A stretch of DNA of 64,000 nucleotides from Haloterrigena turkmenica DSM 5511 (GTDB lineage Archaea; Halobacteriota; Halobacteria; Halobacteriales; Natrialbaceae). Below are positions 1-64,000 of the stretch, one piece after another. The stretch is from NCBI RefSeq assembly GCF_000025325.1, contig NC_013743.1, positions 2,046,001 through 2,110,000 of the forward strand. The letters are read 5' to 3'. Within the stretch, counting starts at the first letter, position 1, and every line of letters begins with the position of its first letter. Made by a program: the position numbers and the translations under genes. The notes under the pieces are model-generated. The model did no database searches. It saw nothing but the letters and a program-made list of their open reading frames with translations, and had not been told where the DNA came from.

Positions 1-1
1 C

Positions 2-106
2 GCCGAAGTCAACGAGACCGGCCACGAGGGAGCCGACGATCACCTCGAGGCGGCGAAGGAGGTCTGTGCGGGGATTCTCGAGGACGACGGGTCGACGCCT
101 CCGTAG
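2..106 (+). CDS. 3' end of a truncated upstream gene, function unknown
   Basis: An open frame enters from the left edge and stops at TAG 104-106, giving 34 C-terminal residues that begin AEVNETGHEG and end DDGSTPP. Its acidic, Glu/Ala-rich helical composition and codon use match the neighbouring genes, so it is probably the real end of a gene that starts outside the window. Too little is present to name a family. Confidence 0.5.
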   Translation, partial: AEVNETGHEGADDHLEAAKEVCAGILEDDGSTPP

Positions 107-211
107 TCGGTCCAGTCCCGTTCGACGCGGTCCGACCGTGTGACGCAGCGATTCTTTCTTCCATGGAATAGCCGCCGGCACTTATTGCAGGGCGCGCAAA
201 ATGGTGGAAGT

Positions 212-1609
212 ATGACAGGTTCTCCGTCAGCGCCGGCGCGTACGTTCGAATGGGTCGACGGCGCGATCCCGCGTTACGAGTCGTTCTTTACGGTGGACGA
301 ACACCGCGACCGCGACCGGGCCCTCGCGGCCGAACACGACCTCCTCGAGTACGACGAACGCGGCGAGAGCGCGAACGGCGAGACGCTGTGGACGGTGACC
401 GTCGGCGACGGCGACCGGAGCGCGCTCCTGTTCGGCGCGCCCCACCCGAACGAACCGATCGGGTCGATGACGATCGATTTCCTGCTCCACGAACTCGCGA
501 CGAACGACGAGTTACGGGGGTCACTCGACTACGAATTCGTCTGTCTGCCGGTCGTCGACCCCGACGGCGTTCGGCTCAACGAAGGCTGGTTCGACGGCCC
601 GTTCACGCTCTCGAACTACGCGCAGAACTTCTATCGAACGCCGCCGGACGAGCAGGTCGAGGCTACGTTCCCGGTCGAACGCGAGGGCTACGTCTTCGAC
701 GATCCAGCGCCGGAGACGCGGGTGCTGATGGACCTGATCGAGACCCGCCGCCCGGAGTTCGTCTACAGTTTCCACAACGCCGCGTTCGGCGGCTGTTACT
801 ACTACCTCACCGAGCCCCTCGAACGGCTCTACGACGTGCTCTCGTCGCTCCCGGGGGAGTACGACGTTCCGCTCCACCGAGGCGAACCCGAGTGGTTCGC
901 GATGGAGGCGTTCGACGACGCCGTCTATCGGCTCCCGACCTTCGCGGACCGGTTCGACGACATTCGGGACCGTGACGACGTCAACCCCGAAGCGGCGCTC
1001 CTCGGCGGCAATTCCTACGATTACGCCGACCGATTCAACGAGGACGTTGTCGAACTCGTCGTCGAACTACCGTACTTCCGCGACCCGCAGATACAGGATC
1101 AAACCGAACTCGAGCGCCCTCGCGCGGACGTCATCCGGGACGGGGTTCGAAAACGGCAGACGCTCCTCGAAGAGATGCGAGACGGGGCCGATGCCGTCGC
1201 CGAGCACTTACCGGAGACGCCGATGGCCCGGGAGGCGACGGGGGCTATCCCCCACTTCGAGAACGAACTCGAGTCGAAACTCGAGTGGGCGGAATCGACC
1301 GCGGAGACGGACAGACCGGCGACAGTCGCCCAGCGCGTCGACGAGCACTTCCTCAGGCAGTACCACCTGCTGACGTACCTGGGTATGCTGTTACGATCGA
1401 TCGACCGCGCCGCGATGAGCGCTGACGAGGGCGCTCGCGAGACGCTCGCGGAGACGAAAGCCGCACTCGAGGACGTCTTCTTCGAGCGACTCGAGGATAT
1501 CCGAGCGCGACTCGACTACGAGACGATCCCGATCTGGAAACTCGTCGCGATCCAGGCCCGCGCGGGACTGCTCTGTCTGGACTACCTGCAGAACCGACCC
1601 GATAGGTGA
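212..1609 (+). CDS. M14-family zinc carboxypeptidase-like metallohydrolase
   Basis: The frame is open from 140, but the ATG at 212 gives a normal acidic N-terminus, while residues upstream are basic and atypical; 465 aa from there. A His-Pro-Asn-Glu motif at residues 78-81 (HxxE zinc ligands) and Ser-Phe-His at about 187-188 (third ligand) fit the M14 peptidase/aspartoacylase fold. An Asn-Tyr-Ala-Gln-Asn-Phe-Tyr-Arg stretch could supply the substrate-carboxylate-binding Asn/Arg, and a Val-Glu-Leu-Pro stretch near 280 the general-base Glu. The C-terminal 140 residues are helical and unassigned. No signal peptide, so likely cytoplasmic. The substrate cannot be told from sequence. Confidence 0.75.
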   Translation: MTGSPSAPARTFEWVDGAIPRYESFFTVDEHRDRDRALAAEHDLLEYDERGESANGETLWTVTVGDGDRSALLFGAPHPNEPIGSMTIDFLLHELATNDELRGSLDYEFVCLPVVDPDGVRLNEGWFDGPFTLSNYAQNFYRTPPDEQVEATFPVEREGYVFDDPAPETRVLMDLIETRRPEFVYSFHNAAFGGCYYYLTEPLERLYDVLSSLPGEYDVPLHRGEPEWFAMEAFDDAVYRLPTFADRFDDIRDRDDVNPEAALLGGNSYDYADRFNEDVVELVVELPYFRDPQIQDQTELERPRADVIRDGVRKRQTLLEEMRDGADAVAEHLPETPMAREATGAIPHFENELESKLEWAESTAETDRPATVAQRVDEHFLRQYHLLTYLGMLLRSIDRAAMSADEGARETLAETKAALEDVFFERLEDIRARLDYETIPIWKLVAIQARAGLLCLDYLQNRPDR

Positions 1610-1785
1610 CGGCGAACGGGAACCGATATCTCGACCCGGACGGGCCGCGTACGCGAACGCCCGCGACTCGCGTCGGGACGATCGGCGTCGCTCGAGCGTT
1701 GGGTCGGTGTCTCGGCGATACCGCGAGCGGCTCGTGATCGTCCCGCGATCGGTCGAGCGTGCGGCTGAACGAAAATATCATAATT

Positions 1786-1794
1786 TTATGTGAC
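1786..1794 (+). promoter_or_regulatory. possible TATA region for the F420 oxidoreductase gene
   Basis: An AT-rich island (TTTTATGTG within AATATCATAATTTTATG) stands out in GC-rich sequence, about 55-70 nt upstream of the ATG 1845 and GTG 1860 start candidates. It is the only plausible archaeal TATA/BRE region in this intergenic stretch. Confidence 0.35.
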
Positions 1795-1844
1795 TGGCTG
1801 TCGCGGTAGCGGACGATGACAGTCAGCCGACCGATTCGACCGCT

Positions 1845-2918
1845 GTGGAGGGCGGATCCGTGAACGCCGAGTTGGACCTGCTGGTGCGGCTCACCGACTA
1901 CGAGCGGCCGCAGGACGTCGCCGACCGCGCCGTGCAGGCCGAGGAATTGGGCTTCGACCGCATCACGGTCGGCGAGACGACCGGCTGGAACATCATCCCG
2001 CCGCTGACGCTGGCCGCCGACCGCACCGACGAACTGGGCATCTCGAACGACGTCGTCTCGCCGTACGGCCGCTCGCCGGCGCTGCTCGCCCAGACTGCGC
2101 TGACGATGCACGACGCCTCCGACGGGCGATTCCGCCTCGGCCTCGGCCCGAGTTCGCCCGCGATCACCGAGCGCTGGCACGGCCTCGAGTTCGACCGGCC
2201 GCTCCGGCGCACCCGCGAGGTCATCGAGGTAATTCGGTCGGTCTACGAAGACGGAAATCCCGCCTACGAGGGCGAGATTTTCGACATCGCCGGGCTCAAC
2301 TACGAGCGCGAGGTGCCCGAGAGCCCGCCGCCGATCGACCTCGGGACGCTCGGCCCGACGGCCACCGAGATGGCCGGTCGCTTCGGCGACGGCTGGGCGC
2401 CCCAGCTCTTCACGAAAGCGGGCCTCGAGGACCGGCTGGCGGACCTTGAGCGCGGTTATCAGATGCGATCTGATAGGCCGTCAGAACGTACCCGTTCTGA
2501 CGACGGTGCCGAACTCGCGGACAAGCGCCTCGAGGACCTGCGCGTGGCCCCGATCGTCCGCGGGATCGCCAGCGAGGACCGCGAGACCGCGCGGGCGAAG
2601 GCGCGGTCGACGATCGCGTTCATGCTCGGCGCCTACGGCCCCTACTACGGCGATTCGGTCGCCGAGCAGGGGTACGCCGACGTCGTCGACGAGATCCGGG
2701 TCGCCTGGCAGGAGCGAGACACCGACGCGATGGCCGCCGCCCTCCCCGACGACGTGCTGGACGACCTTGCGCCCGCGGGGACGTCCGCGGAGGTCCGCGA
2801 GTGGGTCGAGGAGTACGCGAGCCTCGAGGCCGTCGACGCGGTTCGGATCGGCTTCGTCAACGAGATGAGCGAAGCGGAGAAGGAGACGACGATGGAAGCG
2901 GTCGCCGATCTCTCATAG
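1845..2918 (+). CDS. LLM-class F420-dependent oxidoreductase (luciferase-like, Mer-related)
   Basis: 357 aa from ATG 1845; a GTG at 1860 (MNAELDLLVR) is an equally plausible start. The TIM-barrel luciferase-like pattern is visible: a beta1 strand, then AEELGFDRITVGE, SPYGRSPALLAQTALT and RLGLGPSSPAI. This matches F420-dependent oxidoreductases related to 5,10-methylenetetrahydromethanopterin reductase, probably the haloarchaeal NP1902A-type family. Expected role is hydride transfer with reduced coenzyme F420; substrate unknown. An unusual hydrophilic insert at about residues 205-223 (YQMRSDRPSERTRSDDGAE) is encoded by two perfect palindromes at 2457-2502 and looks foreign to the fold. Confidence 0.85.
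   Translation: MEGGSVNAELDLLVRLTDYERPQDVADRAVQAEELGFDRITVGETTGWNIIPPLTLAADRTDELGISNDVVSPYGRSPALLAQTALTMHDASDGRFRLGLGPSSPAITERWHGLEFDRPLRRTREVIEVIRSVYEDGNPAYEGEIFDIAGLNYEREVPESPPPIDLGTLGPTATEMAGRFGDGWAPQLFTKAGLEDRLADLERGYQMRSDRPSERTRSDDGAELADKRLEDLRVAPIVRGIASEDRETARAKARSTIAFMLGAYGPYYGDSVAEQGYADVVDEIRVAWQERDTDAMAAALPDDVLDDLAPAGTSAEVREWVEEYASLEAVDAVRIGFVNEMSEAEKETTMEAVADLS
2457..2502. repeat. double palindromic insertion inside the F420 oxidoreductase gene
   Basis: Two adjacent perfect inverted repeats. The first is TATCAGAT-GCG-ATCTGATA (2457-2475, 8-bp arms, 3-nt loop). The second is CGTCAGAACG-TACC-CGTTCTGACG (2479-2502, 10-bp arms, 4-nt loop). The block is AT-richer than its host gene, preserves the frame and encodes a charged, low-complexity peptide. 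Similar in-frame palindromes lie at 24457-24477 and 51450-51468. Confidence 0.8.
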
Positions 2919-2934
2919 ACTCCCGCCGCCGGAC

Positions 2935-2963
2935 CGATATCGGCGATATCGGGCGATATACGG
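2935..2963. promoter_or_regulatory. phased CGATATCGG repeats upstream of a winged-helix gene
   Basis: Three near-identical units CGATATCGG (2935-2943), CGATATCGG (2944-2952) and CGATATACGG (2954-2963) repeat every 9-10 bp, followed by a related CCCATATGCGG. They lie about 50 bp before the TATA box of the DUF7344 regulator at 3043. Each core, GATATC, is itself a palindrome. This is a candidate operator; no binding protein can be assigned. Confidence 0.4.
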
Positions 2964-3013
2964 CCCATATGCGGGGTATGTGGTCGTGTGTTTCGATCGA
3001 ACTCACAGGTTGG

Positions 3014-3020
3014 TTAAATA
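3014..3020 (+). promoter_or_regulatory. TATA box for the DUF7344 gene at 3043
   Basis: TTAAATA is centred about 26 nt upstream of the ATG at 3043, the spacing expected for a leaderless haloarchaeal transcript. This supports 3043 over the upstream start at 2980. Confidence 0.6.
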
Positions 3021-3042
3021 CCTCGCGCCGCCTATAGCGGCT

Positions 3043-3438
3043 ATGACCCCACCCATCAACTCACCGGCGGCGGACCTCGAATTCGACGATTCCAGCGCCG
3101 ACGCCGTCGATACGGCGATGGGGATCCTGGCGGACCGCAACCGCCGAGCGGTGTTGCGGTATCTCGACCGGTCCGACGGCACCGCCACGCTGACCGAACT
3201 CGCAGAGGCGATCGCGACCGACACCCGAAACCCGGATCCGACGACGATCTCTGACCTCGCTGACGTCTCCTCGCGGGACGTTCGAGAGGTCCGCATCTCG
3301 CTGCACCATCTCCACGTCCCGAAGCTGGACGCCGCCGGTGCGATCGACTACGACCGGAAGACGGAGACGCTGACGCTTCTCGATCAGGGGCGGACGCTCC
3401 TGGAGCGACAGGAGGCCGTCCGCGGTCCGCTCCGATAG
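3043..3438 (+). CDS. DUF7344-type winged-helix transcriptional regulator
   Basis: 131 aa. The start is ATG 3043 because a TATA box sits 26 nt upstream; the frame also extends to 2980. An N-terminal ILADRNRRAVLRYL helix, then TLTELAEAI, and a wing region LHHLHVPKLDAAGAIDYD are typical of the haloarchaeal DUF7344 family, which has an ArsR-like HTH fold. It probably acts as a DNA-binding regulator. A paralogue with the same HxHxPKLD signature lies at 5256-5657. Target genes are unknown; the phased repeats at 2935-2963 suggest possible autoregulation. Confidence 0.8.
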   Translation: MTPPINSPAADLEFDDSSADAVDTAMGILADRNRRAVLRYLDRSDGTATLTELAEAIATDTRNPDPTTISDLADVSSRDVREVRISLHHLHVPKLDAAGAIDYDRKTETLTLLDQGRTLLERQEAVRGPLR

Positions 3439-3480
3439 CGCCCGCCTCGAGTTCGCTCTTCTCCCGCGATCGGTCCGCCG

Positions 3481-4446
3481 TTACGGCTCGAGGACCAGCT
3501 TCCCGAGGAAGCTGTCGCTCATCACGTCGCGCTGGGCCTGGGCGGCCTCCGCCAAGTCGTACGTCTGTGCGAGTTCGATCGACAGCCCATCGGTCGCCAT
3601 GAGGTGGGCGACGCCGCGCAGCGGAACGCGCAGGTCCGGCGTGTTGAACATGCTCATGAACTGGTAGCTGACGTCCTTCGAGCGGGCGGCGCCGTCGTTC
3701 GAGAAGCCCGGATCGGGACTGTTCTCGCCGATGCCGACGACGCGACAGCCCGTCGCGGCGACGTCCGCGTCGAACTGGAGGTAGTCGTCCAGCCGGTGGT
3801 CCAGTACGGCGTCGACGCCGCCGTCGCTGGCCTCGAGGACGGCGTCCGCGAGGTCGTCGCGCGCGTAGTCGAGGACGGTTTCGGCGCCGAGGTCCTCGAG
3901 GGTCTCGTGATACTCGTCCGAAGCGGTAGTGATGACCCGGGCGCTGACCGCGTCGGCGATCTGGACCGCGGCGTGGCCGACGCCGCCGGAGCCGCCGTGG
4001 ACCAGACAGTACTCTGCGGGGTCGAGCGCGGCGTGGTCGACCAGCGCGCGCCAGGCGGTAACGGCGGCGACGCCCGCCGCGCCGGCCTCGGCCAGATCCG
4101 CGCCGTCGGGCAGCTGGACCACTCGGTCCGTCGGCACCGTCGCGTACTCGGCGTAGGCGCCCTGGAAACCGCCGTTGCCGATCCCGGTCCCGAAGACGCG
4201 GTCGCCCTCCGAAAATTCGTCGACGCCTGCGCCGGTCTCGGCGACGACACCGGCGAAGTCGACGCCCGGGGTGAAGGGGACATCGACCGGCTCGTACGAC
4301 CCGTCCCGGAAGTAGGTGTCGACGGGGTTGACTCCCGCCGCGGCCACCTCGAGGAGGAGTTCGTCCGCGCCGGGCTCGGGTCGGTCGACGTCGTCTACTT
4401 GCAGTACGTCCGCGTCGCCGTGTTCGTGAAGGCGTACAGCGCGCAT
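3481..4446 (-). CDS. NADPH:quinone oxidoreductase / zinc-type alcohol dehydrogenase-like (MDR)
   Basis: 321 aa from ATG at 4446 (MRAVRLHEHG); upstream residues to 4548 are Cys/Arg-rich and unlike a haloarchaeal N-terminus. The GroES-like N-terminal half includes AAGVNPVDTYFRDG and TPGVDFAGVV, and the Rossmann half has VHGGSGGVGHAAVQIA for NADPH. Cysteine ligands for structural or catalytic zinc are absent, which points to the quinone oxidoreductase (QOR) branch of the MDR superfamily. Likely cytoplasmic NADPH-dependent reduction of quinones or activated alkenes; exact substrate unknown. Divergent from the DJ-1 gene 135 bp away, so the two may share a stress-related control region. Confidence 0.85.
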   Translation of the reverse strand: MRAVRLHEHGDADVLQVDDVDRPEPGADELLLEVAAAGVNPVDTYFRDGSYEPVDVPFTPGVDFAGVVAETGAGVDEFSEGDRVFGTGIGNGGFQGAYAEYATVPTDRVVQLPDGADLAEAGAAGVAAVTAWRALVDHAALDPAEYCLVHGGSGGVGHAAVQIADAVSARVITTASDEYHETLEDLGAETVLDYARDDLADAVLEASDGGVDAVLDHRLDDYLQFDADVAATGCRVVGIGENSPDPGFSNDGAARSKDVSYQFMSMFNTPDLRVPLRGVAHLMATDGLSIELAQTYDLAEAAQAQRDVMSDSFLGKLVLEP

Positions 4447-4581
4447 CTCGTTGGTATCATGCCCGCAGAGGCGTATAAGGCTACAGTTCCCAGTGGCACG
4501 CGGAACCGTCCGATCGGGCGAGCCGCTTCGGCTGCACCAGCAAGTCAAACGCTTGTCCGCTCGCCGCGCCTGTTCGAAAAT

Positions 4582-5145
4582 ATGGTAGATATCGACGTCG
4601 ACGGCAGCGAACTCGAGGACGTGACGGTCGCTGTCTTCCTCGCGCAGGAGGGCACCGAGGAGGTGGAGTTCGTCGAACCGACGGACCTCGTCACCGACGC
4701 CGGTGCGACGGTCGACGTGGTCGGCAGCGAGACCGGCGAAGGACAGACTGTGAACAACGACTTAGAAGGGAGCGAGAGCTACGAAATCAAGAAGTCCTTC
4801 GACGAGATTTCCGCGGACGACTACGACGCGGTGATCGTCCCCGGCGGCACCGTCGGCGCGGACACCCTCCGGACGTACGACGAGGGCGTCGACCTGCTCC
4901 GTCAACACGTCGAGGCCGGCAAACCGACGGCCGTCATCTGTCACGGCCCGTGGACGCTGGTCGAGGCCGATGTCGTCGACGGAAAGCAACTGACCTCCTA
5001 CCACAGCCTCCAGACCGATGTCCGCAACGCCGGCGGCGAGTGGGTCGACGAGGCGGTCGTCGTCGACGACGGCCTGATCACGAGCCGGAATCCGGACGAC
5101 CTCGAGGTCTTCTGTGAGACGATCCTCGAGGAATTCGCACAGTAG
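4582..5145 (+). CDS. DJ-1/PfpI family glyoxalase/deglycase-like protein
   Basis: 187 aa from ATG 4582; the frame is open far upstream but that part is antisense to the oxidoreductase. The flavodoxin-like DJ-1 fold is clear: VTVAVFLAQEGTEEVEF with the conserved acidic residue, DYDAVIVPGGT, and the nucleophile elbow AVICHGPWTL with the catalytic Cys followed by His. It ends in ITSRNPDDLEVFCETI. The family includes glyoxalase III-type, chaperone and peptidase-like members; a stress-protective enzyme is likely. A second member lies at 35320-35916. Confidence 0.88.
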   Translation: MVDIDVDGSELEDVTVAVFLAQEGTEEVEFVEPTDLVTDAGATVDVVGSETGEGQTVNNDLEGSESYEIKKSFDEISADDYDAVIVPGGTVGADTLRTYDEGVDLLRQHVEAGKPTAVICHGPWTLVEADVVDGKQLTSYHSLQTDVRNAGGEWVDEAVVVDDGLITSRNPDDLEVFCETILEEFAQ

Positions 5146-5255
5146 GGAACTGACGGCGTTTTGTTACTCGGTTACTCAAAACAGCGGTCGGCGATGAAAA
5201 TGTTGCCCGTTTAACGGCATTGGGTGTGTTACGGAAAAACTGGGTGAAACACCGA

Positions 5256-5657
5256 ATGACCGATCGCATGTTCGATGCGCTCGCGGACGGCTATCGGCGG
5301 GAGCTGCTGGTCGACCTGCTGGATCACGCGCCACGGCGGGTCTCACAGCCCGCCGGCACCTCGTGGGAGATCACCGAGTCGAACGACGGGCTGCTTCGCA
5401 GACACCTCTCGAGTTCCCGAGCGATACCGGACGCCGACGAAGCGCTCCTTCGCGCCCACCACATCCACCTCCCGAAGCTGGACGACTACGGGTACGTCGA
5501 GTGGGATCGGGACGAGCACCGCGTGACGCGGGGCCCCCGATTCGACGAGATCAGGCCGATCGTCGAACTCCTGGACGGACGGCGGGACGAACTCCCCGCG
5601 GAGTGCCTCCGAGACCCCGAGGAGGCGCCTCGAGTCGTCGGTCGATCGTCGAAGTGA
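5256..5657 (+). CDS. DUF7344-type winged-helix regulator (second copy)
   Basis: 133 aa from ATG 5256 (MTDRMFDALADGYRRELL). The helix LADGYRRELLVDLLDH and the signature AHHIHLPKLDDYGYVEWD align with the protein at 3043-3438, so this is a DUF7344 winged-helix protein. The middle is shorter and includes a Ser/Arg-rich stretch. Probably a DNA-binding regulator. It lies just downstream of the DJ-1 gene in the same direction, with its own 110-bp leader containing an AT-rich segment near 5190-5210. Confidence 0.75.
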   Translation: MTDRMFDALADGYRRELLVDLLDHAPRRVSQPAGTSWEITESNDGLLRRHLSSSRAIPDADEALLRAHHIHLPKLDDYGYVEWDRDEHRVTRGPRFDEIRPIVELLDGRRDELPAECLRDPEEAPRVVGRSSK

Positions 5658-5693
5658 CTGGCGGATCGCCGGCACCCACCCCGTTCTCGGATC

Positions 5694-6815
5694 CTATCGA
5701 ACCGCTCGCGTCGCGTCGTCGATGATCTCGAGGGCGTCCTTCAGGTCCTCGGTACCCGTCGCGTACGAGAGCCGGGCGTACCCCTCGCCGTGCTCGCCGA
5801 AGGCGTCGCCCGGAACCACGACCACGCCGCGGTCCAGCACTTCCTCGCACCAGCCCTCGGGCACCTTCGGCATCGCGTAGAAGGCCCCCGCCGGCGTCGG
5901 CACCTCGAGGCCGGCGTCCTCGAGGCCGTCGACGACGAGGTCGCGTCGCCGCTCGAAGGTCTCGACCATCTCTTCGACCGGCTCCTGCGGTCCCGTCAGG
6001 GCCGCCTCGGCCGCGTACTGGGCGGGCGCGGAGGCACAGGCCTGGCCGTACTGGTGGACGCGCAGCATCCGCTCGATGCGGCGGTTGGAGGCGGCGACCC
6101 AGCCGAGTCGCCACCCGGTCATCGAGTAGGTCTTGGAACAGGCGCTGACGACGACCACGTTGTCGGTCTCGGCGAACTCCATCGGCGAGTGATGTGCGCC
6201 CTCGAAGACGATGTGTTCGTAGACCTCGTCGGAGAGACAGAGCACGTCGTGTTCGTCGGCGATGCGGGCGAACTCGCGCATATCCGCCTCGCTCTGGACC
6301 GCGCCGGTCGGGTTCGCCGGGCTGTTGACGATGAAGACGGCGGTGTCGTCGGTGATGGCTTCCTCGACGGTCGCGGGATCGAGCGTGAGGTCCTCGCGCA
6401 ACGGCACCGGTTTGGTCGTCCCGTCTGCGATTTCGGTCAGCGCGTCGTAGGAGACGAAGCCGGGATCTGGGAAGATGACCTCCTCGCCCGGATCGACGTG
6501 GGCCTGAAGGACGAGGTGCAGCGCCTCGCTGCCGCCCGAGGTCGCGATGACGTCCTCGGGATCGATCTCGAGGCCGTAGTCCCGGTCGTACTTCGCCGAG
6601 ATCGCTTCTCGGAGGCTGCGCGTCCCCTTGTTCGACGTGTATGCGTCCGTGCGGCCCGATTCGATCGCTTCGATCGCCCCGCGGCGAGCGTGGGCGGGCG
6701 TCGGAAAGTCTGGCTGTCCCAGCCCGAGGTTGATCGCGTCCTCGCTCGCGGCTTCGAACACTTCGCGGATCCCGCTGATCGACACCTGCTCGACTCGGTT
6801 GGCGAACTCGGTCAT
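5694..6815 (-). CDS. pyridoxal-phosphate aminotransferase, class I/II
   Basis: 373 aa from ATG 6815 (MTEFANRVEQVSISGIREVF); the frame continues upstream to 7073 but has no haloarchaeal character there. Visible features are NLGLGQPDFPTPAHARRG near the N-terminus, TSGGSEALHLVLQAH, NSPANPTGAVQ (substrate/PLP Asn), LSDEVYEHIVFEG (PLP Asp/Tyr) and SACSKTYSMTGWRLGW with the Schiff-base Lys. This is the aspartate/aromatic aminotransferase subgroup I-gamma common in archaea. It transfers amino groups between an amino acid and 2-oxoglutarate in the cytoplasm; amino-acid preference cannot be inferred. Confidence 0.92.
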   Translation of the reverse strand: MTEFANRVEQVSISGIREVFEAASEDAINLGLGQPDFPTPAHARRGAIEAIESGRTDAYTSNKGTRSLREAISAKYDRDYGLEIDPEDVIATSGGSEALHLVLQAHVDPGEEVIFPDPGFVSYDALTEIADGTTKPVPLREDLTLDPATVEEAITDDTAVFIVNSPANPTGAVQSEADMREFARIADEHDVLCLSDEVYEHIVFEGAHHSPMEFAETDNVVVVSACSKTYSMTGWRLGWVAASNRRIERMLRVHQYGQACASAPAQYAAEAALTGPQEPVEEMVETFERRRDLVVDGLEDAGLEVPTPAGAFYAMPKVPEGWCEEVLDRGVVVVPGDAFGEHGEGYARLSYATGTEDLKDALEIIDDATRAVR

Positions 6816-6963
6816 GCCTAAACCGGTGGGGTCGACCCCGATAACGCTTGCTGTGTTCGCCGTCGCCGCCGCGCAGCGGGCCACGCCGATTCGACTAATT
6901 TCGCCGCGCTGACAGCCGAGCCGGCCTGCCACAAGGAATATACAGTTGCTGACGAAGGTCAGA

Positions 6964-7623
6964 ATGATGACTACGTTTCGCCGAACGGTTCTCGCGACCG
7001 GAGCGACTGGCGCGCTCGCGCTCGCGGCCGGCTGTCTCGATTTCGCGCTCGGAAACGGCCCGCTCGAGGTCACGGCCGAACGCGCGGCACCGACCGACAG
7101 CGCGCTCGAAACGGCCGGCTACGAGGAACGCGCGACCGAGCAGCGATCGATCGAGGAGCGCGTCGACGTCGGCGTCGAGCGCGACGTCGAAGCGACGGTC
7201 TGGCTCTCGACGTACACGAAAGAAATCGAATTCCGCGGCACCGCGGGCGAGGGCTGTGCGTTCGCCGCGATTTCGATCCCCGACGTCTCGGTCGCGGGCC
7301 GGTCGTTCAACCCAATCGGGGAGTTGAGCAACGAGGAACTGCTCTCGGAGTACGGCGGCGAACTCGAGCGCGGCGGCGCCTCGATCGAGAACCTCACCCA
7401 CCGGGAGTCGTTCGGCCTCGAGATTCTCGGTGACGGACGGTCCGTCGACGTGTTCGAGGGAACGACGACGTTCGAGGGCGAACGGATCGACGTCGACATC
7501 GTAGTGACGTCGTTCGCACACGAGGGTGATCGGCTAGTGCTGGTCGGCAGTTATCCGGCCGCGCTCGCCGCGGAGTCGGCGACCGCCGAGGAACTAATGG
7601 AGTCCGTCGAACACCCTGTCTGA
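6964..7623 (+). CDS. DUF6517 family secreted lipoprotein
   Basis: 219 aa from ATG 6964 (another ATG follows at 6967). The N-terminus TTFRRTVLATGATGALALAAGC has an arginine pair, a hydrophobic stretch and an LAAGC lipobox, so it is a predicted exported, lipid-anchored protein. The body (LEVTAERAAPTDSALE, ATVWLSTYTKEI, NLTHRESFGLEILGDG) matches the haloarchaeal DUF6517 family, whose function is not known. It is transcribed divergently from the aminotransferase. Confidence 0.8.
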   Translation: MMTTFRRTVLATGATGALALAAGCLDFALGNGPLEVTAERAAPTDSALETAGYEERATEQRSIEERVDVGVERDVEATVWLSTYTKEIEFRGTAGEGCAFAAISIPDVSVAGRSFNPIGELSNEELLSEYGGELERGGASIENLTHRESFGLEILGDGRSVDVFEGTTTFEGERIDVDIVVTSFAHEGDRLVLVGSYPAALAAESATAEELMESVEHPV

Positions 7624-7779
7624 GCGGGCTGCCGCTCGATATCCGGGCTCGAGTCCATCGAATTAACAGCGAGAGCGATACGTCTCAACCGTCCGAACCA
7701 CTCGTTCTGTTTCCGTTTTCCAACACGGCGCCGTCGCTCCCTCGATCGCGCGCGAAAAAGTAGGTCGATTCGTCGGCCG

Positions 7780-8643
7780 TTAGTAGAACTCGCGGACGAG
7801 GTCCATCGCGTCCTCGGGCGCACCGTCGGGGATCTCGGACATGTCCTCGGTGACGCCGTGTTTCTCGTGGTACGGGACGGAGTTTTCGTCCTGGTACATG
7901 ACGCCCTGGTACTCCTTGTCGCTGTCGAGGATGACCTCCTTGGCGGCCTCGTAGTCGTTGGGGTCGTGACCTTCGTCCTGGAGGTCGACGAGGTTGTCGC
8001 GGAAGTAGTCGTAGGTGTCGACGTCGTTGAACGTGACGCAGGGGCTGAAGACGTTGACGAAGCCGAAGCCGTCGTGTTCGATCGCTTCCTGGATGATCTC
8101 CTGGTGGCGCAGCGCGTCGGAGGCGAAGGACTGGGCGATGAACGAAGCGCCCGAAGCCAGCGCCAGGGCCAGCGGATTGACCGGCGGCTGCTTGGGGCCT
8201 TCGGGGGTCGTCGACGTCTCGAAGTCCGACCGCGAGGTCGGCGAGGCCTGTCCCTTCGTCAGGCCGTAGATGCGGTTGTCCATGACGACGTAGGACATGT
8301 CGACGTTCCGGCGGACGGCGTGGACGAAGTGACCGGCACCGATCGAGTAGCCGTCACCGTCCCCGCCGGCGGCCATGACCTCGATGTCCGGACGGGCCAT
8401 CTTGACGCCGGTGGCGACCGGGAGCGCACGGCCGTGGACCCCGTGGAGGGCGTAGCTGTGCATGTAGGTCCCGATCTTGCCGGAACAGCCGATCCCGGCC
8501 ACCACGAACGTGTTGTCGGGGTCGTTGCCGGTTTCGGCGAGGGCTTTCATCATGCCGTTCATCGTCCCGAAGTCGCCGCATCCGGGACACCAGGTCGGCT
8601 GCTTGTCGGATTTGAAGTCGGTGAATCGTACGTCTGAGCTCAT
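7780..8643 (-). CDS. korB: 2-oxoacid:ferredoxin oxidoreductase, beta subunit
   Basis: 287 aa. The thiamine-diphosphate subunit: CPGCGDFGTMNGMMKAL near residue 18 (cluster/TPP-side Cys), GIGCSGKIGTY and the TPP-Mg motif GDGDGYSIGAGHF followed by VVMDNRIYGLTKGQASPTS. With the alpha subunit it oxidatively decarboxylates 2-oxoacids to acyl-CoA, reducing ferredoxin; haloarchaea use such enzymes in place of 2-oxoacid dehydrogenase complexes. Its start overlaps the alpha stop by 4 bp, so translation is likely coupled. Pyruvate versus 2-oxoglutarate specificity cannot be settled from sequence. Confidence 0.93.
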   Translation of the reverse strand: MSSDVRFTDFKSDKQPTWCPGCGDFGTMNGMMKALAETGNDPDNTFVVAGIGCSGKIGTYMHSYALHGVHGRALPVATGVKMARPDIEVMAAGGDGDGYSIGAGHFVHAVRRNVDMSYVVMDNRIYGLTKGQASPTSRSDFETSTTPEGPKQPPVNPLALALASGASFIAQSFASDALRHQEIIQEAIEHDGFGFVNVFSPCVTFNDVDTYDYFRDNLVDLQDEGHDPNDYEAAKEVILDSDKEYQGVMYQDENSVPYHEKHGVTEDMSEIPDGAPEDAMDLVREFY

Positions 8644-10397
8644 TGTGCAGGCACCTCCGCGGAGAGTTGCTCGGTGATCTGTTCGGCGAGTTCGTCCGCC
8701 TTGAAGCGGACGCCGGTGTACTTGTTGATGCGCTTGACGCGGGTAAGCACGTCGTGTTCGATCAGGTCGGCGAACTGACCGGTCGCGTTACATTCGACGA
8801 CGATCACATCGTCGGCGGCCTCGATCTCCTCCGAGAGGTCGGGCCGCGGGAAGATGTAGGGCACCGAGATCACGCGGACGTCGATCCCGTCGTCCTCGAG
8901 GTAGTCGAGCGCTTCGACGAGCGCGCCCTCGTTCGAGCCCCAGGAGATGATGAGGTTGTCGGCGTCTTCGTCGCCGAACTCGCGGTAGTCCCAGTCCTCT
9001 TCTTCCTGTGCGGTCTCGACCTTTCGGTAGCGCTTGTCGACCTGCTGGACGCGCTCGTCCTGATCCTCGGTCCGCCGACCGAGCTCGTCGTGCTCGAGGC
9101 CGGTGGACATGTGAGCGCCGTCGACCGTGCCGGGGATCGCGCGCGGGCTGACGCCGTCGTCGGTGACGGCGTGGGCGCGGAAGTGACCCTGCGCGTCGAG
9201 CCACTCGTCGACCTCGTCGTCGTCGACGAGTTTGCCGCGGTCGATCTCGACGTCGTCCATGTCGAAGGCTTCCGGCGGGAACGTCTGCTCGGTGACCGAC
9301 ATCGCCAGGTCAGAGACCAGGAACACCGGCGTCTGGTACTTCTCGGCGAGGTTGAACGCCTCGACGGTCTTCCAGAAACACTCGGTGATCGACGTCGGCG
9401 TGATGACGAACCGCGGCACCTCGCCGTGGCCGCCGTACAGGGCCATGTTGAGATCGCCCTGTTCCTGCTTCGTCGGCATCCCCGTCGAGGGACCCGACCG
9501 CTGGACGTCGGCGATGACCAGCGGCGTCTCGCTGGTCGCGACCAGTCCGAACGTCTCGGTCATCAGGTCGATCCCGGCGCCGGACGTCGCGGTCATGGAT
9601 CGGGCGCCGGCTCGCGCGCCGCCGAGCGCCATGTTGATCGCCGACAGCTCGTCCTCGGCCTGGACGACGTGACCGCCGTAGTCCTCGATACGCCCGGTCA
9701 GGTACTCCATGATCGACGTCGCGGGCGTGATCGGGTAGCCGGCGTAGAACCGGCAGCCGGCGGCGATCGCACCCATGCCGATCGCCTCGTTGCCGTTGAG
9801 CAGGACGTAGTCGTTGTCCGTGGTCTCGACGCTGTAGCCGAGATGCTCGAGGTCGTAGTTCTCCGCGACGTACTCCTGGCCGAGGCGGGCGGCCTCCTTG
9901 TTGTTCTCGACGATCTGCGAGCCCTTGCCGCCGAAGCGCTTCTCGAGGGCTTCGTCGAGGTACTCGACGTCGAAGTCGGTGATCTCACACGCGGCGCCGA
10001 GCGCGACGATGTTGCGCATGATCGCGCCGCCGGCGTCCTCGGCCAGCGACTTCAGCGGGACGTCGACCGCCGTCATCTCGTCGGGAATCTCGGCCTCCCA
10101 GGAGCGCTCGCCGTCGTAGATGATGGCGCTGCCCTCGTGGAGTTCGTCGAGATTCTCGTCGATCGTTCGCTGCGTGAGCGCGACCAAGATGTCCAGGCGA
10201 TCGACGACGCTCTGGACCTCCTCGACGGAGGTTCGAATCTTGTAGGCCGTGTAGCCACCGCGGATACGCGACGCGAAGTCTTTCGACGTGAATACGTGCC
10301 GTCCGGCTCGGGCGAGTGCCTGAGCGAAGATCTTGCCCGTGGAGTCGATACCGTCCCCGGCCTCGCCTCCAACCGCCCAGTTGAGGTCCTCAGCCAT
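8640..10397 (-). CDS. korA: 2-oxoacid:ferredoxin oxidoreductase, alpha subunit (fused gamma-alpha)
   Basis: 585 aa from ATG 10397 (MAEDLNWAVGGEAGDGIDSTGK). The first 190 residues form the gamma domain (AVGGEAGDGIDSTGK, FASRIRGGYTAYKIR). The alpha domain starts at about 200 with LNGNEAIGMGAIAAGCRFYAGYPITPATSIMEYL, TSGAGIDLMTE and SGPSTGMPTKQEQGDL. Gamma-alpha fusion is the usual arrangement in archaeal two-subunit enzymes. It is first in an operon with korB, which it overlaps by 4 bp (ATGA). The 300-bp divergent region to 10701 should hold its promoter. Confidence 0.94.
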   Translation of the reverse strand: MAEDLNWAVGGEAGDGIDSTGKIFAQALARAGRHVFTSKDFASRIRGGYTAYKIRTSVEEVQSVVDRLDILVALTQRTIDENLDELHEGSAIIYDGERSWEAEIPDEMTAVDVPLKSLAEDAGGAIMRNIVALGAACEITDFDVEYLDEALEKRFGGKGSQIVENNKEAARLGQEYVAENYDLEHLGYSVETTDNDYVLLNGNEAIGMGAIAAGCRFYAGYPITPATSIMEYLTGRIEDYGGHVVQAEDELSAINMALGGARAGARSMTATSGAGIDLMTETFGLVATSETPLVIADVQRSGPSTGMPTKQEQGDLNMALYGGHGEVPRFVITPTSITECFWKTVEAFNLAEKYQTPVFLVSDLAMSVTEQTFPPEAFDMDDVEIDRGKLVDDDEVDEWLDAQGHFRAHAVTDDGVSPRAIPGTVDGAHMSTGLEHDELGRRTEDQDERVQQVDKRYRKVETAQEEEDWDYREFGDEDADNLIISWGSNEGALVEALDYLEDDGIDVRVISVPYIFPRPDLSEEIEAADDVIVVECNATGQFADLIEHDVLTRVKRINKYTGVRFKADELAEQITEQLSAEVPAQ

Positions 10398-10700
10398 GTT
10401 ATGTCGACCCTTGCTCCCAGTAAATGAAAAGGCTTCTGAAAGCACAGCCGGACCGCCGCAACAGTCGCTGATATGTTCGGCCCGGAAGGACAGTTTTTCT
10501 TACTCAGTACCGAATTAATCGTAGAAACGCAACACGGACTCGAGTGACAGAAGTCATGGCAGAGGTGTTCTAAAGCCGGATTCGTGTTATCGTTCCGGGT
10601 GCGATCCGCGGTCGATCGAATCCCTCGGTCTCGGTGGTCGCGAACGGCGACTCGTCGGGGAACGGAACGCCTTTTCGACCGGCCGGTAAACGTAGACGAC
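10398..10700. other. divergent intergenic region between korA and a flavin reductase
   Basis: 303 bp without a convincing gene. It contains an AT-rich stretch near 10487-10535 (TTTTTCTTACTC, GAATTAATCG) suitable for promoters on either strand. Reading frames crossing it are basic and arginine-rich, unlike the haloarchaeal proteins around it. Confidence 0.5.
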
Positions 10701-11375
10701 ATGCCAATCGAGGGGACGCCAGTCACCGTCGAATCGATCCGCGAAGTAGGTCCCGACACCGTCGCGCTCGAACTCGAGACGCCCGACGAGTTCGACGCCC
10801 ACCCCGGGCAGTTCGTTCTGCTCCGAGCTGTGCCCCGGGACGTCAACGACGACGAGACGGTCGACGACGACGAGGTCGTCATGCGCCACTACACGCTCTC
10901 GTCGCCGTCTGTCGACGAGACCTTCGAGATCACGGTCGGGATCGACCCCGAGGGCAACCTCTCGCCGTGGCTTGCCGACCTCGAGGGCGGTGAGACCGTC
11001 CACGTCGAGGGGCCGTTCGGGACGATCGCCTACGAGGGCGACGAGGACGTCGTCGCCGTCGCGGGCGGCCCGGGCGTCGGCCCCGCGGTCGCCATCGCCG
11101 AGGCGGCCCACGAGTCGGGCCACGACGCGGTCGTCATCTATCAGGCCGACGTACCGGCCCACACCGATCGCCTCGAGGCCCTCGAGGACGCGGGCGCGGA
11201 CGTCGTCGTTCTCGACGGCGACGACGACGCGGGGCTCGAGGACGCGCTCGAGCGCCACCTCGAGGACGGTCGGATCTACGCGTTCGGCTTCGAGGAGTTC
11301 GTGACGCTCGTCGCGGACACCATCGAGGACGCCGGCGGAGATCCCGACGACGCGCTGATCGAGAACTTCGGCTGA
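10701..11375 (+). CDS. FAD-dependent ferredoxin/flavodoxin reductase-like oxidoreductase
   Basis: 224 aa from ATG 10701. The FAD-binding barrel has HPGQFVLLRAV and the RHYTLSSPS motif (RxYS type). The nucleotide domain has VAVAGGPGVGPAVAIAE and ends EDALIENFG. No 2Fe-2S domain is present, so it resembles ferredoxin-NADP+ reductase-type or dihydroorotate dehydrogenase electron-transfer (PyrK-like) proteins without the cluster. It could shuttle electrons between NAD(P)H and ferredoxin; its placement opposite korA is consistent with that, but this is inference. Confidence 0.8.
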   Translation: MPIEGTPVTVESIREVGPDTVALELETPDEFDAHPGQFVLLRAVPRDVNDDETVDDDEVVMRHYTLSSPSVDETFEITVGIDPEGNLSPWLADLEGGETVHVEGPFGTIAYEGDEDVVAVAGGPGVGPAVAIAEAAHESGHDAVVIYQADVPAHTDRLEALEDAGADVVVLDGDDDAGLEDALERHLEDGRIYAFGFEEFVTLVADTIEDAGGDPDDALIENFG

Positions 11376-11462
11376 GGTCGGAGGCGGCGGGGGAGACGCT
11401 CAAAAGCGAGACCGGTCGCTCGCAAGCAGTGAGGCTACGCGCACCCGCGTGCTAGCACGGCT

Positions 11463-11849
11463 ATGGTAGACGAGGACCTCGAACTCGAGCGCGACATCGG
11501 CGAGGCGACGATCGTGTACGACGAACACGACGAGACCGTCGAGAAGTCGGTACCCAACGAACACATCGCCTACTTCCAGGACCACTGGATCATCAAGACC
11601 GGCGAAGACAACGAGGGCCGGGATATCGTCCGTCGGATTCCGGCCCAGCGCGTCCACTACGTTGAGCGCACCGTCGACGAGTTCGCGGAGGAAGTCGAGA
11701 CGCTGGTCGATCAGGTCCAGTCGTTCGCCAGCGAACTCCGGACGAAGATTCCGGTCGGCGGGAACGGCGGCGAGAGCGAGCGGCCGGAACCCCACCGCAT
11801 CGACGTCGACCGCGGTGAACCGGGCGAGAGCGAGAACCGACTCGAGTAG
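11463..11849 (+). CDS. conserved haloarchaeal protein of unknown function
   Basis: 128 aa, very acidic, with no membrane segment. It has an N-terminal beta-rich half (EATIVYDEHDETVEKSVPNEH, FQDHWIIKTGE), a helical middle (VDEFAEEVETLVDQVQSFASEL) and a disordered Glu/Arg/Pro tail. Composition and length look like a genuine haloarchaeal gene. No family is recognised. It is close to and in line with the flavin reductase, so it may be co-transcribed. Confidence 0.65.
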   Translation: MVDEDLELERDIGEATIVYDEHDETVEKSVPNEHIAYFQDHWIIKTGEDNEGRDIVRRIPAQRVHYVERTVDEFAEEVETLVDQVQSFASELRTKIPVGGNGGESERPEPHRIDVDRGEPGESENRLE

Positions 11850-11908
11850 CGTCGATACCCGTCGCTTCCCGCTCGTTCCATTCCATCCCGTCCCGTTCTG
11901 TTTCGCAC

Positions 11909-12292
11909 TCAGTGTTCGACCAGTTCGATCAGAATCCCCCCGGTGTCCCTGGGGTGGAGGAACGCGACCGAGTGGCCCCACGCGCCGGGTCGCGGTTCGT
12001 CGTCGATCAACGCGACGTCGTGTTCGCGCGCGGTCTCGAGGGCCGCCTCGATATCGTCGGTCGCGAGCGCGAGGTGGTGGATTCCGGCGCCGTTGTCCTC
12101 GAGATAGCGCGAGATCGTGCCTTCCTCGAGAGGCTCGAGCAGTTCGAAGTAACCATCGCCGCACTCGAGGAAGACGACGCGCAGTCCGTCGAACTCCTCC
12201 TCGTGGGCGACCTCGAGGCCGAAGAGGTCGCCGTACAGGTCGGCAAGTTCCCGTACGTTCTCCGTCGCGATCCCTGCGTGATCGAAGTGCAT
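11909..12292 (-). CDS. mce: methylmalonyl-CoA epimerase
   Basis: 127 aa VOC-fold enzyme starting MHFDHAGIATENVRELADLY. Metal-ligand positions are visible: His near residue 4, HHLALATDDI, and a C-terminal Glu in GGILIELVEH. The length is typical of methylmalonyl-CoA epimerases. It interconverts (R)- and (S)-methylmalonyl-CoA, linking propionyl-CoA carboxylase to the mutase at 16097-17779. It is separated from the mutase by two unrelated genes and a repeat-bearing spacer. Confidence 0.88.
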   Translation of the reverse strand: MHFDHAGIATENVRELADLYGDLFGLEVAHEEEFDGLRVVFLECGDGYFELLEPLEEGTISRYLEDNGAGIHHLALATDDIEAALETAREHDVALIDDEPRPGAWGHSVAFLHPRDTGGILIELVEH

Positions 12293-12625
12293 GGGTGCTC
12301 TTTTCTCGGGATCGACAAATAGCGCTATGGTTCTCGGCGATTAATCGTTTTATTTCAGGTTCAGGTAGTCTCTCGAGTCCAATCTGAACGATGGAATCGA
12401 ACGGTACTACGTCACGAACGCGTATCCATCAGGATTGTGGCAACAGGGAATCGCCACACCCTCCCCAACCGATTCGCTCGCTCCGAAGTCGCTCACTCAT
12501 CCCTCGCACGGGATCATCGGCCGCCCTCACTATCGTTCAGGCGGCCGACAGCGCGCGCCACCGCACACCGTCGGTCGGAGCAGTCTGTAGGCCGACGAAA
12601 TTGATCGTTCGACCCGAGAAATCTC
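12293..12625. repeat. non-coding spacer with a likely dispersed haloarchaeal repeat
   Basis: 333 bp with no credible gene. Positions 12450-12530 hold a CCACACCCTCCCCAACC segment followed by repeated TCGCTC/CTCACTC/CCCTCGC units. From memory, such segments recur between genes of Natrinema-like genomes and yield spurious reading frames with ESPHPPQPI-type peptides. An AT-rich ATTAATCGTTTTATTTC near 12341 may be the epimerase promoter. Confidence 0.4.
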
Positions 12626-13459
12626 TCACCGCAGTCCGAGCGTGACAGCCAGCTGATCCCAGAGTCCGTCGCCGACGTCGGCGACCGCCGCCAGCTCGTC
12701 GTCCGAGAGTTCGAAGTCGAAGATGTCGGCGTTCGCTTCGATGTGCTCGCGGCTCGAGGCCTTCGGAATCGCCGCCACGCTGGGCTGCTGGACGAGCCAG
12801 CGCAGCGCGACCTGCGACGCCGACTTGCCGGAGGGATCGCCGATCTCGGCGAGTCGGTCGTCGCCCGGAACGGTCCCCTCCGCGAGCGGGCTGTACGCCG
12901 TCAGGCAGACGTCGTGCTCGACGCAGTACTCGAGCAGGTCGTCCTGGTGGTGATACGGGTGGTACTTCACCTGGTTCGCGACGATCGGCGTCTCGGACAG
13001 CTCGCGGGCCGACTCGAGTTGCTCGACGGAGAAGTTGCTGACGCCGACGTGATCGACGGCTCCCTCGTCCTGCAGGTCGTTCATCGCGGTCAGCGTTTCC
13101 TCGAGGGGCGCGCGGTCGCTCGGCGCGTGGAGCAAGAGGAGATCGACCGCCTCGAGTCCGAGTCGCTCGAGGCTCTCGCGGGTCGATTCGAGGACGTCGT
13201 CGCGCGCGGCGTTGTCGGGGTGGACCTTGGTGACGACGAAGACGTCCTCGCGGTCGACGTCGCTGGCGGCGAGGGCCTCGCCGACGGCGCGCTCGTTGTC
13301 GTACATCTGGGCGGTGTCGACGTGTCGGTAGCCGACCTCGAGGGCGGTCTCGACGGCCCGCCGACACTCGTCGCCGGTCATTCTGGCGGTGCCGAATCCG
13401 AGCACCGGAATCTCGGCGCCCCCTGCAGTAACGGTCGCTGTCGAGGCGGTCTCGCGCAT
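12626..13459 (-). CDS. aldo/keto reductase
   Basis: 277 aa from ATG 13459 (MRETASTATV); the extra upstream frame to 13597 is rejected as untypical. Landmarks are PVLGFGTARMTG, catalytic Asp/Tyr in HVDTAQMYDNERAVGEAL, catalytic Lys in VFVVTKVHP, catalytic His in LLLLHAP, then GVSNFSVEQLE and the NADPH-binding IPKASSREHIEANADIFDF. A classical AKR family member that reduces aldehydes or ketones with NAD(P)H. No specific substrate is evident. It may form a two-gene unit with the PQQ dehydrogenase, which lies upstream on the same strand. Confidence 0.92.
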   Translation of the reverse strand: MRETASTATVTAGGAEIPVLGFGTARMTGDECRRAVETALEVGYRHVDTAQMYDNERAVGEALAASDVDREDVFVVTKVHPDNAARDDVLESTRESLERLGLEAVDLLLLHAPSDRAPLEETLTAMNDLQDEGAVDHVGVSNFSVEQLESARELSETPIVANQVKYHPYHHQDDLLEYCVEHDVCLTAYSPLAEGTVPGDDRLAEIGDPSGKSASQVALRWLVQQPSVAAIPKASSREHIEANADIFDFELSDDELAAVADVGDGLWDQLAVTLGLR

Positions 13460-13619
13460 GGCTCTGTTTTTCACGTCGGGAGCCATCAACCCCGGGCCGG
13501 CGAACGGAGCCCGCGGTTGTCCACAGTTCGAGGACGGGCCTCGCCCGGTGACTCGAGGGCGGTCCTCGAGCATGACCAGCCTCGAACCGGCGAGCATGGG
13601 CGATGCGGCGACGGCGGGA

Positions 13620-15920
13620 TCAGGCGCCGTCGGCGGTCACGTTCTCGCTCAGCGTCTCGTTGTCGGTCGCGTTCTCACCGTCAGTGACGTTCTCGTCCGC
13701 GACGCTCTCGTTGTCCGTGGCGTTCTCGGCGATCGATTCGTTCTGAGTGTCTTCGGTCGCGTTCTCGTCCGTCTCTTGCTCCTCGGGTTCGACCGCTTCG
13801 TCCGCTTCGAACGGTTCCAGCGACTCGCCCTCGCCCGGTGGAACGATCTCGAAGACCGTGCCCGTGTCGCCCTCCGGAACGCCCACCTGATTTGCGAGCA
13901 CGTACACGTTACCGTCGAGGTCCTGACCGAACTGCCGGACGAAGTACGGAAACGAGCCGTCTTCGGAGCCGGCGAGCTGGAGTTCCTCCATATCCCAGAG
14001 TTCGTCTCGCGGAACGACCTGCTCTTGGCCGCCACCGCCGACGTCCGCCGCGCCGTCGTCGGGCGTCTCGTTGGTCGCGTTGGTCGCGTTCGTCTCGTTC
14101 TCGAAGCCTTCGCCTTCGATACCCTCTTCGTCGGGCGTCGCGTTCTCCGGCATCTCCTGGTCGTCGGGACTCATCCCTTCGGTCTGGTTGCCACCGCCGT
14201 CGCCGGTCATCCCTCCGGCCCCGTCACTCGGCTCCGAAGCGGCGAGGATTCGCCCCTGCGGGGACTGTCGCGCCGGATCGGCCGTCCAGTCGCCGAAGAC
14301 GTACTTCCCGTCGAGGTCCCCGATATCGCCGGCCTCGTAGACGTGGCCGCCGATGATCGTGATGCCGACCACCTGTTCCTGGTACACGTGGGGATACTCG
14401 ACGATGGGGTCTTGCAGTTCCTGCCCGTCATACGGCGCTTCGTCGGGCGCCGAGTCGGGGCAGTCCTCCGGCGGCTGGCTGGGACTCTCAGTGCTGAAGC
14501 AGTGGGTCCCCTCCTTGACGTTCCAACCGTAGTTGCCGCCAGCCTCGACGAGGTTCGCCTCCTCGAAGAGGTCCTGGCCGGCGTCGGAGACGAACAGCCG
14601 TCCGTCGCTGTCGAAGGAGATCCCGAAGGGGTTTCGGAAGCCCCACGCGTAGTGTTCGTCGAGTCCCTCGTCCGAATCGACGAGCGGGTTGTCCTCCGGG
14701 ATGGCGTACGGTCGGTCCTCGCCCTCCTCGTCGGCGGCGTCGCCGCTTCCGTCTCGAGACGTCTCCGACATCTCGCTATCGACGTCGACTCTGAGGACAC
14801 TTCCGAGGAGGTTCTCGCTGACGTCCTGTCCGTTCCCGCCCTCGTTCCCGTCGTACCAGTCCTCGACGTGGCCTTCCATGTTGTCGTTGGCACCGCCGCC
14901 GTCGCCCATCGGGACGTACAGGTAGCCGTCGGGGCCGAACGCCATCGGTCCGGCGTCGTGGTTGTACTGGGGCTTCTGGAACTCCATCAGAACCCGTTCC
15001 GAGTCGGGGTCGCCGGCGCTCAGGTCCTCGGTAGCCTGCAACTCGGAGACGACCTCGACGTGGCTCCAGCCCTCCGGCGTCTCGTCGTTCGGCGGCGCGC
15101 TGTAGTGGACGAAGAAGCGGCCGTTCTCCGCGAACTCGGGATGGAACTCGACACCGAGCAGTCCCCGCTCGTCGTAGTCCTGATTCGGATCGGCGTAGTC
15201 GCCCTCGAACGTGCCGAGTTCGACCAGCCGGTCGCTGACGTCGAGGAACGGTTCGTCCTGCAGGCCGTCTCCCGTAACGACCCAGAGCTCGCCCGTCTGG
15301 TCGGCGACGAAGTACCGCTCCTCGTCCTCGTCGGCGACCGCCATGTCCGTCGGCGCCGTCATTCCCTCCGCGAGCGTTCGTACGCCGATCTCCGCGCCGG
15401 GATCGAAGAAGGCCTCGGGCTCTTCTTCGGCCGCTTCGTCTTGCTCCGCCCCGCCCCCACCACCGTCGCCGACCGAAATCTCCCCGCGCATCGTCGCCGA
15501 GTGCGGTTCGCAGTAGTACTCCGCCATCTCGCTCGTCGCCTCGAACTCGAGGGTCTGCGTCTCGCCCTGTTCCATCAGCAGGTCGGTTCGCTCGAGTTGC
15601 TCTCCGCCCTCGCTCTCGATGACGAAGTTGTGCGGTTGCCCGTCGAGGTTCTCCCACGTGAGTTCGTAGGTCGTTCCCGCCTCGAGTTCCAGCGTGGGGT
15701 TCGTCTCGCCCGCGATGTCGTCGGGCGCGACGCCCTGCCAGCCGCTGGTCTCGCCGCCCAGTTCGATCGTCTCTACCCCCTGAGCGGCCGCGAGATCGCC
15801 CAGCGCGACGACGCCGCCGGCGGCCGCGGCGGCCTTCAACAGGTGCCGACGGGACGTCGCGGTATAGTCGGTCGCTGATTCGGGTACCGGATTCGGCCGC
15901 TCGTCAGATCGCTCGCTCAT
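13620..15920 (-). CDS. Tat-exported cupredoxin-PQQ sugar dehydrogenase fusion with sequon-rich tail
   Basis: 766 aa from ATG 15920. Order: twin-arginine signal (SRRHLLKAAAAAGG, residues 23-36); a halocyanin-like cupredoxin domain at about 50-150 with a full type 1 copper set His97, Cys137, His140, Met144; an acidic linker; then a soluble glucose dehydrogenase-type PQQ beta-propeller (LLGVEFHPEFAENGRFFVHY, YNHDAGPMAFGPDGYLYVP, WGFRNPFGISFDSDGRLFVSDAG). Internal Asn/Glu/Gly-rich insertions and the last 50 residues are packed with N-x-T/S sequons. Predicted role: extracellular sugar or aldose oxidation, with electrons passed directly to the attached blue-copper domain. Confidence 0.88.
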   Translation of the reverse strand: MSERSDERPNPVPESATDYTATSRRHLLKAAAAAGGVVALGDLAAAQGVETIELGGETSGWQGVAPDDIAGETNPTLELEAGTTYELTWENLDGQPHNFVIESEGGEQLERTDLLMEQGETQTLEFEATSEMAEYYCEPHSATMRGEISVGDGGGGGAEQDEAAEEEPEAFFDPGAEIGVRTLAEGMTAPTDMAVADEDEERYFVADQTGELWVVTGDGLQDEPFLDVSDRLVELGTFEGDYADPNQDYDERGLLGVEFHPEFAENGRFFVHYSAPPNDETPEGWSHVEVVSELQATEDLSAGDPDSERVLMEFQKPQYNHDAGPMAFGPDGYLYVPMGDGGGANDNMEGHVEDWYDGNEGGNGQDVSENLLGSVLRVDVDSEMSETSRDGSGDAADEEGEDRPYAIPEDNPLVDSDEGLDEHYAWGFRNPFGISFDSDGRLFVSDAGQDLFEEANLVEAGGNYGWNVKEGTHCFSTESPSQPPEDCPDSAPDEAPYDGQELQDPIVEYPHVYQEQVVGITIIGGHVYEAGDIGDLDGKYVFGDWTADPARQSPQGRILAASEPSDGAGGMTGDGGGNQTEGMSPDDQEMPENATPDEEGIEGEGFENETNATNATNETPDDGAADVGGGGQEQVVPRDELWDMEELQLAGSEDGSFPYFVRQFGQDLDGNVYVLANQVGVPEGDTGTVFEIVPPGEGESLEPFEADEAVEPEEQETDENATEDTQNESIAENATDNESVADENVTDGENATDNETLSENVTADGA

Positions 15921-16096
15921 GGGTGACTCACGGCACCGCCGTCGGCCGATATTCGGATAAATAGAGCCCACCGTTTCCTCGAGTTCCCCGCTCAACGGAG
16001 TGTTGCCTCCGAATCGCCCGACGGAAGCGTCTGTAAACGAGTGTTACTCGAGACACATCGGTAGCGTTACTCGAATCAACTCGTAGGTTCAGTTCG

Positions 16097-17779
<1,683 letters not shown>

Positions 17780-17965
17780 TATCGTTACTGATCGACGGGC
17801 TGGGGCTTGAAGGTTCATGAAGGCGGCCAGTATCGTCTCGAGTCGCGACGGCGATTCGGCGAAATCGCCTCGAGTGGCGCGACTGTCGCCTCGCACACAT
17901 CCGATTTCGTGACCGTCGCCTGTCCCGGCACGACCGTTTTTCAGCGATGCCGTGGTAGGGCCGCT

Positions 17966-18202
17966 ATGGAGCCGCCGGTACCGACCACCGACGACCGGAA
18001 CCGCCGTCGAGCGGCGCTGTACGTCGCCCCGTTTCTGGCGATCGGGCTGGCGAACCTCGTTCTGTTACTCGGATGGGGACTGGATCCGCTCTGGGGGTTC
18101 GCAATCTTGCCGCCGATCCTCGCCGTCTCCGCGATCGCGTGGGTCGCGTTCGCCCACGGCTTCGACAGGCAGCCACAGCAGTTGCACGATCGGCGCGACT
18201 GA
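17966..18202 (+). CDS. small two-helix membrane protein
   Basis: 78 aa from ATG 17966. Two hydrophobic segments ([22 protein letters not shown] and [19 protein letters not shown]) are separated by a short DPLWG loop, with charged ends (TTDDRNRRR and [11 protein letters not shown]). It is divergent from the mutase and convergent with the acetyltransferase. Unknown function; haloarchaeal genomes carry many such small membrane proteins. Confidence 0.65.
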
Positions 18203-18256
18203 GCCGTCGTCCGATTCTGGTCGAGACCGAGCGCGCTCGAGGACGGCGTCGCGGCG

Positions 18257-18859
18257 CTACCGCCCCGTATCGTACTTGTAGGTCGCCGATTCGGTGTCGA
18301 TCCCGAAGTCCTCGGCCGACTCGTCGTTCGACACGTCCTCGCGGCCCTCGGGAGCGCGTTTGAACGCCTCACGGAGTCGGTCGGGCATCCGGAACTGATC
18401 GACGTCGATCGCGAGCGGCACGGCGTCCGGATCGACGCCCTCGCGCTTGTCCTCGAGTCGGTCCTGCAGAACCGCCGGCAGTTCCGACTCATCGATGCGT
18501 TCGAAGCCGAACTGGGCGAGATAGGCCCCCTCGCCGGTCAGTACGTAGACGGTGTCGAACCCTTCGTCGCCAGCGTACTCAACGAGCCGTTCGACGACGT
18601 GGGCGCCGACGCCCTGTTCGCGCCAGCCCTCGAGCACGCCGATACTGGTCAGTTCGCAGACGTCGTCCGCGCGCCCGCTGGCGCGATCGGAGTCGGTTTT
18701 GTGGATCCGGATCCGTCCGAAGCCGGCCTTTTCGCCCGACGCTTCGTCCACTGCGACGACGTAGTCGCGCGAGCGGAACGCCGTCTCGTCGAGCCCCATT
18801 GCCTCGATGTGATCGAGCAACCAGACCTCTTCCCTGTTTTTCGCGTCCCGCACGTACAT
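18257..18859 (-). CDS. GNAT-family N-acetyltransferase
   Basis: 200 aa from ATG 18859 (MYVRDAKNREEVWLLDHIE). The acetyl-CoA binding motif A appears as TSIGVLEGWREQGVGAHVVERLVEYA and the beta7 region as GAYLAQFGFERIDESELP. The C-terminal 60 residues (DKREGVDPDAVPLAID, MPDRLREAFKRAP) form an extra acidic tail seen in haloarchaeal members. Transfers acetyl from acetyl-CoA to an amine; substrate unknown. Confidence 0.85.
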   Translation of the reverse strand: MYVRDAKNREEVWLLDHIEAMGLDETAFRSRDYVVAVDEASGEKAGFGRIRIHKTDSDRASGRADDVCELTSIGVLEGWREQGVGAHVVERLVEYAGDEGFDTVYVLTGEGAYLAQFGFERIDESELPAVLQDRLEDKREGVDPDAVPLAIDVDQFRMPDRLREAFKRAPEGREDVSNDESAEDFGIDTESATYKYDTGR

Positions 18860-19094
18860 GATTCGAGGTACGACCCGTGCAGCCAAAAGTATTTGCGGGT
18901 TCGCGGGCGGCCGATTCGGCCTCCCGTAGCGCGAACGGTATCGTTCGTCGCATCGATCGAACCCGTTCCTCTCCCCCTATGGATGGACAATCGAACCATT
19001 TTATCGATATATGGCCTAACATTGACCTATAGTTCTTCGATAAGGGTATCGGACTAGCTAAGAACTCTCGAATACATCAATATGTGGGAAACAC

Positions 19095-19100
19095 TTATAC
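19095..19100 (+). promoter_or_regulatory. TATA box before a small zinc-finger gene
   Basis: TTATAC within AACACTTATACTG is centred about 30 nt before ATG 19127 and is preceded by an AT-rich region (18990-19090). This fits a near-leaderless haloarchaeal promoter and favours the 19127 start over 19082. Confidence 0.5.
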
Positions 19101-19126
19101 TGTCGTGTGGTGATGGTTGGCACACA

Positions 19127-19276
19127 ATGGTCGAATGTGAACGCTGCGGTGACGAGGTATCCCGTCTCTTCGAGCACCGAACCCGAACGGAGACCATGAC
19201 TCATCGGCGAACCGAGCGCGTCTGTGCGAGCTGTCACCCGACGCTGCCGGCCAAACGAGCGCGAGCGGACGCGTGA
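19127..19276 (+). CDS. small zinc-finger protein (CxxC...CxxC)
   Basis: 49 aa from ATG 19127 (MVECERCGDEVSRLF). Two CxxC pairs, CERC near the N-terminus and CASC near residue 35, could bind one zinc in a ribbon. A basic Thr/Arg/His-rich linker lies between them. Haloarchaea encode many such micro zinc proteins, some regulatory; this one has no assigned role. A second Cys-rich frame overlaps its end at 19224-19391, so the annotated gene may be the front part of a frameshifted longer protein. Confidence 0.6.
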   Translation: MVECERCGDEVSRLFEHRTRTETMTHRRTERVCASCHPTLPAKRARADA

Positions 19277-19391
19277 GCGCGCGGTCACCGACGGCGGCAC
19301 GCGCGTCAGTTCCTGCCCGACCTGTTCGGGAACGACGATCGACGACGGCGGCGTTCTCAGGTGCGTCGATTGCGGCTGGACCGGTGTGTGA
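19224..19391 (+). CDS. overlapping zinc-ribbon reading frame (CPTC...CVDC)
   Basis: An open frame offset by one base from the gene at 19127 ends at TGA 19389-19391. Its last 35 residues, GGTRVSSCPTCSGTTIDDGG then LRCVDCGWTGV, are a textbook zinc ribbon. The only start seen is GTG 19224 inside the previous gene, giving a basic RERER lead, so the true N-terminus is unclear. Either a separate small gene, or the second half of a four-CxxC protein broken from the first half by a frameshift. Confidence 0.4.
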   Translation: MRAVTRRCRPNERERTRERAVTDGGTRVSSCPTCSGTTIDDGGVLRCVDCGWTGV

Positions 19392-19589
19392 ACGGGCTGT
19401 CCCGTCCGATTCTGTCGAGTCCCTTCCTCGAGTCATCTCACCGGCCGCTCTTGTTCGCCGATAGTCACTCGTCGCCCGAAACGCGGTCTCGAACGGCTCG
19501 AGACGATCGTCGCTTCCGCTCTCTGATTCTACGCCTCCAACGGCCCTGCTACAGGATCGTTTTCGCGACTCCGGGCCGACTCGAGGCGC

Positions 19590-20546
19590 TTACTGAACCC
19601 GCTGCGGTCGGCCGTCCGACGAACCGGTCCGCGCCCGTTCGACCAACCGTTCGACCCGCTCACTCGTGTCGGGGTGCGTCGAGAACAGCCGCGTCCAGTC
19701 GTCCTCCTCGGTGTGGACGTACAGCGGCGAGAGCAGCCCTCGGCGCGGATCGGCCACGCGCTGGATCTTCCGGAGCGCGCGAGCGAGCGCGAGCGGGTTC
19801 CCGGTGACCGCGGCCGCGCGGTCGTCGGCGGCGTACTCCCGCCGGCGCGAGTGGGCGCGGACGGCGAGGGTCACCAGCAGGAACGCCAGCTGGACGCCGC
19901 GCTCGAGACGCCGGAGGAGGCGACCGAAGATCGTGTGCGGCCACGCACCCGGGCGGCCGCGCATCCACGCGATCGCTCGCGCGGCGCCGACGGTCGCCAG
20001 CAGGAGCGGCGAGACAAGCAAGAAGAGGAATCCGGCGACCGTCTGGAACACGCTCAGCGCCAGCGTCTGGACGAACGCGTCGTACCCCTCGAGGTGGGCC
20101 AGTTCGTGGGCGAGCAGTCCCTCGAGTTCGTCGACGGTCAGGAAGCGAAGCAGCGATCGGTCGAGGACGATCGCACCGCTGCGCGCCGAGCCGATGGCGA
20201 ACGCGTTGGGCGCCGGGAGTTGAGCGACGTAGAGTGTCGGCGCGTCGACGCCCATCCGGTCCTCCAGACGGTCGAGGCGGGAGTAGAGTTTCGGGGCTCG
20301 CGACCGCGGGATTTCGACGGCCTCGAGCCGCGAGAGGACCGCTGACGTGCCGAACCGGTAGCTCAGGTAGCCGACCAGCAGTCCGGCTCCGACGACGACG
20401 AGCGTGGTCGTCGCGGGGTCGGGGGCCGCCCGCCAGAGGGCGGCGAGCGCCAGGTAGCCGATCCCGGCGACCCCGAGATACGTCAGGAGGAGCAGGCAGC
20501 CGATGGTGACCATCAGGAATCGGGTGCCCGTCGAGCGGGAACGCAT
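19590..20546 (-). CDS. M48-family membrane metalloprotease (HtpX-like)
   Basis: 318 aa from ATG 20546. Two N-terminal membrane segments (VTIGCLLLLTYLGVAGIGYLAL; TTLVVVGAGLLVGYL), then LYVAQLPAPNAFAIGSARSGAIVL, the zinc motif HELAH in LLAHELAHLEGYD, two further hydrophobic segments, and the third-ligand Glu in RRREYAADDRAAAVTGNP. The family degrades damaged or misfolded membrane proteins. Domain order and length fit HtpX/Ste24-like archaeal proteases. Likely a quality-control protease in the cytoplasmic membrane. Confidence 0.9.
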   Translation of the reverse strand: MRSRSTGTRFLMVTIGCLLLLTYLGVAGIGYLALAALWRAAPDPATTTLVVVGAGLLVGYLSYRFGTSAVLSRLEAVEIPRSRAPKLYSRLDRLEDRMGVDAPTLYVAQLPAPNAFAIGSARSGAIVLDRSLLRFLTVDELEGLLAHELAHLEGYDAFVQTLALSVFQTVAGFLFLLVSPLLLATVGAARAIAWMRGRPGAWPHTIFGRLLRRLERGVQLAFLLVTLAVRAHSRRREYAADDRAAAVTGNPLALARALRKIQRVADPRRGLLSPLYVHTEEDDWTRLFSTHPDTSERVERLVERARTGSSDGRPQRVQ

Positions 20547-20735
20547 GGCTGTCGGTCGGTAGGACCGGCTCTCGGAAACGGGTATCGGATTTCGCGGCCG
20601 TGATCGTCGGCGGCGGACGGTACCGAACGGGCGACCGCCCGCTGGCGCCGGGTCGGGTCAGTTCGGATCCGGTCCGGTTCGCTCGGATCAGCTCAGCTCA
20701 GACCGGGGTGGGTCGGGCACCGTCGGACCGGGAAA

Positions 20736-21668
20736 CTACCCCGTCGTCAGCGCCTCCTCGAGACGGTCCTCGAGCGCCTCGAGGTCGTCGGCCAGCGCCT
20801 CGCCGTCGGCGTCCGCGAGTTCGTCGATGCGGTCGGCCAGCCCCTGCAGCCGCGAGTACTTCTCGTCCTCGTCGACGCCGATCTTCTGGACGTAGACGTC
20901 CTCCTCGGCGTCGAACACCGCGTCCTCCTCGAGGTCGGTCACCGAGAGGACGACGTCGAGTTTGTCCGGATCGACGCCGAGGACCCACTCGCGGGGGATC
21001 CCGCGCTCGTCGAGCGCGGCGAGGACGGTCTCGTCGTCCTTCGGACGGCGACGAGTGCGGGTCGTCCGCCGGACGGTCCCGAAGCGGCCGTGGAGCTCCT
21101 GGTCGGGGCCGAGTCGCTCGAGCAGTTCGTCCCGAGCCGTCGCGCGGACCCCGTCGGCGCCGCGCTGGACGTCCGAGGCCATGACGTAGTAGTCGGTCAG
21201 GGCGTCGGTATCGAGCGACTCGAGGGCGGCGTGATCGTCGACGTCCAGGTGTTCGACGAGGTGGGCCAACAGGAGGGCGTCGTCGTGGAGCCGCTCCGGC
21301 GGCGTTCGCGCGTCGGCCGCCGAGACGAGAAACGGGCTCTCGCCGCCCGTCGCGTCCTCGTCTCTGACGATTGCGTCATCCTCGACGGCATAGGAGTCAG
21401 AGAGCGTGAGGACCGTCGCGTAGGGTTCGACGCCCGGCTGCAGGTCGTCGACTGCCATCCCCCGGTCCTCGAGCTGGTCGTCGAAGACGCCGAACTGCTC
21501 GCGCCAGAGCGGGCGTTCCTCGGTGCTGTCCGCGAAGCGGACGACGATCCGGTCCTCGGCGGTGGTCTCGATTCGAAACGGCCGCTCGGACAGCGGCGTC
21601 AGGAGCTGCGAACCGGACTCGAGGGACGTACACTGCGATCGAAGGTCGGTCCAGTCGTCGTCGTTCAT
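20736..21668 (-). CDS. conserved haloarchaeal protein of unknown function
   Basis: 310 aa from ATG 21668 (MNDDDWTDLRSQC). Soluble and very acidic; the N-terminal third is beta-rich (FRIETTAEDRIVVRFADS), the middle has an HLVEHLDVDDHAALESLDTDAL segment and a GRFGTVRRTTRTRRRPKDD basic patch, and the C-terminal 50 residues form a predicted coiled coil (LQGLADRIDELADADGEALADDL). No catalytic motif or known family is recognised. It is divergent from the zinc protein at 21828. Confidence 0.65.
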   Translation of the reverse strand: MNDDDWTDLRSQCTSLESGSQLLTPLSERPFRIETTAEDRIVVRFADSTEERPLWREQFGVFDDQLEDRGMAVDDLQPGVEPYATVLTLSDSYAVEDDAIVRDEDATGGESPFLVSAADARTPPERLHDDALLLAHLVEHLDVDDHAALESLDTDALTDYYVMASDVQRGADGVRATARDELLERLGPDQELHGRFGTVRRTTRTRRRPKDDETVLAALDERGIPREWVLGVDPDKLDVVLSVTDLEEDAVFDAEEDVYVQKIGVDEDEKYSRLQGLADRIDELADADGEALADDLEALEDRLEEALTTG

Positions 21669-21827
21669 AGCGCTCGCTCCCACGCTCGAGCGCAAAAAGC
21701 GATGGCCGGAATCTGCGGCGAACTCGAGCGGTCACCCCGGTCGGATCGTGTTAAACTCCCGCATAGTGTATTGTTCCCTGACAGTTCGTGGGAAACCGTT
21801 ACACACCTCCTCGGCGCACGGCCAGCT

Positions 21828-22148
21828 ATGGACTGTCTCTTCTGTAACGCGGCGGTGCCGTTCACCCAACATAAAATGGCGTATCACATCTTTGAACTCG
21901 CCGACGTCGACAATCGGTGGCGGCTCTGTCGCGACTGTGCCGAGTTCCGGACGGCGGGCGAGGAGTACACGGGCGCCGGTCACCGGAGCACCGGCAGCCA
22001 GCACGGACCCGGGACCTGCGTCGACTGCGACGAGGACGCGGCGTACGGCGTCGCGCTGTTCAAGGAGACGCCCGCGGGCGATATCGTTCCCGGCGACAGC
22101 GTCTACCACGTCCTCTGCGAGGAGCACGTCGAGGAACGCCGGGCGTGA
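21828..22148 (+). CDS. small multi-CxxC zinc-binding protein
   Basis: 106 aa from ATG 21828. CLFC at residues 3-6, CRDC near 33, CVDC near 64 and a C-terminal CEEH form up to two zinc sites. The first half (VPFTQHKMAYHIFELADVDNRW) and second half (AYGVALFKETPAGDIVPGDSVYHVLCEEH) look like two small beta-rich treble-clef units. Not recognised as a named family; a nucleic-acid-binding or adaptor role is possible. Confidence 0.65.
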   Translation: MDCLFCNAAVPFTQHKMAYHIFELADVDNRWRLCRDCAEFRTAGEEYTGAGHRSTGSQHGPGTCVDCDEDAAYGVALFKETPAGDIVPGDSVYHVLCEEHVEERRA

Positions 22149-22160
22149 CCGGAGTGACGT

Positions 22161-22202
22161 CGGCGGTGATCGGGCCGATAACGGCGGTGACCGGGCCGAT
22201 AA
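22161..22202 (+). repeat. 21-bp tandem duplication
   Basis: Two adjacent 21-bp copies, CGGCGGTGATCGGGCCGATAA at 22161-22181 shortened here to its first and last bases (CGGCGG...CCGATAA) and a copy at 22182-22202 differing by one base (T to C at the tenth position). It lies in the short spacer between convergent genes and has no evident function. Confidence 0.7.
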
Positions 22203-22250
22203 GGGCAGCGGCTGGTCGACGATTGCAATTCGTCAGAAGCGAACGCTCGA

Positions 22251-22919
22251 TTACTCGAGGGCCGCCGGTAACTGGGTGAGCGAGGCCAGCCGGTAGGTGG
22301 GAGCGGCGTCGGGCGACTCCGCCGTCCCCATCTCCATCTCGTCGTCCGCACGCGCGACCAGCGCCGAGTCGATGCCCGCGTTGTGGGCCGCCTGCACGTC
22401 CACCGGTCGATCGCCGACGTACAGCGCCGACTCGGCCTCGAGGGAGTCCATGGCACGTTCGATGTTGGTCGGATCGGGCTTGCGCCGGGCGAGGCCGTCG
22501 GGGGTGAGCGGACAGCCGTAGACGGTTTCGAACAGCGACCGGAGGCCGAAGCGATCGAGCAGTCGCGAGACCACGGTCGGGTGGTTGTCGCTGACGACCC
22601 CCAGCGGCGCCTCGAGCGATCGCACGGCGGCGACGTCGTCGTACATCGAACGTAGGCCGCGCTCGACGTCCGCGAGCTGGGTTCGGATCATTTCGCTGGC
22701 CGCCTGCGAGCAGAAGGTATCGGTGTCGACCTCGAGCCGTCGGCAGCGGTCGGCGATCGATTCGAAGTCGCCGCTCAGTATCTCCTGGACCGTCTCCGCG
22801 GCGGGATCCGAGCGGCCGAGCTGCTCGTAAGTCCGCGCGAGCGCGTCGTACATGCGCCGTGGCGAGGGGTTCTCGACCACGACGCCGTCGAAGTCGAACA
22901 GAACGGCGTCGTACTGCAT
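22251..22919 (-). CDS. HAD-family hydrolase, phosphoglycolate phosphatase-like
   Basis: 222 aa starting MQYDAVLFDFDGVVVENPS, which is HAD motif I with both Asp. Motif II (LGVVSDNHP), motif III Lys (LARRKPDPTNIERAM) and motif IV (ALYVGDRPVDVQAAHNAG) are complete. The helical cap between residues 20 and 90 marks subclass I. A cytoplasmic phosphatase acting on a small phosphorylated metabolite; substrate not predictable. Confidence 0.9.
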   Translation of the reverse strand: MQYDAVLFDFDGVVVENPSPRRMYDALARTYEQLGRSDPAAETVQEILSGDFESIADRCRRLEVDTDTFCSQAASEMIRTQLADVERGLRSMYDDVAAVRSLEAPLGVVSDNHPTVVSRLLDRFGLRSLFETVYGCPLTPDGLARRKPDPTNIERAMDSLEAESALYVGDRPVDVQAAHNAGIDSALVARADDEMEMGTAESPDAAPTYRLASLTQLPAALE

Positions 22920-23464
22920 TCTTGCAGGTTGTTATGCAGTCGAGACCAAAAAGATATATGTGTGAAAGTTACCCACGCCAGAGCGGCACGCTCCTCGAGT
23001 CACGGGGCTCACGGACGAGAAGTGGAGAAAATGCGGCGAATCCGAGAGCGGGGTCGGTTCCGACGCGAACCGCGAGTCGTCCCCGCTCCCGGTGAACTGA
23101 CCGGTGAAAAGGTTGCATCGTTCGTTGCGTCTCGACGGAACCACGGAAACGGGCCGCGCGATAACGGGTCCGGAGCGACGATGGACGCCCGTTGCAATAC
23201 GCCACGAAGGTGCGCGGCCCGCCGTCGAGTACGGTGCTCCCATCGGCCGTCGGACTTGCTATCGCCCGACTGTACCAGACATTGGGACTGCCACGATCAT
23301 AAATCGTACGGGTGACATACTCATGCACGGGCGGTAGCGAGGCGATAGCGCCAAGTCTCAACGGACTGCTCACTGTCTGCGTTCCGAAGCGGATCGAAGA
23401 AAACGGACTCGAGACGGGTTCCGCGGTGACCGAGGCGAGTGACTCGGACGCGGCGACAACGAGG
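22920..23464. other. 545-bp region without a recognisable gene
   Basis: Nothing convincing is coded here. Frames on both strands are basic, Ser/Arg/Pro-rich and lack the Asp/Glu excess of haloarchaeal proteins. An AAAAAGATATATGTG segment at about 22949-22963 is probably the promoter of the HAD gene on the minus strand. It may contain decayed coding sequence. Confidence 0.5.
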
Positions 23465-23992
23465 TTATGACGGTGTTAGCCGGTCCCACAGCGACTTCAT
23501 GTCCGAGGCCGTCTCCATCGCGGACAGTTCGCGGTAGGTCGACTCCTCCTCGTCGTGGTTGGACTTGAGGGGTTTCTTGATCTCGTTGTCGTACCCGATC
23601 TTGTTCGCCATCGTCGTGAGGCCCTCATAGGACGTCATCTCGATGCGCTCGGTCATCATCGCGGCGTTCAGATAGGCCATGTTGAGCATGTCGTCGTCCT
23701 CGATGGCGTCCTCGAGGGTCGCCCGCTCCTGCTCGAGCGCGTCGAGGACGGGATTCTCCCGTCGCTCCGCCGGCCGGTCGAGAGCCGCGAAGACCTCCTC
23801 CAGGCGCTGGACGTGCGTCCGGGTCTCGTCGCGGTGGTCCGCGAAGCCCTCGCTCATCCGATCGTTGCTCGCGTTGATCGCCATCTCGTCTAACGCCTCG
23901 ACGAGTTCCTGCTCGGTGTAGTACATCTGGGCGAGTTTGTGGTGGAACAGTTCCTCGAGGTCGTCGATGTGGTCGACACTAGTTGTTCCCAT
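23465..23992 (-). CDS. DUF892 (YciE/YciF-type) ferritin-like protein
   Basis: 175 aa. Opens with IDDLEELFHHKLAQMYYTEQELVEALDEMA, which is the DUF892 signature, and continues with HRDETRTHVQRLEEVFAALDRP and AMMTERIEMTSYEGLTTMANKIG. The conserved Glu and His residues at helical spacings suggest a four-helix di-iron ferritin-like fold. In bacteria YciE/YciF proteins are stress-induced; the biochemical role is unsettled, though ferroxidase or Mn-catalase-like activity is suspected. Confidence 0.88.
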   Translation of the reverse strand: MGTTSVDHIDDLEELFHHKLAQMYYTEQELVEALDEMAINASNDRMSEGFADHRDETRTHVQRLEEVFAALDRPAERRENPVLDALEQERATLEDAIEDDDMLNMAYLNAAMMTERIEMTSYEGLTTMANKIGYDNEIKKPLKSNHDEEESTYRELSAMETASDMKSLWDRLTPS

Positions 23993-24149
23993 ACGTGAAC
24001 GGGCGTCGAGGATTCGCTTAGTCGTAGGGCCCGAACACGCAGGCCTCGTTCCGTCGCCATCTCGAGTTCCGAAATAACCCCCCTCACGGCTGGTATCGGC
24101 CGATCAGTTCAACGGAGGAACTGCCGCGCGTCGCTCGCTCCGACGCGAG

Positions 24150-24752
24150 TCACGGCACGTCGTCCGGGACGTCGAAGTCGTGGAAGTGCTCGCCCTTCTC
24201 CTTACTGAGGATGTCCAGCGCCGCCGAGGCGCCGTCGCCCGCGGCGATGACGGCCTGCCACTCCTCGTCCCGGACCATCGCACCCGTCGCATACAGGTCG
24301 TCGACGCTCGTCTCCGTGTCCAGGTCGACGGCGACGGTGCCGTCCTCGTCGAAGTCGACCTCGAGATCCTCGGCCATCGATCGGTCGGCGCCCGTCGCGA
24401 GGACGACGTAGTCGGCTTCGTAGGTGTCCGCCTCGTCGACGGCTTCGCCGTCTGCTCGTTGCGTCTCCGACGCAACGCTGGTCTCGACGCTGAAGCCGTC
24501 GCCGTCGGGGTCGACGTCGGTCACTTCCTCGCCGACGCGGACGTCGGCGCCGCGGTCGCTGACCTGCCCGCGGGTCAGTTCCATGAACTCGCTGCCGCTG
24601 ATGCTTCGGATGCCGGGATAGTTGAACAGATGGGCCTTGTGCATCCAGGTCTCGTCGGTGTCGAAGACGACGGTCTCGAGGTCGTTCTTCGCGGTGAACA
24701 GCGCTGCGCTCAGACCGGCGGGACCGCCGCCGACGATTACGACGTCTGGCAT
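24150..24752 (-). CDS. short thioredoxin reductase-like FAD protein without CxxC
   Basis: 200 aa from ATG 24752. Starts VVIVGGGPAGLSAALFTAKNDL (FAD Rossmann motif) and ends with the second FAD motif LYATGAMVRDEEWQAVIAAGDGASAALDI. It resembles the FAD domain of thioredoxin reductases, but the NADPH domain and redox CxxC are missing and length is about two-thirds of normal; such short forms are known in haloarchaea. Electron donor unknown. Residues around 98-103 (SETQRADGEA) are encoded by an in-frame palindrome at 24457-24477, absent from the expected fold. Confidence 0.8.
   Translation of the reverse strand: MPDVVIVGGGPAGLSAALFTAKNDLETVVFDTDETWMHKAHLFNYPGIRSISGSEFMELTRGQVSDRGADVRVGEEVTDVDPDGDGFSVETSVASETQRADGEAVDEADTYEADYVVLATGADRSMAEDLEVDFDEDGTVAVDLDTETSVDDLYATGAMVRDEEWQAVIAAGDGASAALDILSKEKGEHFHDFDVPDDVP
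24457..24477. repeat. in-frame palindrome inside the FAD protein gene
   Basis: CGTTGCGTC-TCC-GACGCAACG: perfect 9-bp arms and a 3-nt loop. It lies between two beta strands of the host protein and encodes a polar insertion. Size and style resemble the palindromes at 2457-2502 and 51450-51468, though the sequences differ. Confidence 0.7.
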
Positions 24753-24875
24753 GGTCGGAACGACGATGAACGACGGGATAAAAATTCTTACAGAGTACCT
24801 GACTGTGTCGAATTCCGTACGTTCGCCGCTTCGTACCGGCCAAAACGTTTGCCGATACCGGTGGAAGCGCTCCCC

Positions 24876-26225
24876 ATGACGACACTCGAACTCGCGGAGT
24901 TCGTCCAGGCAACCGACTACGAGGACCTCTCGCCCGACGTTCGCGACGCGCTCAAACGCCGCGTGCTCGACTCGGTCGGCATCGCCGTCGCCGCGGAGGT
25001 CGCCGATCCGACGCAGGTGGTGTTCGAGACCGTCCGGGACCTCGAGACGGACGGAGCGTGCACGCTCTGGGGACGGGACGGCGACGGCGCCTCGCCGGTG
25101 CAGGCGGCGATGCACAACACGGCGCTGACCCGCTACCTGGACTACATGGACTCGTTTCTCGCGCCCAACGAGACGCCCCATCCGAGCGACAACGTCGGCG
25201 CCGTCGTCGCCGCGGGGGAGTACGCCGACCGGTCGGGCGAGGACCTGCTCGCGGGGCTGGCCGTCGCCTACGAGATCCAGGGGGAACTCGCGTGGAACGC
25301 ACCCGTTCGCGACCGGGGGTTCGACCACGTCACCCACACCGTCGTCTCGGCGGCCGCCGGCGCGTCGAAGCTCCTCGGCCTCGATCTCGAGGAGACCCGG
25401 AACGCCATCGGCATCGCGGGGACGGCCCACAACGCCCTGCGGGTGACCCGGACGGGCGGGATCAACGAGTGGAAGGGGATCGCGTCGGCGAACGCCGCGC
25501 GGAACGCCGTCTATTCCGCGATGCTCGCGAAAAACGGGATGGAAGGACCGCGGGACCTCTTCGAAGGCCAGAAGGGGTGGCAGGACGTGATCTCGGGGGC
25601 GTTCGACGTCGATCTGACGCCCGGCGAGCGCGTTCACGACGCAATGACCAAACGCTACGTCGCGGAGACGTACGCCCAGTCGGCCGTCGAGGGTGTGATC
25701 GAACTCGCCGAGCGGGAGGACCTCGACCCGGACGACATCGCGGGGGTCAAACTCGAGACGTTCGCCGGCGCGAAGCTCATCATCGGCGGCGGCGAGGGGA
25801 ACCGGTACGAGATCGATAACCGGGCGCAGGCCGACCACTCGCTGCCGTACATGCTCGCGGCGGCGCTGATCGACCGTGACCTCTCGCTCGAGCAGTACGA
25901 ACCCGATCGCATTCGGCGCGAGGACGTCCAGGAACTGCTTCGAATCGTCGACGTGAGCGAGGACTCCGAACTCACCGAGCGCTTCGAAAACGGCGAGATG
26001 CCGGCCGTCATCGACGTCACGACGGACGACGGCACCACCTACCGGATCGAGAAGGAGGCGTTTCACGGCCACCCGCTCGACCCGATCGGCTGGGAGGGGC
26101 TCGAGGCGAAGTTCGACGCTATCGCGGGCGAGCACCTCGAGGACGACCGCCGCGACGAACTCGTCGAGACGATCAGGACCCTCGAGGACCAGGACGTGGC
26201 CGATCTGACGGCGCTGTTGGAGTAG
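24876..26225 (+). CDS. MmgE/PrpD family dehydratase-like protein
   Basis: 449 aa from ATG 24876 (MTTLELAEFVQATDYED). PrpD-family landmarks: LKRRVLDSVGIAVAA, HNTALTRYLDYMDSFLAPNETPHPSDNVGAVVAAGEYA, AGTAHNALRVTRTGGINEWKGIASANAARNAV and QADHSLPYMLAAALIDRDL. The family includes 2-methylcitrate dehydratase and cis-aconitate decarboxylase-type enzymes. In haloarchaea 2-methylcitrate metabolism is a plausible role, but no methylcitrate synthase or lyase is in this window, so substrate stays open. Confidence 0.88.
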   Translation: MTTLELAEFVQATDYEDLSPDVRDALKRRVLDSVGIAVAAEVADPTQVVFETVRDLETDGACTLWGRDGDGASPVQAAMHNTALTRYLDYMDSFLAPNETPHPSDNVGAVVAAGEYADRSGEDLLAGLAVAYEIQGELAWNAPVRDRGFDHVTHTVVSAAAGASKLLGLDLEETRNAIGIAGTAHNALRVTRTGGINEWKGIASANAARNAVYSAMLAKNGMEGPRDLFEGQKGWQDVISGAFDVDLTPGERVHDAMTKRYVAETYAQSAVEGVIELAEREDLDPDDIAGVKLETFAGAKLIIGGGEGNRYEIDNRAQADHSLPYMLAAALIDRDLSLEQYEPDRIRREDVQELLRIVDVSEDSELTERFENGEMPAVIDVTTDDGTTYRIEKEAFHGHPLDPIGWEGLEAKFDAIAGEHLEDDRRDELVETIRTLEDQDVADLTALLE

Positions 26226-26355
26226 CGCGCCGCCGACTCGGTCCGCGTCGTCGACTCGATCCGCGCCGTGGACGGGGATCCCCGGCGGCCCGCCGTCGCG
26301 CCGAGCCGGGGGACCCTGTCAGCTTGAAGTCGCTGCTCGTGGTTCGACGCTCCGT

Positions 26356-27186
26356 ATGTCCGACCGCGCGTTCGACTTCCTGCACGTCAACGACCGCGAG
26401 GAAAAGCCCCGAACGAACGGCATCACCGAAATTCGCGGGCCGTACTACGATCCCATGGGCCCGCGAGAGCTGCGTGACATCCTCGAGACGATGGGCGCGT
26501 ACGTCGACATCTACAAGTTCTCGGGCGGTTCGTTCGCGCTGATGCCCGAAGACGCCGTGCGGGAACTGATCGAGGTCTGTCACGACCACGACGTGCTGGT
26601 CTCGACGGGCGGTTTCATCGAACACGTGCTGATCCGAGACTACGAACAGGTCGACCGCTACGTCGAGGAGGCCGCCGACATCGGCTTCGACATCGTCGAG
26701 GTCTCGAGCGGGTTCCTCGCGATCGACGTCGACGACATGGTCGCGCTCACGGAACTCGTTCAGGACCACGGCCTGAAGGCCAAACCGGAGATCAACGTCC
26801 AGTTCGGCGCCGGGGGCGCCTCGAGCGTCGAGGAACTCGAGTCCGAGACGACGATCGATCCGACGAGCGCCATCGAGGAGGGGCGGCGCCACCTCGAGGC
26901 CGGCGCGTACAAGATCATGGTCGAGTCGGAGGGGATCACCGAGCAGGTCCGCGACTGGCGGACCGACGTGGCGTTCAAGATCGCCGACGGCCTCGGCGTC
27001 GAGAACTGCGTCTTCGAGGCCGCCGATCCCGAGGTCTTCGAGTGGTACATCAAGCAGTTCGGCCCGAAGGTGAATCTCTTCGTCGACAACTCCCAGATCG
27101 TCGAACTCGAGTGTATGCGGTCGGGGCTGTGGGGCAAGAAGTCATCGTGGGGCCGAATCGCGAGCTACGAGCGCGATGGCGAGTGA
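26356..27186 (+). CDS. comA: phosphosulfolactate synthase-like (ComA family)
   Basis: 276 aa. TIM-barrel landmarks of ComA: TEIRGPYYDPMGPRELRDILETMGAYVDIYKFSGGSFAL, DVLVSTGGFIEHVL, GFDIVEVSSGFLAI, GLKAKPEINVQFGAGG, AGAYKIMVESEGITE and FGPKVNLFVDNSQIVELECMRSGLWG. The family adds sulfite to phosphoenolpyruvate to make phosphosulfolactate, the first step of coenzyme M synthesis in methanogens. Haloarchaea are not methanogens, so here a sulfolactate-type metabolite or a different substrate is likely. It lies 130 bp after the PrpD-like gene in the same direction. Confidence 0.85.
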   Translation: MSDRAFDFLHVNDREEKPRTNGITEIRGPYYDPMGPRELRDILETMGAYVDIYKFSGGSFALMPEDAVRELIEVCHDHDVLVSTGGFIEHVLIRDYEQVDRYVEEAADIGFDIVEVSSGFLAIDVDDMVALTELVQDHGLKAKPEINVQFGAGGASSVEELESETTIDPTSAIEEGRRHLEAGAYKIMVESEGITEQVRDWRTDVAFKIADGLGVENCVFEAADPEVFEWYIKQFGPKVNLFVDNSQIVELECMRSGLWGKKSSWGRIASYERDGE

Positions 27187-27210
27187 CCGAGCGGTGTCAG
27201 AGCGGGGCGG

Positions 27211-28611
27211 TCAGTCGTCAGTGGGGTCGACCGTCGCGGATTCGGTCTCCCCGACGCCCGCCTCGGGAACGGCGTCGAACAGCGGGCTCGAGGGGCCGGG
27301 GACGAACGTGTTGAGCGCGAGCCCCGACAGCGCGGTCACGATGACCGGCTGGCCGAAGAACAGCTCGGCGCGGCTCGGCAGCCCCGCGAGGGCATCGGGC
27401 GTCGTCGCGACGCCCAGTCCGAGGCCGATCGAGGTGGCGACGATGACCGTGTTCCGGCGATCGAGATCCACGTGCGTGACGATCAGCCGGAACCCGCTCG
27501 CGGCGACCATCCCGGCCATCAGCAGGACGGCGCCGCCGAAGACCGCGCTGGGGATCGTCGTGACGGCGGCGCCCACTTTGGGGCTCAGACCGAGGACGGC
27601 GAGGAAGACGCCGCCGATGCCGACGACGTGGCGGCTCATCACGCCGGTGAAGTTGACGATGCCGACGTTCTGGGAGAACGAGGTGATCGGGAACGCGCCG
27701 AAGATCGAACCGATCGAACTCAGCAGCCCGTCGTTGAACAGGCCGCCGCGGAACTCCTCGTCGGTCGGATTGCGGCCTTCGGCGGCCGTGACGCCGGACA
27801 TGTCGCCGACGGTCTCCATCGACGAGACGAGAAAGAGGACGGCGAACGTGGCGATCGCAATCGGCTCGAACTCGAAGCCGAAGCGGGTGGGCGAGGGCAG
27901 CTCGATCCACGCGGCCTCGCCGACGGCCGAAAAGGTGACGAGCTCGAGGCCCGTCGCGACCGTGAGGGCGATGGCGGCCGCGTAGCCGACGACGATCGCG
28001 ACCAGCACGGACAGCAGTCGCGTGACGCCGCGCGTGAACATGTTGAGACCGACGGCGATCGCCAGCACGAGCGCGGCGAGTCCGATGTGGTGGAGGGCGC
28101 CGAAGTCAGACGCGCCGACCCCGCCGGCGGCGTAGTCCATCGCGACGGGGATCAGGTAGAGCCCGATGATGACGACGACGAGGCCGGTCACCAGCGGCGG
28201 GAAGAAGGGTTTGATGCGTTTGAACTGCCAGCCGATCAGGCCCTCGACGACGAAGCCGGTGACGAGAATCGCGCCGAAGACGGCAGCCATCCCGAAGCTG
28301 GCGCCGATATCGATCGTCGCGCCGACGAAGGTGAAACTCGAGCCCATGACGATCGGCAGCCGAGCGCCGACCGGGCCGACGGTGTAGGCCTGGACCATCG
28401 TTGCCAGCCCGGAAAACAGCAGGACCATCTGGACGAGATAGGCCGCGTCTGCCTCGAGACCGACCCCGTTCGCGACGACGTAGGCCACCGCCGTCGCCGG
28501 CACGATCATCACCGCGACGTGTTGCAAGCCCAGCAGGATCGATTTCGGTAACGGCGGTTTGTCGTCGACGCCGTACTCGATCTGAATGCCCCCATCAGTT
28601 TCGTTCGACAT
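27211..28611 (-). CDS. NCS2-family uracil/xanthine permease
   Basis: 466 aa from ATG 28611 (MSNETDGGIQIEYGVDDKP). About 12-14 hydrophobic segments, with PLPKSILLGLQHVAVMIV near the N-terminus, LPIVMGSSFTFVG and SMETVGDMSGVTAAEGR (the NCS2 signature with the substrate-binding Glu), and ITSFSQNVGIVNFTGVMSR. A proton- or sodium-coupled nucleobase importer of the cytoplasmic membrane. The next gene upstream on the same strand is hpt, so the two form a purine uptake and salvage pair, each probably with its own promoter. Confidence 0.93.
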   Translation of the reverse strand: MSNETDGGIQIEYGVDDKPPLPKSILLGLQHVAVMIVPATAVAYVVANGVGLEADAAYLVQMVLLFSGLATMVQAYTVGPVGARLPIVMGSSFTFVGATIDIGASFGMAAVFGAILVTGFVVEGLIGWQFKRIKPFFPPLVTGLVVVIIGLYLIPVAMDYAAGGVGASDFGALHHIGLAALVLAIAVGLNMFTRGVTRLLSVLVAIVVGYAAAIALTVATGLELVTFSAVGEAAWIELPSPTRFGFEFEPIAIATFAVLFLVSSMETVGDMSGVTAAEGRNPTDEEFRGGLFNDGLLSSIGSIFGAFPITSFSQNVGIVNFTGVMSRHVVGIGGVFLAVLGLSPKVGAAVTTIPSAVFGGAVLLMAGMVAASGFRLIVTHVDLDRRNTVIVATSIGLGLGVATTPDALAGLPSRAELFFGQPVIVTALSGLALNTFVPGPSSPLFDAVPEAGVGETESATVDPTDD

Positions 28612-28787
28612 ACTATACCCACCCCGTTGCGAATCGATGTACAAAAACTCTCGTATATGCGCCCATCGAGCGGTCGATTAGGGGTTAATCTACCCACAAT
28701 CGTGCATAGAAATGCGATATCAGCGACGCGGAACCGCCGCTACCCACTGCTCTCGTGGGACGAACGACGGACACGAACGAGCGCCGA

Positions 28788-29333
28788 TCAGTGGACGGTC
28801 ACATCGCCGTCCTCGACGGTGATGTCGAGGAGGCTCGTGGCATCGAACTTCGTGTCGTCGAGCGCGGAGTCGCCGACCTTCCGAAGCACGACCACGATGT
28901 CGACGATCTCGGCGCCGATGTCGTCCAGCGCGGTGCAGATGGCCGCCAGCGTCCCGCCGGTCGACAGCATGTCGTCGACGATCAGAACGCGGTCGCCCTC
29001 CTCGACGTCGTTGATGTACATCTCCGACTCGGAGTAGCCCGTCTGCTGGTGGAGCGACACCTCGCCCTCGAGGCCGTAGGGTCGCTTGCGGATCACGACC
29101 AGCGGAATGTCGGTCTGCAGGGAGAGGGCGGTCGCGAGGTGGATCCCCATCGCCTCCGGGGCGACGATCTTGTCGACGTCCAGGTCGGCCGTCTGCATGA
29201 CCTCGACGACGACCTCGCGCAACAGGTCGGGGTCGAGCATCGGGACGCCGTTGCTGATCGGGTGGACGAGGTACTCGTAGCCGTCCTTGTCGATGATCGG
29301 GGCGTCGGAAAGCGATTCGATGAGCTTCTCCAT
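28788..29333 (-). CDS. hpt: hypoxanthine/guanine phosphoribosyltransferase
   Basis: 181 aa. The PRPP-binding loop [19 protein letters not shown] is complete. The archaeal HGPRTase layout is visible: [50 protein letters not shown] and [11 protein letters not shown]. It converts hypoxanthine or guanine plus PRPP to IMP or GMP. It sits upstream of the NCS2 permease on the same strand, consistent with salvage of imported purines. Adenine use cannot be excluded because archaeal members vary. Confidence 0.9.
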
Positions 29334-29406
29334 ACCGCCGATTGGGGGAATCGGTGCAAAAACGGATCGTTCTCCGGTTCGGTCTGCAGCGGTCGGCCCG
29401 CAGAGT

Positions 29407-30795
29407 TCAGTCGTCGGCCTGTTGCGGGCGCTCTTCGCCCCCGAACGCGCTGGTTATCGTCCCGACGCTCCGCTCGAGGAGCAGCCGGAACTCATCGCGT
29501 CGGCGGACGAACAGCACCAGGCCGAGGACGATGTAGACGGCGCTGTAGATCAGTAACATTTCGTAGGTCGTGATCGGAAGCGCGACGACCTCGCGAATGA
29601 CGGCGAACTCGAGCAGGACCTGCGAGACGAACAGCACCAGCAGTGTGACCGCCTCGCGGGCGGTGATCTCGAGGTCGATCAGGAGGGCGAGCGCGAAGAA
29701 CGACTGGGCGGCCGTGAGCCAGATCTCGCCCGACTGTTTCTGGTCGAAGGGCAACGCCCCGTATTGACCCAGCGCGAGCGAGTAGACGACGACGAGCGTC
29801 CCGATGAGCAGCGTCCACTGGTTGAGCTTCGACGAGATGAGGGCGTTGAAGCCGGCCGTCGACCGCGCCTTGTTCACCAGGTAGGCGACCACGATGAGTT
29901 CCGGCGACTCCGAGGCCAGCGGCGCGATCCACTGGATCATGAAGAACGGCGGGATGCCGGCTTCGGTCCCGAGGTCCTCGAGGCCGTGGGCGAACGGTTC
30001 GACGGCGACGAAAATGACGAACCCGGAGTAGACGAACAGCAGGACGACGCTGGCGATCCGCTTGGGTCTCGAGAGCGCCTGAAGCGCGGCCGGCACGCCG
30101 GTGTGGACGTCCTCGGGCTCGATGTCGCCGCGGATCACGATCCCGATGTACGCGACGTAGAGGCCGACCAGAACGAGCATGTCGAAGATGTCGATCCCGC
30201 CGTTCAGCGGCACCAAAAACGCCCACAGCGTCGCGAGCAGGAGGAAGACGATCTCGAGGCTGATGTCCGGGTCGATCGAGACCGCGTCCCGCAGGAATCC
30301 CGCGCGGTCCGTTACGGCGGGATCGACGTCCGACTCGCGACGGAACATGGTAAACAGCGCGATGCCGGACCAACCCAACCCGATGAGGATGCGGTTCGCG
30401 CCGGTCATGTTCGCGACGGCGAGGTTCCCGGCCTCGATGCCGCGCTCGGTCCCCGCGAACTGGCCGGCGTTCCAGGCGTAGAGGGCGTCGACCGCGTACT
30501 CCGGCGCGACCGCCAGCACCGCGAGGATCGCGATCGCGAACGCGCTCGGGACGTCCTTCTCGGCGGTCTCGGCGGCCCACGCGAGCAGGAACGCGGCTCC
30601 GAGGATCGAGACGCCGCTGATCGCGACGGTCGCGAGCGTCGGCGGGTGCGCGAACAGCGCCGGATCGTATCCGACGGCGGGGAGACCGACGGTCAGCATC
30701 CAGACGACGACCCACGGCACCGTCAGGGCGACAGCCACCGCGATCGTTCCCAGCAGTCGCCTCTTCACGGCGAACGCCCCCGCGCGACGTCCCAT
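29407..30795 (-). CDS. sodium/calcium exchanger-type membrane protein (CaCA family)
   Basis: 462 aa from ATG 30795; GTG 30771 ([11 protein letters not shown]) is an alternative start. About 11 hydrophobic segments arranged as two halves. The alpha-repeat-like regions are [22 protein letters not shown]...[20 protein letters not shown] and [30 protein letters not shown]...[11 protein letters not shown], each with the conserved Pro-Glu. A cation antiporter of the cytoplasmic membrane is likely; ion specificity unknown. The C-terminal 30 residues form a cytoplasmic Arg-rich tail. Confidence 0.85.
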
Positions 30796-31133
30796 CTCAG
30801 CGGACCGCCTCGGCCAGCGATCGGACCGGAACCAGCGTCGGCTCCGTCTCTGCCGCGACGCGTCGGCCGCCCCATCGGGCCGGACGCGAGTAGCCCACCC
30901 GGAGTCCGTCCTCGATCACTGGTGTGTCGGCTCTGTCGCTGCTGCTCGCACATAGATACACTCTGATCCACGAGTGAGTAATACCTGCCGCCTGCTACTC
31001 CGCGCTCGAGCCCGCGACCGAACGCGAGCGACCGTCGCGAAGAGAGCCACCGTTCCGACTGCGAGGCGAGCGTGCGTTATCACCCCACACCCCTTTTGTC
31101 CCGAGTGTCGATAGCACGAGCCGTTGATACCCC
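30796..31133. other. 338-bp divergent spacer
   Basis: No gene seen. The antiporter (minus) and the FAD-Rieske gene (plus) point away from it. A short A/T stretch near 30950-30985 (ATAGATACACTCTGATCC, GTGAGTAATACC) is the best promoter candidate. Confidence 0.45.
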
Positions 31134-32708
31134 ATGTCGAATGATTTCGACCCCGAATCTGCGTCCCCGCGCCCGGAATCGCTGTGGCTTGCCACGACGC
31201 CGACCACCGACTACGACCCGCTCGAGGGCGACCTCGAGGTGGACGTCGCCGTCGTCGGCGGCGGCATCACCGGGCTGACCGCCGCGATCGAGTTACAGGA
31301 GGCCGGAAAGACGGTCGCGGTCCTCGAGTCGGACCGCATCGTCGAGAGCACGACCGGCCACACGACGGCTAAACTGACCTCCCAACACGGGCTGATCTAC
31401 GATACGCTCGTCTCCAAATTCGGACGGAAGCGGGCCGGACAGTACGCCCGGGCGAACGAGGCGGCGATCGACGCCGTCGAGCGCCGCGTCGAGGAACACG
31501 ATATCGACTGCGACTTTCGGCGGACGCCGGCCTACACGTACGCGGCGTCGTCCGACGACGTCTCGAAGGTCAGCGAGGAAGTGGAGACGGCCCAGCGGCT
31601 CGGGCTCCCGGCCGAGTACGTCGAAGAGACGCCCCTCCCGTTCGAGACCGACGGGGCAGTTCGGTTCGACGAGCAGGCGGAGTTCCACCCGCGGAAGTAC
31701 CTGCTCGCGATCGCCGAGCAGATCCACGAGGATGACGGTGACAGCGCCGTCTTCGAGGAGACTCGCGCGGTCGATGTCGATCCCGGCGAGCCCTGTCGCG
31801 TCGAGACCGAACGCGGCGCGGTCGTCGCCGACGACGTCGTCGTTGCCACGCACTTCCCCGTTTTCGATCGGGTCGGCTACTTCTCGCGGATGCACCCCCA
31901 CCGGGCCTACCTGTTGGCGGTCCGCGTCGACGAGGAGCCGCCCGAGGGGATGTACTACAACACGGCGTCGCCGCCGGCCACGATTCGAACGCAGCCGGCC
32001 GAACCGGCGGACGACACCGACGAACCAGAGGAACTCGTTCTCGTCGGCGGCCAGAGCCACAAGCCGAGCGTCAGCGGGCCACCGACCTCCGAGCGGTATC
32101 GCCGCTGCGAGCAGTTTGCCCGCGAGCACTTCAGCGTCGAATCGATCGAGTACCGGTGGTCGACGATGGACTACTCGCCGGTCGACAAGGTACCCTTCAT
32201 CGGGCAGATCGATCCGCTGGCCGAGCACGTCTACGTCGGCACCGGATTCAACGGCTGGGGGATGTCCGGCGGCACCGCCGCGGGGATGATCCTCGCCGAC
32301 CTGATCGTCGACGGCGCGAACCCCTGGGCCGACGTGTTCGACCCCCAGCGGTTCACCCCGAAGGCGTCGGCCAAGAGCTTCCTCGAGGAGAACGCGAAAG
32401 TCGGCGGCAGTTTCGTCGGCGACCGCATCAAGTCCTTCCTCGCCTCGCTGGGCGCCGACGGGAGCGATATTCCCGACCCCGGCGAGGGCGGGATCGTTCG
32501 CCGGACCGGCCGCCCGATGGGCGTCTACCGCGACGAGGGGGGCTCGGTCCACGCCGTCTCCGCGGTCTGTCCGCACATGGGCTGTCTCGTCCGGTGGAAC
32601 GACGCCGAGCGGACGTGGGACTGCCCCTGTCACGGCTCGCGGTTCACCCACGAGGGGGACGTGCTCTCCGGGCCCGCGCTCGAGGGACTGCCGTACCGGA
32701 AGCTGTGA
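31134..32708 (+). CDS. FAD-dependent oxidoreductase with C-terminal Rieske domain
   Basis: 524 aa. The N-terminal D-amino-acid oxidase-type module has VDVAVVGGGITGLTAAIELQEAGKTVAVLE (FAD) and IVESTTGHTTAKLTSQHGLIYDTL. It ends with HVYVGTGFNGWGMSGGTAAGMILADL. From about residue 450 a Rieske 2Fe-2S domain follows, with ligands in CPHMGCLVRW and CPCHGSRF. This is the glycine oxidase-like FAD/Rieske family. It likely oxidises an amine or similar donor and passes electrons through the cluster; the natural substrate is unknown. Confidence 0.92.
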   Translation: MSNDFDPESASPRPESLWLATTPTTDYDPLEGDLEVDVAVVGGGITGLTAAIELQEAGKTVAVLESDRIVESTTGHTTAKLTSQHGLIYDTLVSKFGRKRAGQYARANEAAIDAVERRVEEHDIDCDFRRTPAYTYAASSDDVSKVSEEVETAQRLGLPAEYVEETPLPFETDGAVRFDEQAEFHPRKYLLAIAEQIHEDDGDSAVFEETRAVDVDPGEPCRVETERGAVVADDVVVATHFPVFDRVGYFSRMHPHRAYLLAVRVDEEPPEGMYYNTASPPATIRTQPAEPADDTDEPEELVLVGGQSHKPSVSGPPTSERYRRCEQFAREHFSVESIEYRWSTMDYSPVDKVPFIGQIDPLAEHVYVGTGFNGWGMSGGTAAGMILADLIVDGANPWADVFDPQRFTPKASAKSFLEENAKVGGSFVGDRIKSFLASLGADGSDIPDPGEGGIVRRTGRPMGVYRDEGGSVHAVSAVCPHMGCLVRWNDAERTWDCPCHGSRFTHEGDVLSGPALEGLPYRKL

Positions 32709-32871
32709 ATTCCGCGGCGTGAAGTCCACAGAAGAGATCAATCTTGAAACAGTCCCTGAACACCGCCCGTCGGTAAGGGATATCCGTCGAAATCGACGCT
32801 GTGCGGCCGTCACGGCGAACGCCCGGTTCCGATAAACTGGTGCGATTATTCACACTACGTCAACGATAATC

Positions 32872-32877
32872 CTTATG
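32872..32877 (+). promoter_or_regulatory. TATA-like element for the NSS transporter gene
   Basis: CTTATG preceded by ACGATAATC is centred about 30 nt before the ATG at 32905, the usual spacing for a leaderless haloarchaeal transcript. Confidence 0.4.
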
Positions 32878-32904
32878 CGCGCCGAGTTGGTTCGCTGAGA
32901 CAGC

Positions 32905-34332
32905 ATGGCACGTGAGAGTTGGGCGAGTCGCGCCGGATTCATTCTGGCCGCGGTCGGAAGCGCAATCGGATTGGGGAACATCTGGCGGTTCCCGTGGATG
33001 ACCGCGGAGAACGGCGGAAGCGCCTTTCTACTGTTGTATCTACTTATCGTCCTCGTCGTCGGAGTGCCGGGATTGCTGGCCGCGTTCGTGATCGGTCGGC
33101 GGTCGAATCGGAACCCGGTCGGGGCGTTCAAATCGCTCGCCGGATCGCGCTTCTGGACGGCGTTGGGCGCGCTCTGCGTCGTCACCTCGATTCTGCTGAT
33201 GTCGTTCTACAGCGTCGTCGGAGGGTGGATCCTTCGGTACTTCCTCGAGAGCGCGACGGGCGCCTATTTCGCGGCTCCCGAGACCCACTTCGCGGCGATC
33301 AGCTACGGTGCCGAAGCGTTCGGCTACCAACTCGCCGTCCTCGCGGCCACGTCGTTGATCGTCGCCGCGGGGATCAGACGCGGTATCGAGGCGACGACGA
33401 AGGTGATGATGCCCGGCGTCGTCGTGTTGCTCATCGGACTCGCGATCTGGGCGGCCCGACAGCCCGGCGCTGCCCAGGGATACGAGTTCTACCTCGGGTT
33501 CGACGGCGCCTACCTCGCTGAGAACTTCCTCTCGGTGCTGGCGTCGGCCGCCGGCCAGGCGCTGTTTACCCTCTCGATCGGCAGCGGAACGATGATCACC
33601 TACGCCTCCTACGTCGACGACGACCGCTCGCTACCCCTCGACGCCTCGGCCATCGCCGTATTCAATCTCGGCATCGGCATCCTGGCCGGACTCGTGGTCT
33701 TCCCACTGCTGTTCTCGTTCGCGCCGGGACCGACCGAGGGCGGCCCCGGCGCCCTGTTCGTCGGGATCGCCGGCGCGTTCGCGAACCTACCCGGCGGGCG
33801 ACTCCTCGGCGCGGTCTTCTTCCTCGTCGTTCTCCTCGCAGCCTTAACGAGTCTGATCAGCATGCTCGAGATCCCGGTCTCGTTTCTGGTCGACGAGTTC
33901 GACCTCGAGCGGTCGACGGCGACCTGGGGGCTATTCGCGCTGGTCGCAGTTACCGGCGGCGTGAACGCGTTCAGCCCCGCGGTGTTCACGCTGTTCGCGG
34001 ACCAACTCGTCGATCTCCTCTTGGTGCTCGGCCTGACCGGGTTCATGGTGTACACGGCCTGGGTGCTCGGTCCGGCCGCGATCGAGGAGTACCTCGAAGG
34101 CGCGGGACCGATCTCGAGCCCGCTGGTGATCCCGTGGCGGTACGCCATCGGGACCGTCTTCCCGGCGTTCCTCCTCTTTACGTTCTACGCCGATGTCGCG
34201 GCCTTGACCGGGCTCTCAACGGGAACTGGGCCGTTGTTGGTCGCGACGCTGCTAACGGTGCTAGTGCTCGTCTTCGTGGCCCGCCGTTCCGTCTCCGAAA
34301 ACCGACCGGAACCGAGCGAGAGCGCGGACTGA
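32905..34332 (+). CDS. neurotransmitter:sodium symporter (NSS/SNF) family transporter
   Basis: 475 aa. The NSS signature in helix 1 is intact: SRAGFILAAVGSAIGLGNIWRFPWMTAENGG. Helix 6/8 regions follow (LSIGSGTMITYASYVDDD, ALTSLISMLEIPVSFLVDEF), with about 11-12 membrane segments in all. Sodium-coupled uptake of an amino acid or related solute into the cell. Transcribed from its own promoter after the FAD-Rieske gene, with which it might share a substrate, though that is speculation. Confidence 0.93.
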   Translation: MARESWASRAGFILAAVGSAIGLGNIWRFPWMTAENGGSAFLLLYLLIVLVVGVPGLLAAFVIGRRSNRNPVGAFKSLAGSRFWTALGALCVVTSILLMSFYSVVGGWILRYFLESATGAYFAAPETHFAAISYGAEAFGYQLAVLAATSLIVAAGIRRGIEATTKVMMPGVVVLLIGLAIWAARQPGAAQGYEFYLGFDGAYLAENFLSVLASAAGQALFTLSIGSGTMITYASYVDDDRSLPLDASAIAVFNLGIGILAGLVVFPLLFSFAPGPTEGGPGALFVGIAGAFANLPGGRLLGAVFFLVVLLAALTSLISMLEIPVSFLVDEFDLERSTATWGLFALVAVTGGVNAFSPAVFTLFADQLVDLLLVLGLTGFMVYTAWVLGPAAIEEYLEGAGPISSPLVIPWRYAIGTVFPAFLLFTFYADVAALTGLSTGTGPLLVATLLTVLVLVFVARRSVSENRPEPSESAD

Positions 34333-34425
34333 CGATCTGTCGATCACGTCAGTTCCCTAAACGGTCGTTCGAACGCGACCCTTTTGCGCGGAGCGATCCA
34401 CCACACGCTACTCGAGGAAAACGAG

Positions 34426-35181
34426 TCAGAGTCCGACGTCGCCGAGATCGATCCGCGTCGGTTCGGGTACAGTCCCGTCGCCACTTGAGTCCGAGACGGC
34501 GTACGCGCCGCGCTCGACCGCCGTCTCGTCGGTATCGCCGGTGAGGACGATGGCCCCGTCTGCCAGCAGCGGCGCGAGCACGCCCGCCGCGACGGCTCGG
34601 GGGTCGGAGAGCGGCGCCCGAACGACTACGCGGTCGCCCGCCTCGAGTCCGTAGTCGTCGACGACTTCGCGAGCGGCCTCGAGGACGTCGGCGTGACTCG
34701 CCGTCCGGTCGCCGTCGGTCAGCAGCGCGGTCTCGGGGTCGATAGAAAGCGGCGGGAACGAGGGGTTCTCGCTCCAGAGGCCGGCGTCGAAGTGGTGGAC
34801 GTCGGGCTCGTCGGGTTTCGCGCCGTAGCCGACGCGCTGGGCGCCCGGCGGCAGGTCGTAGACGTCGGACTCGAGGTCTCGAACCGGCGCCACGAGCGCC
34901 CGAAAGTCCTCGGCGTCGGCGAGGTCTGCGGGCGGATCAAAGCGGGTGGTCCCCTCGAGCAGCGCCGTTCCGAAGAAGGCCAGCAGCGGGAGCGGGGCCT
35001 CCCCGACGACGCCGACGGTGACGCCCTCGCGAACGCCCGCGTGTCGCAGGAAGTTTCCGGCCTTCCACGCGGTCGTACACAGCCAGTGGTGGTCGAACTC
35101 CCGTCCGGTCGCGTCGACCAGCGACGTGTGCTCGTCCCGGAGTTCGCGCGTCAGCAGGTCGTCGACTGTCGCGGCGGTCAT
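34426..35181 (-). CDS. AMP-binding (acyl-CoA synthetase) N-domain-like protein, adenylation core absent
   Basis: 251 aa. The first 90 residues (LVDATGREFDHHWLCTTAWKAGNFLRHAGVREGVTVGVVGEAPLPLLAFFGTALLEG) look like the N-terminal part of acyl-CoA synthetases, and ALLTDGDRTASHADVLEAAREVVDDYGLEAGDRVVVRAPLSDP resembles the strand region after the P-loop. The ATP-binding Ser/Thr/Gly-rich P-loop, A5 and A8 motifs are not seen, so catalysis is doubtful. Probably a degenerate, haloarchaea-specific acetyl-CoA synthetase-like protein. Confidence 0.65.
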   Translation of the reverse strand: MTAATVDDLLTRELRDEHTSLVDATGREFDHHWLCTTAWKAGNFLRHAGVREGVTVGVVGEAPLPLLAFFGTALLEGTTRFDPPADLADAEDFRALVAPVRDLESDVYDLPPGAQRVGYGAKPDEPDVHHFDAGLWSENPSFPPLSIDPETALLTDGDRTASHADVLEAAREVVDDYGLEAGDRVVVRAPLSDPRAVAAGVLAPLLADGAIVLTGDTDETAVERGAYAVSDSSGDGTVPEPTRIDLGDVGL

Positions 35182-35319
35182 ACTACTACCTCGCGAGTCG
35201 GTCGAAAAAAGCGCGCCGACTCGAGTCGGCGAGCGACCGTCAACGGCCGTCGTACGACGGGACCGTCGCTCGTGCGCGCCGAGCCGTCGTCAGTCTGCGC
35301 TCGCGAGTACAAGACGTCG

Positions 35320-35916
35320 TCAGTCGTCCGCGGCGGCCGGCGCGGCGTCCGCGTGATCGATCTCGGTGCCGAGCACGTCGAGGAATTCAGCGAGCCAGTC
35401 GGGGTGGTCCGGCCAGGCCTGTCCCGTCACGAGGTTGCCGTCGCGCGTGACGCCATCTTCCCACTCGCCGCCGGCGATCGTCACGTCGACCTCGAGCGCC
35501 GGATAGCCGGTGCAGGTCCGTCCCTCGAGGACGTCCGCGGCGGCGAGGAGCTGGACGCCGTGACAGAGCGACGCGACGGGTTTCTCCGCCTCGAAGAAGT
35601 GCCGGACGATCTCGATGATCTCGTCGTAGGTTCGGAGGTATTCGGGTGCGCGGCCGCCGGGGACGACCAGCGCGTCGTACTCTGACGGATCGACGGCGTC
35701 GAAGTCGTGGTTCAGCTCGAAGTTGTGGCCCGGCTTCTCGGTGTAGGTCTGGTCGCCCTCGAAGTCGTGGATCGCCGTCGGACAGGTATCGCCGCTCTCC
35801 TTCTCGGGACAGACGGCGTGGACCTCGTGGCCGACCATCTGGAGCGCCTGGAACGGGACCATTACCTCGTAGTCCTCGACGAAGTCGCCCGCGAGGAGCA
35901 GAATCTGTTGTGACAT
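35320..35916 (-). CDS. DJ-1/PfpI family protein (second copy)
   Basis: 198 aa from ATG 35916 ([18 protein letters not shown]). Catalytic Glu region [33 protein letters not shown] and nucleophile elbow [18 protein letters not shown]. The N-terminal insert [23 protein letters not shown] places it among PfpI/YhbO-type general stress or deglycase proteins. It is close to the AhpD-like gene on the same strand, which suggests an oxidative or carbonyl stress pair. Confidence 0.9.
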
Positions 35917-36053
35917 GGGTATCCCCACGTGTTCGTTCGGCGACAGTCGCCATAGCTGTGTCGGGTGTTCCCGTGACCCGTACGGGCGGCGACGCTCGAG
36001 TCGACCGTATCGATGGTGTTCCAAAGAAAGACTGTGACCGGTGTCCCGGTCAT

Positions 36054-36458
36054 TCAGTCGTCGCTCGGCGCCGCGGCCTGCTGATCCCTGACGTGGTCGA
36101 CGATCTCCTTAGTCTCGGAGACGAACGTCTCATGGTCGATCTCCGCACCGTGTAACACCGTCGAGAAGTATCGCACGCTACTGGCGACCCCGATCGCTTC
36201 GGACAGTTCCTCGTCGGTCACCTCCTCGAGTTTCGCCTCCTCCCTGTGGAAGTGCACGCAGTACGGACACTGCATCGCCGACGCCGCGCCGAGGGCGACC
36301 AGTGCCTTTTCCCGCCCTTCGAGTTCGGTCTCTTCTAACTCGAGGTCGCGGACGATTCCCCAGCTGTGGTCGGCGGCCGGCTCCGGAAGCGCGTCGATCC
36401 AGCTCGGAACGCGTCCGAGGTACTCTTCGATCTCCGCTCGCGTTTCGGTTGTTACCAT
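36054..36458 (-). CDS. AhpD/carboxymuconolactone decarboxylase-like protein
   Basis: 134 aa from ATG 36458 ([15 protein letters not shown]); a second ATG at 36485 adds nine residues. The AhpD motif is clear: [47 protein letters not shown] with Cys-x-x-Cys and the His three residues on. This is the CMD-like alkylhydroperoxidase fold. Expected role is peroxide or thiol redox chemistry in the cytoplasm. It lies 137 bp upstream of a DJ-1 gene on the same strand. Confidence 0.88.
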
Positions 36459-36747
36459 TTTCTCCCTCCTGTGGATCTCCCGCATCGTTTCGAACTGCCC
36501 CGACGCTGCGATACGATACCGGGGATATCCGTCTATACTACGCGCCGCGAGGTGATGAACCCGACACACAAGTATCCGATAGCAGGAGTCAGAGAGTTAC
36601 GACGAGTCGTGCTGACGAGAAAACCGGTCTCGTCGATGACGCGTTCGGTGGTGGATCGACGAAACTAAGACGGATTCGCCGACGGGTCGGAACGACGCTG
36701 TCGCGATGGCGATTCGGAGCGAGGAACTGTCTGTGCGTCGCGTCCGC

Positions 36748-37914
36748 CTAGAACGCTCGCTTGATCTTCTCGAAGAAGCCTTCGTTGACCTCGATCTCGT
36801 CGCCGCCGGCCTCGGCGAACGCCTCGAGGGCCTCGCGCTGTTCCTCGTTTAAGCTCTCGGGGGTAACGACCTGCACCTGCACGTGGAGGTCGCCGTGCCC
36901 GCGGCCGCGCAGTCGGGGCATCCCCTCGCCCTCGAGACGGAAGGTCTCGCCGCTCTGGGTTCCCTTCGGAATGTCGAGTTCGACGGCGCCGGAAAGCGTC
37001 GGGATTTCGACGGTGTCGCCGAAGGTGGCCTGCGGGAACGAGATGGGGAGCCGGTACTGGAGGTCGTCGCCCTCGCGTTCGAACTCCTCGTGGTCCCGAA
37101 CCGAGACGTCGATCAGGAGGTCGCCGTGCCGGCCGCCTTCGGGACTCGGCGCGCCCTCGCGCTCCATCCGAAGCGTCTGGCCCTCCTGAATACCGGCGGG
37201 GACTTCGACGGTCAACTGGGCCTCGTTGCGGACGTAGCCCTCGCCCCGACACTCGTCGCAGGACTCGGAGTACAGCGTTCCGTCGCCTTCACAGCGCGGA
37301 CAGGTGGTCGTCTGCTGGACTCGGCCAAGCGGCGTCTGCTGGACCTGCGTCACCTGACCCCGGCCCTGACACTCCGGGCAGGTCTGGGAGTCCGCCTCCG
37401 GCGGATGGCCCTCGCCCTCACAGACGTCGCACTCCTCGGGTCGCTCGACGGTGAACTGCTTTTGAACGCCCTCGTAGGCCTCCTCTAAGTCGATCTCGAG
37501 TTCGGTTCGCAGGTCCCGACCCTTGCGCGGTCGCCGGCGGCCGCGCCCGCCGCCACCGCCGCCGAAGACCTGCTCGAAGATGTCGCCGAGACCGCCGCCG
37601 CCCATGCCGCCACCGCCGCCCATCCCGCCGAACGGGCCGCCGCCCATCCCGCCGGCACCGCCCTCGCTGGCGTCGAAGCCGTGTTTCTCGGCCTGCTCGT
37701 AGCGGTCGTGGCCCATGCGGTCGTACGCGCTGCGCTTTTCCTCGTCGGTGAGGACCTTCTTCGCCTTCTGGATCTTCTTGAATTTCTCCTCGGCGTCGGG
37801 GTCGTCGCTCACGTCCGGATGATATTCGGTGGCCTTCTGCCGGTAGGCCTGTTTGATCTCCTCGGCGGACGCGTCCTGGTCCACACCGAGTACGTCGTAG
37901 AAGTCCTCGCTCAT
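36748..37914 (-). CDS. dnaJ: chaperone DnaJ
   Basis: 388 aa from ATG 37914 (MSEDFYDVLGVDQDASAEEIK). J domain with HPD in ATEYHPDVSDDPDAEEKFKKIQ; Gly/Phe-poor but Gly/Met-rich linker (MGGGGGMGGGGLGDIFEQVFGG); four CxxCxGxG zinc repeats (CDVCEGEG, CPECQGRG, CPRCEGDG, CDECRGEG); C-terminal substrate-binding domain. Full-length class A Hsp40, the co-chaperone of DnaK at 39659. In the Hsp70 cluster an inserted halocin-like island separates it from dnaK. Confidence 0.97.
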   Translation of the reverse strand: MSEDFYDVLGVDQDASAEEIKQAYRQKATEYHPDVSDDPDAEEKFKKIQKAKKVLTDEEKRSAYDRMGHDRYEQAEKHGFDASEGGAGGMGGGPFGGMGGGGGMGGGGLGDIFEQVFGGGGGGRGRRRPRKGRDLRTELEIDLEEAYEGVQKQFTVERPEECDVCEGEGHPPEADSQTCPECQGRGQVTQVQQTPLGRVQQTTTCPRCEGDGTLYSESCDECRGEGYVRNEAQLTVEVPAGIQEGQTLRMEREGAPSPEGGRHGDLLIDVSVRDHEEFEREGDDLQYRLPISFPQATFGDTVEIPTLSGAVELDIPKGTQSGETFRLEGEGMPRLRGRGHGDLHVQVQVVTPESLNEEQREALEAFAEAGGDEIEVNEGFFEKIKRAF

Positions 37915-38281
37915 TCGTTGTACACCGATTGTCGATTGAGACACTTGAAACGAACGTTCCCGGAGTATGCGGTCTAGTTCGATCTCTCGGCTCACGATCG
38001 ACCGTAACAGTACTGGGTTCCACGCATTCCCGTTTCAACTGAGAAAACCGTTTTCTCGTACGATAACGCATGATCGATTTGACCTTGCAAAGTGTGGGAA
38101 ATAGCTAATAGTTCGGTAAATCATTAGTCGATTGGACTGCGACCGTATCATGTCGCCAGTTGCTATCAAAACACATATCGGTAGTTCTAACAGCCTGACT
38201 ACCACAAATTGGAGAGCAAAAGAGCACTGGAAATGGGTGGTACGGACATTGCCATATTATATTTTCGAACGAGGTAATAGC
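37915..38281. other. AT-rich spacer between dnaJ and the halocin-like island
   Basis: 367 bp. From about 38050 the base composition drops sharply to AT-rich (TAATAGTTCGGTAAATCATTAG, CATATTATATTTTCG), marking the left border of the foreign segment. The dnaJ promoter should lie within 37915-37985. A short plus-strand frame at 38132-38341 has no coding character. No other gene recognised. Confidence 0.5.
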
Positions 38282-38494
38282 TTATCCTTCGATCCAGACA
38301 TACCATATGACTGCTGCGAAGACACTTGCAAATATAATTGAAGTCCAAATTGCTTCTGCTATAGATAATCCTCTAGAGATATTGGCTATGAATGACACGC
38401 AAAAAGTTATAGAAAAATATAATATTGCCTTTCTCAACCTATTAGAATAAAACTCGCCGTTTGATTTCTGATCAGACATCAATGGTGAATTCAT
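38282..38494 (-). CDS. small two-helix membrane protein downstream of halocin-like gene
   Basis: 70 aa from ATG 38494; ATG 38479 (MSDQKSNGEFYSNRL) is an alternative. A basic N-terminal region is followed by two membrane helices (AILYFSITFCVSFIANIS and AIWTSIIFASVFAAVIWYVWI). It starts 72 bp after the halocin-like stop on the same strand, shares the AT-rich composition, and is likely co-transcribed. Its position suggests immunity or export support, but that is inference; no family recognised. Its residues are less acidic than core haloarchaeal proteins. Confidence 0.65.
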   Translation of the reverse strand: MNSPLMSDQKSNGEFYSNRLRKAILYFSITFCVSFIANISRGLSIAEAIWTSIIFASVFAAVIWYVWIEG

Positions 38495-38565
38495 AGTGGG
38501 TCCGTTAACGACTCCTACACGACGCAGCGCAATTCGGCTTACGGTTGATGAACCGCAAGAGTCGG

Positions 38566-39360
38566 TTAGCAGAACCCACCTTCTTCACAAAGGTTTTCGT
38601 GCTTAAGGCTATCGCTGACAGTACAGTCATTCGGGACTGCAACATGAGCGCAAATCATCGTCGCAGCAACCCCACAGCCGATCCCGAGCAGAGGCGTACC
38701 GACGAAACTGACTCCTGCACAGATAAGTCCCGTATTGGCGCTGCATCCAACCCTACACAATTCCTTCATTATCGTTGTACATTGGCCACAGCTAACACCA
38801 TTCCGACCCGAAGGAGTCACAAGTCCATCACGATCACTAATGGAAGTGATAATCCTACCATTTTCCAATGTGGCTTCAGTAGTTGTCTTCTTTATCTCTC
38901 CATTATGTAGTCGAAATTCAGTTATTTCGTATGTCTCTTCGGCTATGGGCTCCGACATCAACGCTTTAGAGTATATGATAGATTCATCTTCAAGAGTGAA
39001 TGTAAGGTCAGCATCGACCGATGAATCAGAGAACTCTAATGGAAACGAAACTATCGTTCCTGTTCTATCTTCTGCAGTTTTACTATCCGTTATTTCATGG
39101 ACGGATGGATCGTCTAGAATATCGATTCGACCATGATTGTCGAAGTACTCATCATAGGCCCTATATTCGTTTGATTGGCGAACTCTTGACACGATATTTG
39201 TTTTCTTATATTCATTTATTTCTTCTATCTCACCGGTTATATCACCTACGGAACCAGCACCTATACCACTGAATGTGCCTATAGCAACTGAACTTGCTGC
39301 AGTGCCTTTCAAAACCTTCCGACGAGTGAGTGGGGAGCTCTTTTCGCTATCTTCTGGCAT
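38566..39360 (-). CDS. halocin C8-like antimicrobial precursor (Tat signal, ten-cysteine C-terminus)
   Basis: 264 aa. Residues 11-36 form a twin-arginine signal (LTRRKVLKGTAASSVAIG). Residues 40-187 contain no cysteine and are hydrophilic, beta-rich. All ten cysteines lie in the last 74 residues at 191, 194, 202, 206, 214, 229, 237, 246, 258 and 264, around a hydrophobic core (CAGVSFVGTPLLGIGC). This spacing closely follows that of the halocin C8 peptide as I recall it, whose precursor also carries an N-terminal immunity domain. Expected: Tat export, cleavage near residue 188, release of an about 76-residue peptide. AT-rich composition marks horizontal acquisition. Confidence 0.85.
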   Translation of the reverse strand: MPEDSEKSSPLTRRKVLKGTAASSVAIGTFSGIGAGSVGDITGEIEEINEYKKTNIVSRVRQSNEYRAYDEYFDNHGRIDILDDPSVHEITDSKTAEDRTGTIVSFPLEFSDSSVDADLTFTLEDESIIYSKALMSEPIAEETYEITEFRLHNGEIKKTTTEATLENGRIITSISDRDGLVTPSGRNGVSCGQCTTIMKELCRVGCSANTGLICAGVSFVGTPLLGIGCGVAATMICAHVAVPNDCTVSDSLKHENLCEEGGFC

Positions 39361-39384
39361 ACAAATATCGATTTCTGGAACAGA

Positions 39385-39392
39385 TATTTAAA
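39385..39392 (-). promoter_or_regulatory. TATA box of the halocin-like gene
   Basis: On the minus strand TTTAAATA is centred about 28 nt upstream of the ATG at 39360. It is a near-consensus haloarchaeal TATA box, implying a short or absent leader. Confidence 0.7.
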
Positions 39393-39462
39393 TTCTCCTA
39401 AGTAGTTGAATTATCCGACTACCGGACTTGTCTCCGAGTTCAAAAATCCACTCTGTTCAGTT

Positions 39463-39660
39463 TCGAAACTCGATGGTCCCGTTCACAACTCGGGTGCTCC
39501 TTCGTCATATCTTGCACCGCTCTTCCATCGGGCCGAAGAAAATGACTTCTCGCGTTATCGTCGTCTTCGTCAAATTCGAAAACTCACTGCGTTCGTTTTC
39601 GAAACTACGATGGACTCGTTGCACTCGTCCATCGAGCCCAAGAAGACGACTCCTCGCGTT
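39463..39660. repeat. degenerate tandem duplication next to the dnaK stop codon
   Basis: Two diverged copies. Copy one (39463-39570) reads GTTTCGAAACTCGATGG...TTCCATCGGGCCGAAGAAAATGACTTCTCGCG; copy two (39592-39685) reads GTTTTCGAAACTACGATGG...GTCCATCGAGCCCAAGAAGACGACTCCTCGCG and runs into the last dnaK codons. Estimated identity is about three quarters by eye with small gaps. A palindrome-like TTCGAAAACTCACTGCG lies between them. Confidence 0.6.
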
Positions 39661-41569
39661 ACTCGTCGTCGTCTTCTTGGACGTCTTCGAAGTCGGCGTC
39701 GACGAACTCCTCGTCCTCGCCGCCGGCAGCCGCGCCGGCGTCGGGACCGGGGTTCGGACCGCCGCCCATGCTGGCGCCCGCTGCGCCACCGGCCGCACCA
39801 CCAGCGCCGCCGGCGCCCGCGGCGCCGGCCTCCTGGTAGATCTGCTTGCCGATTTCCTGGAGTTCCTTGCTCAGGTCCTCGGTCGCGGCCTCGATGTCCT
39901 CGGCGTCGGCGTCGCCGTCGTCGATCGTCTCCTCGAGATCCTCGATCGCGGCCTCGATGTCGGCGCGGAGATCGTCGTCGACCTCCTCGTCGTTCTCCTC
40001 GAGGAGGGTCTCGGCGCGCTGGATCGTCGCCTCGGCGGTGTTGCGAGCCTCGATACGCTCGCGCTTCTGCTTGTCTTCCTCGGCGTGTTTCTCGGCCTCC
40101 TCCTGCATCTTCTCGATCTCGGAGTCGGAGAGCCCGGCGCCGCCCTCGATGGTGATCTCCTCGCTCTCGCCGGAGCCCTTGTCCTCGGCGGAGACGTTGA
40201 CGATCCCGTTCTCGTCGATGGAGAACGTGACCTCGATCTGGGGCGTTCCGGCGGGGGCCGGCGGGATGCCGGTCAGGTGGAACTCGCCGAGCAGTTCGTT
40301 CTTCTCGGCCAGTTCGCGCTCACCCTGGAAGACCCGGACCTGCACGGAGGTCTGGTTGTCCGCCGCCGTGGTGAAGATCTTCGACTCCTCGGTCGGGATC
40401 GTCGTGTTCTTCTCGATGAGGCGCTCGAAGAGACCGCCCTTGACCTCGATACCGAGCGAGAGGGGCGTGACGTCGAGCAGGACGATGTCGTCGACCTCGC
40501 CGCCGAGGACGCCGCCCTGAATCGCCGCGCCCAGCGCGACGGCCTCGTCGGGGTTGACGTTCTTCTGGGGCTCCTTGCCCGTCAGTTCCTCGACCTTCTC
40601 CTCGACCTGGGGCATTCGCGTAGAGCCGCCGACGAGGAGGACTTCGTCGATGTCGTCCTTCTCGTAGCCCGCGTCCTCGAGGGCCTGCTCGGTCGGTTCG
40701 ACGGTGCGGTCGATGAGGTCGCTGGTCAGCGACTCGAACTTGGCGCGAGTGAGCGATTCCTCGAGGTGGATCGGGCCGTCGTCGGTCGCCGTGATGAACG
40801 GCAGGTTGATCTCGGTCTCCTTGCGCGAGGAGAGTTCGATCTTGGCCTCCTCGGCGGCGTCCTTGAGCCGCTGGAGAGCCTGTCGGTCGTCACGGAGGTC
40901 GATGCCGTGTTCCTCCTCGAACTCCTCGGCGAGCCAGTCGATGATGGCCTCGTCCCAGTCGTCGCCGCCGAGGTCGTTGTCACCGTTGGTCGCGACGACC
41001 TCGTAGACGCCGCCGCCGAGATCGAGAATAGAAACGTCGAACGTGCCGCCACCGAGGTCGTAGACGAGAACGGTCTGGTCGGAATCGTCGTCGAGGCCGT
41101 AGGCCATCGAGGCGGCCGTCGGCTCGTTGATGATGCGCTCGACCTCGAAGCCGGCGATCTCGCCGGCGTCCTTGGTCGCCTGGCGCTGTCGGTCCGAGAA
41201 GTACGCCGGGACCGTGATGACGGCCTTCTCGATCTCGTCGCCCAGATAGTCCTCGGCGTCGCGCTTGATCTTCTGGAGGATCATCGCCGAGATCTGTTCG
41301 GGCGTGTACTCCTCGTCCTCGATCTCGACGGTGTAGTCCTCTTCGCCGATGTGGCGCTTGATCGACTGAATCGTCTTCTCGGGGTTCTGAACGGCCTGGT
41401 TCTTCGCCGGCTTCCCGACGAGTCGCTCGTCGTCGGTAAAGGCGACGACGGAGGGCGTCGTCCGTTCGCCTTCGGAGTTGACGATGATCTCCGGATCGCC
41501 GCCTTCCATCACCGCGAAGGCGCTGTTCGTCGTCCCGAGGTCGATTCCGAGAATTTTGTTGCTCGCCAT
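39659..41569 (-). CDS. dnaK: molecular chaperone DnaK (Hsp70)
   Basis: 636 aa. Starts [24 protein letters not shown]. All Hsp70 signatures occur: [39 protein letters not shown], and the substrate-domain stretch [33 protein letters not shown]. The C-terminal 40 residues are Gly/Ala-rich then [20 protein letters not shown]-driven folding in the cytoplasm with GrpE and DnaJ. It is the middle gene of the grpE-dnaK-dnaJ cluster and has its own AT-rich promoter region at 41580-41640. Confidence 0.98.
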
Positions 41570-41770
41570 CGTGGGCGGCTATTGTGCGCACTTTGTTTTA
41601 AAGGTTACTAGGGAATATCGTAGGCCGAATAAAATCTCCCGACCGGGACGTAGAAACCACTCTAACGTCCAAAAACGGGGCCTTGTGAATTCGTCACGAA
41701 GTCGAAAATCGGTCGATAATCGACGCAAAATCGGCGGGAAAACTGGCAGTTCGCTATCCGGTCGACGACC

Positions 41771-42856
41771 TCACTCCGAGTCGGCGGTCGCTTCGTCGGA
41801 CTCGGTTCCGCCGTCCTCGTCTGCGACCTCACCGCCGAGTTCGATCGCACCCTCGCTCTCGTCGTCCGACTCGTCCGATTCGTCCCCGTCGGAACCGGCC
41901 GTCGATCCGTCGTCCGCAGCCTCGTCGCTCTCGCCCGTCCCGTCGTCCGCGCCGTCCTCGAGTTCGCCGTTGGAAACGGTCACCTGCGCGTTCTGGATGA
42001 CCTTGTCGCCCATCTCGTAGCCGGGGGTGTAGACGTCGGCGACGGTCCCTTCGGGCTGGGCGCTGTCGACTTGCATCATGACCTCGTGGCGCTGTGGATC
42101 GGTCTCGGTACCGGGGTCGGGGTCGATTTCCGAGACGTTCTCGTCCTCGAGGATGCGGTCGAACTCCCGGAGGGTCATCTCGACGCCCTCGCGGAGGCTG
42201 TCGGCGTCGTCGCTGTCCTCCTCGAGGGCGCGTTTCAGGTTGTCCCGGACGCCGAGCAGTCGCTCGACGAGGTCCTCGGTCGCGCGGTCTTTGATCTGCT
42301 CCTGGCGCTTCTTGGCCCGCTTCTTGTAGTTCTGGAAGTCGGCCTGTTTGCGCTTCAGCCGGCTCTTCAGGTCCTCGACCTCGTCTTCGGTCTCCTCGAG
42401 TCGCTCCTCGCGGGCCTCGAGTTCGTCCTGAAGCTCCTCGATCGTCGCGGCCTGTTCCTCGACGCGTTCGGTCAGGTCCTCGAGTTCCTCGCGCTGGTCG
42501 GAGACGGTCCCGTTCAGCTCCCGGGCCTCCTCGACGATCGCGTTGACCTTGTGCGCGAGTTCGTCGTCGTACTCCGTGACGCGATCGAGGAGTTGCTGGA
42601 CGTCGTCGCTCGTTTCGGGTCGCGACGCCGTCTCGCCGGTCGCGTCCGCGCTCGATTCGTCGCCCGCGTGCTCCTCCGAGCCCTCGCCGGCGGCCGACGA
42701 GTTCGACGAGTCGGTCTCCGTCTTCGTCGCGTCGGCGTTGACGGCCGATTCGTCGGCGTCCGTCGTCGATTCGCTGTCGGACGGATCGGCGTCGCCGGAG
42801 TGGTCCTCGGACGGGACACCCTGGGCGGGAGCGTCCGTGCCCTCGTCTTCGCTCAT
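41771..42856 (-). CDS. grpE: nucleotide exchange factor GrpE, long acidic N-terminus
   Basis: 361 aa from ATG 42856 (MSEDEGTDAPAQG). About 110 residues of Asp/Ser/Glu-rich disorder precede a long coiled coil (LEDLTERVEEQAATIEELQDELEAREERLEE...). The GrpE core follows: KRKQADFQNYKKRAKKRQEQIKDRATEDLVERLLGVRDNLKRAL and the beta-wing HEVMMQVDSAQPEGTVADVYTPGYEMGDKVIQNAQVTV. A second acidic tail closes it. It is roughly twice the bacterial length because of the acidic extensions. It releases ADP from DnaK. Confidence 0.95.
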   Translation of the reverse strand: MSEDEGTDAPAQGVPSEDHSGDADPSDSESTTDADESAVNADATKTETDSSNSSAAGEGSEEHAGDESSADATGETASRPETSDDVQQLLDRVTEYDDELAHKVNAIVEEARELNGTVSDQREELEDLTERVEEQAATIEELQDELEAREERLEETEDEVEDLKSRLKRKQADFQNYKKRAKKRQEQIKDRATEDLVERLLGVRDNLKRALEEDSDDADSLREGVEMTLREFDRILEDENVSEIDPDPGTETDPQRHEVMMQVDSAQPEGTVADVYTPGYEMGDKVIQNAQVTVSNGELEDGADDGTGESDEAADDGSTAGSDGDESDESDDESEGAIELGGEVADEDGGTESDEATADSE

Positions 42857-42962
42857 GTGGCTGTCAACGAACAGCGGTAATAAAAGGGTTGAGGTACGGT
42901 GATCGTCGTCCCGCCCGTCGCCAGTCCGACAGTATTTGGTCGTCCGGCCGCGAGTGGGGACC

Positions 42963-44420
42963 GTGACGCGGCCCCAGAACGACCGTCCGGAGTCGCCGCC
43001 GATCGCGCTCCGGTACGAGGACGGCACCGTCCGGATCGACGGCCTCGAGAGCGACGCGCTCACCGCCGTCCGCGAGGCGGTTCCCGACCTCGCGGCCGAT
43101 CCGCGCACCGACGGGCGGCGCGTTCCCGCGTTTCGCTACGCCGACCTTCGGGCTGCCCTGGTGGACGCGACAGAAGACACCGACCGAATCGACGACCGAG
43201 TGCTGGAACTCGAGTCCCCTCCGAATCTCCACTCAGCGTACGAACTCCGCGAGTACCAACGCGAGGCGCTGTCGGCGTGGCTCGAGACGGACCGCTGGCG
43301 CGACGGCCTCGGATCCGGGGCCGATCCGGCCCCGGAACGAGCGCCCGCGGGCGTCCTCGAACTCCCGACGGGCAGCGGCAAGACGGTCATCGCGCTGAAG
43401 GCGATCGAGCGGCTCGCCGTGCCGACGCTCGTCGTCGTGCCGACGATCGACCTCCTCGAGCAGTGGCAGCGCGAACTCGAGCGAGAGTTTCGGTGTCCGA
43501 TCGGACGCTTCGGCGGCGGCGAGCAGCGACTCGAGCCGATCACGGTCTCGACGTACGACTCGGCGTACCTGAAGGCTGACTCGGTCGGCGACCGCTTCGG
43601 ACTGGTCGTCTTCGACGAGGTCCACCACCTCGGGGGCGAGGGCTACCGCGAGATCGGGCGCCTGCTCGCGGCGCCCGCCCGCCTCGGGCTCACGGCGACG
43701 TTCGAACGCCCCGACGGCGCCCACGAGGTGATCGCGGAGATCGTCGGGCCGCTCGTCCACCGCGTCGGGGCCGACGAACTGGCAGGCGACCACCTGGCGA
43801 ACTACGATATCAAGCGCCTCGCGGTGTCGCTCACCCCCGACGAACGCGAGGCCTACGAGCGTAACCAGGAGGTGTTCACCGACTACCTCGCCCGATCGGG
43901 GATCCAGATGCGCAGCGGCTCGGACTACCAGGAACTGGTCAAGCGGTCGGGATCGGATCCGGAGGCCCGGGAGGCCCTGCTCGCTCGCCAGCGCGCACGA
44001 GAGATCATGTTCGGCAGCGCGGCCAAACTCGAGGCCCTCGATGAAATCCTCGACGACCACCGCGGCGAGCGGACGATCGTCTTCACGGCCCACAACGACC
44101 TCGCGTACGACGTCAGCGAACGATTTCTGATACCGACGATCACCCACCAGACCGGCGCCGCCGAGCGACGGGAGATCTTAGAGCGCTTTCGGGAGGGGAC
44201 CTACACCCGAATCGCGACCTCGAACGTCTTGGACGAGGGGGTCGACGTCCCCGACGCGTCGGTCGCAGTGGTGCTCTCGGGCAGCGGCAGCGAACGGGAG
44301 TTCACCCAGCGACTCGGTCGAATCCTCCGCCCGAAAACCGACGGCGGTCGCGCGCTCCTCTACGAGGTCGTCGCCGAGGACACCGGCGAGGAACGGATCG
44401 CGAGACGGCGCCGTGACTGA
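42963..44420 (+). CDS. rad25: XPB/Rad25-like DNA helicase
   Basis: 485 aa from GTG 42963; a TTG frame start lies 27 nt upstream. The N-terminal damage-recognition domain is followed by LREYQREALSAWL, Walker A in ELPTGSGKTVIAL, a DEVH box in LVVFDEVHHLGG, LGLTATFERPDG and C-terminal helicase motifs TIVFTAHNDLAYDV, SNVLDEGVDVPDAS and FTQRLGRILRPK. Superfamily 2 helicase of the archaeal XPB family, used in nucleotide excision repair or transcription-linked DNA opening with nuclease Bax1. Its Bax1 partner is at 50452-52038. Confidence 0.93.
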   Translation: MTRPQNDRPESPPIALRYEDGTVRIDGLESDALTAVREAVPDLAADPRTDGRRVPAFRYADLRAALVDATEDTDRIDDRVLELESPPNLHSAYELREYQREALSAWLETDRWRDGLGSGADPAPERAPAGVLELPTGSGKTVIALKAIERLAVPTLVVVPTIDLLEQWQRELEREFRCPIGRFGGGEQRLEPITVSTYDSAYLKADSVGDRFGLVVFDEVHHLGGEGYREIGRLLAAPARLGLTATFERPDGAHEVIAEIVGPLVHRVGADELAGDHLANYDIKRLAVSLTPDEREAYERNQEVFTDYLARSGIQMRSGSDYQELVKRSGSDPEAREALLARQRAREIMFGSAAKLEALDEILDDHRGERTIVFTAHNDLAYDVSERFLIPTITHQTGAAERREILERFREGTYTRIATSNVLDEGVDVPDASVAVVLSGSGSEREFTQRLGRILRPKTDGGRALLYEVVAEDTGEERIARRRRD

Positions 44421-44445
44421 CGGTCAACGAGGACGGTGAACGCGG

Positions 44446-44607
44446 TTAGTTCGAAACCGAGCGGGGCTGTACTCGTTCGTGGAGGGAGGCGAGATAGCGG
44501 GCGACCTCGCGCTGCGTGTGGGAGCCGACGAGGTGCGTCTCGAGCGTCTGGTCCAGTTCGAGCGTTTCCCGACAGAGCGGACACTCGACCGGCGGTTCGT
44601 ATGGCAT
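44446..44607 (-). CDS. small C2H2-type zinc-finger protein
   Basis: 53 aa from ATG 44607 (MPYEPPVECPLCRETL). One finger: CPLC, twelve residues, His, four residues, His (ETHLVGSH), then a basic helix REVARYLASLHERV. This is a common haloarchaeal micro zinc-finger layout. A nucleic-acid-binding or regulatory role is possible; no partner is evident. It is convergent with the XPB helicase gene. Confidence 0.75.
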   Translation of the reverse strand: MPYEPPVECPLCRETLELDQTLETHLVGSHTQREVARYLASLHERVQPRSVSN

Positions 44608-44790
44608 TTGCTTACTCTCCGTCGGTTCGAGACAAATCGATGCAGCATGCATACGCTCGTCCCTCATCCGTTTCGGGCGACGCGTCGATGAGACTCGAGC
44701 GATACGGCGTCGATCCGTCTTTACCGCTCGGTTTCGGGCGAAACGGCGAGAGTGGGTTCGTACTCAGTCCGTCGTTCGCCACCGGACGGC

Positions 44791-45372
44791 TCAACCTCGA
44801 ACTCCGGTTTCGGTATCGGCAGAGGCGGTCGACCGGAGTTGTCCCCGAAGGTACCGCTCGCCGCGCCGCGTCAGCCGATACTTGCCCCGTTCGACCTTTT
44901 CGACGAACCCGTGGTCCGCGAGTTCGATCAGGCGCCGGTTCACTTCCTTCCGGCTGAATCCGGTGTTGAAGGCGACGACCGCCGGCGTCAGCACGAGCTC
45001 AGTGCCGTGGAGCGCACCGAGGATTTCGTCGTCCATCGGCGTCATCCACCCGGCCGGCCGCCGGACCCGCGACGGTTCGCTCAACAGCACGCGCTCCCAC
45101 TCCGTCGTTCGCACGTCGTTCGTCACGGGATCGTAGAGACCGTAGACGACCAGCAACGCGGCCGTGCCGTGAACCCAGTGGACCAGCTGCGGCGCCACCA
45201 ACTCGACGATCGGGCCGCCGATCACGGCCAGCACCAGCCCGGCGACGGTGACGAGCACGAACCGACGGTACGCCGTCACCGACTCCTCGAGCGAGAGGAG
45301 GTACAGGAGCTCGAGGGAGACGACGACGCCGATCGCCAGGTTGTAGCCGACGACGGGGGTCAGTCCGTCCAC
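44791..45372 (-). CDS. membrane protein with C-terminal winged-helix domain
   Basis: 193 aa. Three hydrophobic helices (NLAIGVVVSLELLYLLSL, FVLVTVAGLVLAVIGGPIVELV, WVHGTAALLVVYGLY) are followed by a winged-helix module (MDDEILGALHGTELVLTPAVVAFNTGFSRKEVNRRLIELADHGFVEKVERGKYRLTRRGERYL). Haloarchaea commonly pair such membrane HTH proteins with a DUF7521 protein, as here (start overlaps the DUF7521 stop by 13 bp). It may sense a membrane or external signal and control transcription. Confidence 0.8.
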   Translation of the reverse strand: MDGLTPVVGYNLAIGVVVSLELLYLLSLEESVTAYRRFVLVTVAGLVLAVIGGPIVELVAPQLVHWVHGTAALLVVYGLYDPVTNDVRTTEWERVLLSEPSRVRRPAGWMTPMDDEILGALHGTELVLTPAVVAFNTGFSRKEVNRRLIELADHGFVEKVERGKYRLTRRGERYLRGQLRSTASADTETGVRG

Positions 45373-45680
45373 GCGGCCTCACCTCCCGATCGATCGCGTC
45401 GGAGCTGCCGGTGTCGGAGTATCAGCAGGCCGATGAAGATCGCGACGATCGTGTTCGCCGCGCTTCGGAGAACGTCCAGGACCGGCGATGCCGGCTCGAC
45501 GACGAGTAACATCGTGTGGTAAATCGTCAGCGCGACCATCCCGACCGAGAGAAGCGCGATCGCCGTGCCGAAGGGCGAATCCCGGAAGATTCCCCAGGAC
45601 AGGAGCGCGAACACTCCGGCCCCGGTGCCGGCGATGATCGCGAACGGAATGCCGAGGAGGTGGACGACGGAGTGGGTCAC
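45360..45680 (-). CDS. DUF7521 family small membrane protein
   Basis: 106 aa with three hydrophobic segments (VVHLLGIPFAIIAGTGAGVFALLSW, GTAIALLSVGMVALTIYHTMLLVV, AANTIVAIFIGLLILRH) and a basic cytoplasmic tail. It overlaps the downstream membrane winged-helix gene by 13 bp, implying translational coupling and joint function. Function not known. Confidence 0.78.
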   Translation of the reverse strand: MTHSVVHLLGIPFAIIAGTGAGVFALLSWGIFRDSPFGTAIALLSVGMVALTIYHTMLLVVEPASPVLDVLRSAANTIVAIFIGLLILRHRQLRRDRSGGEAAWTD

Positions 45681-45842
45681 ACTGCGGGCTTCAGTTTCGG
45701 CGGTCGTTAAGCTGCGGCATGGTATTTCATCGGTGCGACGACCGAGTCGATACCGTCTCTAACGCGGGACGATAGCGGCCAGCAATGGCAGCGATCCTCG
45801 ACGAGCCTGTCGTCGGATCCGCGGTAATCGTCCATGAACCGC

Positions 45843-45900
45843 TCCTCACCGATCGGCCATCCCGCGGTTCCCACCGCGGGTATCGATCCTCACCGTTCGG
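45843..45900. promoter_or_regulatory. hairpin framed by direct repeats upstream of the copper-binding protein gene
   Basis: CCCGCGG-TTCCCA-CCGCGGG (45861-45880, perfect 7-bp arms) is flanked by near-identical 14-bp direct repeats TCCTCACCGATCGG (45843-45856) and TCCTCACCGTTCGG (45887-45900). It lies 58 bp before the ATG at 45958. A candidate operator for metal-responsive control; no regulator is assigned. Confidence 0.4.
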
Positions 45901-45957
45901 TCGGATCGCCGTGGCCTGTGGATAACAAAGCCGGTCGCCGGCGCTCCTTCAATCGCA

Positions 45958-46311
45958 ATGGCACTGACTCAGATCGACCACGTCAGCGAGAACGAGAAGA
46001 TGCAGGAGTGCATCGACAACTGCTTCGAAGCCGCGCAGGCCTGCGAGTGGTGTGCCGACGAGTGCGCCGGCGAGGGCGAGGAGATGGCCGAGTGTCTTCG
46101 ACTCTGTCGCGACGTCGCCGACTTGACGACGATGCACGCGCGGTTCATGGCCCGCAACTCGAATTACAGCGCGGAACTCGCCGAAGCCTGCGCCGGCGCC
46201 TGTGAGGAATGCGCTGAGGAGTGTGAACGCCACGACGCCGAGCACTGTCAGGTCTGTGCGGACGCCCTCCGCGAGTGCGCGGAGACCTGCCGAGACATGG
46301 CGTCGGCCTGA
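45958..46311 (+). CDS. cysteine-rich four-helix-bundle copper-binding protein (DUF326/Csp-like)
   Basis: 117 aa with 15 cysteines spaced as along helices: CIDNCFEAAQACEWCADEC, CLRLC, CAGACEECAEEC, CQVCADALRECAETC. This is the DUF326 / copper storage protein pattern, in which inward-facing Cys line a four-helix bundle and bind many Cu(I). No signal peptide, so cytosolic. Likely buffers or stores copper; the blue-copper dehydrogenase at 13620 shows this organism needs copper, but no direct link is shown. Confidence 0.9.
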   Translation: MALTQIDHVSENEKMQECIDNCFEAAQACEWCADECAGEGEEMAECLRLCRDVADLTTMHARFMARNSNYSAELAEACAGACEECAEECERHDAEHCQVCADALRECAETCRDMASA

Positions 46312-46383
46312 TCGGAGCGGCCACGTGCCCCGAATCGGCGACTACGAGTGAGACTGCCGTTCATCGAGCCACGATCCCGGATC

Positions 46384-46755
46384 ATGGACGCGACAACGAA
46401 AGTGACCGCCGGCGGGAACGGGATACTCGGGGGCTGGCTGATCGCGGCCCCGTTCGTCTTCGGGGCACCAGCGGTCAGTCGCTGGAACGACGTTGTCGTC
46501 GGCACGGTAGTGCTGCTCGTCGTCGGCTACGACCGCATTGGAACCGACGGCCGAGGTCCCGCGAGCGCGACCGGTGCGAGACTCGTCGCGATCCTCGGGC
46601 TCTGGCTCCTCCTCGCCCCGTTCGTCCTCGGCTTCGGGGGGCTGCCCCTGTGGAACGACGTCGCCGCGGGGACCGTCGTGACGAGTTTCGGCAGCTACGA
46701 CGCGTACGCTTCGGCCGCCGGCCACGAGCGGTCCGTTCGCGGCACCGCCGAATAG
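46384..46755 (+). CDS. SPW-repeat membrane protein
   Basis: 123 aa from ATG 46384. Two homologous halves, each with a membrane helix pair and a divergent SPW core: APAVSRWNDVVVGTVVLLVVG and GLPLWNDVAAGTVVTSFGSYDA, in the pattern (S)xWNDVxxG. Four hydrophobic segments in total. SPW proteins are widespread, function unknown. Confidence 0.78.
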   Translation: MDATTKVTAGGNGILGGWLIAAPFVFGAPAVSRWNDVVVGTVVLLVVGYDRIGTDGRGPASATGARLVAILGLWLLLAPFVLGFGGLPLWNDVAAGTVVTSFGSYDAYASAAGHERSVRGTAE

Positions 46756-46801
46756 TGCCCGCCGAAGCGATAGCGAACCGAACGCCGACCATGCCGACCA
46801 T

Positions 46802-46819
46802 GACCGCATTCTCGCGGTC
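46802..46819. terminator. possible stem-loop between convergent genes
   Basis: GACCGC-ATTCTC-GCGGTC, a perfect 6-bp inverted repeat with a 6-nt loop, between the stop of the SPW gene (46755) and the stop of the CopG gene (46841). Archaeal termination mostly relies on T-runs, so the role is uncertain. Confidence 0.25.
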
Positions 46820-46840
46820 GGATTGCGGCTCTGGAACCGA

Positions 46841-47092
46841 CTATTCCGAGGCGGAACCGTCCCGACTCTCGTCGTCGGGCTCGAGCCTTCGGTGTCGCTC
46901 GAGGAGCTGTCGGACGCCGGCCCGGAGGGCTTCGCTCCGGGAGTGGTAGACGCCGTCGTCGACGAGCGACTCGAGGGCCGCGAGCTGCTCGTCCGTGGCA
47001 CGGAAGGTGACACGGTCGAGCGTTGGACCGTCCTCGAGTCGAGAGTGAGTGGGCTCGGCGACGATATCGTCGGGCGACGAGCTACGCGACAC
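46841..47092 (-). CDS. ribbon-helix-helix (CopG-like) DNA-binding protein
   Basis: 83 aa. The RHH core is RVTFRATDEQLAALESLVDDGVYHSRSEALRAGVRQLLERH, with the strand RVTFRA and the two helices joined by the SRSEALRAG turn, as in NikR/CopG-type regulators. Short acidic tails at both ends. Likely a dimeric repressor; targets unknown. A companion toxin gene is not seen next to it. Confidence 0.85.
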   Translation of the reverse strand: MSRSSSPDDIVAEPTHSRLEDGPTLDRVTFRATDEQLAALESLVDDGVYHSRSEALRAGVRQLLERHRRLEPDDESRDGSASE

Positions 47093-47414
47093 TATCGGTC
47101 ACCTCATTGGGGTCGCGACCGACTCGCGAGTCGGCTGTTCGTTCGTCACCCGTCGCTGCGTGTCCCATGCTCGTTTTCGTGGGGACCATACGCTGGGGAG
47201 GGGATCGCCAGTAAAAAGGACTCGCGTACCGAAGTGAAAGTGAAACTGAAGGGTTCGGAGCGAGCTGACGTGGAACGTCGGTTTTCAGTCACCGCGAACC
47301 ACCGGTCGATCGCCGTCGATCCGTCGGGTCGGACCGTGTGATTTCGGTGTCCGGCGGACAGCGTTATGCCCGTCGGACCCCTGTACGTGACGCGGGCAAC
47401 CGCAGAAACCAACC
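47093..47414. other. 322-bp spacer
   Basis: No gene seen. Both neighbouring genes point away, so it should carry divergent promoters. An AGTAAAAAGGACTC stretch near 47210 is a candidate for the minus-strand one. Frames here are basic and not haloarchaeal in composition. Confidence 0.45.
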
Positions 47415-47972
47415 ATGCCCGAAGATACGCATTCATCCGCCACGAGTAGTGCAACTGACACCGATCGATTCGAACGACTCGAGGGCGCCGACTACGACCG
47501 CGTCACCGAGTTCCTTCGCGACCGCGTCGCCTTCACGGCCCGCGAGTGGGCGGTCGCTCGCCTCTGTGCCGACTTTCGAACCGGGACGGGCGTCGAGATG
47601 ACGACTATCGGGGAACACCTTCCCGACCTCGTCCCCTTCATGGACGACCAGTACACGCGTCAGGCCGTCTACCAATCTCGGCGATCCTTCGAGGACAAGG
47701 TTCGTGAAGCGGGCGCGACGTTCCTCTACGGCGCCTACGCCGACTTCTTCACGGCCGACGAGGTCGACGATATCGTCTACGAAGCGACGGAGGTCGCGCG
47801 GTTTCTGATCGAAGTCGAAGGAGCTTCCCTCTCACCGACCGGCGAATCGGACGCGGAAGAACGGATTAAAGCGGCGATGGAAGCCGTCCACCGCTCGAGT
47901 CGCGACCTTCGATACGACCGCTGTCCGAACTGCGGCGAGCGACTCGGGGAGGACGCGATCGAATCGGAGTGA
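47415..47972 (+). CDS. conserved haloarchaeal protein (DUF5806-like)
   Basis: 185 aa. A helical body (EFLRDRVAFTAREWAVARLCADFRTGTGVEMTTIGEHLPDLVPFMDDQYTRQAVYQSRRSFEDKVREAGATFLYGAYADFFTADEVDD, shortened: FTAREWAVARLCADFRTGTG ... FLYGAYADFFTADEV) precedes an acidic segment and a C-terminal CPNCGE zinc half-motif. The family assignment is from memory and tentative. The helix-rich N-terminus could be an HTH-like fold. Function unknown. Confidence 0.7.
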   Translation: MPEDTHSSATSSATDTDRFERLEGADYDRVTEFLRDRVAFTAREWAVARLCADFRTGTGVEMTTIGEHLPDLVPFMDDQYTRQAVYQSRRSFEDKVREAGATFLYGAYADFFTADEVDDIVYEATEVARFLIEVEGASLSPTGESDAEERIKAAMEAVHRSSRDLRYDRCPNCGERLGEDAIESE

Positions 47973-48151
47973 AATGATAGAATCGAGGTTCACGAGACCG
48001 TTACCGAGGTCAGTACTGCTCCCGACTGATAGGACGATGCTCCGAGCGAAACGGGACGACTGACCGTCGGTACGAGCGAATTCCGCTCGAGACAGTGACT
48101 TCGGATCGGCCACAGGATACTTACCGCTAAGGCAGAGTCTCTCTGCATCGA

Positions 48152-49765
48152 ATGGATTCTGAGGGCGATATTACTCGACGGCGGCTGCTCCGAACCGTTC
48201 CAGTGGCCGGCAGCGTCGGCCTCGCCGGCTGTGCCGAGCAGACCGGCGACGAGACTGGCAACGGAACAGATACCACTGGGAACGAAAGCGACGAAGAACC
48301 GACGCAAACCGAATCCGAGACCGAAACCGACGACGAACCCGAGGAAACGCCGGATCCACCGAACGTTGAGAGTCAGATCATCCAGCGGGACAAGCCAGCG
48401 ATAACGAACGTCCGCCACGTCGTCGAAGGGACGATGACGTGGCCGTCGATCGGCTGGGAAGACCTCGTCGATTCCGATCTCCTCGGCGTCTGGGAAACGA
48501 CGGACGAACGGCTCTACTTCTCATACAATCGTGAGTTCGTCGTGAATGGGGCAGATTACCAGTACAGTGGCGGGTACGCCACACGGAACGGCTATCTCTA
48601 TCTCAAATACGAGTCAGGGGCCTCGCAGGAGTTCCAGTACCGAATCGAGGGCGGTCGATCAGCACCGATCCTCGAGCTATACCAGAACGGGGAACGCAAG
48701 GCCACGTACGAACAGACGGAGACGGAAGACGATCAGCGAGGTCCAGTTGCGGTAGCCGAAGATCAGATCGCCGTTCCCGAACAGAATGCGACCACGAAAC
48801 GCGAAGACGTCCAGACCGGTGCAGTGGGATCAGGCTTTATCGTCTCGCCTGACGGTACCGTCGTCACGAACGCACACGTCGTCGGCGCGCATCAAAACTC
48901 GGAAGAGACGGCGTACGAGCGGTTCGCAGTGAAGCAGAGCGAAGCGCTCCGACAGGACCTCTCGTCGAGTGGAAGCTTGACCGACGAGCAGGTGGAGGAG
49001 ACGGGTCGGATACTGTACGAGGAGATAATGGGCTACTACGAGGAAAACGGAACCCTCCGAGACGTCTCCGAGTCGGTACACGTCCTGAACGGGAAGGCGA
49101 CGACCGACGACGACCTCGAAGTCGAGAGCTGGTCCGCCGAGGTCGAGACCGCGGGGACCGTCTACAAGGAGGACGACGGAGAGCCGTCGATGGGCCGCGA
49201 CATCGCGGTACTGGACATCGACGGGGAGAACCTCCCGACGGTGACGCTCGGTAGCGCGAACGACCTCAGCACCGGCGAAAACCTCTACATCATCGGCTAT
49301 CCGGACATCGGTATCAGCGAGTTCTTCGATACCACGAACACTACTCTCGAGCCCACGATGACGACCGGCATCGTCAGTGCGCGGCGCGAACTCAACACCG
49401 GAATCAACTCGATCCAGACCGACGCGGCGATCAACGGCGGCAACAGCGGCGGTCCGATGTACAACAGCGACGGTGAGGTCGTCGGCGTCGCGACGTTCAG
49501 CCCCAACGATGCTCAGATCCAGGACATCCAGTTCGGCCTCCCGATCGAAATCACGACGGGATTCCTGACCGAACTTGGCATCGAGAACACCACGGGCGAG
49601 ATGCAGTCCGCCTACGAAGCGGGTCTCGATGCCTACTGGCGTGGCGACTGCGAGACGGCGACGGCGAAGATGGAGACCGCCCTCGATCTGTATCCAGATC
49701 ATCCGCAAGCGCAGTCGTACATCACGGACTGCGAGAACGGCGAGGCGCCCGGACAGGGGTCGTAA
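48152..49765 (+). CDS. HtrA/DegP-like S1C serine protease lipoprotein with C-terminal TPR-like unit
   Basis: 537 aa. Tat-type lipoprotein signal ITRRRLLRTVPVAGSVGLAGC (lipobox Cys27), an acidic Thr/Glu linker (30-70), an extra domain (75-190), then a trypsin-like domain with His242 (VVTNAHVVG), Asp350 (GRDIAVLD) and Ser432 (GGNSGGPM). About 100 residues are inserted between His and Asp. The usual PDZ domain is absent; residues 485-525 (AYEAGLDAYWRGDCETATAKMETALDLYPDHPQ) form one TPR-like hairpin. Likely a cell-surface protease for misfolded exported proteins. Confidence 0.9.
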   Translation: MDSEGDITRRRLLRTVPVAGSVGLAGCAEQTGDETGNGTDTTGNESDEEPTQTESETETDDEPEETPDPPNVESQIIQRDKPAITNVRHVVEGTMTWPSIGWEDLVDSDLLGVWETTDERLYFSYNREFVVNGADYQYSGGYATRNGYLYLKYESGASQEFQYRIEGGRSAPILELYQNGERKATYEQTETEDDQRGPVAVAEDQIAVPEQNATTKREDVQTGAVGSGFIVSPDGTVVTNAHVVGAHQNSEETAYERFAVKQSEALRQDLSSSGSLTDEQVEETGRILYEEIMGYYEENGTLRDVSESVHVLNGKATTDDDLEVESWSAEVETAGTVYKEDDGEPSMGRDIAVLDIDGENLPTVTLGSANDLSTGENLYIIGYPDIGISEFFDTTNTTLEPTMTTGIVSARRELNTGINSIQTDAAINGGNSGGPMYNSDGEVVGVATFSPNDAQIQDIQFGLPIEITTGFLTELGIENTTGEMQSAYEAGLDAYWRGDCETATAKMETALDLYPDHPQAQSYITDCENGEAPGQGS

Positions 49766-50338
49766 TTACGAGTACGTTTCTGGGTTCCACTCGCCACCGA
49801 GTTCCGTCCGTTTAGTGGTCTCGAACGAGCCGCCTTCGAAGATCGTCACGCGACCGGTCTCCTCGCTCAGCGTCAGCGTCGAGATCACGTTCGTCCGTCT
49901 CGAGGTGTCCAGCGCGCTCATGTGCCGGGACCCCATCCACTCCTCGTACTCGTCTCTCTGCTCGTCGAGGGTCTCGAGTTCCTCGGGCATCAGATCGGTA
50001 AAGCGGACCATCTGTTCCTGCACGACGCCGTCGACGCTGACGACGAGCGCGCCGTCCCGCGTCATCGCGACCTCGCGGGCCGTCTCGTAGAAGCTCTCCA
50101 GATCCAGACAGACGTCCCGGCAGCGGTCGGTCGGCCACGTGTTCCGCCCCATCGGGTCCGCGAAGTCCGCGACCGACGGGCCCGTGACAACCGCGACGTA
50201 CATCCCCGGCCCCTTCACGTACTGTTCGCCCCACCGATCGAAGTTCAGGCTGATCGACTCGAGCGCGTGGTGGAGACAGTCGATCAGCTCCCGGACCCCG
50301 TCGTGGGTCTCGTAGGCGATTCGCAGCTCGTCGTCCAT
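49766..50338 (-). CDS. dacZ: diadenylate cyclase DacZ (DisA_N domain)
   Basis: 190 aa from ATG 50338 (MDDELRIAYETHDGVREL); an upstream ATG at 50359 adds seven residues. The DisA_N signature is present: Asp95-Gly-Ala in TRDGALVVSVDG and Gly-Ser-Arg-His (136-139) in GSRHMSALDTSRRT, the ATP-binding and catalytic loops. Domain size fits the haloarchaeal DacZ family, which makes c-di-AMP from two ATP and in Haloferax is reported essential and tied to osmotic control. Divergent from the Bax1 gene, 113 bp away. Confidence 0.87.
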   Translation of the reverse strand: MDDELRIAYETHDGVRELIDCLHHALESISLNFDRWGEQYVKGPGMYVAVVTGPSVADFADPMGRNTWPTDRCRDVCLDLESFYETAREVAMTRDGALVVSVDGVVQEQMVRFTDLMPEELETLDEQRDEYEEWMGSRHMSALDTSRRTNVISTLTLSEETGRVTIFEGGSFETTKRTELGGEWNPETYS

Positions 50339-50451
50339 ACCGGCTTTTGGGACCGGCACGCCGTAACCCCGGTGCCTGAACGGCCCCGTCGGGTCCGTCG
50401 GGCGGTTCGGGAGCGGACCACTTTTTGCCGCGCCGCGCCGATAGCGACCGA

Positions 50452-52038
50452 ATGCTGACCAAGGACCTGCTCCGCGTCTCGCGGGCCGGAGGCGGCTACC
50501 ACCTCCAGTTCGCCGATCGGGAGCACCGTCCGCTCGCCGCCCGCGTCATTGGGACGTATCAGGGCCACGTCGGCGAATCTCGCGCGGAACTCGAGGCGGC
50601 CGTGACTGAACTTGAACGCGGTGCGGACGATTTCAAGCTCGTCAGAGGGCTGTCGGCGCTGCTCGAGCGCGACGCGACGTTCGAGACCGACGCCGAGATC
50701 GATCCCGAACGCGCTCGTCGGGCTGCCTTCGAGGCCGCCGAGGCCGTCGGCGTCGTGACCGAGGACGAGCGTGCGATGGCCCTCGTTCGCGCCGGCGAGT
50801 CGCTGGGCGTCTCGGCCGACGACGTCGCGGGGGCGCTGTACGCCGACCTCGAGGAGCGGCAGGTCCTCATCGAACTGGCGTCGCGGTGGGAGCCGGACGA
50901 GCTGGTGGCCCAGTACAACCTCTCGCTGGCACAGACCGCCCTTTTCGACGCAACCGAGCTTCGGGTCCGCTCGAGCGATCCGAAGGCGCTCGTTTCGGCG
51001 ATCAAGCGACTGCGACTGATGTACGAAATTCGACGGCTGGAGAACGACGAGGTCGGCGAAGCGCCCGATCGAGGCATCGCCGAGCGCGAGGTGATCGTCA
51101 CCGGGCCGACCCACCTCTTCCGGGCGACCCGCCGGTACGGCACTCGGTTTGCCCGCCTCTTGCGGACGGTCGCGAAAGCCGAGGAGTGGCGCCTCGAGGC
51201 GACGATCGACGACCGCGGGACCGAACGGACGCTCCGTCTGTCCCACGAGGATCCCGTCCGCGTCCCCGACGCAGAGCCAGTTGCCGAGGTCTCCTTCGAC
51301 AGCGGCGTCGAGGCCGATTTCGCCGCGCGCTTCTCGACTCTCGATCTCGAGTGGGATCTCGTGCGCGAACCCGCGCCCCTCGCGACGGGAACGCGGGTGA
51401 TGATCCCCGATTTCGCGTTCGACTATCGTCCTGGGGGCAGCGCCCGCAGGGACTCGTCGGACGAGTCCGACGGAGGGCACAGCGAGTTCCGCGTCTACTT
51501 CGAAATCATGGGCTTCTGGACGCCCGAGTACGTCGAGAAGAAACTCGCACAGCTGTCGGACCTCGAGGACGTCGAACTGATCGTCGCCGTCGACGAGTCC
51601 CTCGGCGTCGGCGAGGAAATCGCGGCCCGAGACTTCCGGGCGATCCCCTACTCCGGAAGCGTCCGGCTGAAGGATGTCGCCGGCGTCCTCCGGGAGTACG
51701 AGCGCCAACTCGTCGCCGAGAGCGCCGCCGCGCTGCCGGACGAACTGTGCCCCGACGAGGACGTACTCTCGCTCGAAGCGCTGGCCGGCCGGCGGGGCGT
51801 CAGCGAGGACGCGCTGGTCGACGTCGCGTTTCCGGACCACGTGCGGGTCGGCCGGACGCTCGTCCGGCCGGCCGTCCTCGAGTCGCTGGCGGACGAGATC
51901 GAGGCCGGAATGGCGCTGGCCGACGCCGAGAAGATCCTCGAAGCGGCCGGATTCAGCGATTCGAGTGCGATCCTCTCGGAACTCGGTTATCGCGTCGAGT
52001 GGGAGGGGCTGGCCGGCGGGACGCTCGTCGAGCGGTAG
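50452..52038 (+). CDS. Bax1-type nuclease (DUF790), partner of XPB
   Basis: 528 aa from ATG 50452 (MLTKDLLRVSRAGGGYHLQF). DUF790 landmarks: ADDFKLVRGLSALLERDATFE, SRWEPDELVAQYNLSLAQTALFDATELRV, the nuclease-like core MIPDFAFDY and FRVYFEIMGFWTPEYVEKKLAQL, and VELIVAVDESLGVG. Bax1 is the DNA-bubble endonuclease that binds archaeal XPB. Its XPB partner lies at 42963-44420. Residues about 329-345 (GSARRDSSDESDGGHSE) come from an in-frame palindrome at 51450-51468, inserted between two conserved strands. Confidence 0.88.
   Translation: MLTKDLLRVSRAGGGYHLQFADREHRPLAARVIGTYQGHVGESRAELEAAVTELERGADDFKLVRGLSALLERDATFETDAEIDPERARRAAFEAAEAVGVVTEDERAMALVRAGESLGVSADDVAGALYADLEERQVLIELASRWEPDELVAQYNLSLAQTALFDATELRVRSSDPKALVSAIKRLRLMYEIRRLENDEVGEAPDRGIAEREVIVTGPTHLFRATRRYGTRFARLLRTVAKAEEWRLEATIDDRGTERTLRLSHEDPVRVPDAEPVAEVSFDSGVEADFAARFSTLDLEWDLVREPAPLATGTRVMIPDFAFDYRPGGSARRDSSDESDGGHSEFRVYFEIMGFWTPEYVEKKLAQLSDLEDVELIVAVDESLGVGEEIAARDFRAIPYSGSVRLKDVAGVLREYERQLVAESAAALPDELCPDEDVLSLEALAGRRGVSEDALVDVAFPDHVRVGRTLVRPAVLESLADEIEAGMALADAEKILEAAGFSDSSAILSELGYRVEWEGLAGGTLVER
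51450..51468. repeat. in-frame palindrome inside the Bax1 gene
   Basis: GGACTCGTC-G-GACGAGTCC, perfect 9-bp arms, embedded in a Ser/Asp/Arg-rich insert between FDYRPG and FRVYFEIMGF. It preserves the frame. It is the third such palindrome in the window (also 2457-2502 and 24457-24477). Confidence 0.65.
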
Positions 52039-52311
52039 TCGGACCGTCGCGTCGTCGGTGCGAACGACGACGTACGGAAGCCTCGAGCGCATTGGAGCGG
52101 CGGTTCGAGAGGTGTTCGCGGATCGATAGCTCGGATCCCCAACTCGAAATCTACTAGGATTCCGAGAGATGCCCCATCAACATCATCTTTAGTTATATAC
52201 GTTTTTTCGGTCGGCTTCGTCGGGTCACGTTCACACGTGTCGGACTCCGGAGAGGGTTCGATCCAATTTCTTTAGTACGCAGACTTAACCGAGTGAGGTG
52301 TCAAAGAAGGA

Positions 52312-52776
52312 ATGTGCATCCCTGTGACCAACCACCGTGATACCGAGCCGATACAGATCCTGCTCGTCGAGGACAATCCCGGTGACGTTCGGCTGGTGGA
52401 GGAAGCGTTCCGCGAAGCGGGCGTCGAGACGACGTTCCATACGGCCCACGACGGCGATACGGCCCTCGAGTTCCTTCGCGATCAGCGGGCCGACGTCGAC
52501 CCCTCCGACCTGAGTCTGGTCCTCCTCGATCTGAACCTGCCCCGGACGAGCGGGTTCGACGTCCTCGAGGCGATCAAGACGGAGCCGGACGTGAGTGCGC
52601 CGCCGGTGCTCGTGCTCACGAGTTCGGAGGCGACCGAGGACATCGCCCGGAGCTACGAGCTCTGTGCGAACGCCTATCTCACCAAACCGAGCGATCCCGA
52701 CGAGTTCACCGAGATCGGCCGAGCCGTCGAAGCCTTCTGGTTCGACGAGGCGACGTTACCCCCCGCGTCCGCGTGA
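52312..52776 (+). CDS. single-domain response regulator (receiver)
   Basis: 154 aa. Start of receiver ILLVEDNPGDVRLVEEAFREAG (acidic pocket), phospho-acceptor Asp in VLLDLNLPRTSGFDVLEAI, Thr/Ser in VLVLTSSEATEDI, Lys in NAYLTKPSDP. This is a Rcp1-like stand-alone receiver, common in haloarchaea. No output domain, so it acts by protein contact after phosphorylation. A cognate histidine kinase is not in the window. Confidence 0.93.
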   Translation: MCIPVTNHRDTEPIQILLVEDNPGDVRLVEEAFREAGVETTFHTAHDGDTALEFLRDQRADVDPSDLSLVLLDLNLPRTSGFDVLEAIKTEPDVSAPPVLVLTSSEATEDIARSYELCANAYLTKPSDPDEFTEIGRAVEAFWFDEATLPPASA

Positions 52777-52863
52777 CTCCGTTCTGCGAGCGCCGACCGT
52801 CGATCCGACCGCCAGCCGAGCGTCGGCCCCAGCGTTATCCCGCCCGCCGTCCTACGATCGACT

Positions 52864-53830
<967 letters not shown>

Positions 53831-53968
53831 AGCTCGGCTATACCGATTCCACGGAGGCAACTTGCGGGTTTGTGCGCACTTCTCTGGGACTTTCGTAACC
53901 GTCGGAACGTGATTTCGGGATTCGTCGAGTCGCGACACTCGTGGTCGGACGGAAAACACGTCCACGAT

Positions 53969-54919
53969 TCACGTCGCCCGCGCACGAGTCGTGACGTAGA
54001 TCCCCGCCAGTACGACGACGCCACCGAGAACCGTCACGACTTCCGGAACCTCCCCGAGCAACGCGAGCGCGAGAATCGCGCTCCCGACGGGTTCGCCCAG
54101 TAACGAGACGCTCACGACGCTCGACTCGACGTACTTCAGCGCCCAGTTGATGACCGTGTGCCCGAACATTCCCGGTACGAGCGCCATCGCGAGGAAGAGC
54201 CCCCACTCCGTCTGGGAGTAGCCGAGCAGCGGCTCACCGGTCCCGACGGCGAGGAAGCCGAGGGCGACGGCACACGCAGCGTAGACGACGAACGTGTACG
54301 CGAACAGCGAGAGCCGCTGGCGAAGCGAGCGTCCCGTGAGGGTGTAGACGGCGCCGACGACCGCGCCGGCGAGCGCGAGGGCGTTGCCGTAGAGTTGGGT
54401 CGAGCTATCCGCGAACGCGGTGGCGAGCGCCGCGACGATGTCGCCGCCACCGAACAGCGGGCCGACGACGAGCGGACCGACCGACATCGCGAACGCGCCC
54501 GCGAGCGCGACGGCCATCCCGCCGACGATCCGCGGCGTGAGTCGTTCGTCGAGGAGGGCCGCCGCGCCGGCGCCGACGAATATCGGCTGGGTGGTGATCA
54601 GCGTCACTGACGCCGCCACCGTGGTCCACTCCAGACTCTCGAAAAAGCTCGCGAAGTGGGCGGCGAGCGCCAGCCCGGAGCCCGTAGCGAAGACGAGGTC
54701 GCGTCTCGAGATCGCCCGGAGGTCATCGACGTCGCGGAGCGCGAACGGCGCGACCGCGGCCGTCATGAATAGCACGCGGTAGAACGCCTTCACGACGCTC
54801 GGCGCCCCGCTCCACCGGACGAGAATCGCGCTCGTGCTGATGGCGGTGATCGCGACTGCGACGCCGAGCATCGGGTCGACCCGCTCTTCCAGCGGGAGCG
54901 ATGCCGTCCACCGAGTCAT
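53969..54919 (-). CDS. DMT-superfamily (EamA) transporter
   Basis: 316 aa with ten predicted membrane segments in two EamA repeats. Landmarks: GVAVAITAISTSAILVRWSGAPSVVKAFYRVLFM in helix 1-2, AAHFASFFESLEWTTVAASVTLITTQPIFVG, and GMFGHTVINWALKYVESSVVSVSLLGEPVGSAILALALLGE in the second repeat. A drug/metabolite exporter-type protein of the cytoplasmic membrane; substrate unknown. It shares family with the gene at 56208-57230. Confidence 0.9.
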   Translation of the reverse strand: MTRWTASLPLEERVDPMLGVAVAITAISTSAILVRWSGAPSVVKAFYRVLFMTAAVAPFALRDVDDLRAISRRDLVFATGSGLALAAHFASFFESLEWTTVAASVTLITTQPIFVGAGAAALLDERLTPRIVGGMAVALAGAFAMSVGPLVVGPLFGGGDIVAALATAFADSSTQLYGNALALAGAVVGAVYTLTGRSLRQRLSLFAYTFVVYAACAVALGFLAVGTGEPLLGYSQTEWGLFLAMALVPGMFGHTVINWALKYVESSVVSVSLLGEPVGSAILALALLGEVPEVVTVLGGVVVLAGIYVTTRARAT

Positions 54920-55120
54920 ACCGTGAGTGGGTATCGGCCCGCCCTAAGTGTGCGGACTTCGAGACCTGAGAGGTTGACCGTGCGTAGTACGCGCGTATTC
55001 GCCGGCGAGATGCTATTGACGCCCACGGCGACCGGAGGTGAGTCGACTCGCGGCGCTACGGCACGGGCGCGTCCAACTGTTTTACCCGCCGGCGATGACC
55101 CTCGACTCGAGAGGATTCGA

Positions 55121-55969
55121 ATGGGAGCCGAACTGACGCGACGATTCGACACCGGACAGTTCGACGACCGGTACCCGTACGTCCGCGTCGGCCACGGTCC
55201 GGAGACGCTGCTCGTGATCCCCGGCATCGGCGACGCGATGTTCGACGGGGAGTACGGCCGTACCGACGCGGTGACGACCGCCGCGACGTTCCGTCGGTTT
55301 CTCGCCGACTACACCGTCTATCTGGTCAGCCGGCCGCGCGGACTCGAGGACCGCCGGTCGATCGACGCGATGGCTCGTGACTACGAACGCGTCCTCGCGG
55401 ATCACGTCGGAGCGGCGTCCGTGCTGGGACTCTCGATGGGCGGGCTGATCGCCCAGGAGCTCGCCCGCGAGCGGCCCGACCTGGTCGAGCGACTCGTCCT
55501 CGGCGTCTCGGGCTGTCGGCTCGCGGAGGGCGGTCGGCCGATCGTCCGCGAACTCCACCGCCTCGCACTCGAGGGCGAGTGGACGGAGATCCGCGCCCGC
55601 CTTTACGAGGCGATGTTCACCGGAGCGTGGCGACGGATCGTTCCGACGCTCTCGCAGGCGGTCGGACGGATCCGGCCGCCGGACCCGGCCGAACCGCGTG
55701 ACGTGCCGATCTCCTTCGACGCCGTCCGCGACTACGACGGCACGGATCGCCTCGAGGAGATCGAGCCGCGGACGCTGGTCATCGGCGGCACCGCAGATCC
55801 CTTCTTCCCCGCGGCGATCCTCCGCGAGACCCACGAGGGGCTGCCGGACGGTCAACTCGAGACGTTCACCGGCGCCCGCCACGGCGTGTTCCTCGAGCGA
55901 AAGGAGGGCTTCGACAACCGGGTTCGGGAGTTCCTCGAGGACGAGGTCACGCAGATTCGGGAGAAATAG
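55121..55969 (+). CDS. alpha/beta hydrolase
   Basis: 282 aa from ATG 55121 (MGAELTRRFDTGQFDDRYPY). The alpha/beta-hydrolase triad is visible: nucleophile Ser in LGLSMGGLIAQEL, acid Asp in VIGGTADPFFPAAI, His in GARHGVFLERKEGF. An oxyanion-side LLVIPGIGDAMFDGEYG motif precedes it. It shows the cap region RLAEGGRPIVREL. Esterase, lipase or haloperoxidase-type activity is possible; cytoplasmic, no signal. Confidence 0.88.
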   Translation: MGAELTRRFDTGQFDDRYPYVRVGHGPETLLVIPGIGDAMFDGEYGRTDAVTTAATFRRFLADYTVYLVSRPRGLEDRRSIDAMARDYERVLADHVGAASVLGLSMGGLIAQELARERPDLVERLVLGVSGCRLAEGGRPIVRELHRLALEGEWTEIRARLYEAMFTGAWRRIVPTLSQAVGRIRPPDPAEPRDVPISFDAVRDYDGTDRLEEIEPRTLVIGGTADPFFPAAILRETHEGLPDGQLETFTGARHGVFLERKEGFDNRVREFLEDEVTQIREK

Positions 55970-55974
55970 CGCGT

Positions 55975-56190
55975 CTACGGCGTGTTCGTGCTCGCGGCCG
56001 CGGTCTTCGGAGTCGGGTCATCTACTCGAATCACCACCGCAGCTCGTTCGCGTTCCTCCTCCAGTTCGCGAGCGCCGTCCCGATCGTGCGCTGGGTAGTC
56101 GACGGGGACTGTGGCCCCGCAACTCGAGAGGCAGTTCCATCGGTACAGTCCGAACCGATCGATCTGGACGACGAGCGCCTCCGATCGTTT
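55975..56190 (-). other. isolated coding-like frame without a start codon
   Basis: The last 71 codons of a minus-strand frame ending at TGA/TAG near 55975 read KRSEALVVQIDRFGLYRWNC, LSSCGATVPVDYPAHDRDGA, RELEEERERAAVVIRVDDP. They are acidic and coding-like, unlike the arginine-rich antisense of the DMT gene upstream of it. No start codon precedes them in that frame close by. Possibly the remainder of a small gene whose 5' end was lost or frameshifted into the transporter's tail. Confidence 0.3.
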
Positions 56191-56207
56191 CCGGGCGCCC
56201 GAACGCG

Positions 56208-57230
56208 TCAGTCCGCGGTGGGTGCGGTACGGGAGGTGCGACCGGTGTCGCGATCGTCGAGGACGTAGGCGTTGCCGTCGACGACGACGCAATCGCCCGC
56301 AGCGGACCGACGCCGTGGTTTGTAGCCAGCGACCGGTGCCAGGAGTCGCCAGAGCGACGGGAGCTGACAGAGAGCGAAGCCGAGGACGATCATCCCGAAT
56401 CCGCCGATCGTCGTGAGCGTGATCGATTCGCCCAGCAGCGCCCAGCCGACGAGAGAGGCGACGAGGGGCGACGCGTAGTTGACGAGGCTGAGCTGGCTCG
56501 CGCCGATGCGGTCGAGCAGGAGGAAGTACGCGAGGAACCCGCCCGCAGTGGCGACGACCCCCAGGTACGCGAGCGCGGCGACCGTCGCGGACGTCCACGC
56601 CGTCAGTGAAGGGACGGTTTCGCCCGGGTGAGCATAGCTCACACCGTGCAGAATCCCCGCGCCGAGAGCCATCGCCCACGTCTGCAACGACAGTACCGGC
56701 AGCGTTCGCTGCAATCGTTCGGTCAGTACCGAGCCCACTGCGAAGGCGAACGCCGAACCGAACAGCAGGCCGACGCCGATCGCCTGTCCGCCGATCGAGC
56801 CGCCCGAAAGCGCGATCACGACGACGCCGGCGAGCCCGACGAAGAGCCCGACGACGACGGGTGCACGGAGCCGTTCCTGCGGGAGGAGAGCGAGCGCGAG
56901 TGGTGGCGTCACGATCGGTGTTAGACTCAGAACGATCGCGGCGACGGCGCTCGAGACGTACGATTGACCGATGAACAATAGTCCGTAATGAGCGCCGACC
57001 ATCAGCCCGCCCGCGACGCCGATCGTTATCCAGTCGGTGCGCGTCCGGGGTCGCCACTCGCGTCCGAGGGCGAGGATAGCGCCCGCAAACAGCACTGTCG
57101 CGACGTCGAGTCGAAAGGCTGCAAAGAGGATCGGTGGCAGCGTCGCCAGTCCGACCTCGATCGCCGCGAAGGCGGTCCCCCAAGCGATCGCGAGGAGGCT
57201 GAAGAGCGTCAGATCTCTCTTTCTAGTCAT
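56208..57230 (-). CDS. DMT-superfamily (EamA) transporter, second copy
   Basis: 340 aa. Ten membrane segments in two EamA repeats: LTLFSLLAIAWGTAFAAIEVGLATLPPILFAAFRLDVAT, HYGLLFIGQSYVSSAVAAIVLSLTPIVTPPLALALLPQERL, and LDRIGASQLSLVNYASPLVASLVGWALLGESITL. A hydrophilic C-terminal tail of about 40 residues (AGYKPRRRSAAGDCVVVDGNAYVLDDRDTGR) is unusual for the family and carries a short beta-rich stretch. Putative exporter of metabolites. Confidence 0.9.
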   Translation of the reverse strand: MTRKRDLTLFSLLAIAWGTAFAAIEVGLATLPPILFAAFRLDVATVLFAGAILALGREWRPRTRTDWITIGVAGGLMVGAHYGLLFIGQSYVSSAVAAIVLSLTPIVTPPLALALLPQERLRAPVVVGLFVGLAGVVVIALSGGSIGGQAIGVGLLFGSAFAFAVGSVLTERLQRTLPVLSLQTWAMALGAGILHGVSYAHPGETVPSLTAWTSATVAALAYLGVVATAGGFLAYFLLLDRIGASQLSLVNYASPLVASLVGWALLGESITLTTIGGFGMIVLGFALCQLPSLWRLLAPVAGYKPRRRSAAGDCVVVDGNAYVLDDRDTGRTSRTAPTAD

Positions 57231-57342
57231 TTCATATCGAGACGGTTCCCGGACACTTGTATGTTGCTAATATCTCGATACAGGGCCTGTGAGTGCCATA
57301 TTCGAAGACATGTGTTACCAACCATCACGGTAATCAAGGGCC

Positions 57343-57353
57343 ATGATAATCAT
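57343..57353. promoter_or_regulatory. ATGAT-A-ATCAT palindrome in the DMT upstream region
   Basis: A perfect 5-bp-arm inverted repeat in an AT-rich stretch (CCATGATAATCATTGATAAG), about 115 bp upstream of the transporter start at 57230. It could be an operator; too short to be sure. Confidence 0.25.
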
Positions 57354-57651
57354 TGATAAGATAAGACCGTCGAGGGATCTCGTAGCGGAGCCGCACCGCA
57401 GACTGCCGGCGGCGTGTCGGCTCCGCCCGGACGACCGTGATCGATCGACGCTGGAAGAACGTGCCCGTCGAGCCGAACTCCTCAGTGAGGATCAGCTGGT
57501 TGATCGCGAGGACGACGCCGGCGAGGAGGAGCGCGGAGGGACGGCGCCGATCGCCATAGAGGGAGAGCCACTGGACGAACTCGCCGGCCTCGAGTCACTC
57601 GGCGAGCCCGGTGTCGGACCGGGACGCCGTCGGGGCGTCTTCGCCGCTCAT
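57346..57651 (-). pseudogene. decayed membrane-protein gene remnant
   Basis: From ATG 57651 the minus strand reads MSGEDAPTASRSDTGLAE and hits a stop at 57595-57597. The same frame then continues with coding-like sequence: LEAGEFVQWLSLYGDRRRPS, ALLLAGVVLAINQLILTEEF, then degrades into arginine-rich peptide by 57450. A membrane helix is recognisable. It looks like a small membrane-protein gene cut by a nonsense change and truncated downstream. Confidence 0.35.
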
Positions 57652-57743
57652 ACGGCCGCTACCAGCACCGCTCACTTAGTAGCTAAGATGGCCTTTCAGC
57701 CTGTGAACCCCGCAGGATCGCTACCCCGGCTCGAGGCCGTCCG

Positions 57744-58274
57744 CTACAGATCGCGCTGGCGTCCCTTCGGCACCATCGAGCGCAGTTCGCCGTGGACGTA
57801 GAGGCCGATCCCGAGCGGCTCGAGTTCCCCGGCGATTTCGTGGGCTCCGATCAGGTACCCCCAGTCGCCCTCCCAGCGCTCGATCTCCCGGTCCTCGCCG
57901 GTCGCGAACGCTCGGGCCTCCTCGCGGTCGAGTTCGATCACGCAGTCGGTCGCGTGACCGCCGAAGCGCTGGACGAAGTCCGTCGTCGGCTTCCAGTGTT
58001 CCTGTCGGGTGCGCAGACAGGTCATCCCGATGGCCTCGATCTCGAGGGGCGTCGGCGCCTCGCCGCCGTAGATCCAGATCTTGCCGGCGCCCTTCTCCCA
58101 GAACGTGTAGTCGTCGAACGTTTCCGGCGGCATGCTGAACCGATCGCGGAAGTAGTCGACGACCTCCTCGCGGCTGACCCGGCCCTCGACAGTCTGTTCG
58201 GCCGGCGTCGCGGGCAGGCGATCGAATCGCTGGCCGTCGTTTCGCTCGAGGTCCCCGGTCGATTCGTCCGCCAT
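57744..58274 (-). CDS. DUF7122 protein, partner of the NOP2/RsmB-type RNA methyltransferase
   Basis: 176 aa from ATG 58274. Body: VSREEVVDYFRDRFSMPPETFDDYTFWEKGAGKIWIYGGEAPTPLEIEAIGMTCLRTRQEHWKPTTDFVQRFGGHATDCVIELDREEARAF (abridged: FWEKGAGKIWIYGG ... GMTCLRTRQEHWKPT). It resembles a PUA-like RNA-binding module. It overlaps the stop of the methyltransferase gene by 1 bp (TGATG-like junction at 58274), so the two are almost certainly co-translated. Likely an RNA-binding partner for rRNA or tRNA m5C modification. Confidence 0.8.
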   Translation of the reverse strand: MADESTGDLERNDGQRFDRLPATPAEQTVEGRVSREEVVDYFRDRFSMPPETFDDYTFWEKGAGKIWIYGGEAPTPLEIEAIGMTCLRTRQEHWKPTTDFVQRFGGHATDCVIELDREEARAFATGEDREIERWEGDWGYLIGAHEIAGELEPLGIGLYVHGELRSMVPKGRQRDL

Positions 58275-59182
58275 TACGCGGTCACCTCCAGTTTCGCGAC
58301 GAAGAAGCCGCCGGTGTCGTTCTGATGGGGGTAGATCCGCGCCGCCCGCTCGAGGCTCGAGTCGAATTCCTCGCCGTCCCACTCGGTCAGGCCGGGCGCG
58401 TACTCGAGGTCGATATCGAAGTCGACGACGCGACAGTCTTCCTCCTCTACGGCGTGCTGGACGACGGCCTCGTTCTCCTCAGGGGCGAAGGTACACGTCG
58501 AGTAGACGACGGTGCCGCCCTCGCGGGTGGCCTGTATCGCTCGTCGGAGAATGCCCTTCTGGACGCCCGAGACCGACGCGATGGCTCCCTCCGACCAGTT
58601 GTCCAGCGTGTCGGGGTTCTTCCGGATCGTCCCCTCGCAGGTACAGGGCGCGTCGACGAGCGCGCGGTCGAACTCGTCGAAGTCGAACCGGTTCAGGGAG
58701 TAGTTGCGCGCGTCGGCGTTCGTGACGGCGAGGCTCGTCGCGCCGAGGCGCTCGGCGTTAAAGCGCAGCGCCGAGATGCGCCCGAGGTTGTTGTCGTTGG
58801 CCACGACGGTTCCCTCGTCGCCCATCAGCGCGGCGAGCTGGGTCGCCTTCCCGCCCGGCGCGGCACAGCTGTCCCAGACCCGCTCACCGGGCTGGGGATC
58901 GAGGACGACCGGCGGCACCGCCGAGACCTCCTCCTGGCCGTGGGTGAAGCCGTGGAACGAGGTCCACGTCGATCCCGGCGACCCCGTCTCGAGGCGCAGC
59001 ACGCGGGGGTTCCAGTCGGCCTGCTCGTACGCGAGGCCCTCCTCCTCGAGGACCGCGACCGTCCGCTCGACCGAGGCCTTGATGGTGTTGACGCGGGCGG
59101 CATTGCCCAGCGGCCGCTCGCAGGCCTCGAGGAACGCGTCGAAATCGTCGATAATCGGTCGATACCGCTCGAGTGGCTCCAT
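58274..59182 (-). CDS. RsmB/NOP2/Sun-family RNA (cytosine-5) methyltransferase
   Basis: 302 aa. The SAM pocket is WDSCAAPGGKATQLAALMGDEG, then VTNADARNYSL; catalytic cysteines occur in DAPCTCEGTIRKNPD (motif IV) and VYSTCTFAPEENE (motif VI). N-terminal ERPLGNAARVNTIKAS is the archaeal NOP2 start. Methylates C5 of cytosine in tRNA or rRNA. No PUA domain is attached; the neighbouring DUF7122 protein probably supplies RNA binding. Confidence 0.93.
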   Translation of the reverse strand: MEPLERYRPIIDDFDAFLEACERPLGNAARVNTIKASVERTVAVLEEEGLAYEQADWNPRVLRLETGSPGSTWTSFHGFTHGQEEVSAVPPVVLDPQPGERVWDSCAAPGGKATQLAALMGDEGTVVANDNNLGRISALRFNAERLGATSLAVTNADARNYSLNRFDFDEFDRALVDAPCTCEGTIRKNPDTLDNWSEGAIASVSGVQKGILRRAIQATREGGTVVYSTCTFAPEENEAVVQHAVEEEDCRVVDFDIDLEYAPGLTEWDGEEFDSSLERAARIYPHQNDTGGFFVAKLEVTA

Positions 59183-59307
59183 TGCCCGCGGATTCGAACG
59201 CCCCGCGTTTGTGGGTTTCGAAGCGCCGGGCGCGGCCGAATCGGTGCCACTCCGTCCCGGGAGCCGCCGCCCTCGATTTTATGGGGGCGCCAGCAGACGT
59301 CTCGAAC

Positions 59308-60048
59308 ATGGCACAAATCCGCCAGCAGGGGCCCGAGATGGACCTCGAGGAACCGGTTCTCGTCGAGGGCTTCCCGGGACTCGGACTCGTCGGCAAGATC
59401 GCGACCGACCACCTCGTCGAGGAACTCGACATGCGCTACTACGCCAGCGTCGACTGCGGGGGGCTGCCCCGCGTCGGCGTCTACCGCGGCGGCGACCGGA
59501 CGGCCCGACCGCCGGTCCGGATCTACGCCAGCGAGGAGCACGACCTCCTCGCGCTCCAGAGCGACGCGCCGATCAAGTCCGACGCCGTCGGCTCCGTCGC
59601 CGAGTGCCTCACCGAGTGGATCGTCGGACAGGACGCGCTGCCGCTCTACCTCAGCGGACTGCCGGCCGAGCGCGAAGACGAACCCGAAATCTACGGTATC
59701 GGAACCGGTGACGCCGCCGAGCGACTCGAGGACCACGGGATCGACGTCCCACCAGAAGACGGCGTCGTCACGGGGCCGACGGGGGCGCTCATCAACCGCG
59801 CCGCACAGCGCGACTACGACAGCGTCGGCCTCGTCGTCGAATCGAGCCCGCAGTTCCCCGACCCCGAGGCCGCGAGCGTCCTCCTCGAGGACGGCGTCTG
59901 CCCGATCGCCGACGTCGATGTCGAAGTCCAGGAGCTACTCGACCGCGCGGCGGAGATCCGAGAGAAGCGAGAACAGTTCGCCCAGCAGATGCAACAGGTC
60001 AACCAGGAAGAGAGTTCGCAGGCCCAGCCGCTGCGAATGTACCAGTAG
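59308..60048 (+). CDS. PAC2-family proteasome assembly chaperone
   Basis: 246 aa from ATG 59308. PAC2 signature: EPVLVEGFPGLGLVGKIATDHLVEELDMRYYASVDC, then YLSGLPAERED, GVVTGPTGALINRA and SVGLVVESSPQFPDPEAASVLLE; a helical tail (LLDRAAEIREKREQFAQQMQQVNQ) follows. Archaeal PAC2 proteins are homologues of the eukaryotic PAC1/PAC2 pair assisting 20S assembly; direct archaeal evidence is limited. Cytoplasmic. Divergent from the methyltransferase. Confidence 0.9.
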   Translation: MAQIRQQGPEMDLEEPVLVEGFPGLGLVGKIATDHLVEELDMRYYASVDCGGLPRVGVYRGGDRTARPPVRIYASEEHDLLALQSDAPIKSDAVGSVAECLTEWIVGQDALPLYLSGLPAEREDEPEIYGIGTGDAAERLEDHGIDVPPEDGVVTGPTGALINRAAQRDYDSVGLVVESSPQFPDPEAASVLLEDGVCPIADVDVEVQELLDRAAEIREKREQFAQQMQQVNQEESSQAQPLRMYQ

Positions 60049-60347
60049 CGAGCGTCGCTCGACTGCGGCTCGTTCTCTCGAGCGTCGTCACCGAGACTGC
60101 GCCGTCGATCGGTGACGCCGTGCCGATCGCTCGACGCGTCCGTGTTCGAAGGGGGCGTCTCGGGAATCCGATCGAGCCCCGACCGTGTTCGGGGTAATCA
60201 CCTTCGACGCGGCACCGCTTTCTCCGATTATATGAGTGTAGGTATGCCCAAACAGTTGGCAGCCGGCGACGACGATCGACACCTCCGGCGAAGTCCCAGT
60301 CGAGGCGGTATCGCGTTCGAACCACACACCGCCGCCACTCAGGACCG

Positions 60348-61064
60348 ATGACCGCCGAAATCGACCCGGAGCGACGACTCGGCGCGCTCGTCAGAGACAA
60401 CCCCGAATTCGCGTCGGTGTTCGAGTCCGTCGGCATCGACTACTGCTGCGGCGGCGACGCCTTGCTCGAGCGGGCCTGTGCCGACGCCGACCTCGAGGTC
60501 GGTGCCGTCGTCGAGCGACTCCGCGACGCGCGGTCGGACGGCGGCGACGGAACCGACGACTGGGACTCGCTGTCGGCGCTCGTCGACGACATCGTCGAGA
60601 ACCACCACGACTACCTTCGGGCCGAGTTGCCGTCGCTCGAGCGAACGGTCCGGAAGGTCGTCCGCGTCCACGGGGACGACCACCCGGAACTCCACGACGT
60701 CGAATCGACGTTTCTCGACCTCGAAGACGAGGTCACCCACCATATCGAGGACGAGGAGGAGAACGTCTTCCCCGAGCTCGAACGCCTCGAGGACGAGACG
60801 GCGCTGACCGGCGACGAGGAGGCGCAGGTCCGCGAGGCGATCGACCACCTCGAGGACGAACACGACGCGGCCGCCGCCCACCTCGAGCGACTCCGCTCGC
60901 TGACCGACGACTACGCGGTCCCGGAGGGCGCGTGTACCAGCTACCGAAACATGCTCGACCGACTGCAGCTCCTCGAGGAGGACATGCACCTGCACATCCA
61001 CAAGGAGAACAACGTCCTGTTTCCCGACGCACAGGACCGACTCGCGACAGCGGTCGCGGAGTAA
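60348..61064 (+). CDS. ric: iron-sulfur cluster repair di-iron protein Ric (hemerythrin-like)
   Basis: 238 aa. DUF542 N-terminal domain with YCCGGD at about residue 28-33 (paired Cys). The hemerythrin domain has His ligands in ENHHDYLRAELP, RVHGDDHPELHDVE, VTHHIEDEEENVFPEL, LEDEHDAAAAHLE and MHLHIHKENNVLFP. Ric (YtfE/ScdA) repairs Fe-S clusters damaged by nitric oxide or oxidants. A possible short leader frame at 60243-60351 overlaps its start codon by an ATGA but lacks supporting evidence. Confidence 0.93.
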   Translation: MTAEIDPERRLGALVRDNPEFASVFESVGIDYCCGGDALLERACADADLEVGAVVERLRDARSDGGDGTDDWDSLSALVDDIVENHHDYLRAELPSLERTVRKVVRVHGDDHPELHDVESTFLDLEDEVTHHIEDEEENVFPELERLEDETALTGDEEAQVREAIDHLEDEHDAAAAHLERLRSLTDDYAVPEGACTSYRNMLDRLQLLEEDMHLHIHKENNVLFPDAQDRLATAVAE

Positions 61065-61091
61065 TCGACCGCGCCGTCGGGAGTCGGTGAG

Positions 61092-61859
61092 TCACGCGTC
61101 GGTCTTCTCCGCGACGATCGCGATCGCGCGGAGCCGGTCGTCGTACGCGTCGAAGATCCGTCGCATCGAGCGGACGCGGTTCCGGGCCGCTGGATCGGTG
61201 AAAATGTTGTACGCGATTTTCAACGTCCGGACGACTCCCTCGTCGGCGACGACCCGCCGCGGTTCGAGGAGGCGCATCGGAGCGGTCGCTCGCCAGCGAA
61301 CGGTGAATCCCGCGTCCTCGAGCAGCGCCACCCACTCCGATTCCGTCAGCGGCCGCGCGTTCACCCTCGACGCGCGCGATAGGTCGTCCCGAACGGCCGA
61401 TTCGGTCGCCGCGCCCGGTCCGTCGGGACCGATCGCCAATTCGTGGATTCCGTAGACGCCGGTGGTCTTCAGGAGCCGCCGGGCCTCGCCGACGAGTTCG
61501 GCCTTCCCCCCGTTCGGCTGCATCGACAACATCGCTTCGCCGTAGACGACGTCCGCGACGCCGTCCGCGAGGTCGGTGTCGGCCGCGTTGCCGACGACGA
61601 TCTCGCGACCGGGCCCGCCCAGATCGTCCCGGAGCGCCCGCGCCGCCTCGCGGTCCAGTTCGATCCCGGTGTACGAGTTCGGTCCGTACGCCAGTGCGCG
61701 TCGCGCCGTCGCTCCGGCGCCGGGCGCGAATTCGACGACGTCGTCGGCCGGCCCGATAGTCAGCGCCTCGAGGAGCCGCCGAGTCAGCGCTCGGCCGACC
61801 GGACGGAGCACTCGCTTGCCCAGCGCAGCGAGCACCTCGTGCATCGGTCGGTCCGTCAT
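61092..61859 (-). CDS. class I SAM-dependent methyltransferase
   Basis: 255 aa from ATG 61859 (MTDRPMHEVLAALGKRVLRP). Motif I VVEFAPGAGATARRAL with the Gly-x-Gly loop, the acidic residue at the end of strand 2 (YTGIELDREAARAL), VVGNAADTDL and VVYGEAMLSMQP follow the usual order. The C-terminal half includes a variable substrate-binding helix set. Methyl acceptor unknown. Convergent with the ric gene. Confidence 0.85.
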   Translation of the reverse strand: MTDRPMHEVLAALGKRVLRPVGRALTRRLLEALTIGPADDVVEFAPGAGATARRALAYGPNSYTGIELDREAARALRDDLGGPGREIVVGNAADTDLADGVADVVYGEAMLSMQPNGGKAELVGEARRLLKTTGVYGIHELAIGPDGPGAATESAVRDDLSRASRVNARPLTESEWVALLEDAGFTVRWRATAPMRLLEPRRVVADEGVVRTLKIAYNIFTDPAARNRVRSMRRIFDAYDDRLRAIAIVAEKTDA

Positions 61860-62068
61860 CGTCGCCGATCGCCGTTTCGTTCGGTCCGCGGTGCTTCGAC
61901 GACTGGAACCGAATCGTCGGTCGCGGAGAGTACGACACCGAGCGTCGAGCGGTGGGAAATCAGTGGCATCGGTCGGTTCGAGTCCGCCGTTCGGACACGC
62001 AGTGATAACTAGGGAACGCAGACCAAGCTGTCCCCGAATATCATCGCTCTCCCCGTCGATCACGGCCG

Positions 62069-62076
62069 TTTATATG
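62069..62076 (+). promoter_or_regulatory. TATA box of the moxR gene
   Basis: GTTTATATG is centred about 27 nt before ATG 62099, in a short AT-rich patch (TTTATATGTAAGTATCAC). This is close to the haloarchaeal consensus and indicates a leaderless transcript. Confidence 0.6.
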
Positions 62077-62098
62077 TAAGTATCACTATGAGTGCGAC

Positions 62099-63049
62099 AT
62101 GGATATTACCGACGCGCGCGCGGAGTGTAACGCCGTCCTCGACGCCGTCAGCGAGAGCGTCATTGCGGACCGCGAGTTCCTCGAGACCGTCCTGCTCGGC
62201 GTCCTCGCGCGGGGACACGTCCTTCTGGAGGACGTTCCCGGTACCGGGAAGACCCTGACCGCGAACAGTCTGGCGTCCGCGCTCGGGCTATCGTTCTCCC
62301 GGATTCAGTTCACGCCGGATCTGCTGCCGGCCGACGTGACAGGGACCCACGTGTTCGACGAGTCCGAGGGCACCTTCGACTTCACCGAGGGGCCGATCTT
62401 CGCGAACGTCGTGCTGGCCGACGAGATCAACCGCGCGCCGCCGAAGACCCAGGCCGCGCTGCTCGAGGCGATGGCGGAAGGGCAGGTCACCGTCGACGGC
62501 GATACGCACCAGTTGCCGCAGCCGTTTTTCGTGATCGCGACGCAGAACCCCGTCGAACAGGCCGGAACCTTCCCGCTGCCGGAGGCCCAGGTCGACCGCT
62601 TTCTGGTGAAACAGTCGATCGGCTACCCCGACGCGGACGGCGAACGGGAACTGTTGCAGCGCCGACTCGGCCGCACCGAACGGAGTCCGAGTATCGATCC
62701 GGTGCTGGACGGCGGCCGCGTCCGCGCGCTCCGAGAGGTCCCCGAGTCGGTCCGGGTCGACGACGACCTCGTCACCTACATCGCCGATATCGCCCGCGGG
62801 ACGCGCACGCGAAATCAGGTCGACGTCGGCGTCTCGCCCCGGGGCACCCAGCGCTTGCTCGAGGCCGCGCGGGCCCGCGCCGTCGTCGCCGGCCGCGACT
62901 ACGTGACGCCCGACGACGTCAAGCGCGTGGCCGGCCCCGTGTTGGCTCACCGGCTCGTGCTCACGCCCGACGCCTCGGTCGACGGCGCCTCGAAGGCGGC
63001 CATCGTCGACCGGGTGCTCGAGTCCGTCTCCGTCCCGACGCTCGAGTAG
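62099..63049 (+). CDS. MoxR-family AAA+ ATPase
   Basis: 316 aa. Walker A LLEDVPGTGKTLTANSLA, Walker B NVVLADEINRAPPKTQAALLEAMAEGQVTVDG (also the MoxR signature), sensor 1 FFVIATQNPVEQAGTFPLPEAQVDRFL, and the C-terminal helical lid. MoxR ATPases act as chaperones for von Willebrand factor A-type partners such as DUF58 proteins. The DUF58 and DUF7519 genes face it from the right edge, as is usual for this haloarchaeal cluster. Confidence 0.94.
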   Translation: MDITDARAECNAVLDAVSESVIADREFLETVLLGVLARGHVLLEDVPGTGKTLTANSLASALGLSFSRIQFTPDLLPADVTGTHVFDESEGTFDFTEGPIFANVVLADEINRAPPKTQAALLEAMAEGQVTVDGDTHQLPQPFFVIATQNPVEQAGTFPLPEAQVDRFLVKQSIGYPDADGERELLQRRLGRTERSPSIDPVLDGGRVRALREVPESVRVDDDLVTYIADIARGTRTRNQVDVGVSPRGTQRLLEAARARAVVAGRDYVTPDDVKRVAGPVLAHRLVLTPDASVDGASKAAIVDRVLESVSVPTLE

Positions 63050-63139
63050 CGAGCGACCAGTGCTGACATGACTCGAGCGATCGTCCTTCGCCTGACGAGT
63101 CTCGAGCCATCGACGTCGGCTACTCTTCCGTAAAAACGA

Positions 63140-63655
63140 CTATCGCTGCAACGCTGCCAGCAGCAGTATCGCCCCGAACAGCATGGCGATCACGGCCGCG
63201 ACCGGCTGGCCGCTGGGACCGGCGATAAAGACCGCGTAGCTCCCGACGGCTGCGACTAGCCCGACGACGACCGTGGCGCCGACGTGGGGGAGCTCTGCCC
63301 TCGCCGTCGTCGCCTCCCGGCCGAGCTGGTCGCCGACCCCGATCGCGTGGTGGCCGGCGTCCCAGGCCAGCACGGTCGCGGTGACGCTCGCGAGCATCGG
63401 GACCGTCGGAATTCCCTGCACTCCGCCCGCGAGCAGCCCCGCGAGCGCGACGGCGGTGCCGATCGTGACGGCTCGACGGGAGCCCGTCCAGAGCCCGCCG
63501 CCGAGGAGTACCAGCGCGGCGGCCCCGCCGACGAGCACGAACGGGGAGTAGAGGGCACTCGAGAGCACCCCGAGGCATAACGCGACGATCGAGAGCCCGC
63601 TCGTCAGGACCGCGGGCCGATGGTCGGGGTCGACCGCGTCGACGTCGGTGCTCAC
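63140..63655 (-). CDS. DUF7519 family membrane protein
   Basis: 171 aa from GTG 63655, which overlaps the DUF58 stop codon by 4 bp (GTGA). About five hydrophobic segments (VLTSGLSIVALCLGVLSSALY, FVLVGGAAALVLLGGGLW, AVALAGLLAGGVQGIPTVPMLASV, VVVGLVAAVGSYAVFI, VIAMLFGAILLLAALQR). Found next to moxR/DUF58 in haloarchaea; role unknown. The overlap supports translation coupled to the DUF58 gene. Confidence 0.8.
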   Translation of the reverse strand: MSTDVDAVDPDHRPAVLTSGLSIVALCLGVLSSALYSPFVLVGGAAALVLLGGGLWTGSRRAVTIGTAVALAGLLAGGVQGIPTVPMLASVTATVLAWDAGHHAIGVGDQLGREATTARAELPHVGATVVVGLVAAVGSYAVFIAGPSGQPVAAVIAMLFGAILLLAALQR

Positions 63656-64000
63656 GCCGACCACCGCCGTCGACTGCGCTCGAGCGTCGCCGCCAGCGAG
63701 TCGTCCGCCGGCCAATCGACGACCCTGATGCCCGCCCCCCTGAGCGTCGAGATGCGAGCCGCTCGTTCGACCACCCCGAGCCGTTCGCCGGGCGCGTCGC
63801 GTCCAGTCGGATCGGGACTAATAACGGTGACGAGATGGCCGTCGGCCTCGAGCAACTGCGCGGTACGCACGATGTCGTCGTCGCACAGCGGCGTGAACAG
63901 GATCACCTGCGAATCAGCGGGGATCCGCGAGCGGAATCGCTTGCGCTGGACGTACAGCATCGACGCCGACGACTCCGGCGGGGACAGTTCGAACGCGGAA
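63652..64000 (-). CDS. DUF58 domain protein, C-terminal part (runs off the window)
   Basis: The last 115 residues of a gene that begins beyond the right edge. It reads VILFTPLCDDDIVRTAQLLEADGHLVTVISPDPTGRDAPG and ends WPADDSLAATLERSRRRWSA. This is the vWA-like C-terminal half of DUF58 proteins, the usual partner of MoxR ATPases. It ends in a 4-bp overlap with the DUF7519 start. The window edge, not a mutation, cuts it. Confidence 0.78.
   Translation of the reverse strand, partial: SAFELSPPESSASMLYVQRKRFRSRIPADSQVILFTPLCDDDIVRTAQLLEADGHLVTVISPDPTGRDAPGERLGVVERAARISTLRGAGIRVVDWPADDSLAATLERSRRRWSA

Follow-up and report, generated by a model that had tools for sequence, protein, structure and literature searches.

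Results

Organization of the locus

The window analysed here (the whole stretch of 64,000 nucleotides from Haloterrigena turkmenica DSM 5511, whose genome is 5.44 Mb) contains on its reverse strand a single uninterrupted frame with an ATG start, translated into a protein of 766 amino acids with two domains, a halocyanin-like copper domain followed by a propeller (Table 1). A methionine was present at the corresponding start position in the close orthologs (L005, L007, L008 and L038). For the N-terminal signal, the twin-arginine model TIGR01409 passed its cut-off at residues 22-41 (17.9 bits vs. 16.7), the Pfam model PF10518 stayed below its own (18.5 bits vs. 22.7), and the lipobox cysteine was absent from residues 1-46; export of the protein through a Tat-type signal is predicted from these features. 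The composition was acidic (24% Asp plus Glu, 3% Lys plus Arg), and all 14 N-glycosylation sequons were confined to the disordered insert and the tail. The AlphaFold2 model, built on a 50-sequence alignment, had a pLDDT of about 90 across most of both domains, with lower values in loop 341-360 (63-73) and low values in the signal, the linker, residues 381-400 (387-398), the insert and the tail.

Table 1. Features of the copper-propeller gene and its downstream neighbour (positions in the window; blades inferred from strand order).
Feature	Residues	Positions	Strand	Basis
Whole gene: Tat signal, type 1 copper domain, GSDH/HIPL-type propeller	1-766	13620..15920	-	
Twin-arginine signal (SRRHLLK)	1-46	15783..15920	-	TIGR01409
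Cupredoxin (halocyanin-like) domain	50-152	15465..15773	-	PF00127; pLDDT ~89-97 for 51-150
Predicted type 1 Cu ligand	His97	15630-15632	-	
Predicted type 1 Cu ligand	Cys137	15510-15512	-	loop C-x2-H-x3-M
Predicted type 1 Cu ligand	His140	15501-15503	-	loop C-x2-H-x3-M
Predicted type 1 Cu ligand	Met144	15489-15491	-	loop C-x2-H-x3-M
Gly/acidic linker, copper domain to propeller	153-172	15405..15464	-	pLDDT 57-60 for 151-170
Propeller strand 6D and blades 1 to 5C	173-562	14235..15404	-	strand order
Equivalent of sGDH catalytic His144	His321	14958..14960	-	profile alignment; 50/50
Equivalent of sGDH Arg228-Asn229	Arg429-Asn430	14631..14636	-	profile alignment; 48/50, 50/50
Equivalent of sGDH Gly247-Pro248, catalytic Ca loop	Gly448-Gln449	14574..14579	-	Gly 50/50, Gln 47/50
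At the place of sGDH Lys377	Thr546	14283..14285	-	motif register set by hand
Mostly disordered insert between strands 5C and 5D, 6 sequons	563-639	14004..14234	-	
Strand 5D and remainder of blade 6	640-700	13821..14003	-	AlphaFold2 model
At the place of sGDH Arg406	Phe660	13941..13943	-	ungapped register set by hand
Acidic, mostly disordered tail and stop, 8 sequons	701-766	13620..13820	-	
Downstream aldo/keto reductase		12629..13459	-	PF00248, 222 bits

A position between the genes for a methylmalonyl-CoA mutase and a glyoxalase-fold protein (flanks up to 5 kb) was found at 9 of the 80 related loci analysed, all of them from Natrialbaceae, and no inference on the substrate was drawn from this synteny. 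An operon with the downstream aldo/keto reductase was not a general feature: of the nine syntenic loci, three had the reductase. Seven other loci, six from Haloferax and L096, gave lower-scoring aldo/keto reductase matches (73-84 bits).

The copper domain

The “Copper-bind” model PF00127 matched residues 81-150 with 41 bits (cut-off 21.2), and two narrower models stayed below their cut-offs: plastocyanin (29.8 bits vs. 87.85) and amicyanin (20.9 bits vs. 110.2). The complete set of type 1 ligands that a sequence-only reading had proposed was found at exactly the positions given, each residue being invariant in the 31 aligned fused proteins (and in 10 of 10 in a smaller alignment). The C-x2-H-x3-M loop was present in all 45 fused ORFs and also in 8 of the 10 free haloarchaeal relatives checked; the corresponding loop is of the x4 type in plastocyanin and of the x2 type in amicyanin. 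This conservation supports the predicted type 1 copper site.

Propeller fold and nearest relatives

The GSDH model PF07995 matched in two stretches (96.1 bits vs. a cut-off of 25), which places the protein in the broad GSDH family. TIGR03606, the model for the PQQ-dependent dehydrogenases of the glucose/sorbosone family, gave 68.1 bits, far below its cut-off of 434.55; the PQQ label is one given to the family as a whole. The AlphaFold2 model showed a six-bladed propeller, with VIA-align Z values of 35-38 for the chains of Asd and glucose dehydrogenase and 32-33 for those of sGDH. The glucose dehydrogenase 7cgz (38.0), the human Hedgehog-interacting protein HHIP (37.6), and the Asd enzymes of Pyrobaculum (37.5) and E. 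coli (37.4) were level, followed by sGDH (32-33.2), AA12 (25.5-26.3) and other, non-GSDH propellers (22.6 at most). In the Foldseek ranking HHIP (E 3e-25) came before sGDH (4.6e-20), which was followed by Asd-type enzymes and by AA12 (2.2e-9). None of the structural matches listed by the two programs was a fused copper-propeller structure.

By sequence, the closest solved structure was HHIP, scoring above sGDH with the single protein (76 vs. 50 bits), with ten sequences (157 vs. 79) and with fifty (197 vs. 92). The structural alignment of HHIP (7pgm) with the window propeller had 28% identity, and the HHIP/HIPL proteins shared with it DERGLL and the His of the KHLGG motif. HHIP differed in having His-Asp in place of the Arg-Asn pair and a much shorter loop at GHVEDWY..GGNGQD, and its accessory domains were absent from the Pfam matches of the window protein. 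The HIPL branch extends to plants and animals; HHIP is not known to be an enzyme.

Catalytic core and PQQ-binding residues

Residues were compared between the window protein and 49 of the 83 propeller ORFs, a set of 50 with 31 fused and 19 unfused members, in an alignment that leaves out the inserted form described below and several of the longest fused proteins. The catalytic His, the Arg-Asn pair and the Gly of the calcium loop, whose roles in sGDH are given in PMC6881810, were retained almost throughout (Table 1). In a global hhalign alignment to sGDH the disordered insert put the last blades out of place, and the alignment was rerun without it; these blades still aligned poorly, and the register for Lys377, Arg406 and Arg408 was set from motifs aligned without gaps, by their distance to the DG turn. 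In this hand-set register, the place of Lys377 had Lys in none of the 50 members and Arg in 4, being mostly Ser or Thr, and the place of Arg406 had Arg in none, being mostly Phe or Tyr. Arg406, like Lys377 and Arg408, is one of the carboxylate grips for PQQ in sGDH. The Arg408 equivalent (Arg662) was Arg in only 19 of 50, and an alternative gapped register with a paralog put Ser656 at the place of Arg406, again a residue other than Arg. An unfused Asd-type paralog (L001) also had Thr at the place of Lys377, but retained the Arg-x-Arg pair; Lys377 was accordingly taken as a soft criterion. The roles of Lys377 and Arg408 in sGDH are those described in PMC6881789. The window protein was not placed in the sGDH/Asd group because PQQ-grip residues of that group had no equivalent in it, and it was not assigned to AA12 either. 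Arg252, His287, His351 and Trp545 were also conserved and are candidates for a replacement PQQ grip.

Loop 339-365 (GDGG..GHVEDWY..GGNGQD) was highly conserved and unlike that of sGDH; from strand order it probably lies on the active-site face. The place apparently matching Trp563 of CcPDH, the pyranose dehydrogenase of Coprinopsis cinerea, was aromatic in all members except one (Trp 33, Tyr 10, Phe 6, Val 1). In PMC6881789, AA12 enzymes are described as binding PQQ without Lys377, the carboxylate being held in CcPDH by the main-chain amides of Trp563-Asn564; CcPDH (CcSDH) depends on PQQ despite lacking several of the residues that bind it in bacterial enzymes (PMC4133262). The sequence-only reading had claimed a PQQ propeller, to be refuted if PQQ-binding residues were missing in a structural model, and this condition applies in part: the catalytic core stood, the two carboxylate-side residues did not, and the AA12 precedent takes some of the force from their absence. 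A specific, working pocket is likely given this conservation, and PQQ is a plausible cofactor, which would be bound through a grip other than the known one.

PqqC (TIGR02111) was not found at the cut-off in any of the 391 Halobacteria genomes, with a single match of 19 bits against a cut-off of 240; the original controls were silent in this search, and an added one, Sinorhizobium meliloti pSymB, gave 428 bits. Any PQQ used would therefore have to be taken up, and a requirement for an exogenous source is reported for some prokaryotes (PMC4133262). The PqqE model was uninformative, matching in 41 of 41 genomes, never above the cut-off, and in 14 of 14 controls.

Distribution of the fusion

The whole protein was present in the five other genomes of the genus (84-92% identity), and this shared architecture ruled out a chance join or an assembly fault. 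Counting partial matches, among them stand-alone cupredoxins, the query matched in 35 of 41 genomes (its own and relatives). Among the 391 Halobacteria genomes, 200 had a match with an E value of at most 1e-60, and at least 73 had an alignment across both domains, at least 70 of them without an internal stop (the stops were in G041, G048 and G292); a fusion was counted when a single alignment started at or before query residue 60 and ended at or after residue 390, split alignments being uncounted. The copper-propeller fusion is thus common in Halobacteria. The single polypeptide and its domain order, proposed from the sequence and to be sought in other genomes, were confirmed by these matches and by the Pfam cut-offs, and the description of the relay as unusual does not suit an arrangement of this frequency in Halobacteria.

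A scan of genome contigs gave 374 stretches encoding relatives, of which 80 loci were analysed: going by their titles, 75 were from archaea and 5 from bacteria (L093, L104, L105, L113 and L115). The copper domain was present on 44 of the 83 propeller ORFs in these loci (250 bits or more), none of them bacterial, and absent from 39, including L044, in which a fusion is split and the ORF holds the propeller part. Close to the start, a lipobox-like motif was found in 23 of 34 unfused haloarchaeal forms vs. 0 of 44 fused ones, so that the unfused forms look mostly membrane-anchored and the fused ones free or held in some other way. The closest named relative in the scan was from Haloterrigena salina (83%), and the neighbouring rows on the propeller tree were Natrialbaceae. 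Among the 20 plasmid records listed, most were annotated under the match as “PQQ-dependent sugar dehydrogenase” and one as “plastocyanin”.

Rearrangements of the two domains

On a quick propeller tree (97 proteins, SH-aLRT only), the distinction between fused and unfused forms required 12 changes; the N-fused label required 13, of which starred branches forced 8 (shuffled mean 33). One change stems from the split copy L044. Loss or gain of the copper domain thus happened several times. On the copper-domain tree (86 domains; few columns and many weak forks), the fused domains clustered, with 7 changes, 1 of them forced (shuffled mean 26), and a single halocyanin type may have been recruited.

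In four proteins (L016, L019, L025 and L071) the copper domain was inside the propeller, where it looks to be located between strands C and D of blade 1. The propellers of this inserted form made one clade (92, not starred) within a starred fork (99) shared with N-fused ones, and their copper domains a clade (100) falling among the fused ones (88). Their nearest N-fused relative (L098 at 1447-3789) had a long acidic stretch in the same loop. In the AlphaFold2 model of L071 the copper domain had a pLDDT of about 87-95 and the preceding blade 1, with few covering rows, mostly below 50, so that the insertion is read from the sequence. Two other variants were seen: L106, with Lipoprotein_15 repeats between the strands that hold the sequon-rich insert in the window protein, and L017, in which the copper domain was a separate gene adjoining the propeller gene.

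Discussion

A possible copper-level route for electrons

In haloarchaea halocyanin replaces cytochrome c, and about one third of them, above all Natrialbales, have no bc1 complex, the reduction of halocyanin there being called unresolved (PMC8305020 and PMC3403918). In this genome, two models for bc1-type cytochrome b (PF13631 and PF00033) found no match, both detecting the Haloferax volcanii control, and there were six COX1-family places, which may include nitric oxide reductases, as the model does not separate them. Electron entry at the level of copper would matter in such a genome.

Two domains in one chain were found by Pfam and in the AlphaFold2 model, and the dehydrogenase activity is predicted from the propeller, which most likely works like the enzymes of the GSDH family. 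The redox function put forward in the sequence-only reading gained indirect support from the retained catalytic His, Arg, Asn and calcium loop, from the adjacent gene pair of L017 and from the conserved copper ligands. PQQ sugar dehydrogenases are reported to be able to reduce cupredoxins (PMC6657660), and in CcPDH and CDH a heme domain does the corresponding mediator job (PMC6881789). Secondary structure places the N-terminus and the 1C-1D and 5C-5D loops of the window protein, probably, on the face opposite the active site; with the copper domain tethered on the far face, a direct relay would need a mobile copper domain. The cytochrome domain of CDH is regarded as mobile.

The product would thus be a secreted two-domain oxidoreductase, in which a dehydrogenase propeller passes electrons singly to its own halocyanin-like domain; with a flexible connection of about 20 residues, this domain would swing round to dock on the face that has the active site, and free halocyanins and terminal oxidases would receive the electrons from it. 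Export, substrate, cofactor, calcium, electron path and domain motion are all parts of this scheme that we infer. We lean, by a modest degree, towards a secreted dehydrogenase that feeds its own halocyanin-like domain and would be a counterpart, without heme, of the fungal pyranose dehydrogenase. The wider proposal is held more tentatively, as a possibility somewhat below an even chance: a haloarchaeal family of heme-free, copper-wired dehydrogenases with HIPL-type propellers and scavenged PQQ in a non-canonical grip, reducing a covalently attached halocyanin and giving electrons an entry at the copper level. If true, this family would let bc1-less relatives feed the terminal oxidases without passing electrons through the quinone pool, and in one lineage the copper domain would have moved from the N-terminus into the blade 1 loop.

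Alternative explanations

The most serious alternative, although an unlikely one in our judgment, is a propeller enzyme with another cofactor or none, the copper domain serving a different redox reaction. It would account for the absence of two carboxylate-binding side chains of sGDH from all 50 aligned members, for the low TIGR03606 score, for a conserved loop 339-365 that is unlike sGDH and would be on the active-site face by strand order, and for the lack of PqqC above the cut-off among the Halobacteria genomes. Against this, the His, the Arg-Asn pair and the calcium loop form the catalytic core of sGDH, and the studies cited above describe PQQ bound by AA12 without Lys377 and prokaryotes that need PQQ from outside.

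It appears improbable that the propeller serves for binding, like that of HHIP, for which structures with Hedgehog and with heparin are known, and that it tethers the copper domain, as an independent electron carrier, to a surface. HHIP was the top match by sequence and by Foldseek, and acidic, sequon-rich tails fit a surface protein, but enzymes and HHIP were level in VIA-align, the pocket was conserved as expected of an enzyme, and the Arg-Asn pair, lost in HHIP, was retained here in 48 (Arg) and 50 (Asn) of the 50 proteins: this branch kept what HHIP lost. We give very little credence to the copper domain being a functionless leftover on a sugar dehydrogenase that is exported and otherwise ordinary; the repeated loss or gain seen on the propeller tree would suit this, but against it stand the four ligands, invariant in 31 of 31 proteins, and the loop, intact in 45 of 45.

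Comparison with known systems

Among the titles and abstract openings matched in the open-licence PMC literature, none described a copper-propeller fusion, and the authors of a 2016 study knew of no characterised glucose/sorbosone dehydrogenase in Halobacteria (PMC4766312). A secreted dehydrogenase with its own halocyanin would be a concrete entry for halocyanin reduction without bc1. It would be a case of GSDH-type chemistry coupled to copper and not to heme, of value for electrodes that work in brine, and a test of an enzymatic origin of the HIPL branch.

The copper unit has the ligand set and fold of the halocyanins and the plastocyanin-azurin family, but is one domain within a chain of 766 amino acids and not a free protein. 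A fusion of a haloarchaeal halocyanin with a redox partner is known from the halocyanin-CbaD protein of Halobacterium (PMC8305020 and PMC3403918), in which the partner is an oxidase subunit, at the acceptor end, whereas that of the window protein is presumably at the donor end. The propeller resembles sGDH of Acinetobacter and the Asd enzymes (PF07995) in fold, catalytic His, Arg-Asn pair and calcium-loop Gly, and differs from them in the lack of an Arg406 or Lys377 equivalent, in another substrate-side loop and in the fused copper domain.

The nearest parallel in design is CcPDH (AA8 cytochrome b, AA12 propeller and CBM1), which likewise has an N-terminal one-electron domain, a linker and a six-bladed GSDH-type propeller, and is secreted, as the window protein is predicted to be. 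The two propellers are distant (13% identity, Z 25.5), and at the places of His560 and Arg621 of CcPDH the window protein appears to have Phe542 and Phe660, a correspondence argued from motifs and not from an aligned AA12 sequence. The bacterial and archaeal relatives of CcPDH are described in PMC4133262 as having no cytochrome domain. The mediator of CcPDH is heme b and that of the window protein would be copper, and this copper in place of heme would distinguish the window protein from the known dehydrogenases with a built-in mediator.

Lipobox motifs and domain architectures of the related proteins

A lipobox-like motif was located close to the start in 23 of the 34 unfused haloarchaeal propeller ORFs, but in none of the 44 fused to a copper domain (loci L038-L117), and lipid anchor and copper-domain fusion thus seem mutually exclusive among propeller ORFs.

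In the proteins of four relatives (L071, L016, L019 and L025), the copper domain appears to lie within propeller blade 1 rather than N-terminal; these four formed a single clade amid N-fused proteins in the tree. The fused protein of Halovivax (L106:4956-7715) harboured additional Lipoprotein_15 repeats (PF03640, 106 bits), at the position matching the insert of the window protein. The plasmid copy of Haladaptatus halobius (L044:4929-6788) was split, copper domain and propeller being encoded by two separate ORFs, and the public record at this match has two gene names.

Gene neighbourhood

The placement of the copper-propeller gene between the methylmalonyl-CoA mutase gene and a glyoxalase-fold gene (window 11909-17896) was found in 9 of the 80 loci, all from Natrialbaceae; the glyoxalase-fold gene resembles methylmalonyl-CoA epimerase. 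Elsewhere in the window, GC content drops to 0.56 over 36001-40000, and the 264-aa ORF had no Pfam match.

Features of the window
Feature	Position	Strand	Location
glyoxalase-fold gene	11909-12292		flanks copper-propeller gene, other side
methylmalonyl-CoA mutase	16097-17896		flanks copper-propeller gene, one side
dnaJ, dnaK, grpE	36751-43108	minus	
264-aa ORF	38569-39360		between dnaJ and dnaK

Second GSDH gene

The domain search gave no copper-domain match in the second GSDH gene of the genome (L001, G000:C1:2371811-2372869). This gene, with a lipobox-like Cys and the Arg-x-Arg pair, encodes an Asd-type enzyme (222 bits).

What the first reader, a model, noticed from the sequence alone, without database searches (positions are those of the whole stretch)
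38566..39360. A halocin C8-like toxin precursor in an AT-rich island
Ten cysteines are confined to the last 74 of 264 residues, with spacings x2, x7, x3, x7, x14, x7, x8, x11, x5. As I recall halocin C8, its mature peptide has ten cysteines with almost the same spacing and a 76-residue length. A Tat signal leads, a cysteine-free middle domain follows (the immunity domain in halocin C8 precursors), and the mature part has a hydrophobic core. The loop between cysteines 5 and 6 and that between 8 and 9 differ, so this may be a new variant with different target or immunity specificity.
Basis: partly seen in the sequence, partly recalled or inferred. Interest (0 to 1): 0.87.

Follow-up and report, generated by a model that had tools for sequence, protein, structure and literature searches.

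The report
Halocin C8-like toxin with membrane partner
A salt-loving archaeon carries, between two heat-shock genes, a gene for a secreted ten-cysteine antimicrobial peptide of the known halocin C8 family, followed by a tiny membrane-protein gene that two related species keep after losing the toxin, which suggests it protects cells from the toxin.

Summary
The C-terminus matches the curated halocin C8 family over its whole length (TIGR04449, 6.4e-11). The middle domain is a divergent relative of the halocin C8 immunity domain. The family is known and not rare: 43 of 391 haloarchaeal genomes. The toxin is therefore a new divergent member, shared by two Natrinema-group genomes at the same dnaK-dnaJ site.

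It is conserved. In two further genomes it survives at the same site while the toxin gene is reduced to its last ~40 nt. Small 2-4-helix membrane ORFs follow 21 of 43 family clusters, against 2% of control genes, but not canonical halocin C8, described as single-gene production plus immunity. I infer a toxin-immunity pair. No activity was tested, and a 2019 survey that may already report such partners could not be read.

The parts
38566..39360 (-). Halocin C8-like precursor, 264 aa (Tat signal, HalI-like middle domain, ten-cysteine toxin)
39241..39360 (-). Tat-type signal region, residues 1-40 (TRRKVLK plus hydrophobic stretch)
   Evidence: Read directly; RR invariant in 16 relatives; Tat profile hits below cutoff
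38803..39231 (-). Cysteine-free middle domain, residues 44-186, HalI-like: helix-loop-helix then beta meander
   Evidence: Leave-one-out profile 33.0 bits against at most 14.8 in shuffles; model, same layout as a HalC8-type precursor
38569..38790 (-). Ten-cysteine mature toxin domain, residues 191-264 (exact cleavage site unknown)
   Evidence: TIGR04449 full-length match; invariant cysteines; dN/dS about 0.05
39385..39392 (-). Probable TATA box TTTAAATA, 24 nt before the ATG, predicting a leaderless transcript
   Evidence: Read directly; TATAAATA at about the same place in two relatives
38282..38494 (-). Small two-helix membrane protein, 70 aa (conserved start at 38479 gives 65 aa): candidate immunity protein
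   Evidence: Conserved next to the toxin in two relatives; present without the toxin in two more genomes; dN/dS about 0.17-0.25 in most comparisons
38480..38580 (-). Spacer between the two genes with a hairpin (z -2.9); no terminator-like site found
39659..41569 (-). dnaK, upstream flank of the island
   Evidence: Read from the translation; same neighbour in L048, L052, L098, L099
36748..37914 (-). dnaJ, downstream flank of the island
   Evidence: Read from the translation; same neighbour in relatives

Best explanation
This is a two-gene antimicrobial unit of the halocin C8 family. The precursor is folded in the cell, exported by the Tat pathway and cleaved outside, releasing a disulfide-rich peptide of about 74-76 residues that harms related haloarchaea, probably at the membrane or cell envelope. 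The HalI-like middle domain masks the peptide until cleavage and may contribute to immunity. The small two-helix membrane protein downstream, probably made from the same transcript, is the dedicated cell-bound immunity protein. Shown here: family membership, domain layout, the gene pair and its conservation, and loss of the toxin gene with retention of the small gene in two genomes. Inferred: export, cleavage, killing, target, co-transcription and the immunity role.
For: Full-length TIGR04449 match over cutoff. HalI-like middle domain. Strong purifying selection on the mature part, dN/dS 0.05. Same dnaK-toxin-small gene-dnaJ order in two relatives. In G004 and G092 the small gene stands alone at that site, preceded by a relic of the last ~36-44 nt of the toxin gene, stop codon included; in G004 the match continues from the relic through the spacer and small gene (329 nt, 8e-26). 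A small 2-4-helix membrane ORF within 130 nt downstream follows 21 of 43 clusters, against 6 of 275 control genes. A four-helix partner kind is found in 5 of 391 genomes, each time next to a family member; one of those toxins is truncated while its partner is intact.
Against: No activity, export or immunity was tested. Half the clusters, including the canonical halocin C8 group and the next-nearest relative L067, have no such partner by my criteria. Membership of the two-helix partners in one family is only weakly supported. Between the two orphan copies dN/dS is 0.53 on few sites, so they may be drifting rather than kept. The small protein has no match above cutoff in Pfam or NCBIfam and nothing convincing in PHROGs.
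Confidence: 0.68

Rival explanations
1. Single-gene halocin, as described for halocin C8: the HalI-like middle domain alone gives immunity, and the small membrane protein does something else (release, anchoring of a protease, or helping export).
For: The middle domain is homologous to HalI and has the same helix-loop-helix then beta layout. HalC8-type loci have no partner. Secondary literature describes HalI as the immunity part of ProC8.
Against: An export or processing helper should be lost along with the toxin, yet the small gene outlives the toxin in two genomes, and a different four-helix partner outlives a truncated toxin in a third.
Confidence: 0.22
2. The cysteine domain is not a killer but a secreted signalling or structural peptide, with the membrane protein as its receptor or partner.
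For: Only a few family members have been characterised as antimicrobials; the mature part is strongly conserved within this subtype.
Against: Patchy distribution, several types per genome and loss with partner retention fit antagonism better; the founding member halocin C8 is antimicrobial.
Confidence: 0.07
3. A decaying or silent gene in an AT-rich insertion.
For: Low GC island; five congeners lack the gene.
Against: The ORF is intact, all ten cysteines are kept, dN/dS is 0.19 overall and 0.05 in the mature part, and a TATA box is kept at nearly fixed spacing.
Confidence: 0.03

Closest known systems
Halocin C8 (ProC8/HalI/HalC8; Sun et al. 2005, cited in PMC11509114)
   Same: Tat signal, HalI-like domain and C-terminal ten-cysteine peptide of about 74-76 aa; seven of the nine cysteine spacings agree
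   Different: About 24% identity overall; loop 5-6 is 14 not 13 and loop 8-9 is 11 not 8; it has a downstream membrane-protein gene that the HalC8-type loci lack
NCBIfam TIGR04449, halocin C8-like domain
   Same: Full-length match above the curated cutoff
   Different: Belongs to a narrow subtype with a distinctive cysteine spacing, found in 3 of 125 genomes of its taxonomic family
Membrane immunity proteins of bacterial two-peptide bacteriocins (topic of PMC6957408)
   Same: Small transmembrane protein encoded next to the toxin; works-like comparison only
   Different: No sequence relation tested or claimed; archaeal, different toxin fold

Membership tests
Halocin C8-like domain (TIGR04449) | C-terminal domain matches the curated profile above cutoff | tested here: met
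   43.1 bits against 24, residues 191-264, profile 1-69 of 69
Halocin C8-like domain (TIGR04449) | Ten cysteines in the mature peptide with family spacing | tested here: met
   All ten invariant among 16 members; spacing varies in loops 5-6 and 8-9 across the family
Halocin C8 precursor architecture | Tat signal at the N-terminus | tested here: inconclusive
   Twin arginine plus hydrophobic stretch, RR invariant in relatives, but the Tat profiles score below cutoff
Halocin C8 precursor architecture | HalI-like immunity domain before the toxin | tested here: met
   Leave-one-out family profile 33.0 bits against null maximum 14.8; same predicted layout. A direct comparison of two shallow three-sequence profiles failed
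Halocin C8 single-gene system | Production and immunity from one gene, no separate partner | tested here: not met
   A conserved membrane-protein gene follows and is retained without the toxin elsewhere; this is inference from gene content, not a functional test
Halocin C8 | Secreted, processed and antimicrobial | not testable with these tools
   Needs culture work
Halocin C8 | Disulfide-bonded compact fold | not testable with these tools
   The model shows four helices at pLDDT about 70-84; bonds themselves not determined

The most novel reading that the evidence does not exclude
In about half of the halocin C8 family the real self-protection comes from separate, interchangeable small membrane proteins (two- and four-helix types), and the HalI-like domain is mainly a maturation domain. 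The dnaK-dnaJ site of Haloterrigena and Natrinema then records a toxin-immunity arms race, with immune species that have dropped the toxin.
Probability: 0.4. Interest if true: 0.68.

Novelty: new variant of a known kind. Interest (0 to 1): 0.5.

Why it matters
Halocin C8 is described as a system in which one gene gives both toxin and immunity. The orphan-partner loci at the same genomic site offer a natural experiment: do species that lost the toxin but kept the small gene resist it? That makes the question of how haloarchaea protect themselves from their own halocins directly testable, and adds a distinct, uncharacterised peptide.

Tried and rejected
Solved-structure sequence search: no hit. 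Foldseek against PDB and viral models: nothing below E 0.001. Viral contigs and plasmids: no relative. Direct profile comparison of the middle domain with HalI, three sequences each, failed (probability 0.1); replaced by the deeper leave-one-out test. One common family for all two-helix partners: individual tests are mostly marginal, combined p about 1e-9 against segment-wise shuffles, which may not fully model membrane composition; I do not rely on it. Recent transfer into this genome: not clearly supported, toxin dS 0.60 against dnaJ 0.50 and dnaK 0.29; vertical inheritance with losses is at least as likely. Makarova et al. 2019 mBio and Mei et al. 2008 could not be read.

Full report
OBSERVATION. 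The ORF at 38566-39360 on the minus strand encodes 264 residues from an ATG. The local GC is 43.6% in 38001-39000 against about 66% around it. The island lies between dnaK (39659-41569) and dnaJ (36748-37914), both read from their translations.

FAMILY. NCBIfam TIGR04449, halocin C8-like domain, matches residues 191-264 over the whole profile at 43.1 bits (cutoff 24). Pfam has no such family and gives only a weak Tat hit. Across 391 Halobacteria genomes, 43 carry the domain in 26 of 86 genera, often more than once. I extracted 59 of the hits with flanks and read their cysteine spacings. L036 has the mature sequence that I recall as halocin C8 itself, and its 283-residue frame agrees with the published length of ProC8; its spacing is 2,7,3,7,13,7,8,8,5. 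The window's spacing is shared only by two loci, G034 and G091; a third, G276, differs only in loop 5-6. G034 corresponds to Natrinema pallidum DSM 3751 and G276 to Halocatena marina.

ARCHITECTURE. An AlphaFold2 model on a 16-sequence alignment (mean pLDDT 71.7, pTM 0.73) shows a disordered signal region, a helix-loop-helix followed by a beta meander (residues 45-174, pLDDT mostly 80-96) and a C-terminal four-helix domain (191-260, about 70-84). A halocin C8-type precursor (L037) modelled the same way gives the same order: strand, two helices at 54-79, strands, then C-terminal helices (lower confidence). A profile of middle domains from other clusters, leaving out the window's own cluster and L067, scores the window's middle domain at 33.0 bits, against at most 14.8 for 500 shuffles; HalI scores 80 in the same kind of test. 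So the middle domain is a divergent relative of HalI. The title of Mei et al. [quoted passage not shown] the model has one there. No solved or viral structure matches.

PROMOTER. TTTAAATA ends 24 nt before the ATG, and TATAAATA sits at nearly the same position in the two relatives, with TATTTGT-ATG conserved. This predicts a leaderless transcript, by established knowledge of haloarchaeal promoters.

THE PARTNER GENE. Seventy-two nt after the toxin's stop is an ORF for a 70-residue protein (38282-38494), with the conserved start at 38479, containing two hydrophobic helices. In G034 and G091 the toxin precursor is 80% identical and the small protein 57% identical, in the same dnaK-toxin-small-dnaJ order. 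Among 125 genomes of the family, strong toxin matches occur in 3 and small-protein matches in 5. The two extra, G004 and G092, have it at the same dnaK-dnaJ site with no toxin gene. The DNA just upstream of it there aligns best, in all four comparisons, with exactly the last 36-44 nt of the toxin gene ending at its stop codon (two of the four beat all 500 shuffles, one has p 0.03, one 0.28). In G004 the match runs on through spacer and small gene (329 nt, 68%, E 8e-26). The simplest reading is deletion of the toxin gene with retention of the small gene, the pattern expected of an immunity gene. Selection on the small gene is purifying in most pairs (dN/dS 0.17-0.25), but 0.53 between the two orphans, so constraint there may be relaxed.

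GENERALITY. I grouped 60 members into 43 clusters and asked whether a 45-145 residue ORF with at least two hydrophobic helices starts within 130 nt downstream on the same strand: 21 of 43 do, against 6 of 275 other long ORFs in the same loci. The HalC8-type cluster does not. The partners come in two-helix (about 52-84 aa) and four-helix (about 120-136 aa) kinds. One four-helix kind is found in 5 of 391 genomes, every time beside a family member. In one of these (G191) the toxin frame lacks its first half, including the signal, and has lost a conserved cysteine, while the partner is intact.

SITE. In five congeners and some Natrinema-group genomes the pair is absent; the dnaK-dnaJ gap there is mostly 72-418 nt, and in a few it holds different insertions of up to 4.2 kb. 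The island is therefore a variable site. Toxin dS (0.60) is close to that of dnaJ (0.50), so old inheritance with repeated loss is plausible.

MECHANISM. Tat export of a folded precursor, extracellular cleavage (the protease for HalC8 is unidentified), action on neighbours' envelope or membrane, and protection of the producer by the small membrane protein, possibly helped by the HalI-like domain. Membership, layout, gene pairing and toxin loss are shown; export, cleavage, killing and protection are inferred.

VERDICT. The membrane partner and its orphan copies raise the interest. I could not exclude that a 2019 survey already described such partners.

Noticed in passing
L072 6509-7453 (G000 contig C3, 413,648 bp): The same genome has a second family member with eight cysteines in the domain (spacing 7,11,3,11,3,11,7) and a 152-aa two-helix protein 168 nt downstream.
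   Followed up: partly
L087 3100-5217: A 706-residue Tat-type protein ends in a halocin C8-like domain at the family cutoff: a much longer precursor than usual.
   Followed up: no
L076 4611-5013 (reverse-complemented locus coordinates): Halocin C8-like gene without its first half and with an altered cysteine pattern, followed by an intact four-helix membrane ORF.
   Followed up: partly
L045: A halocin C8-type gene in G092 matches the HalC8-type precursor only from residue 98 on, so its signal and part of HalI are missing; the same genome also holds the orphan small gene.
   Followed up: partly
L115 907-5116, L114 3344-5314 (reverse), L113 4290-5572: The dnaK-dnaJ gap of other Natrialbaceae holds other insertions, one with a 247-aa Tat-signal protein: a variable accessory-gene site.
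   Followed up: partly
window 39520-39557 and 39624-39661: Imperfect 38-nt direct repeat (84%), the second copy including the dnaK stop codon, possibly a trace of the island's insertion.
   Followed up: no
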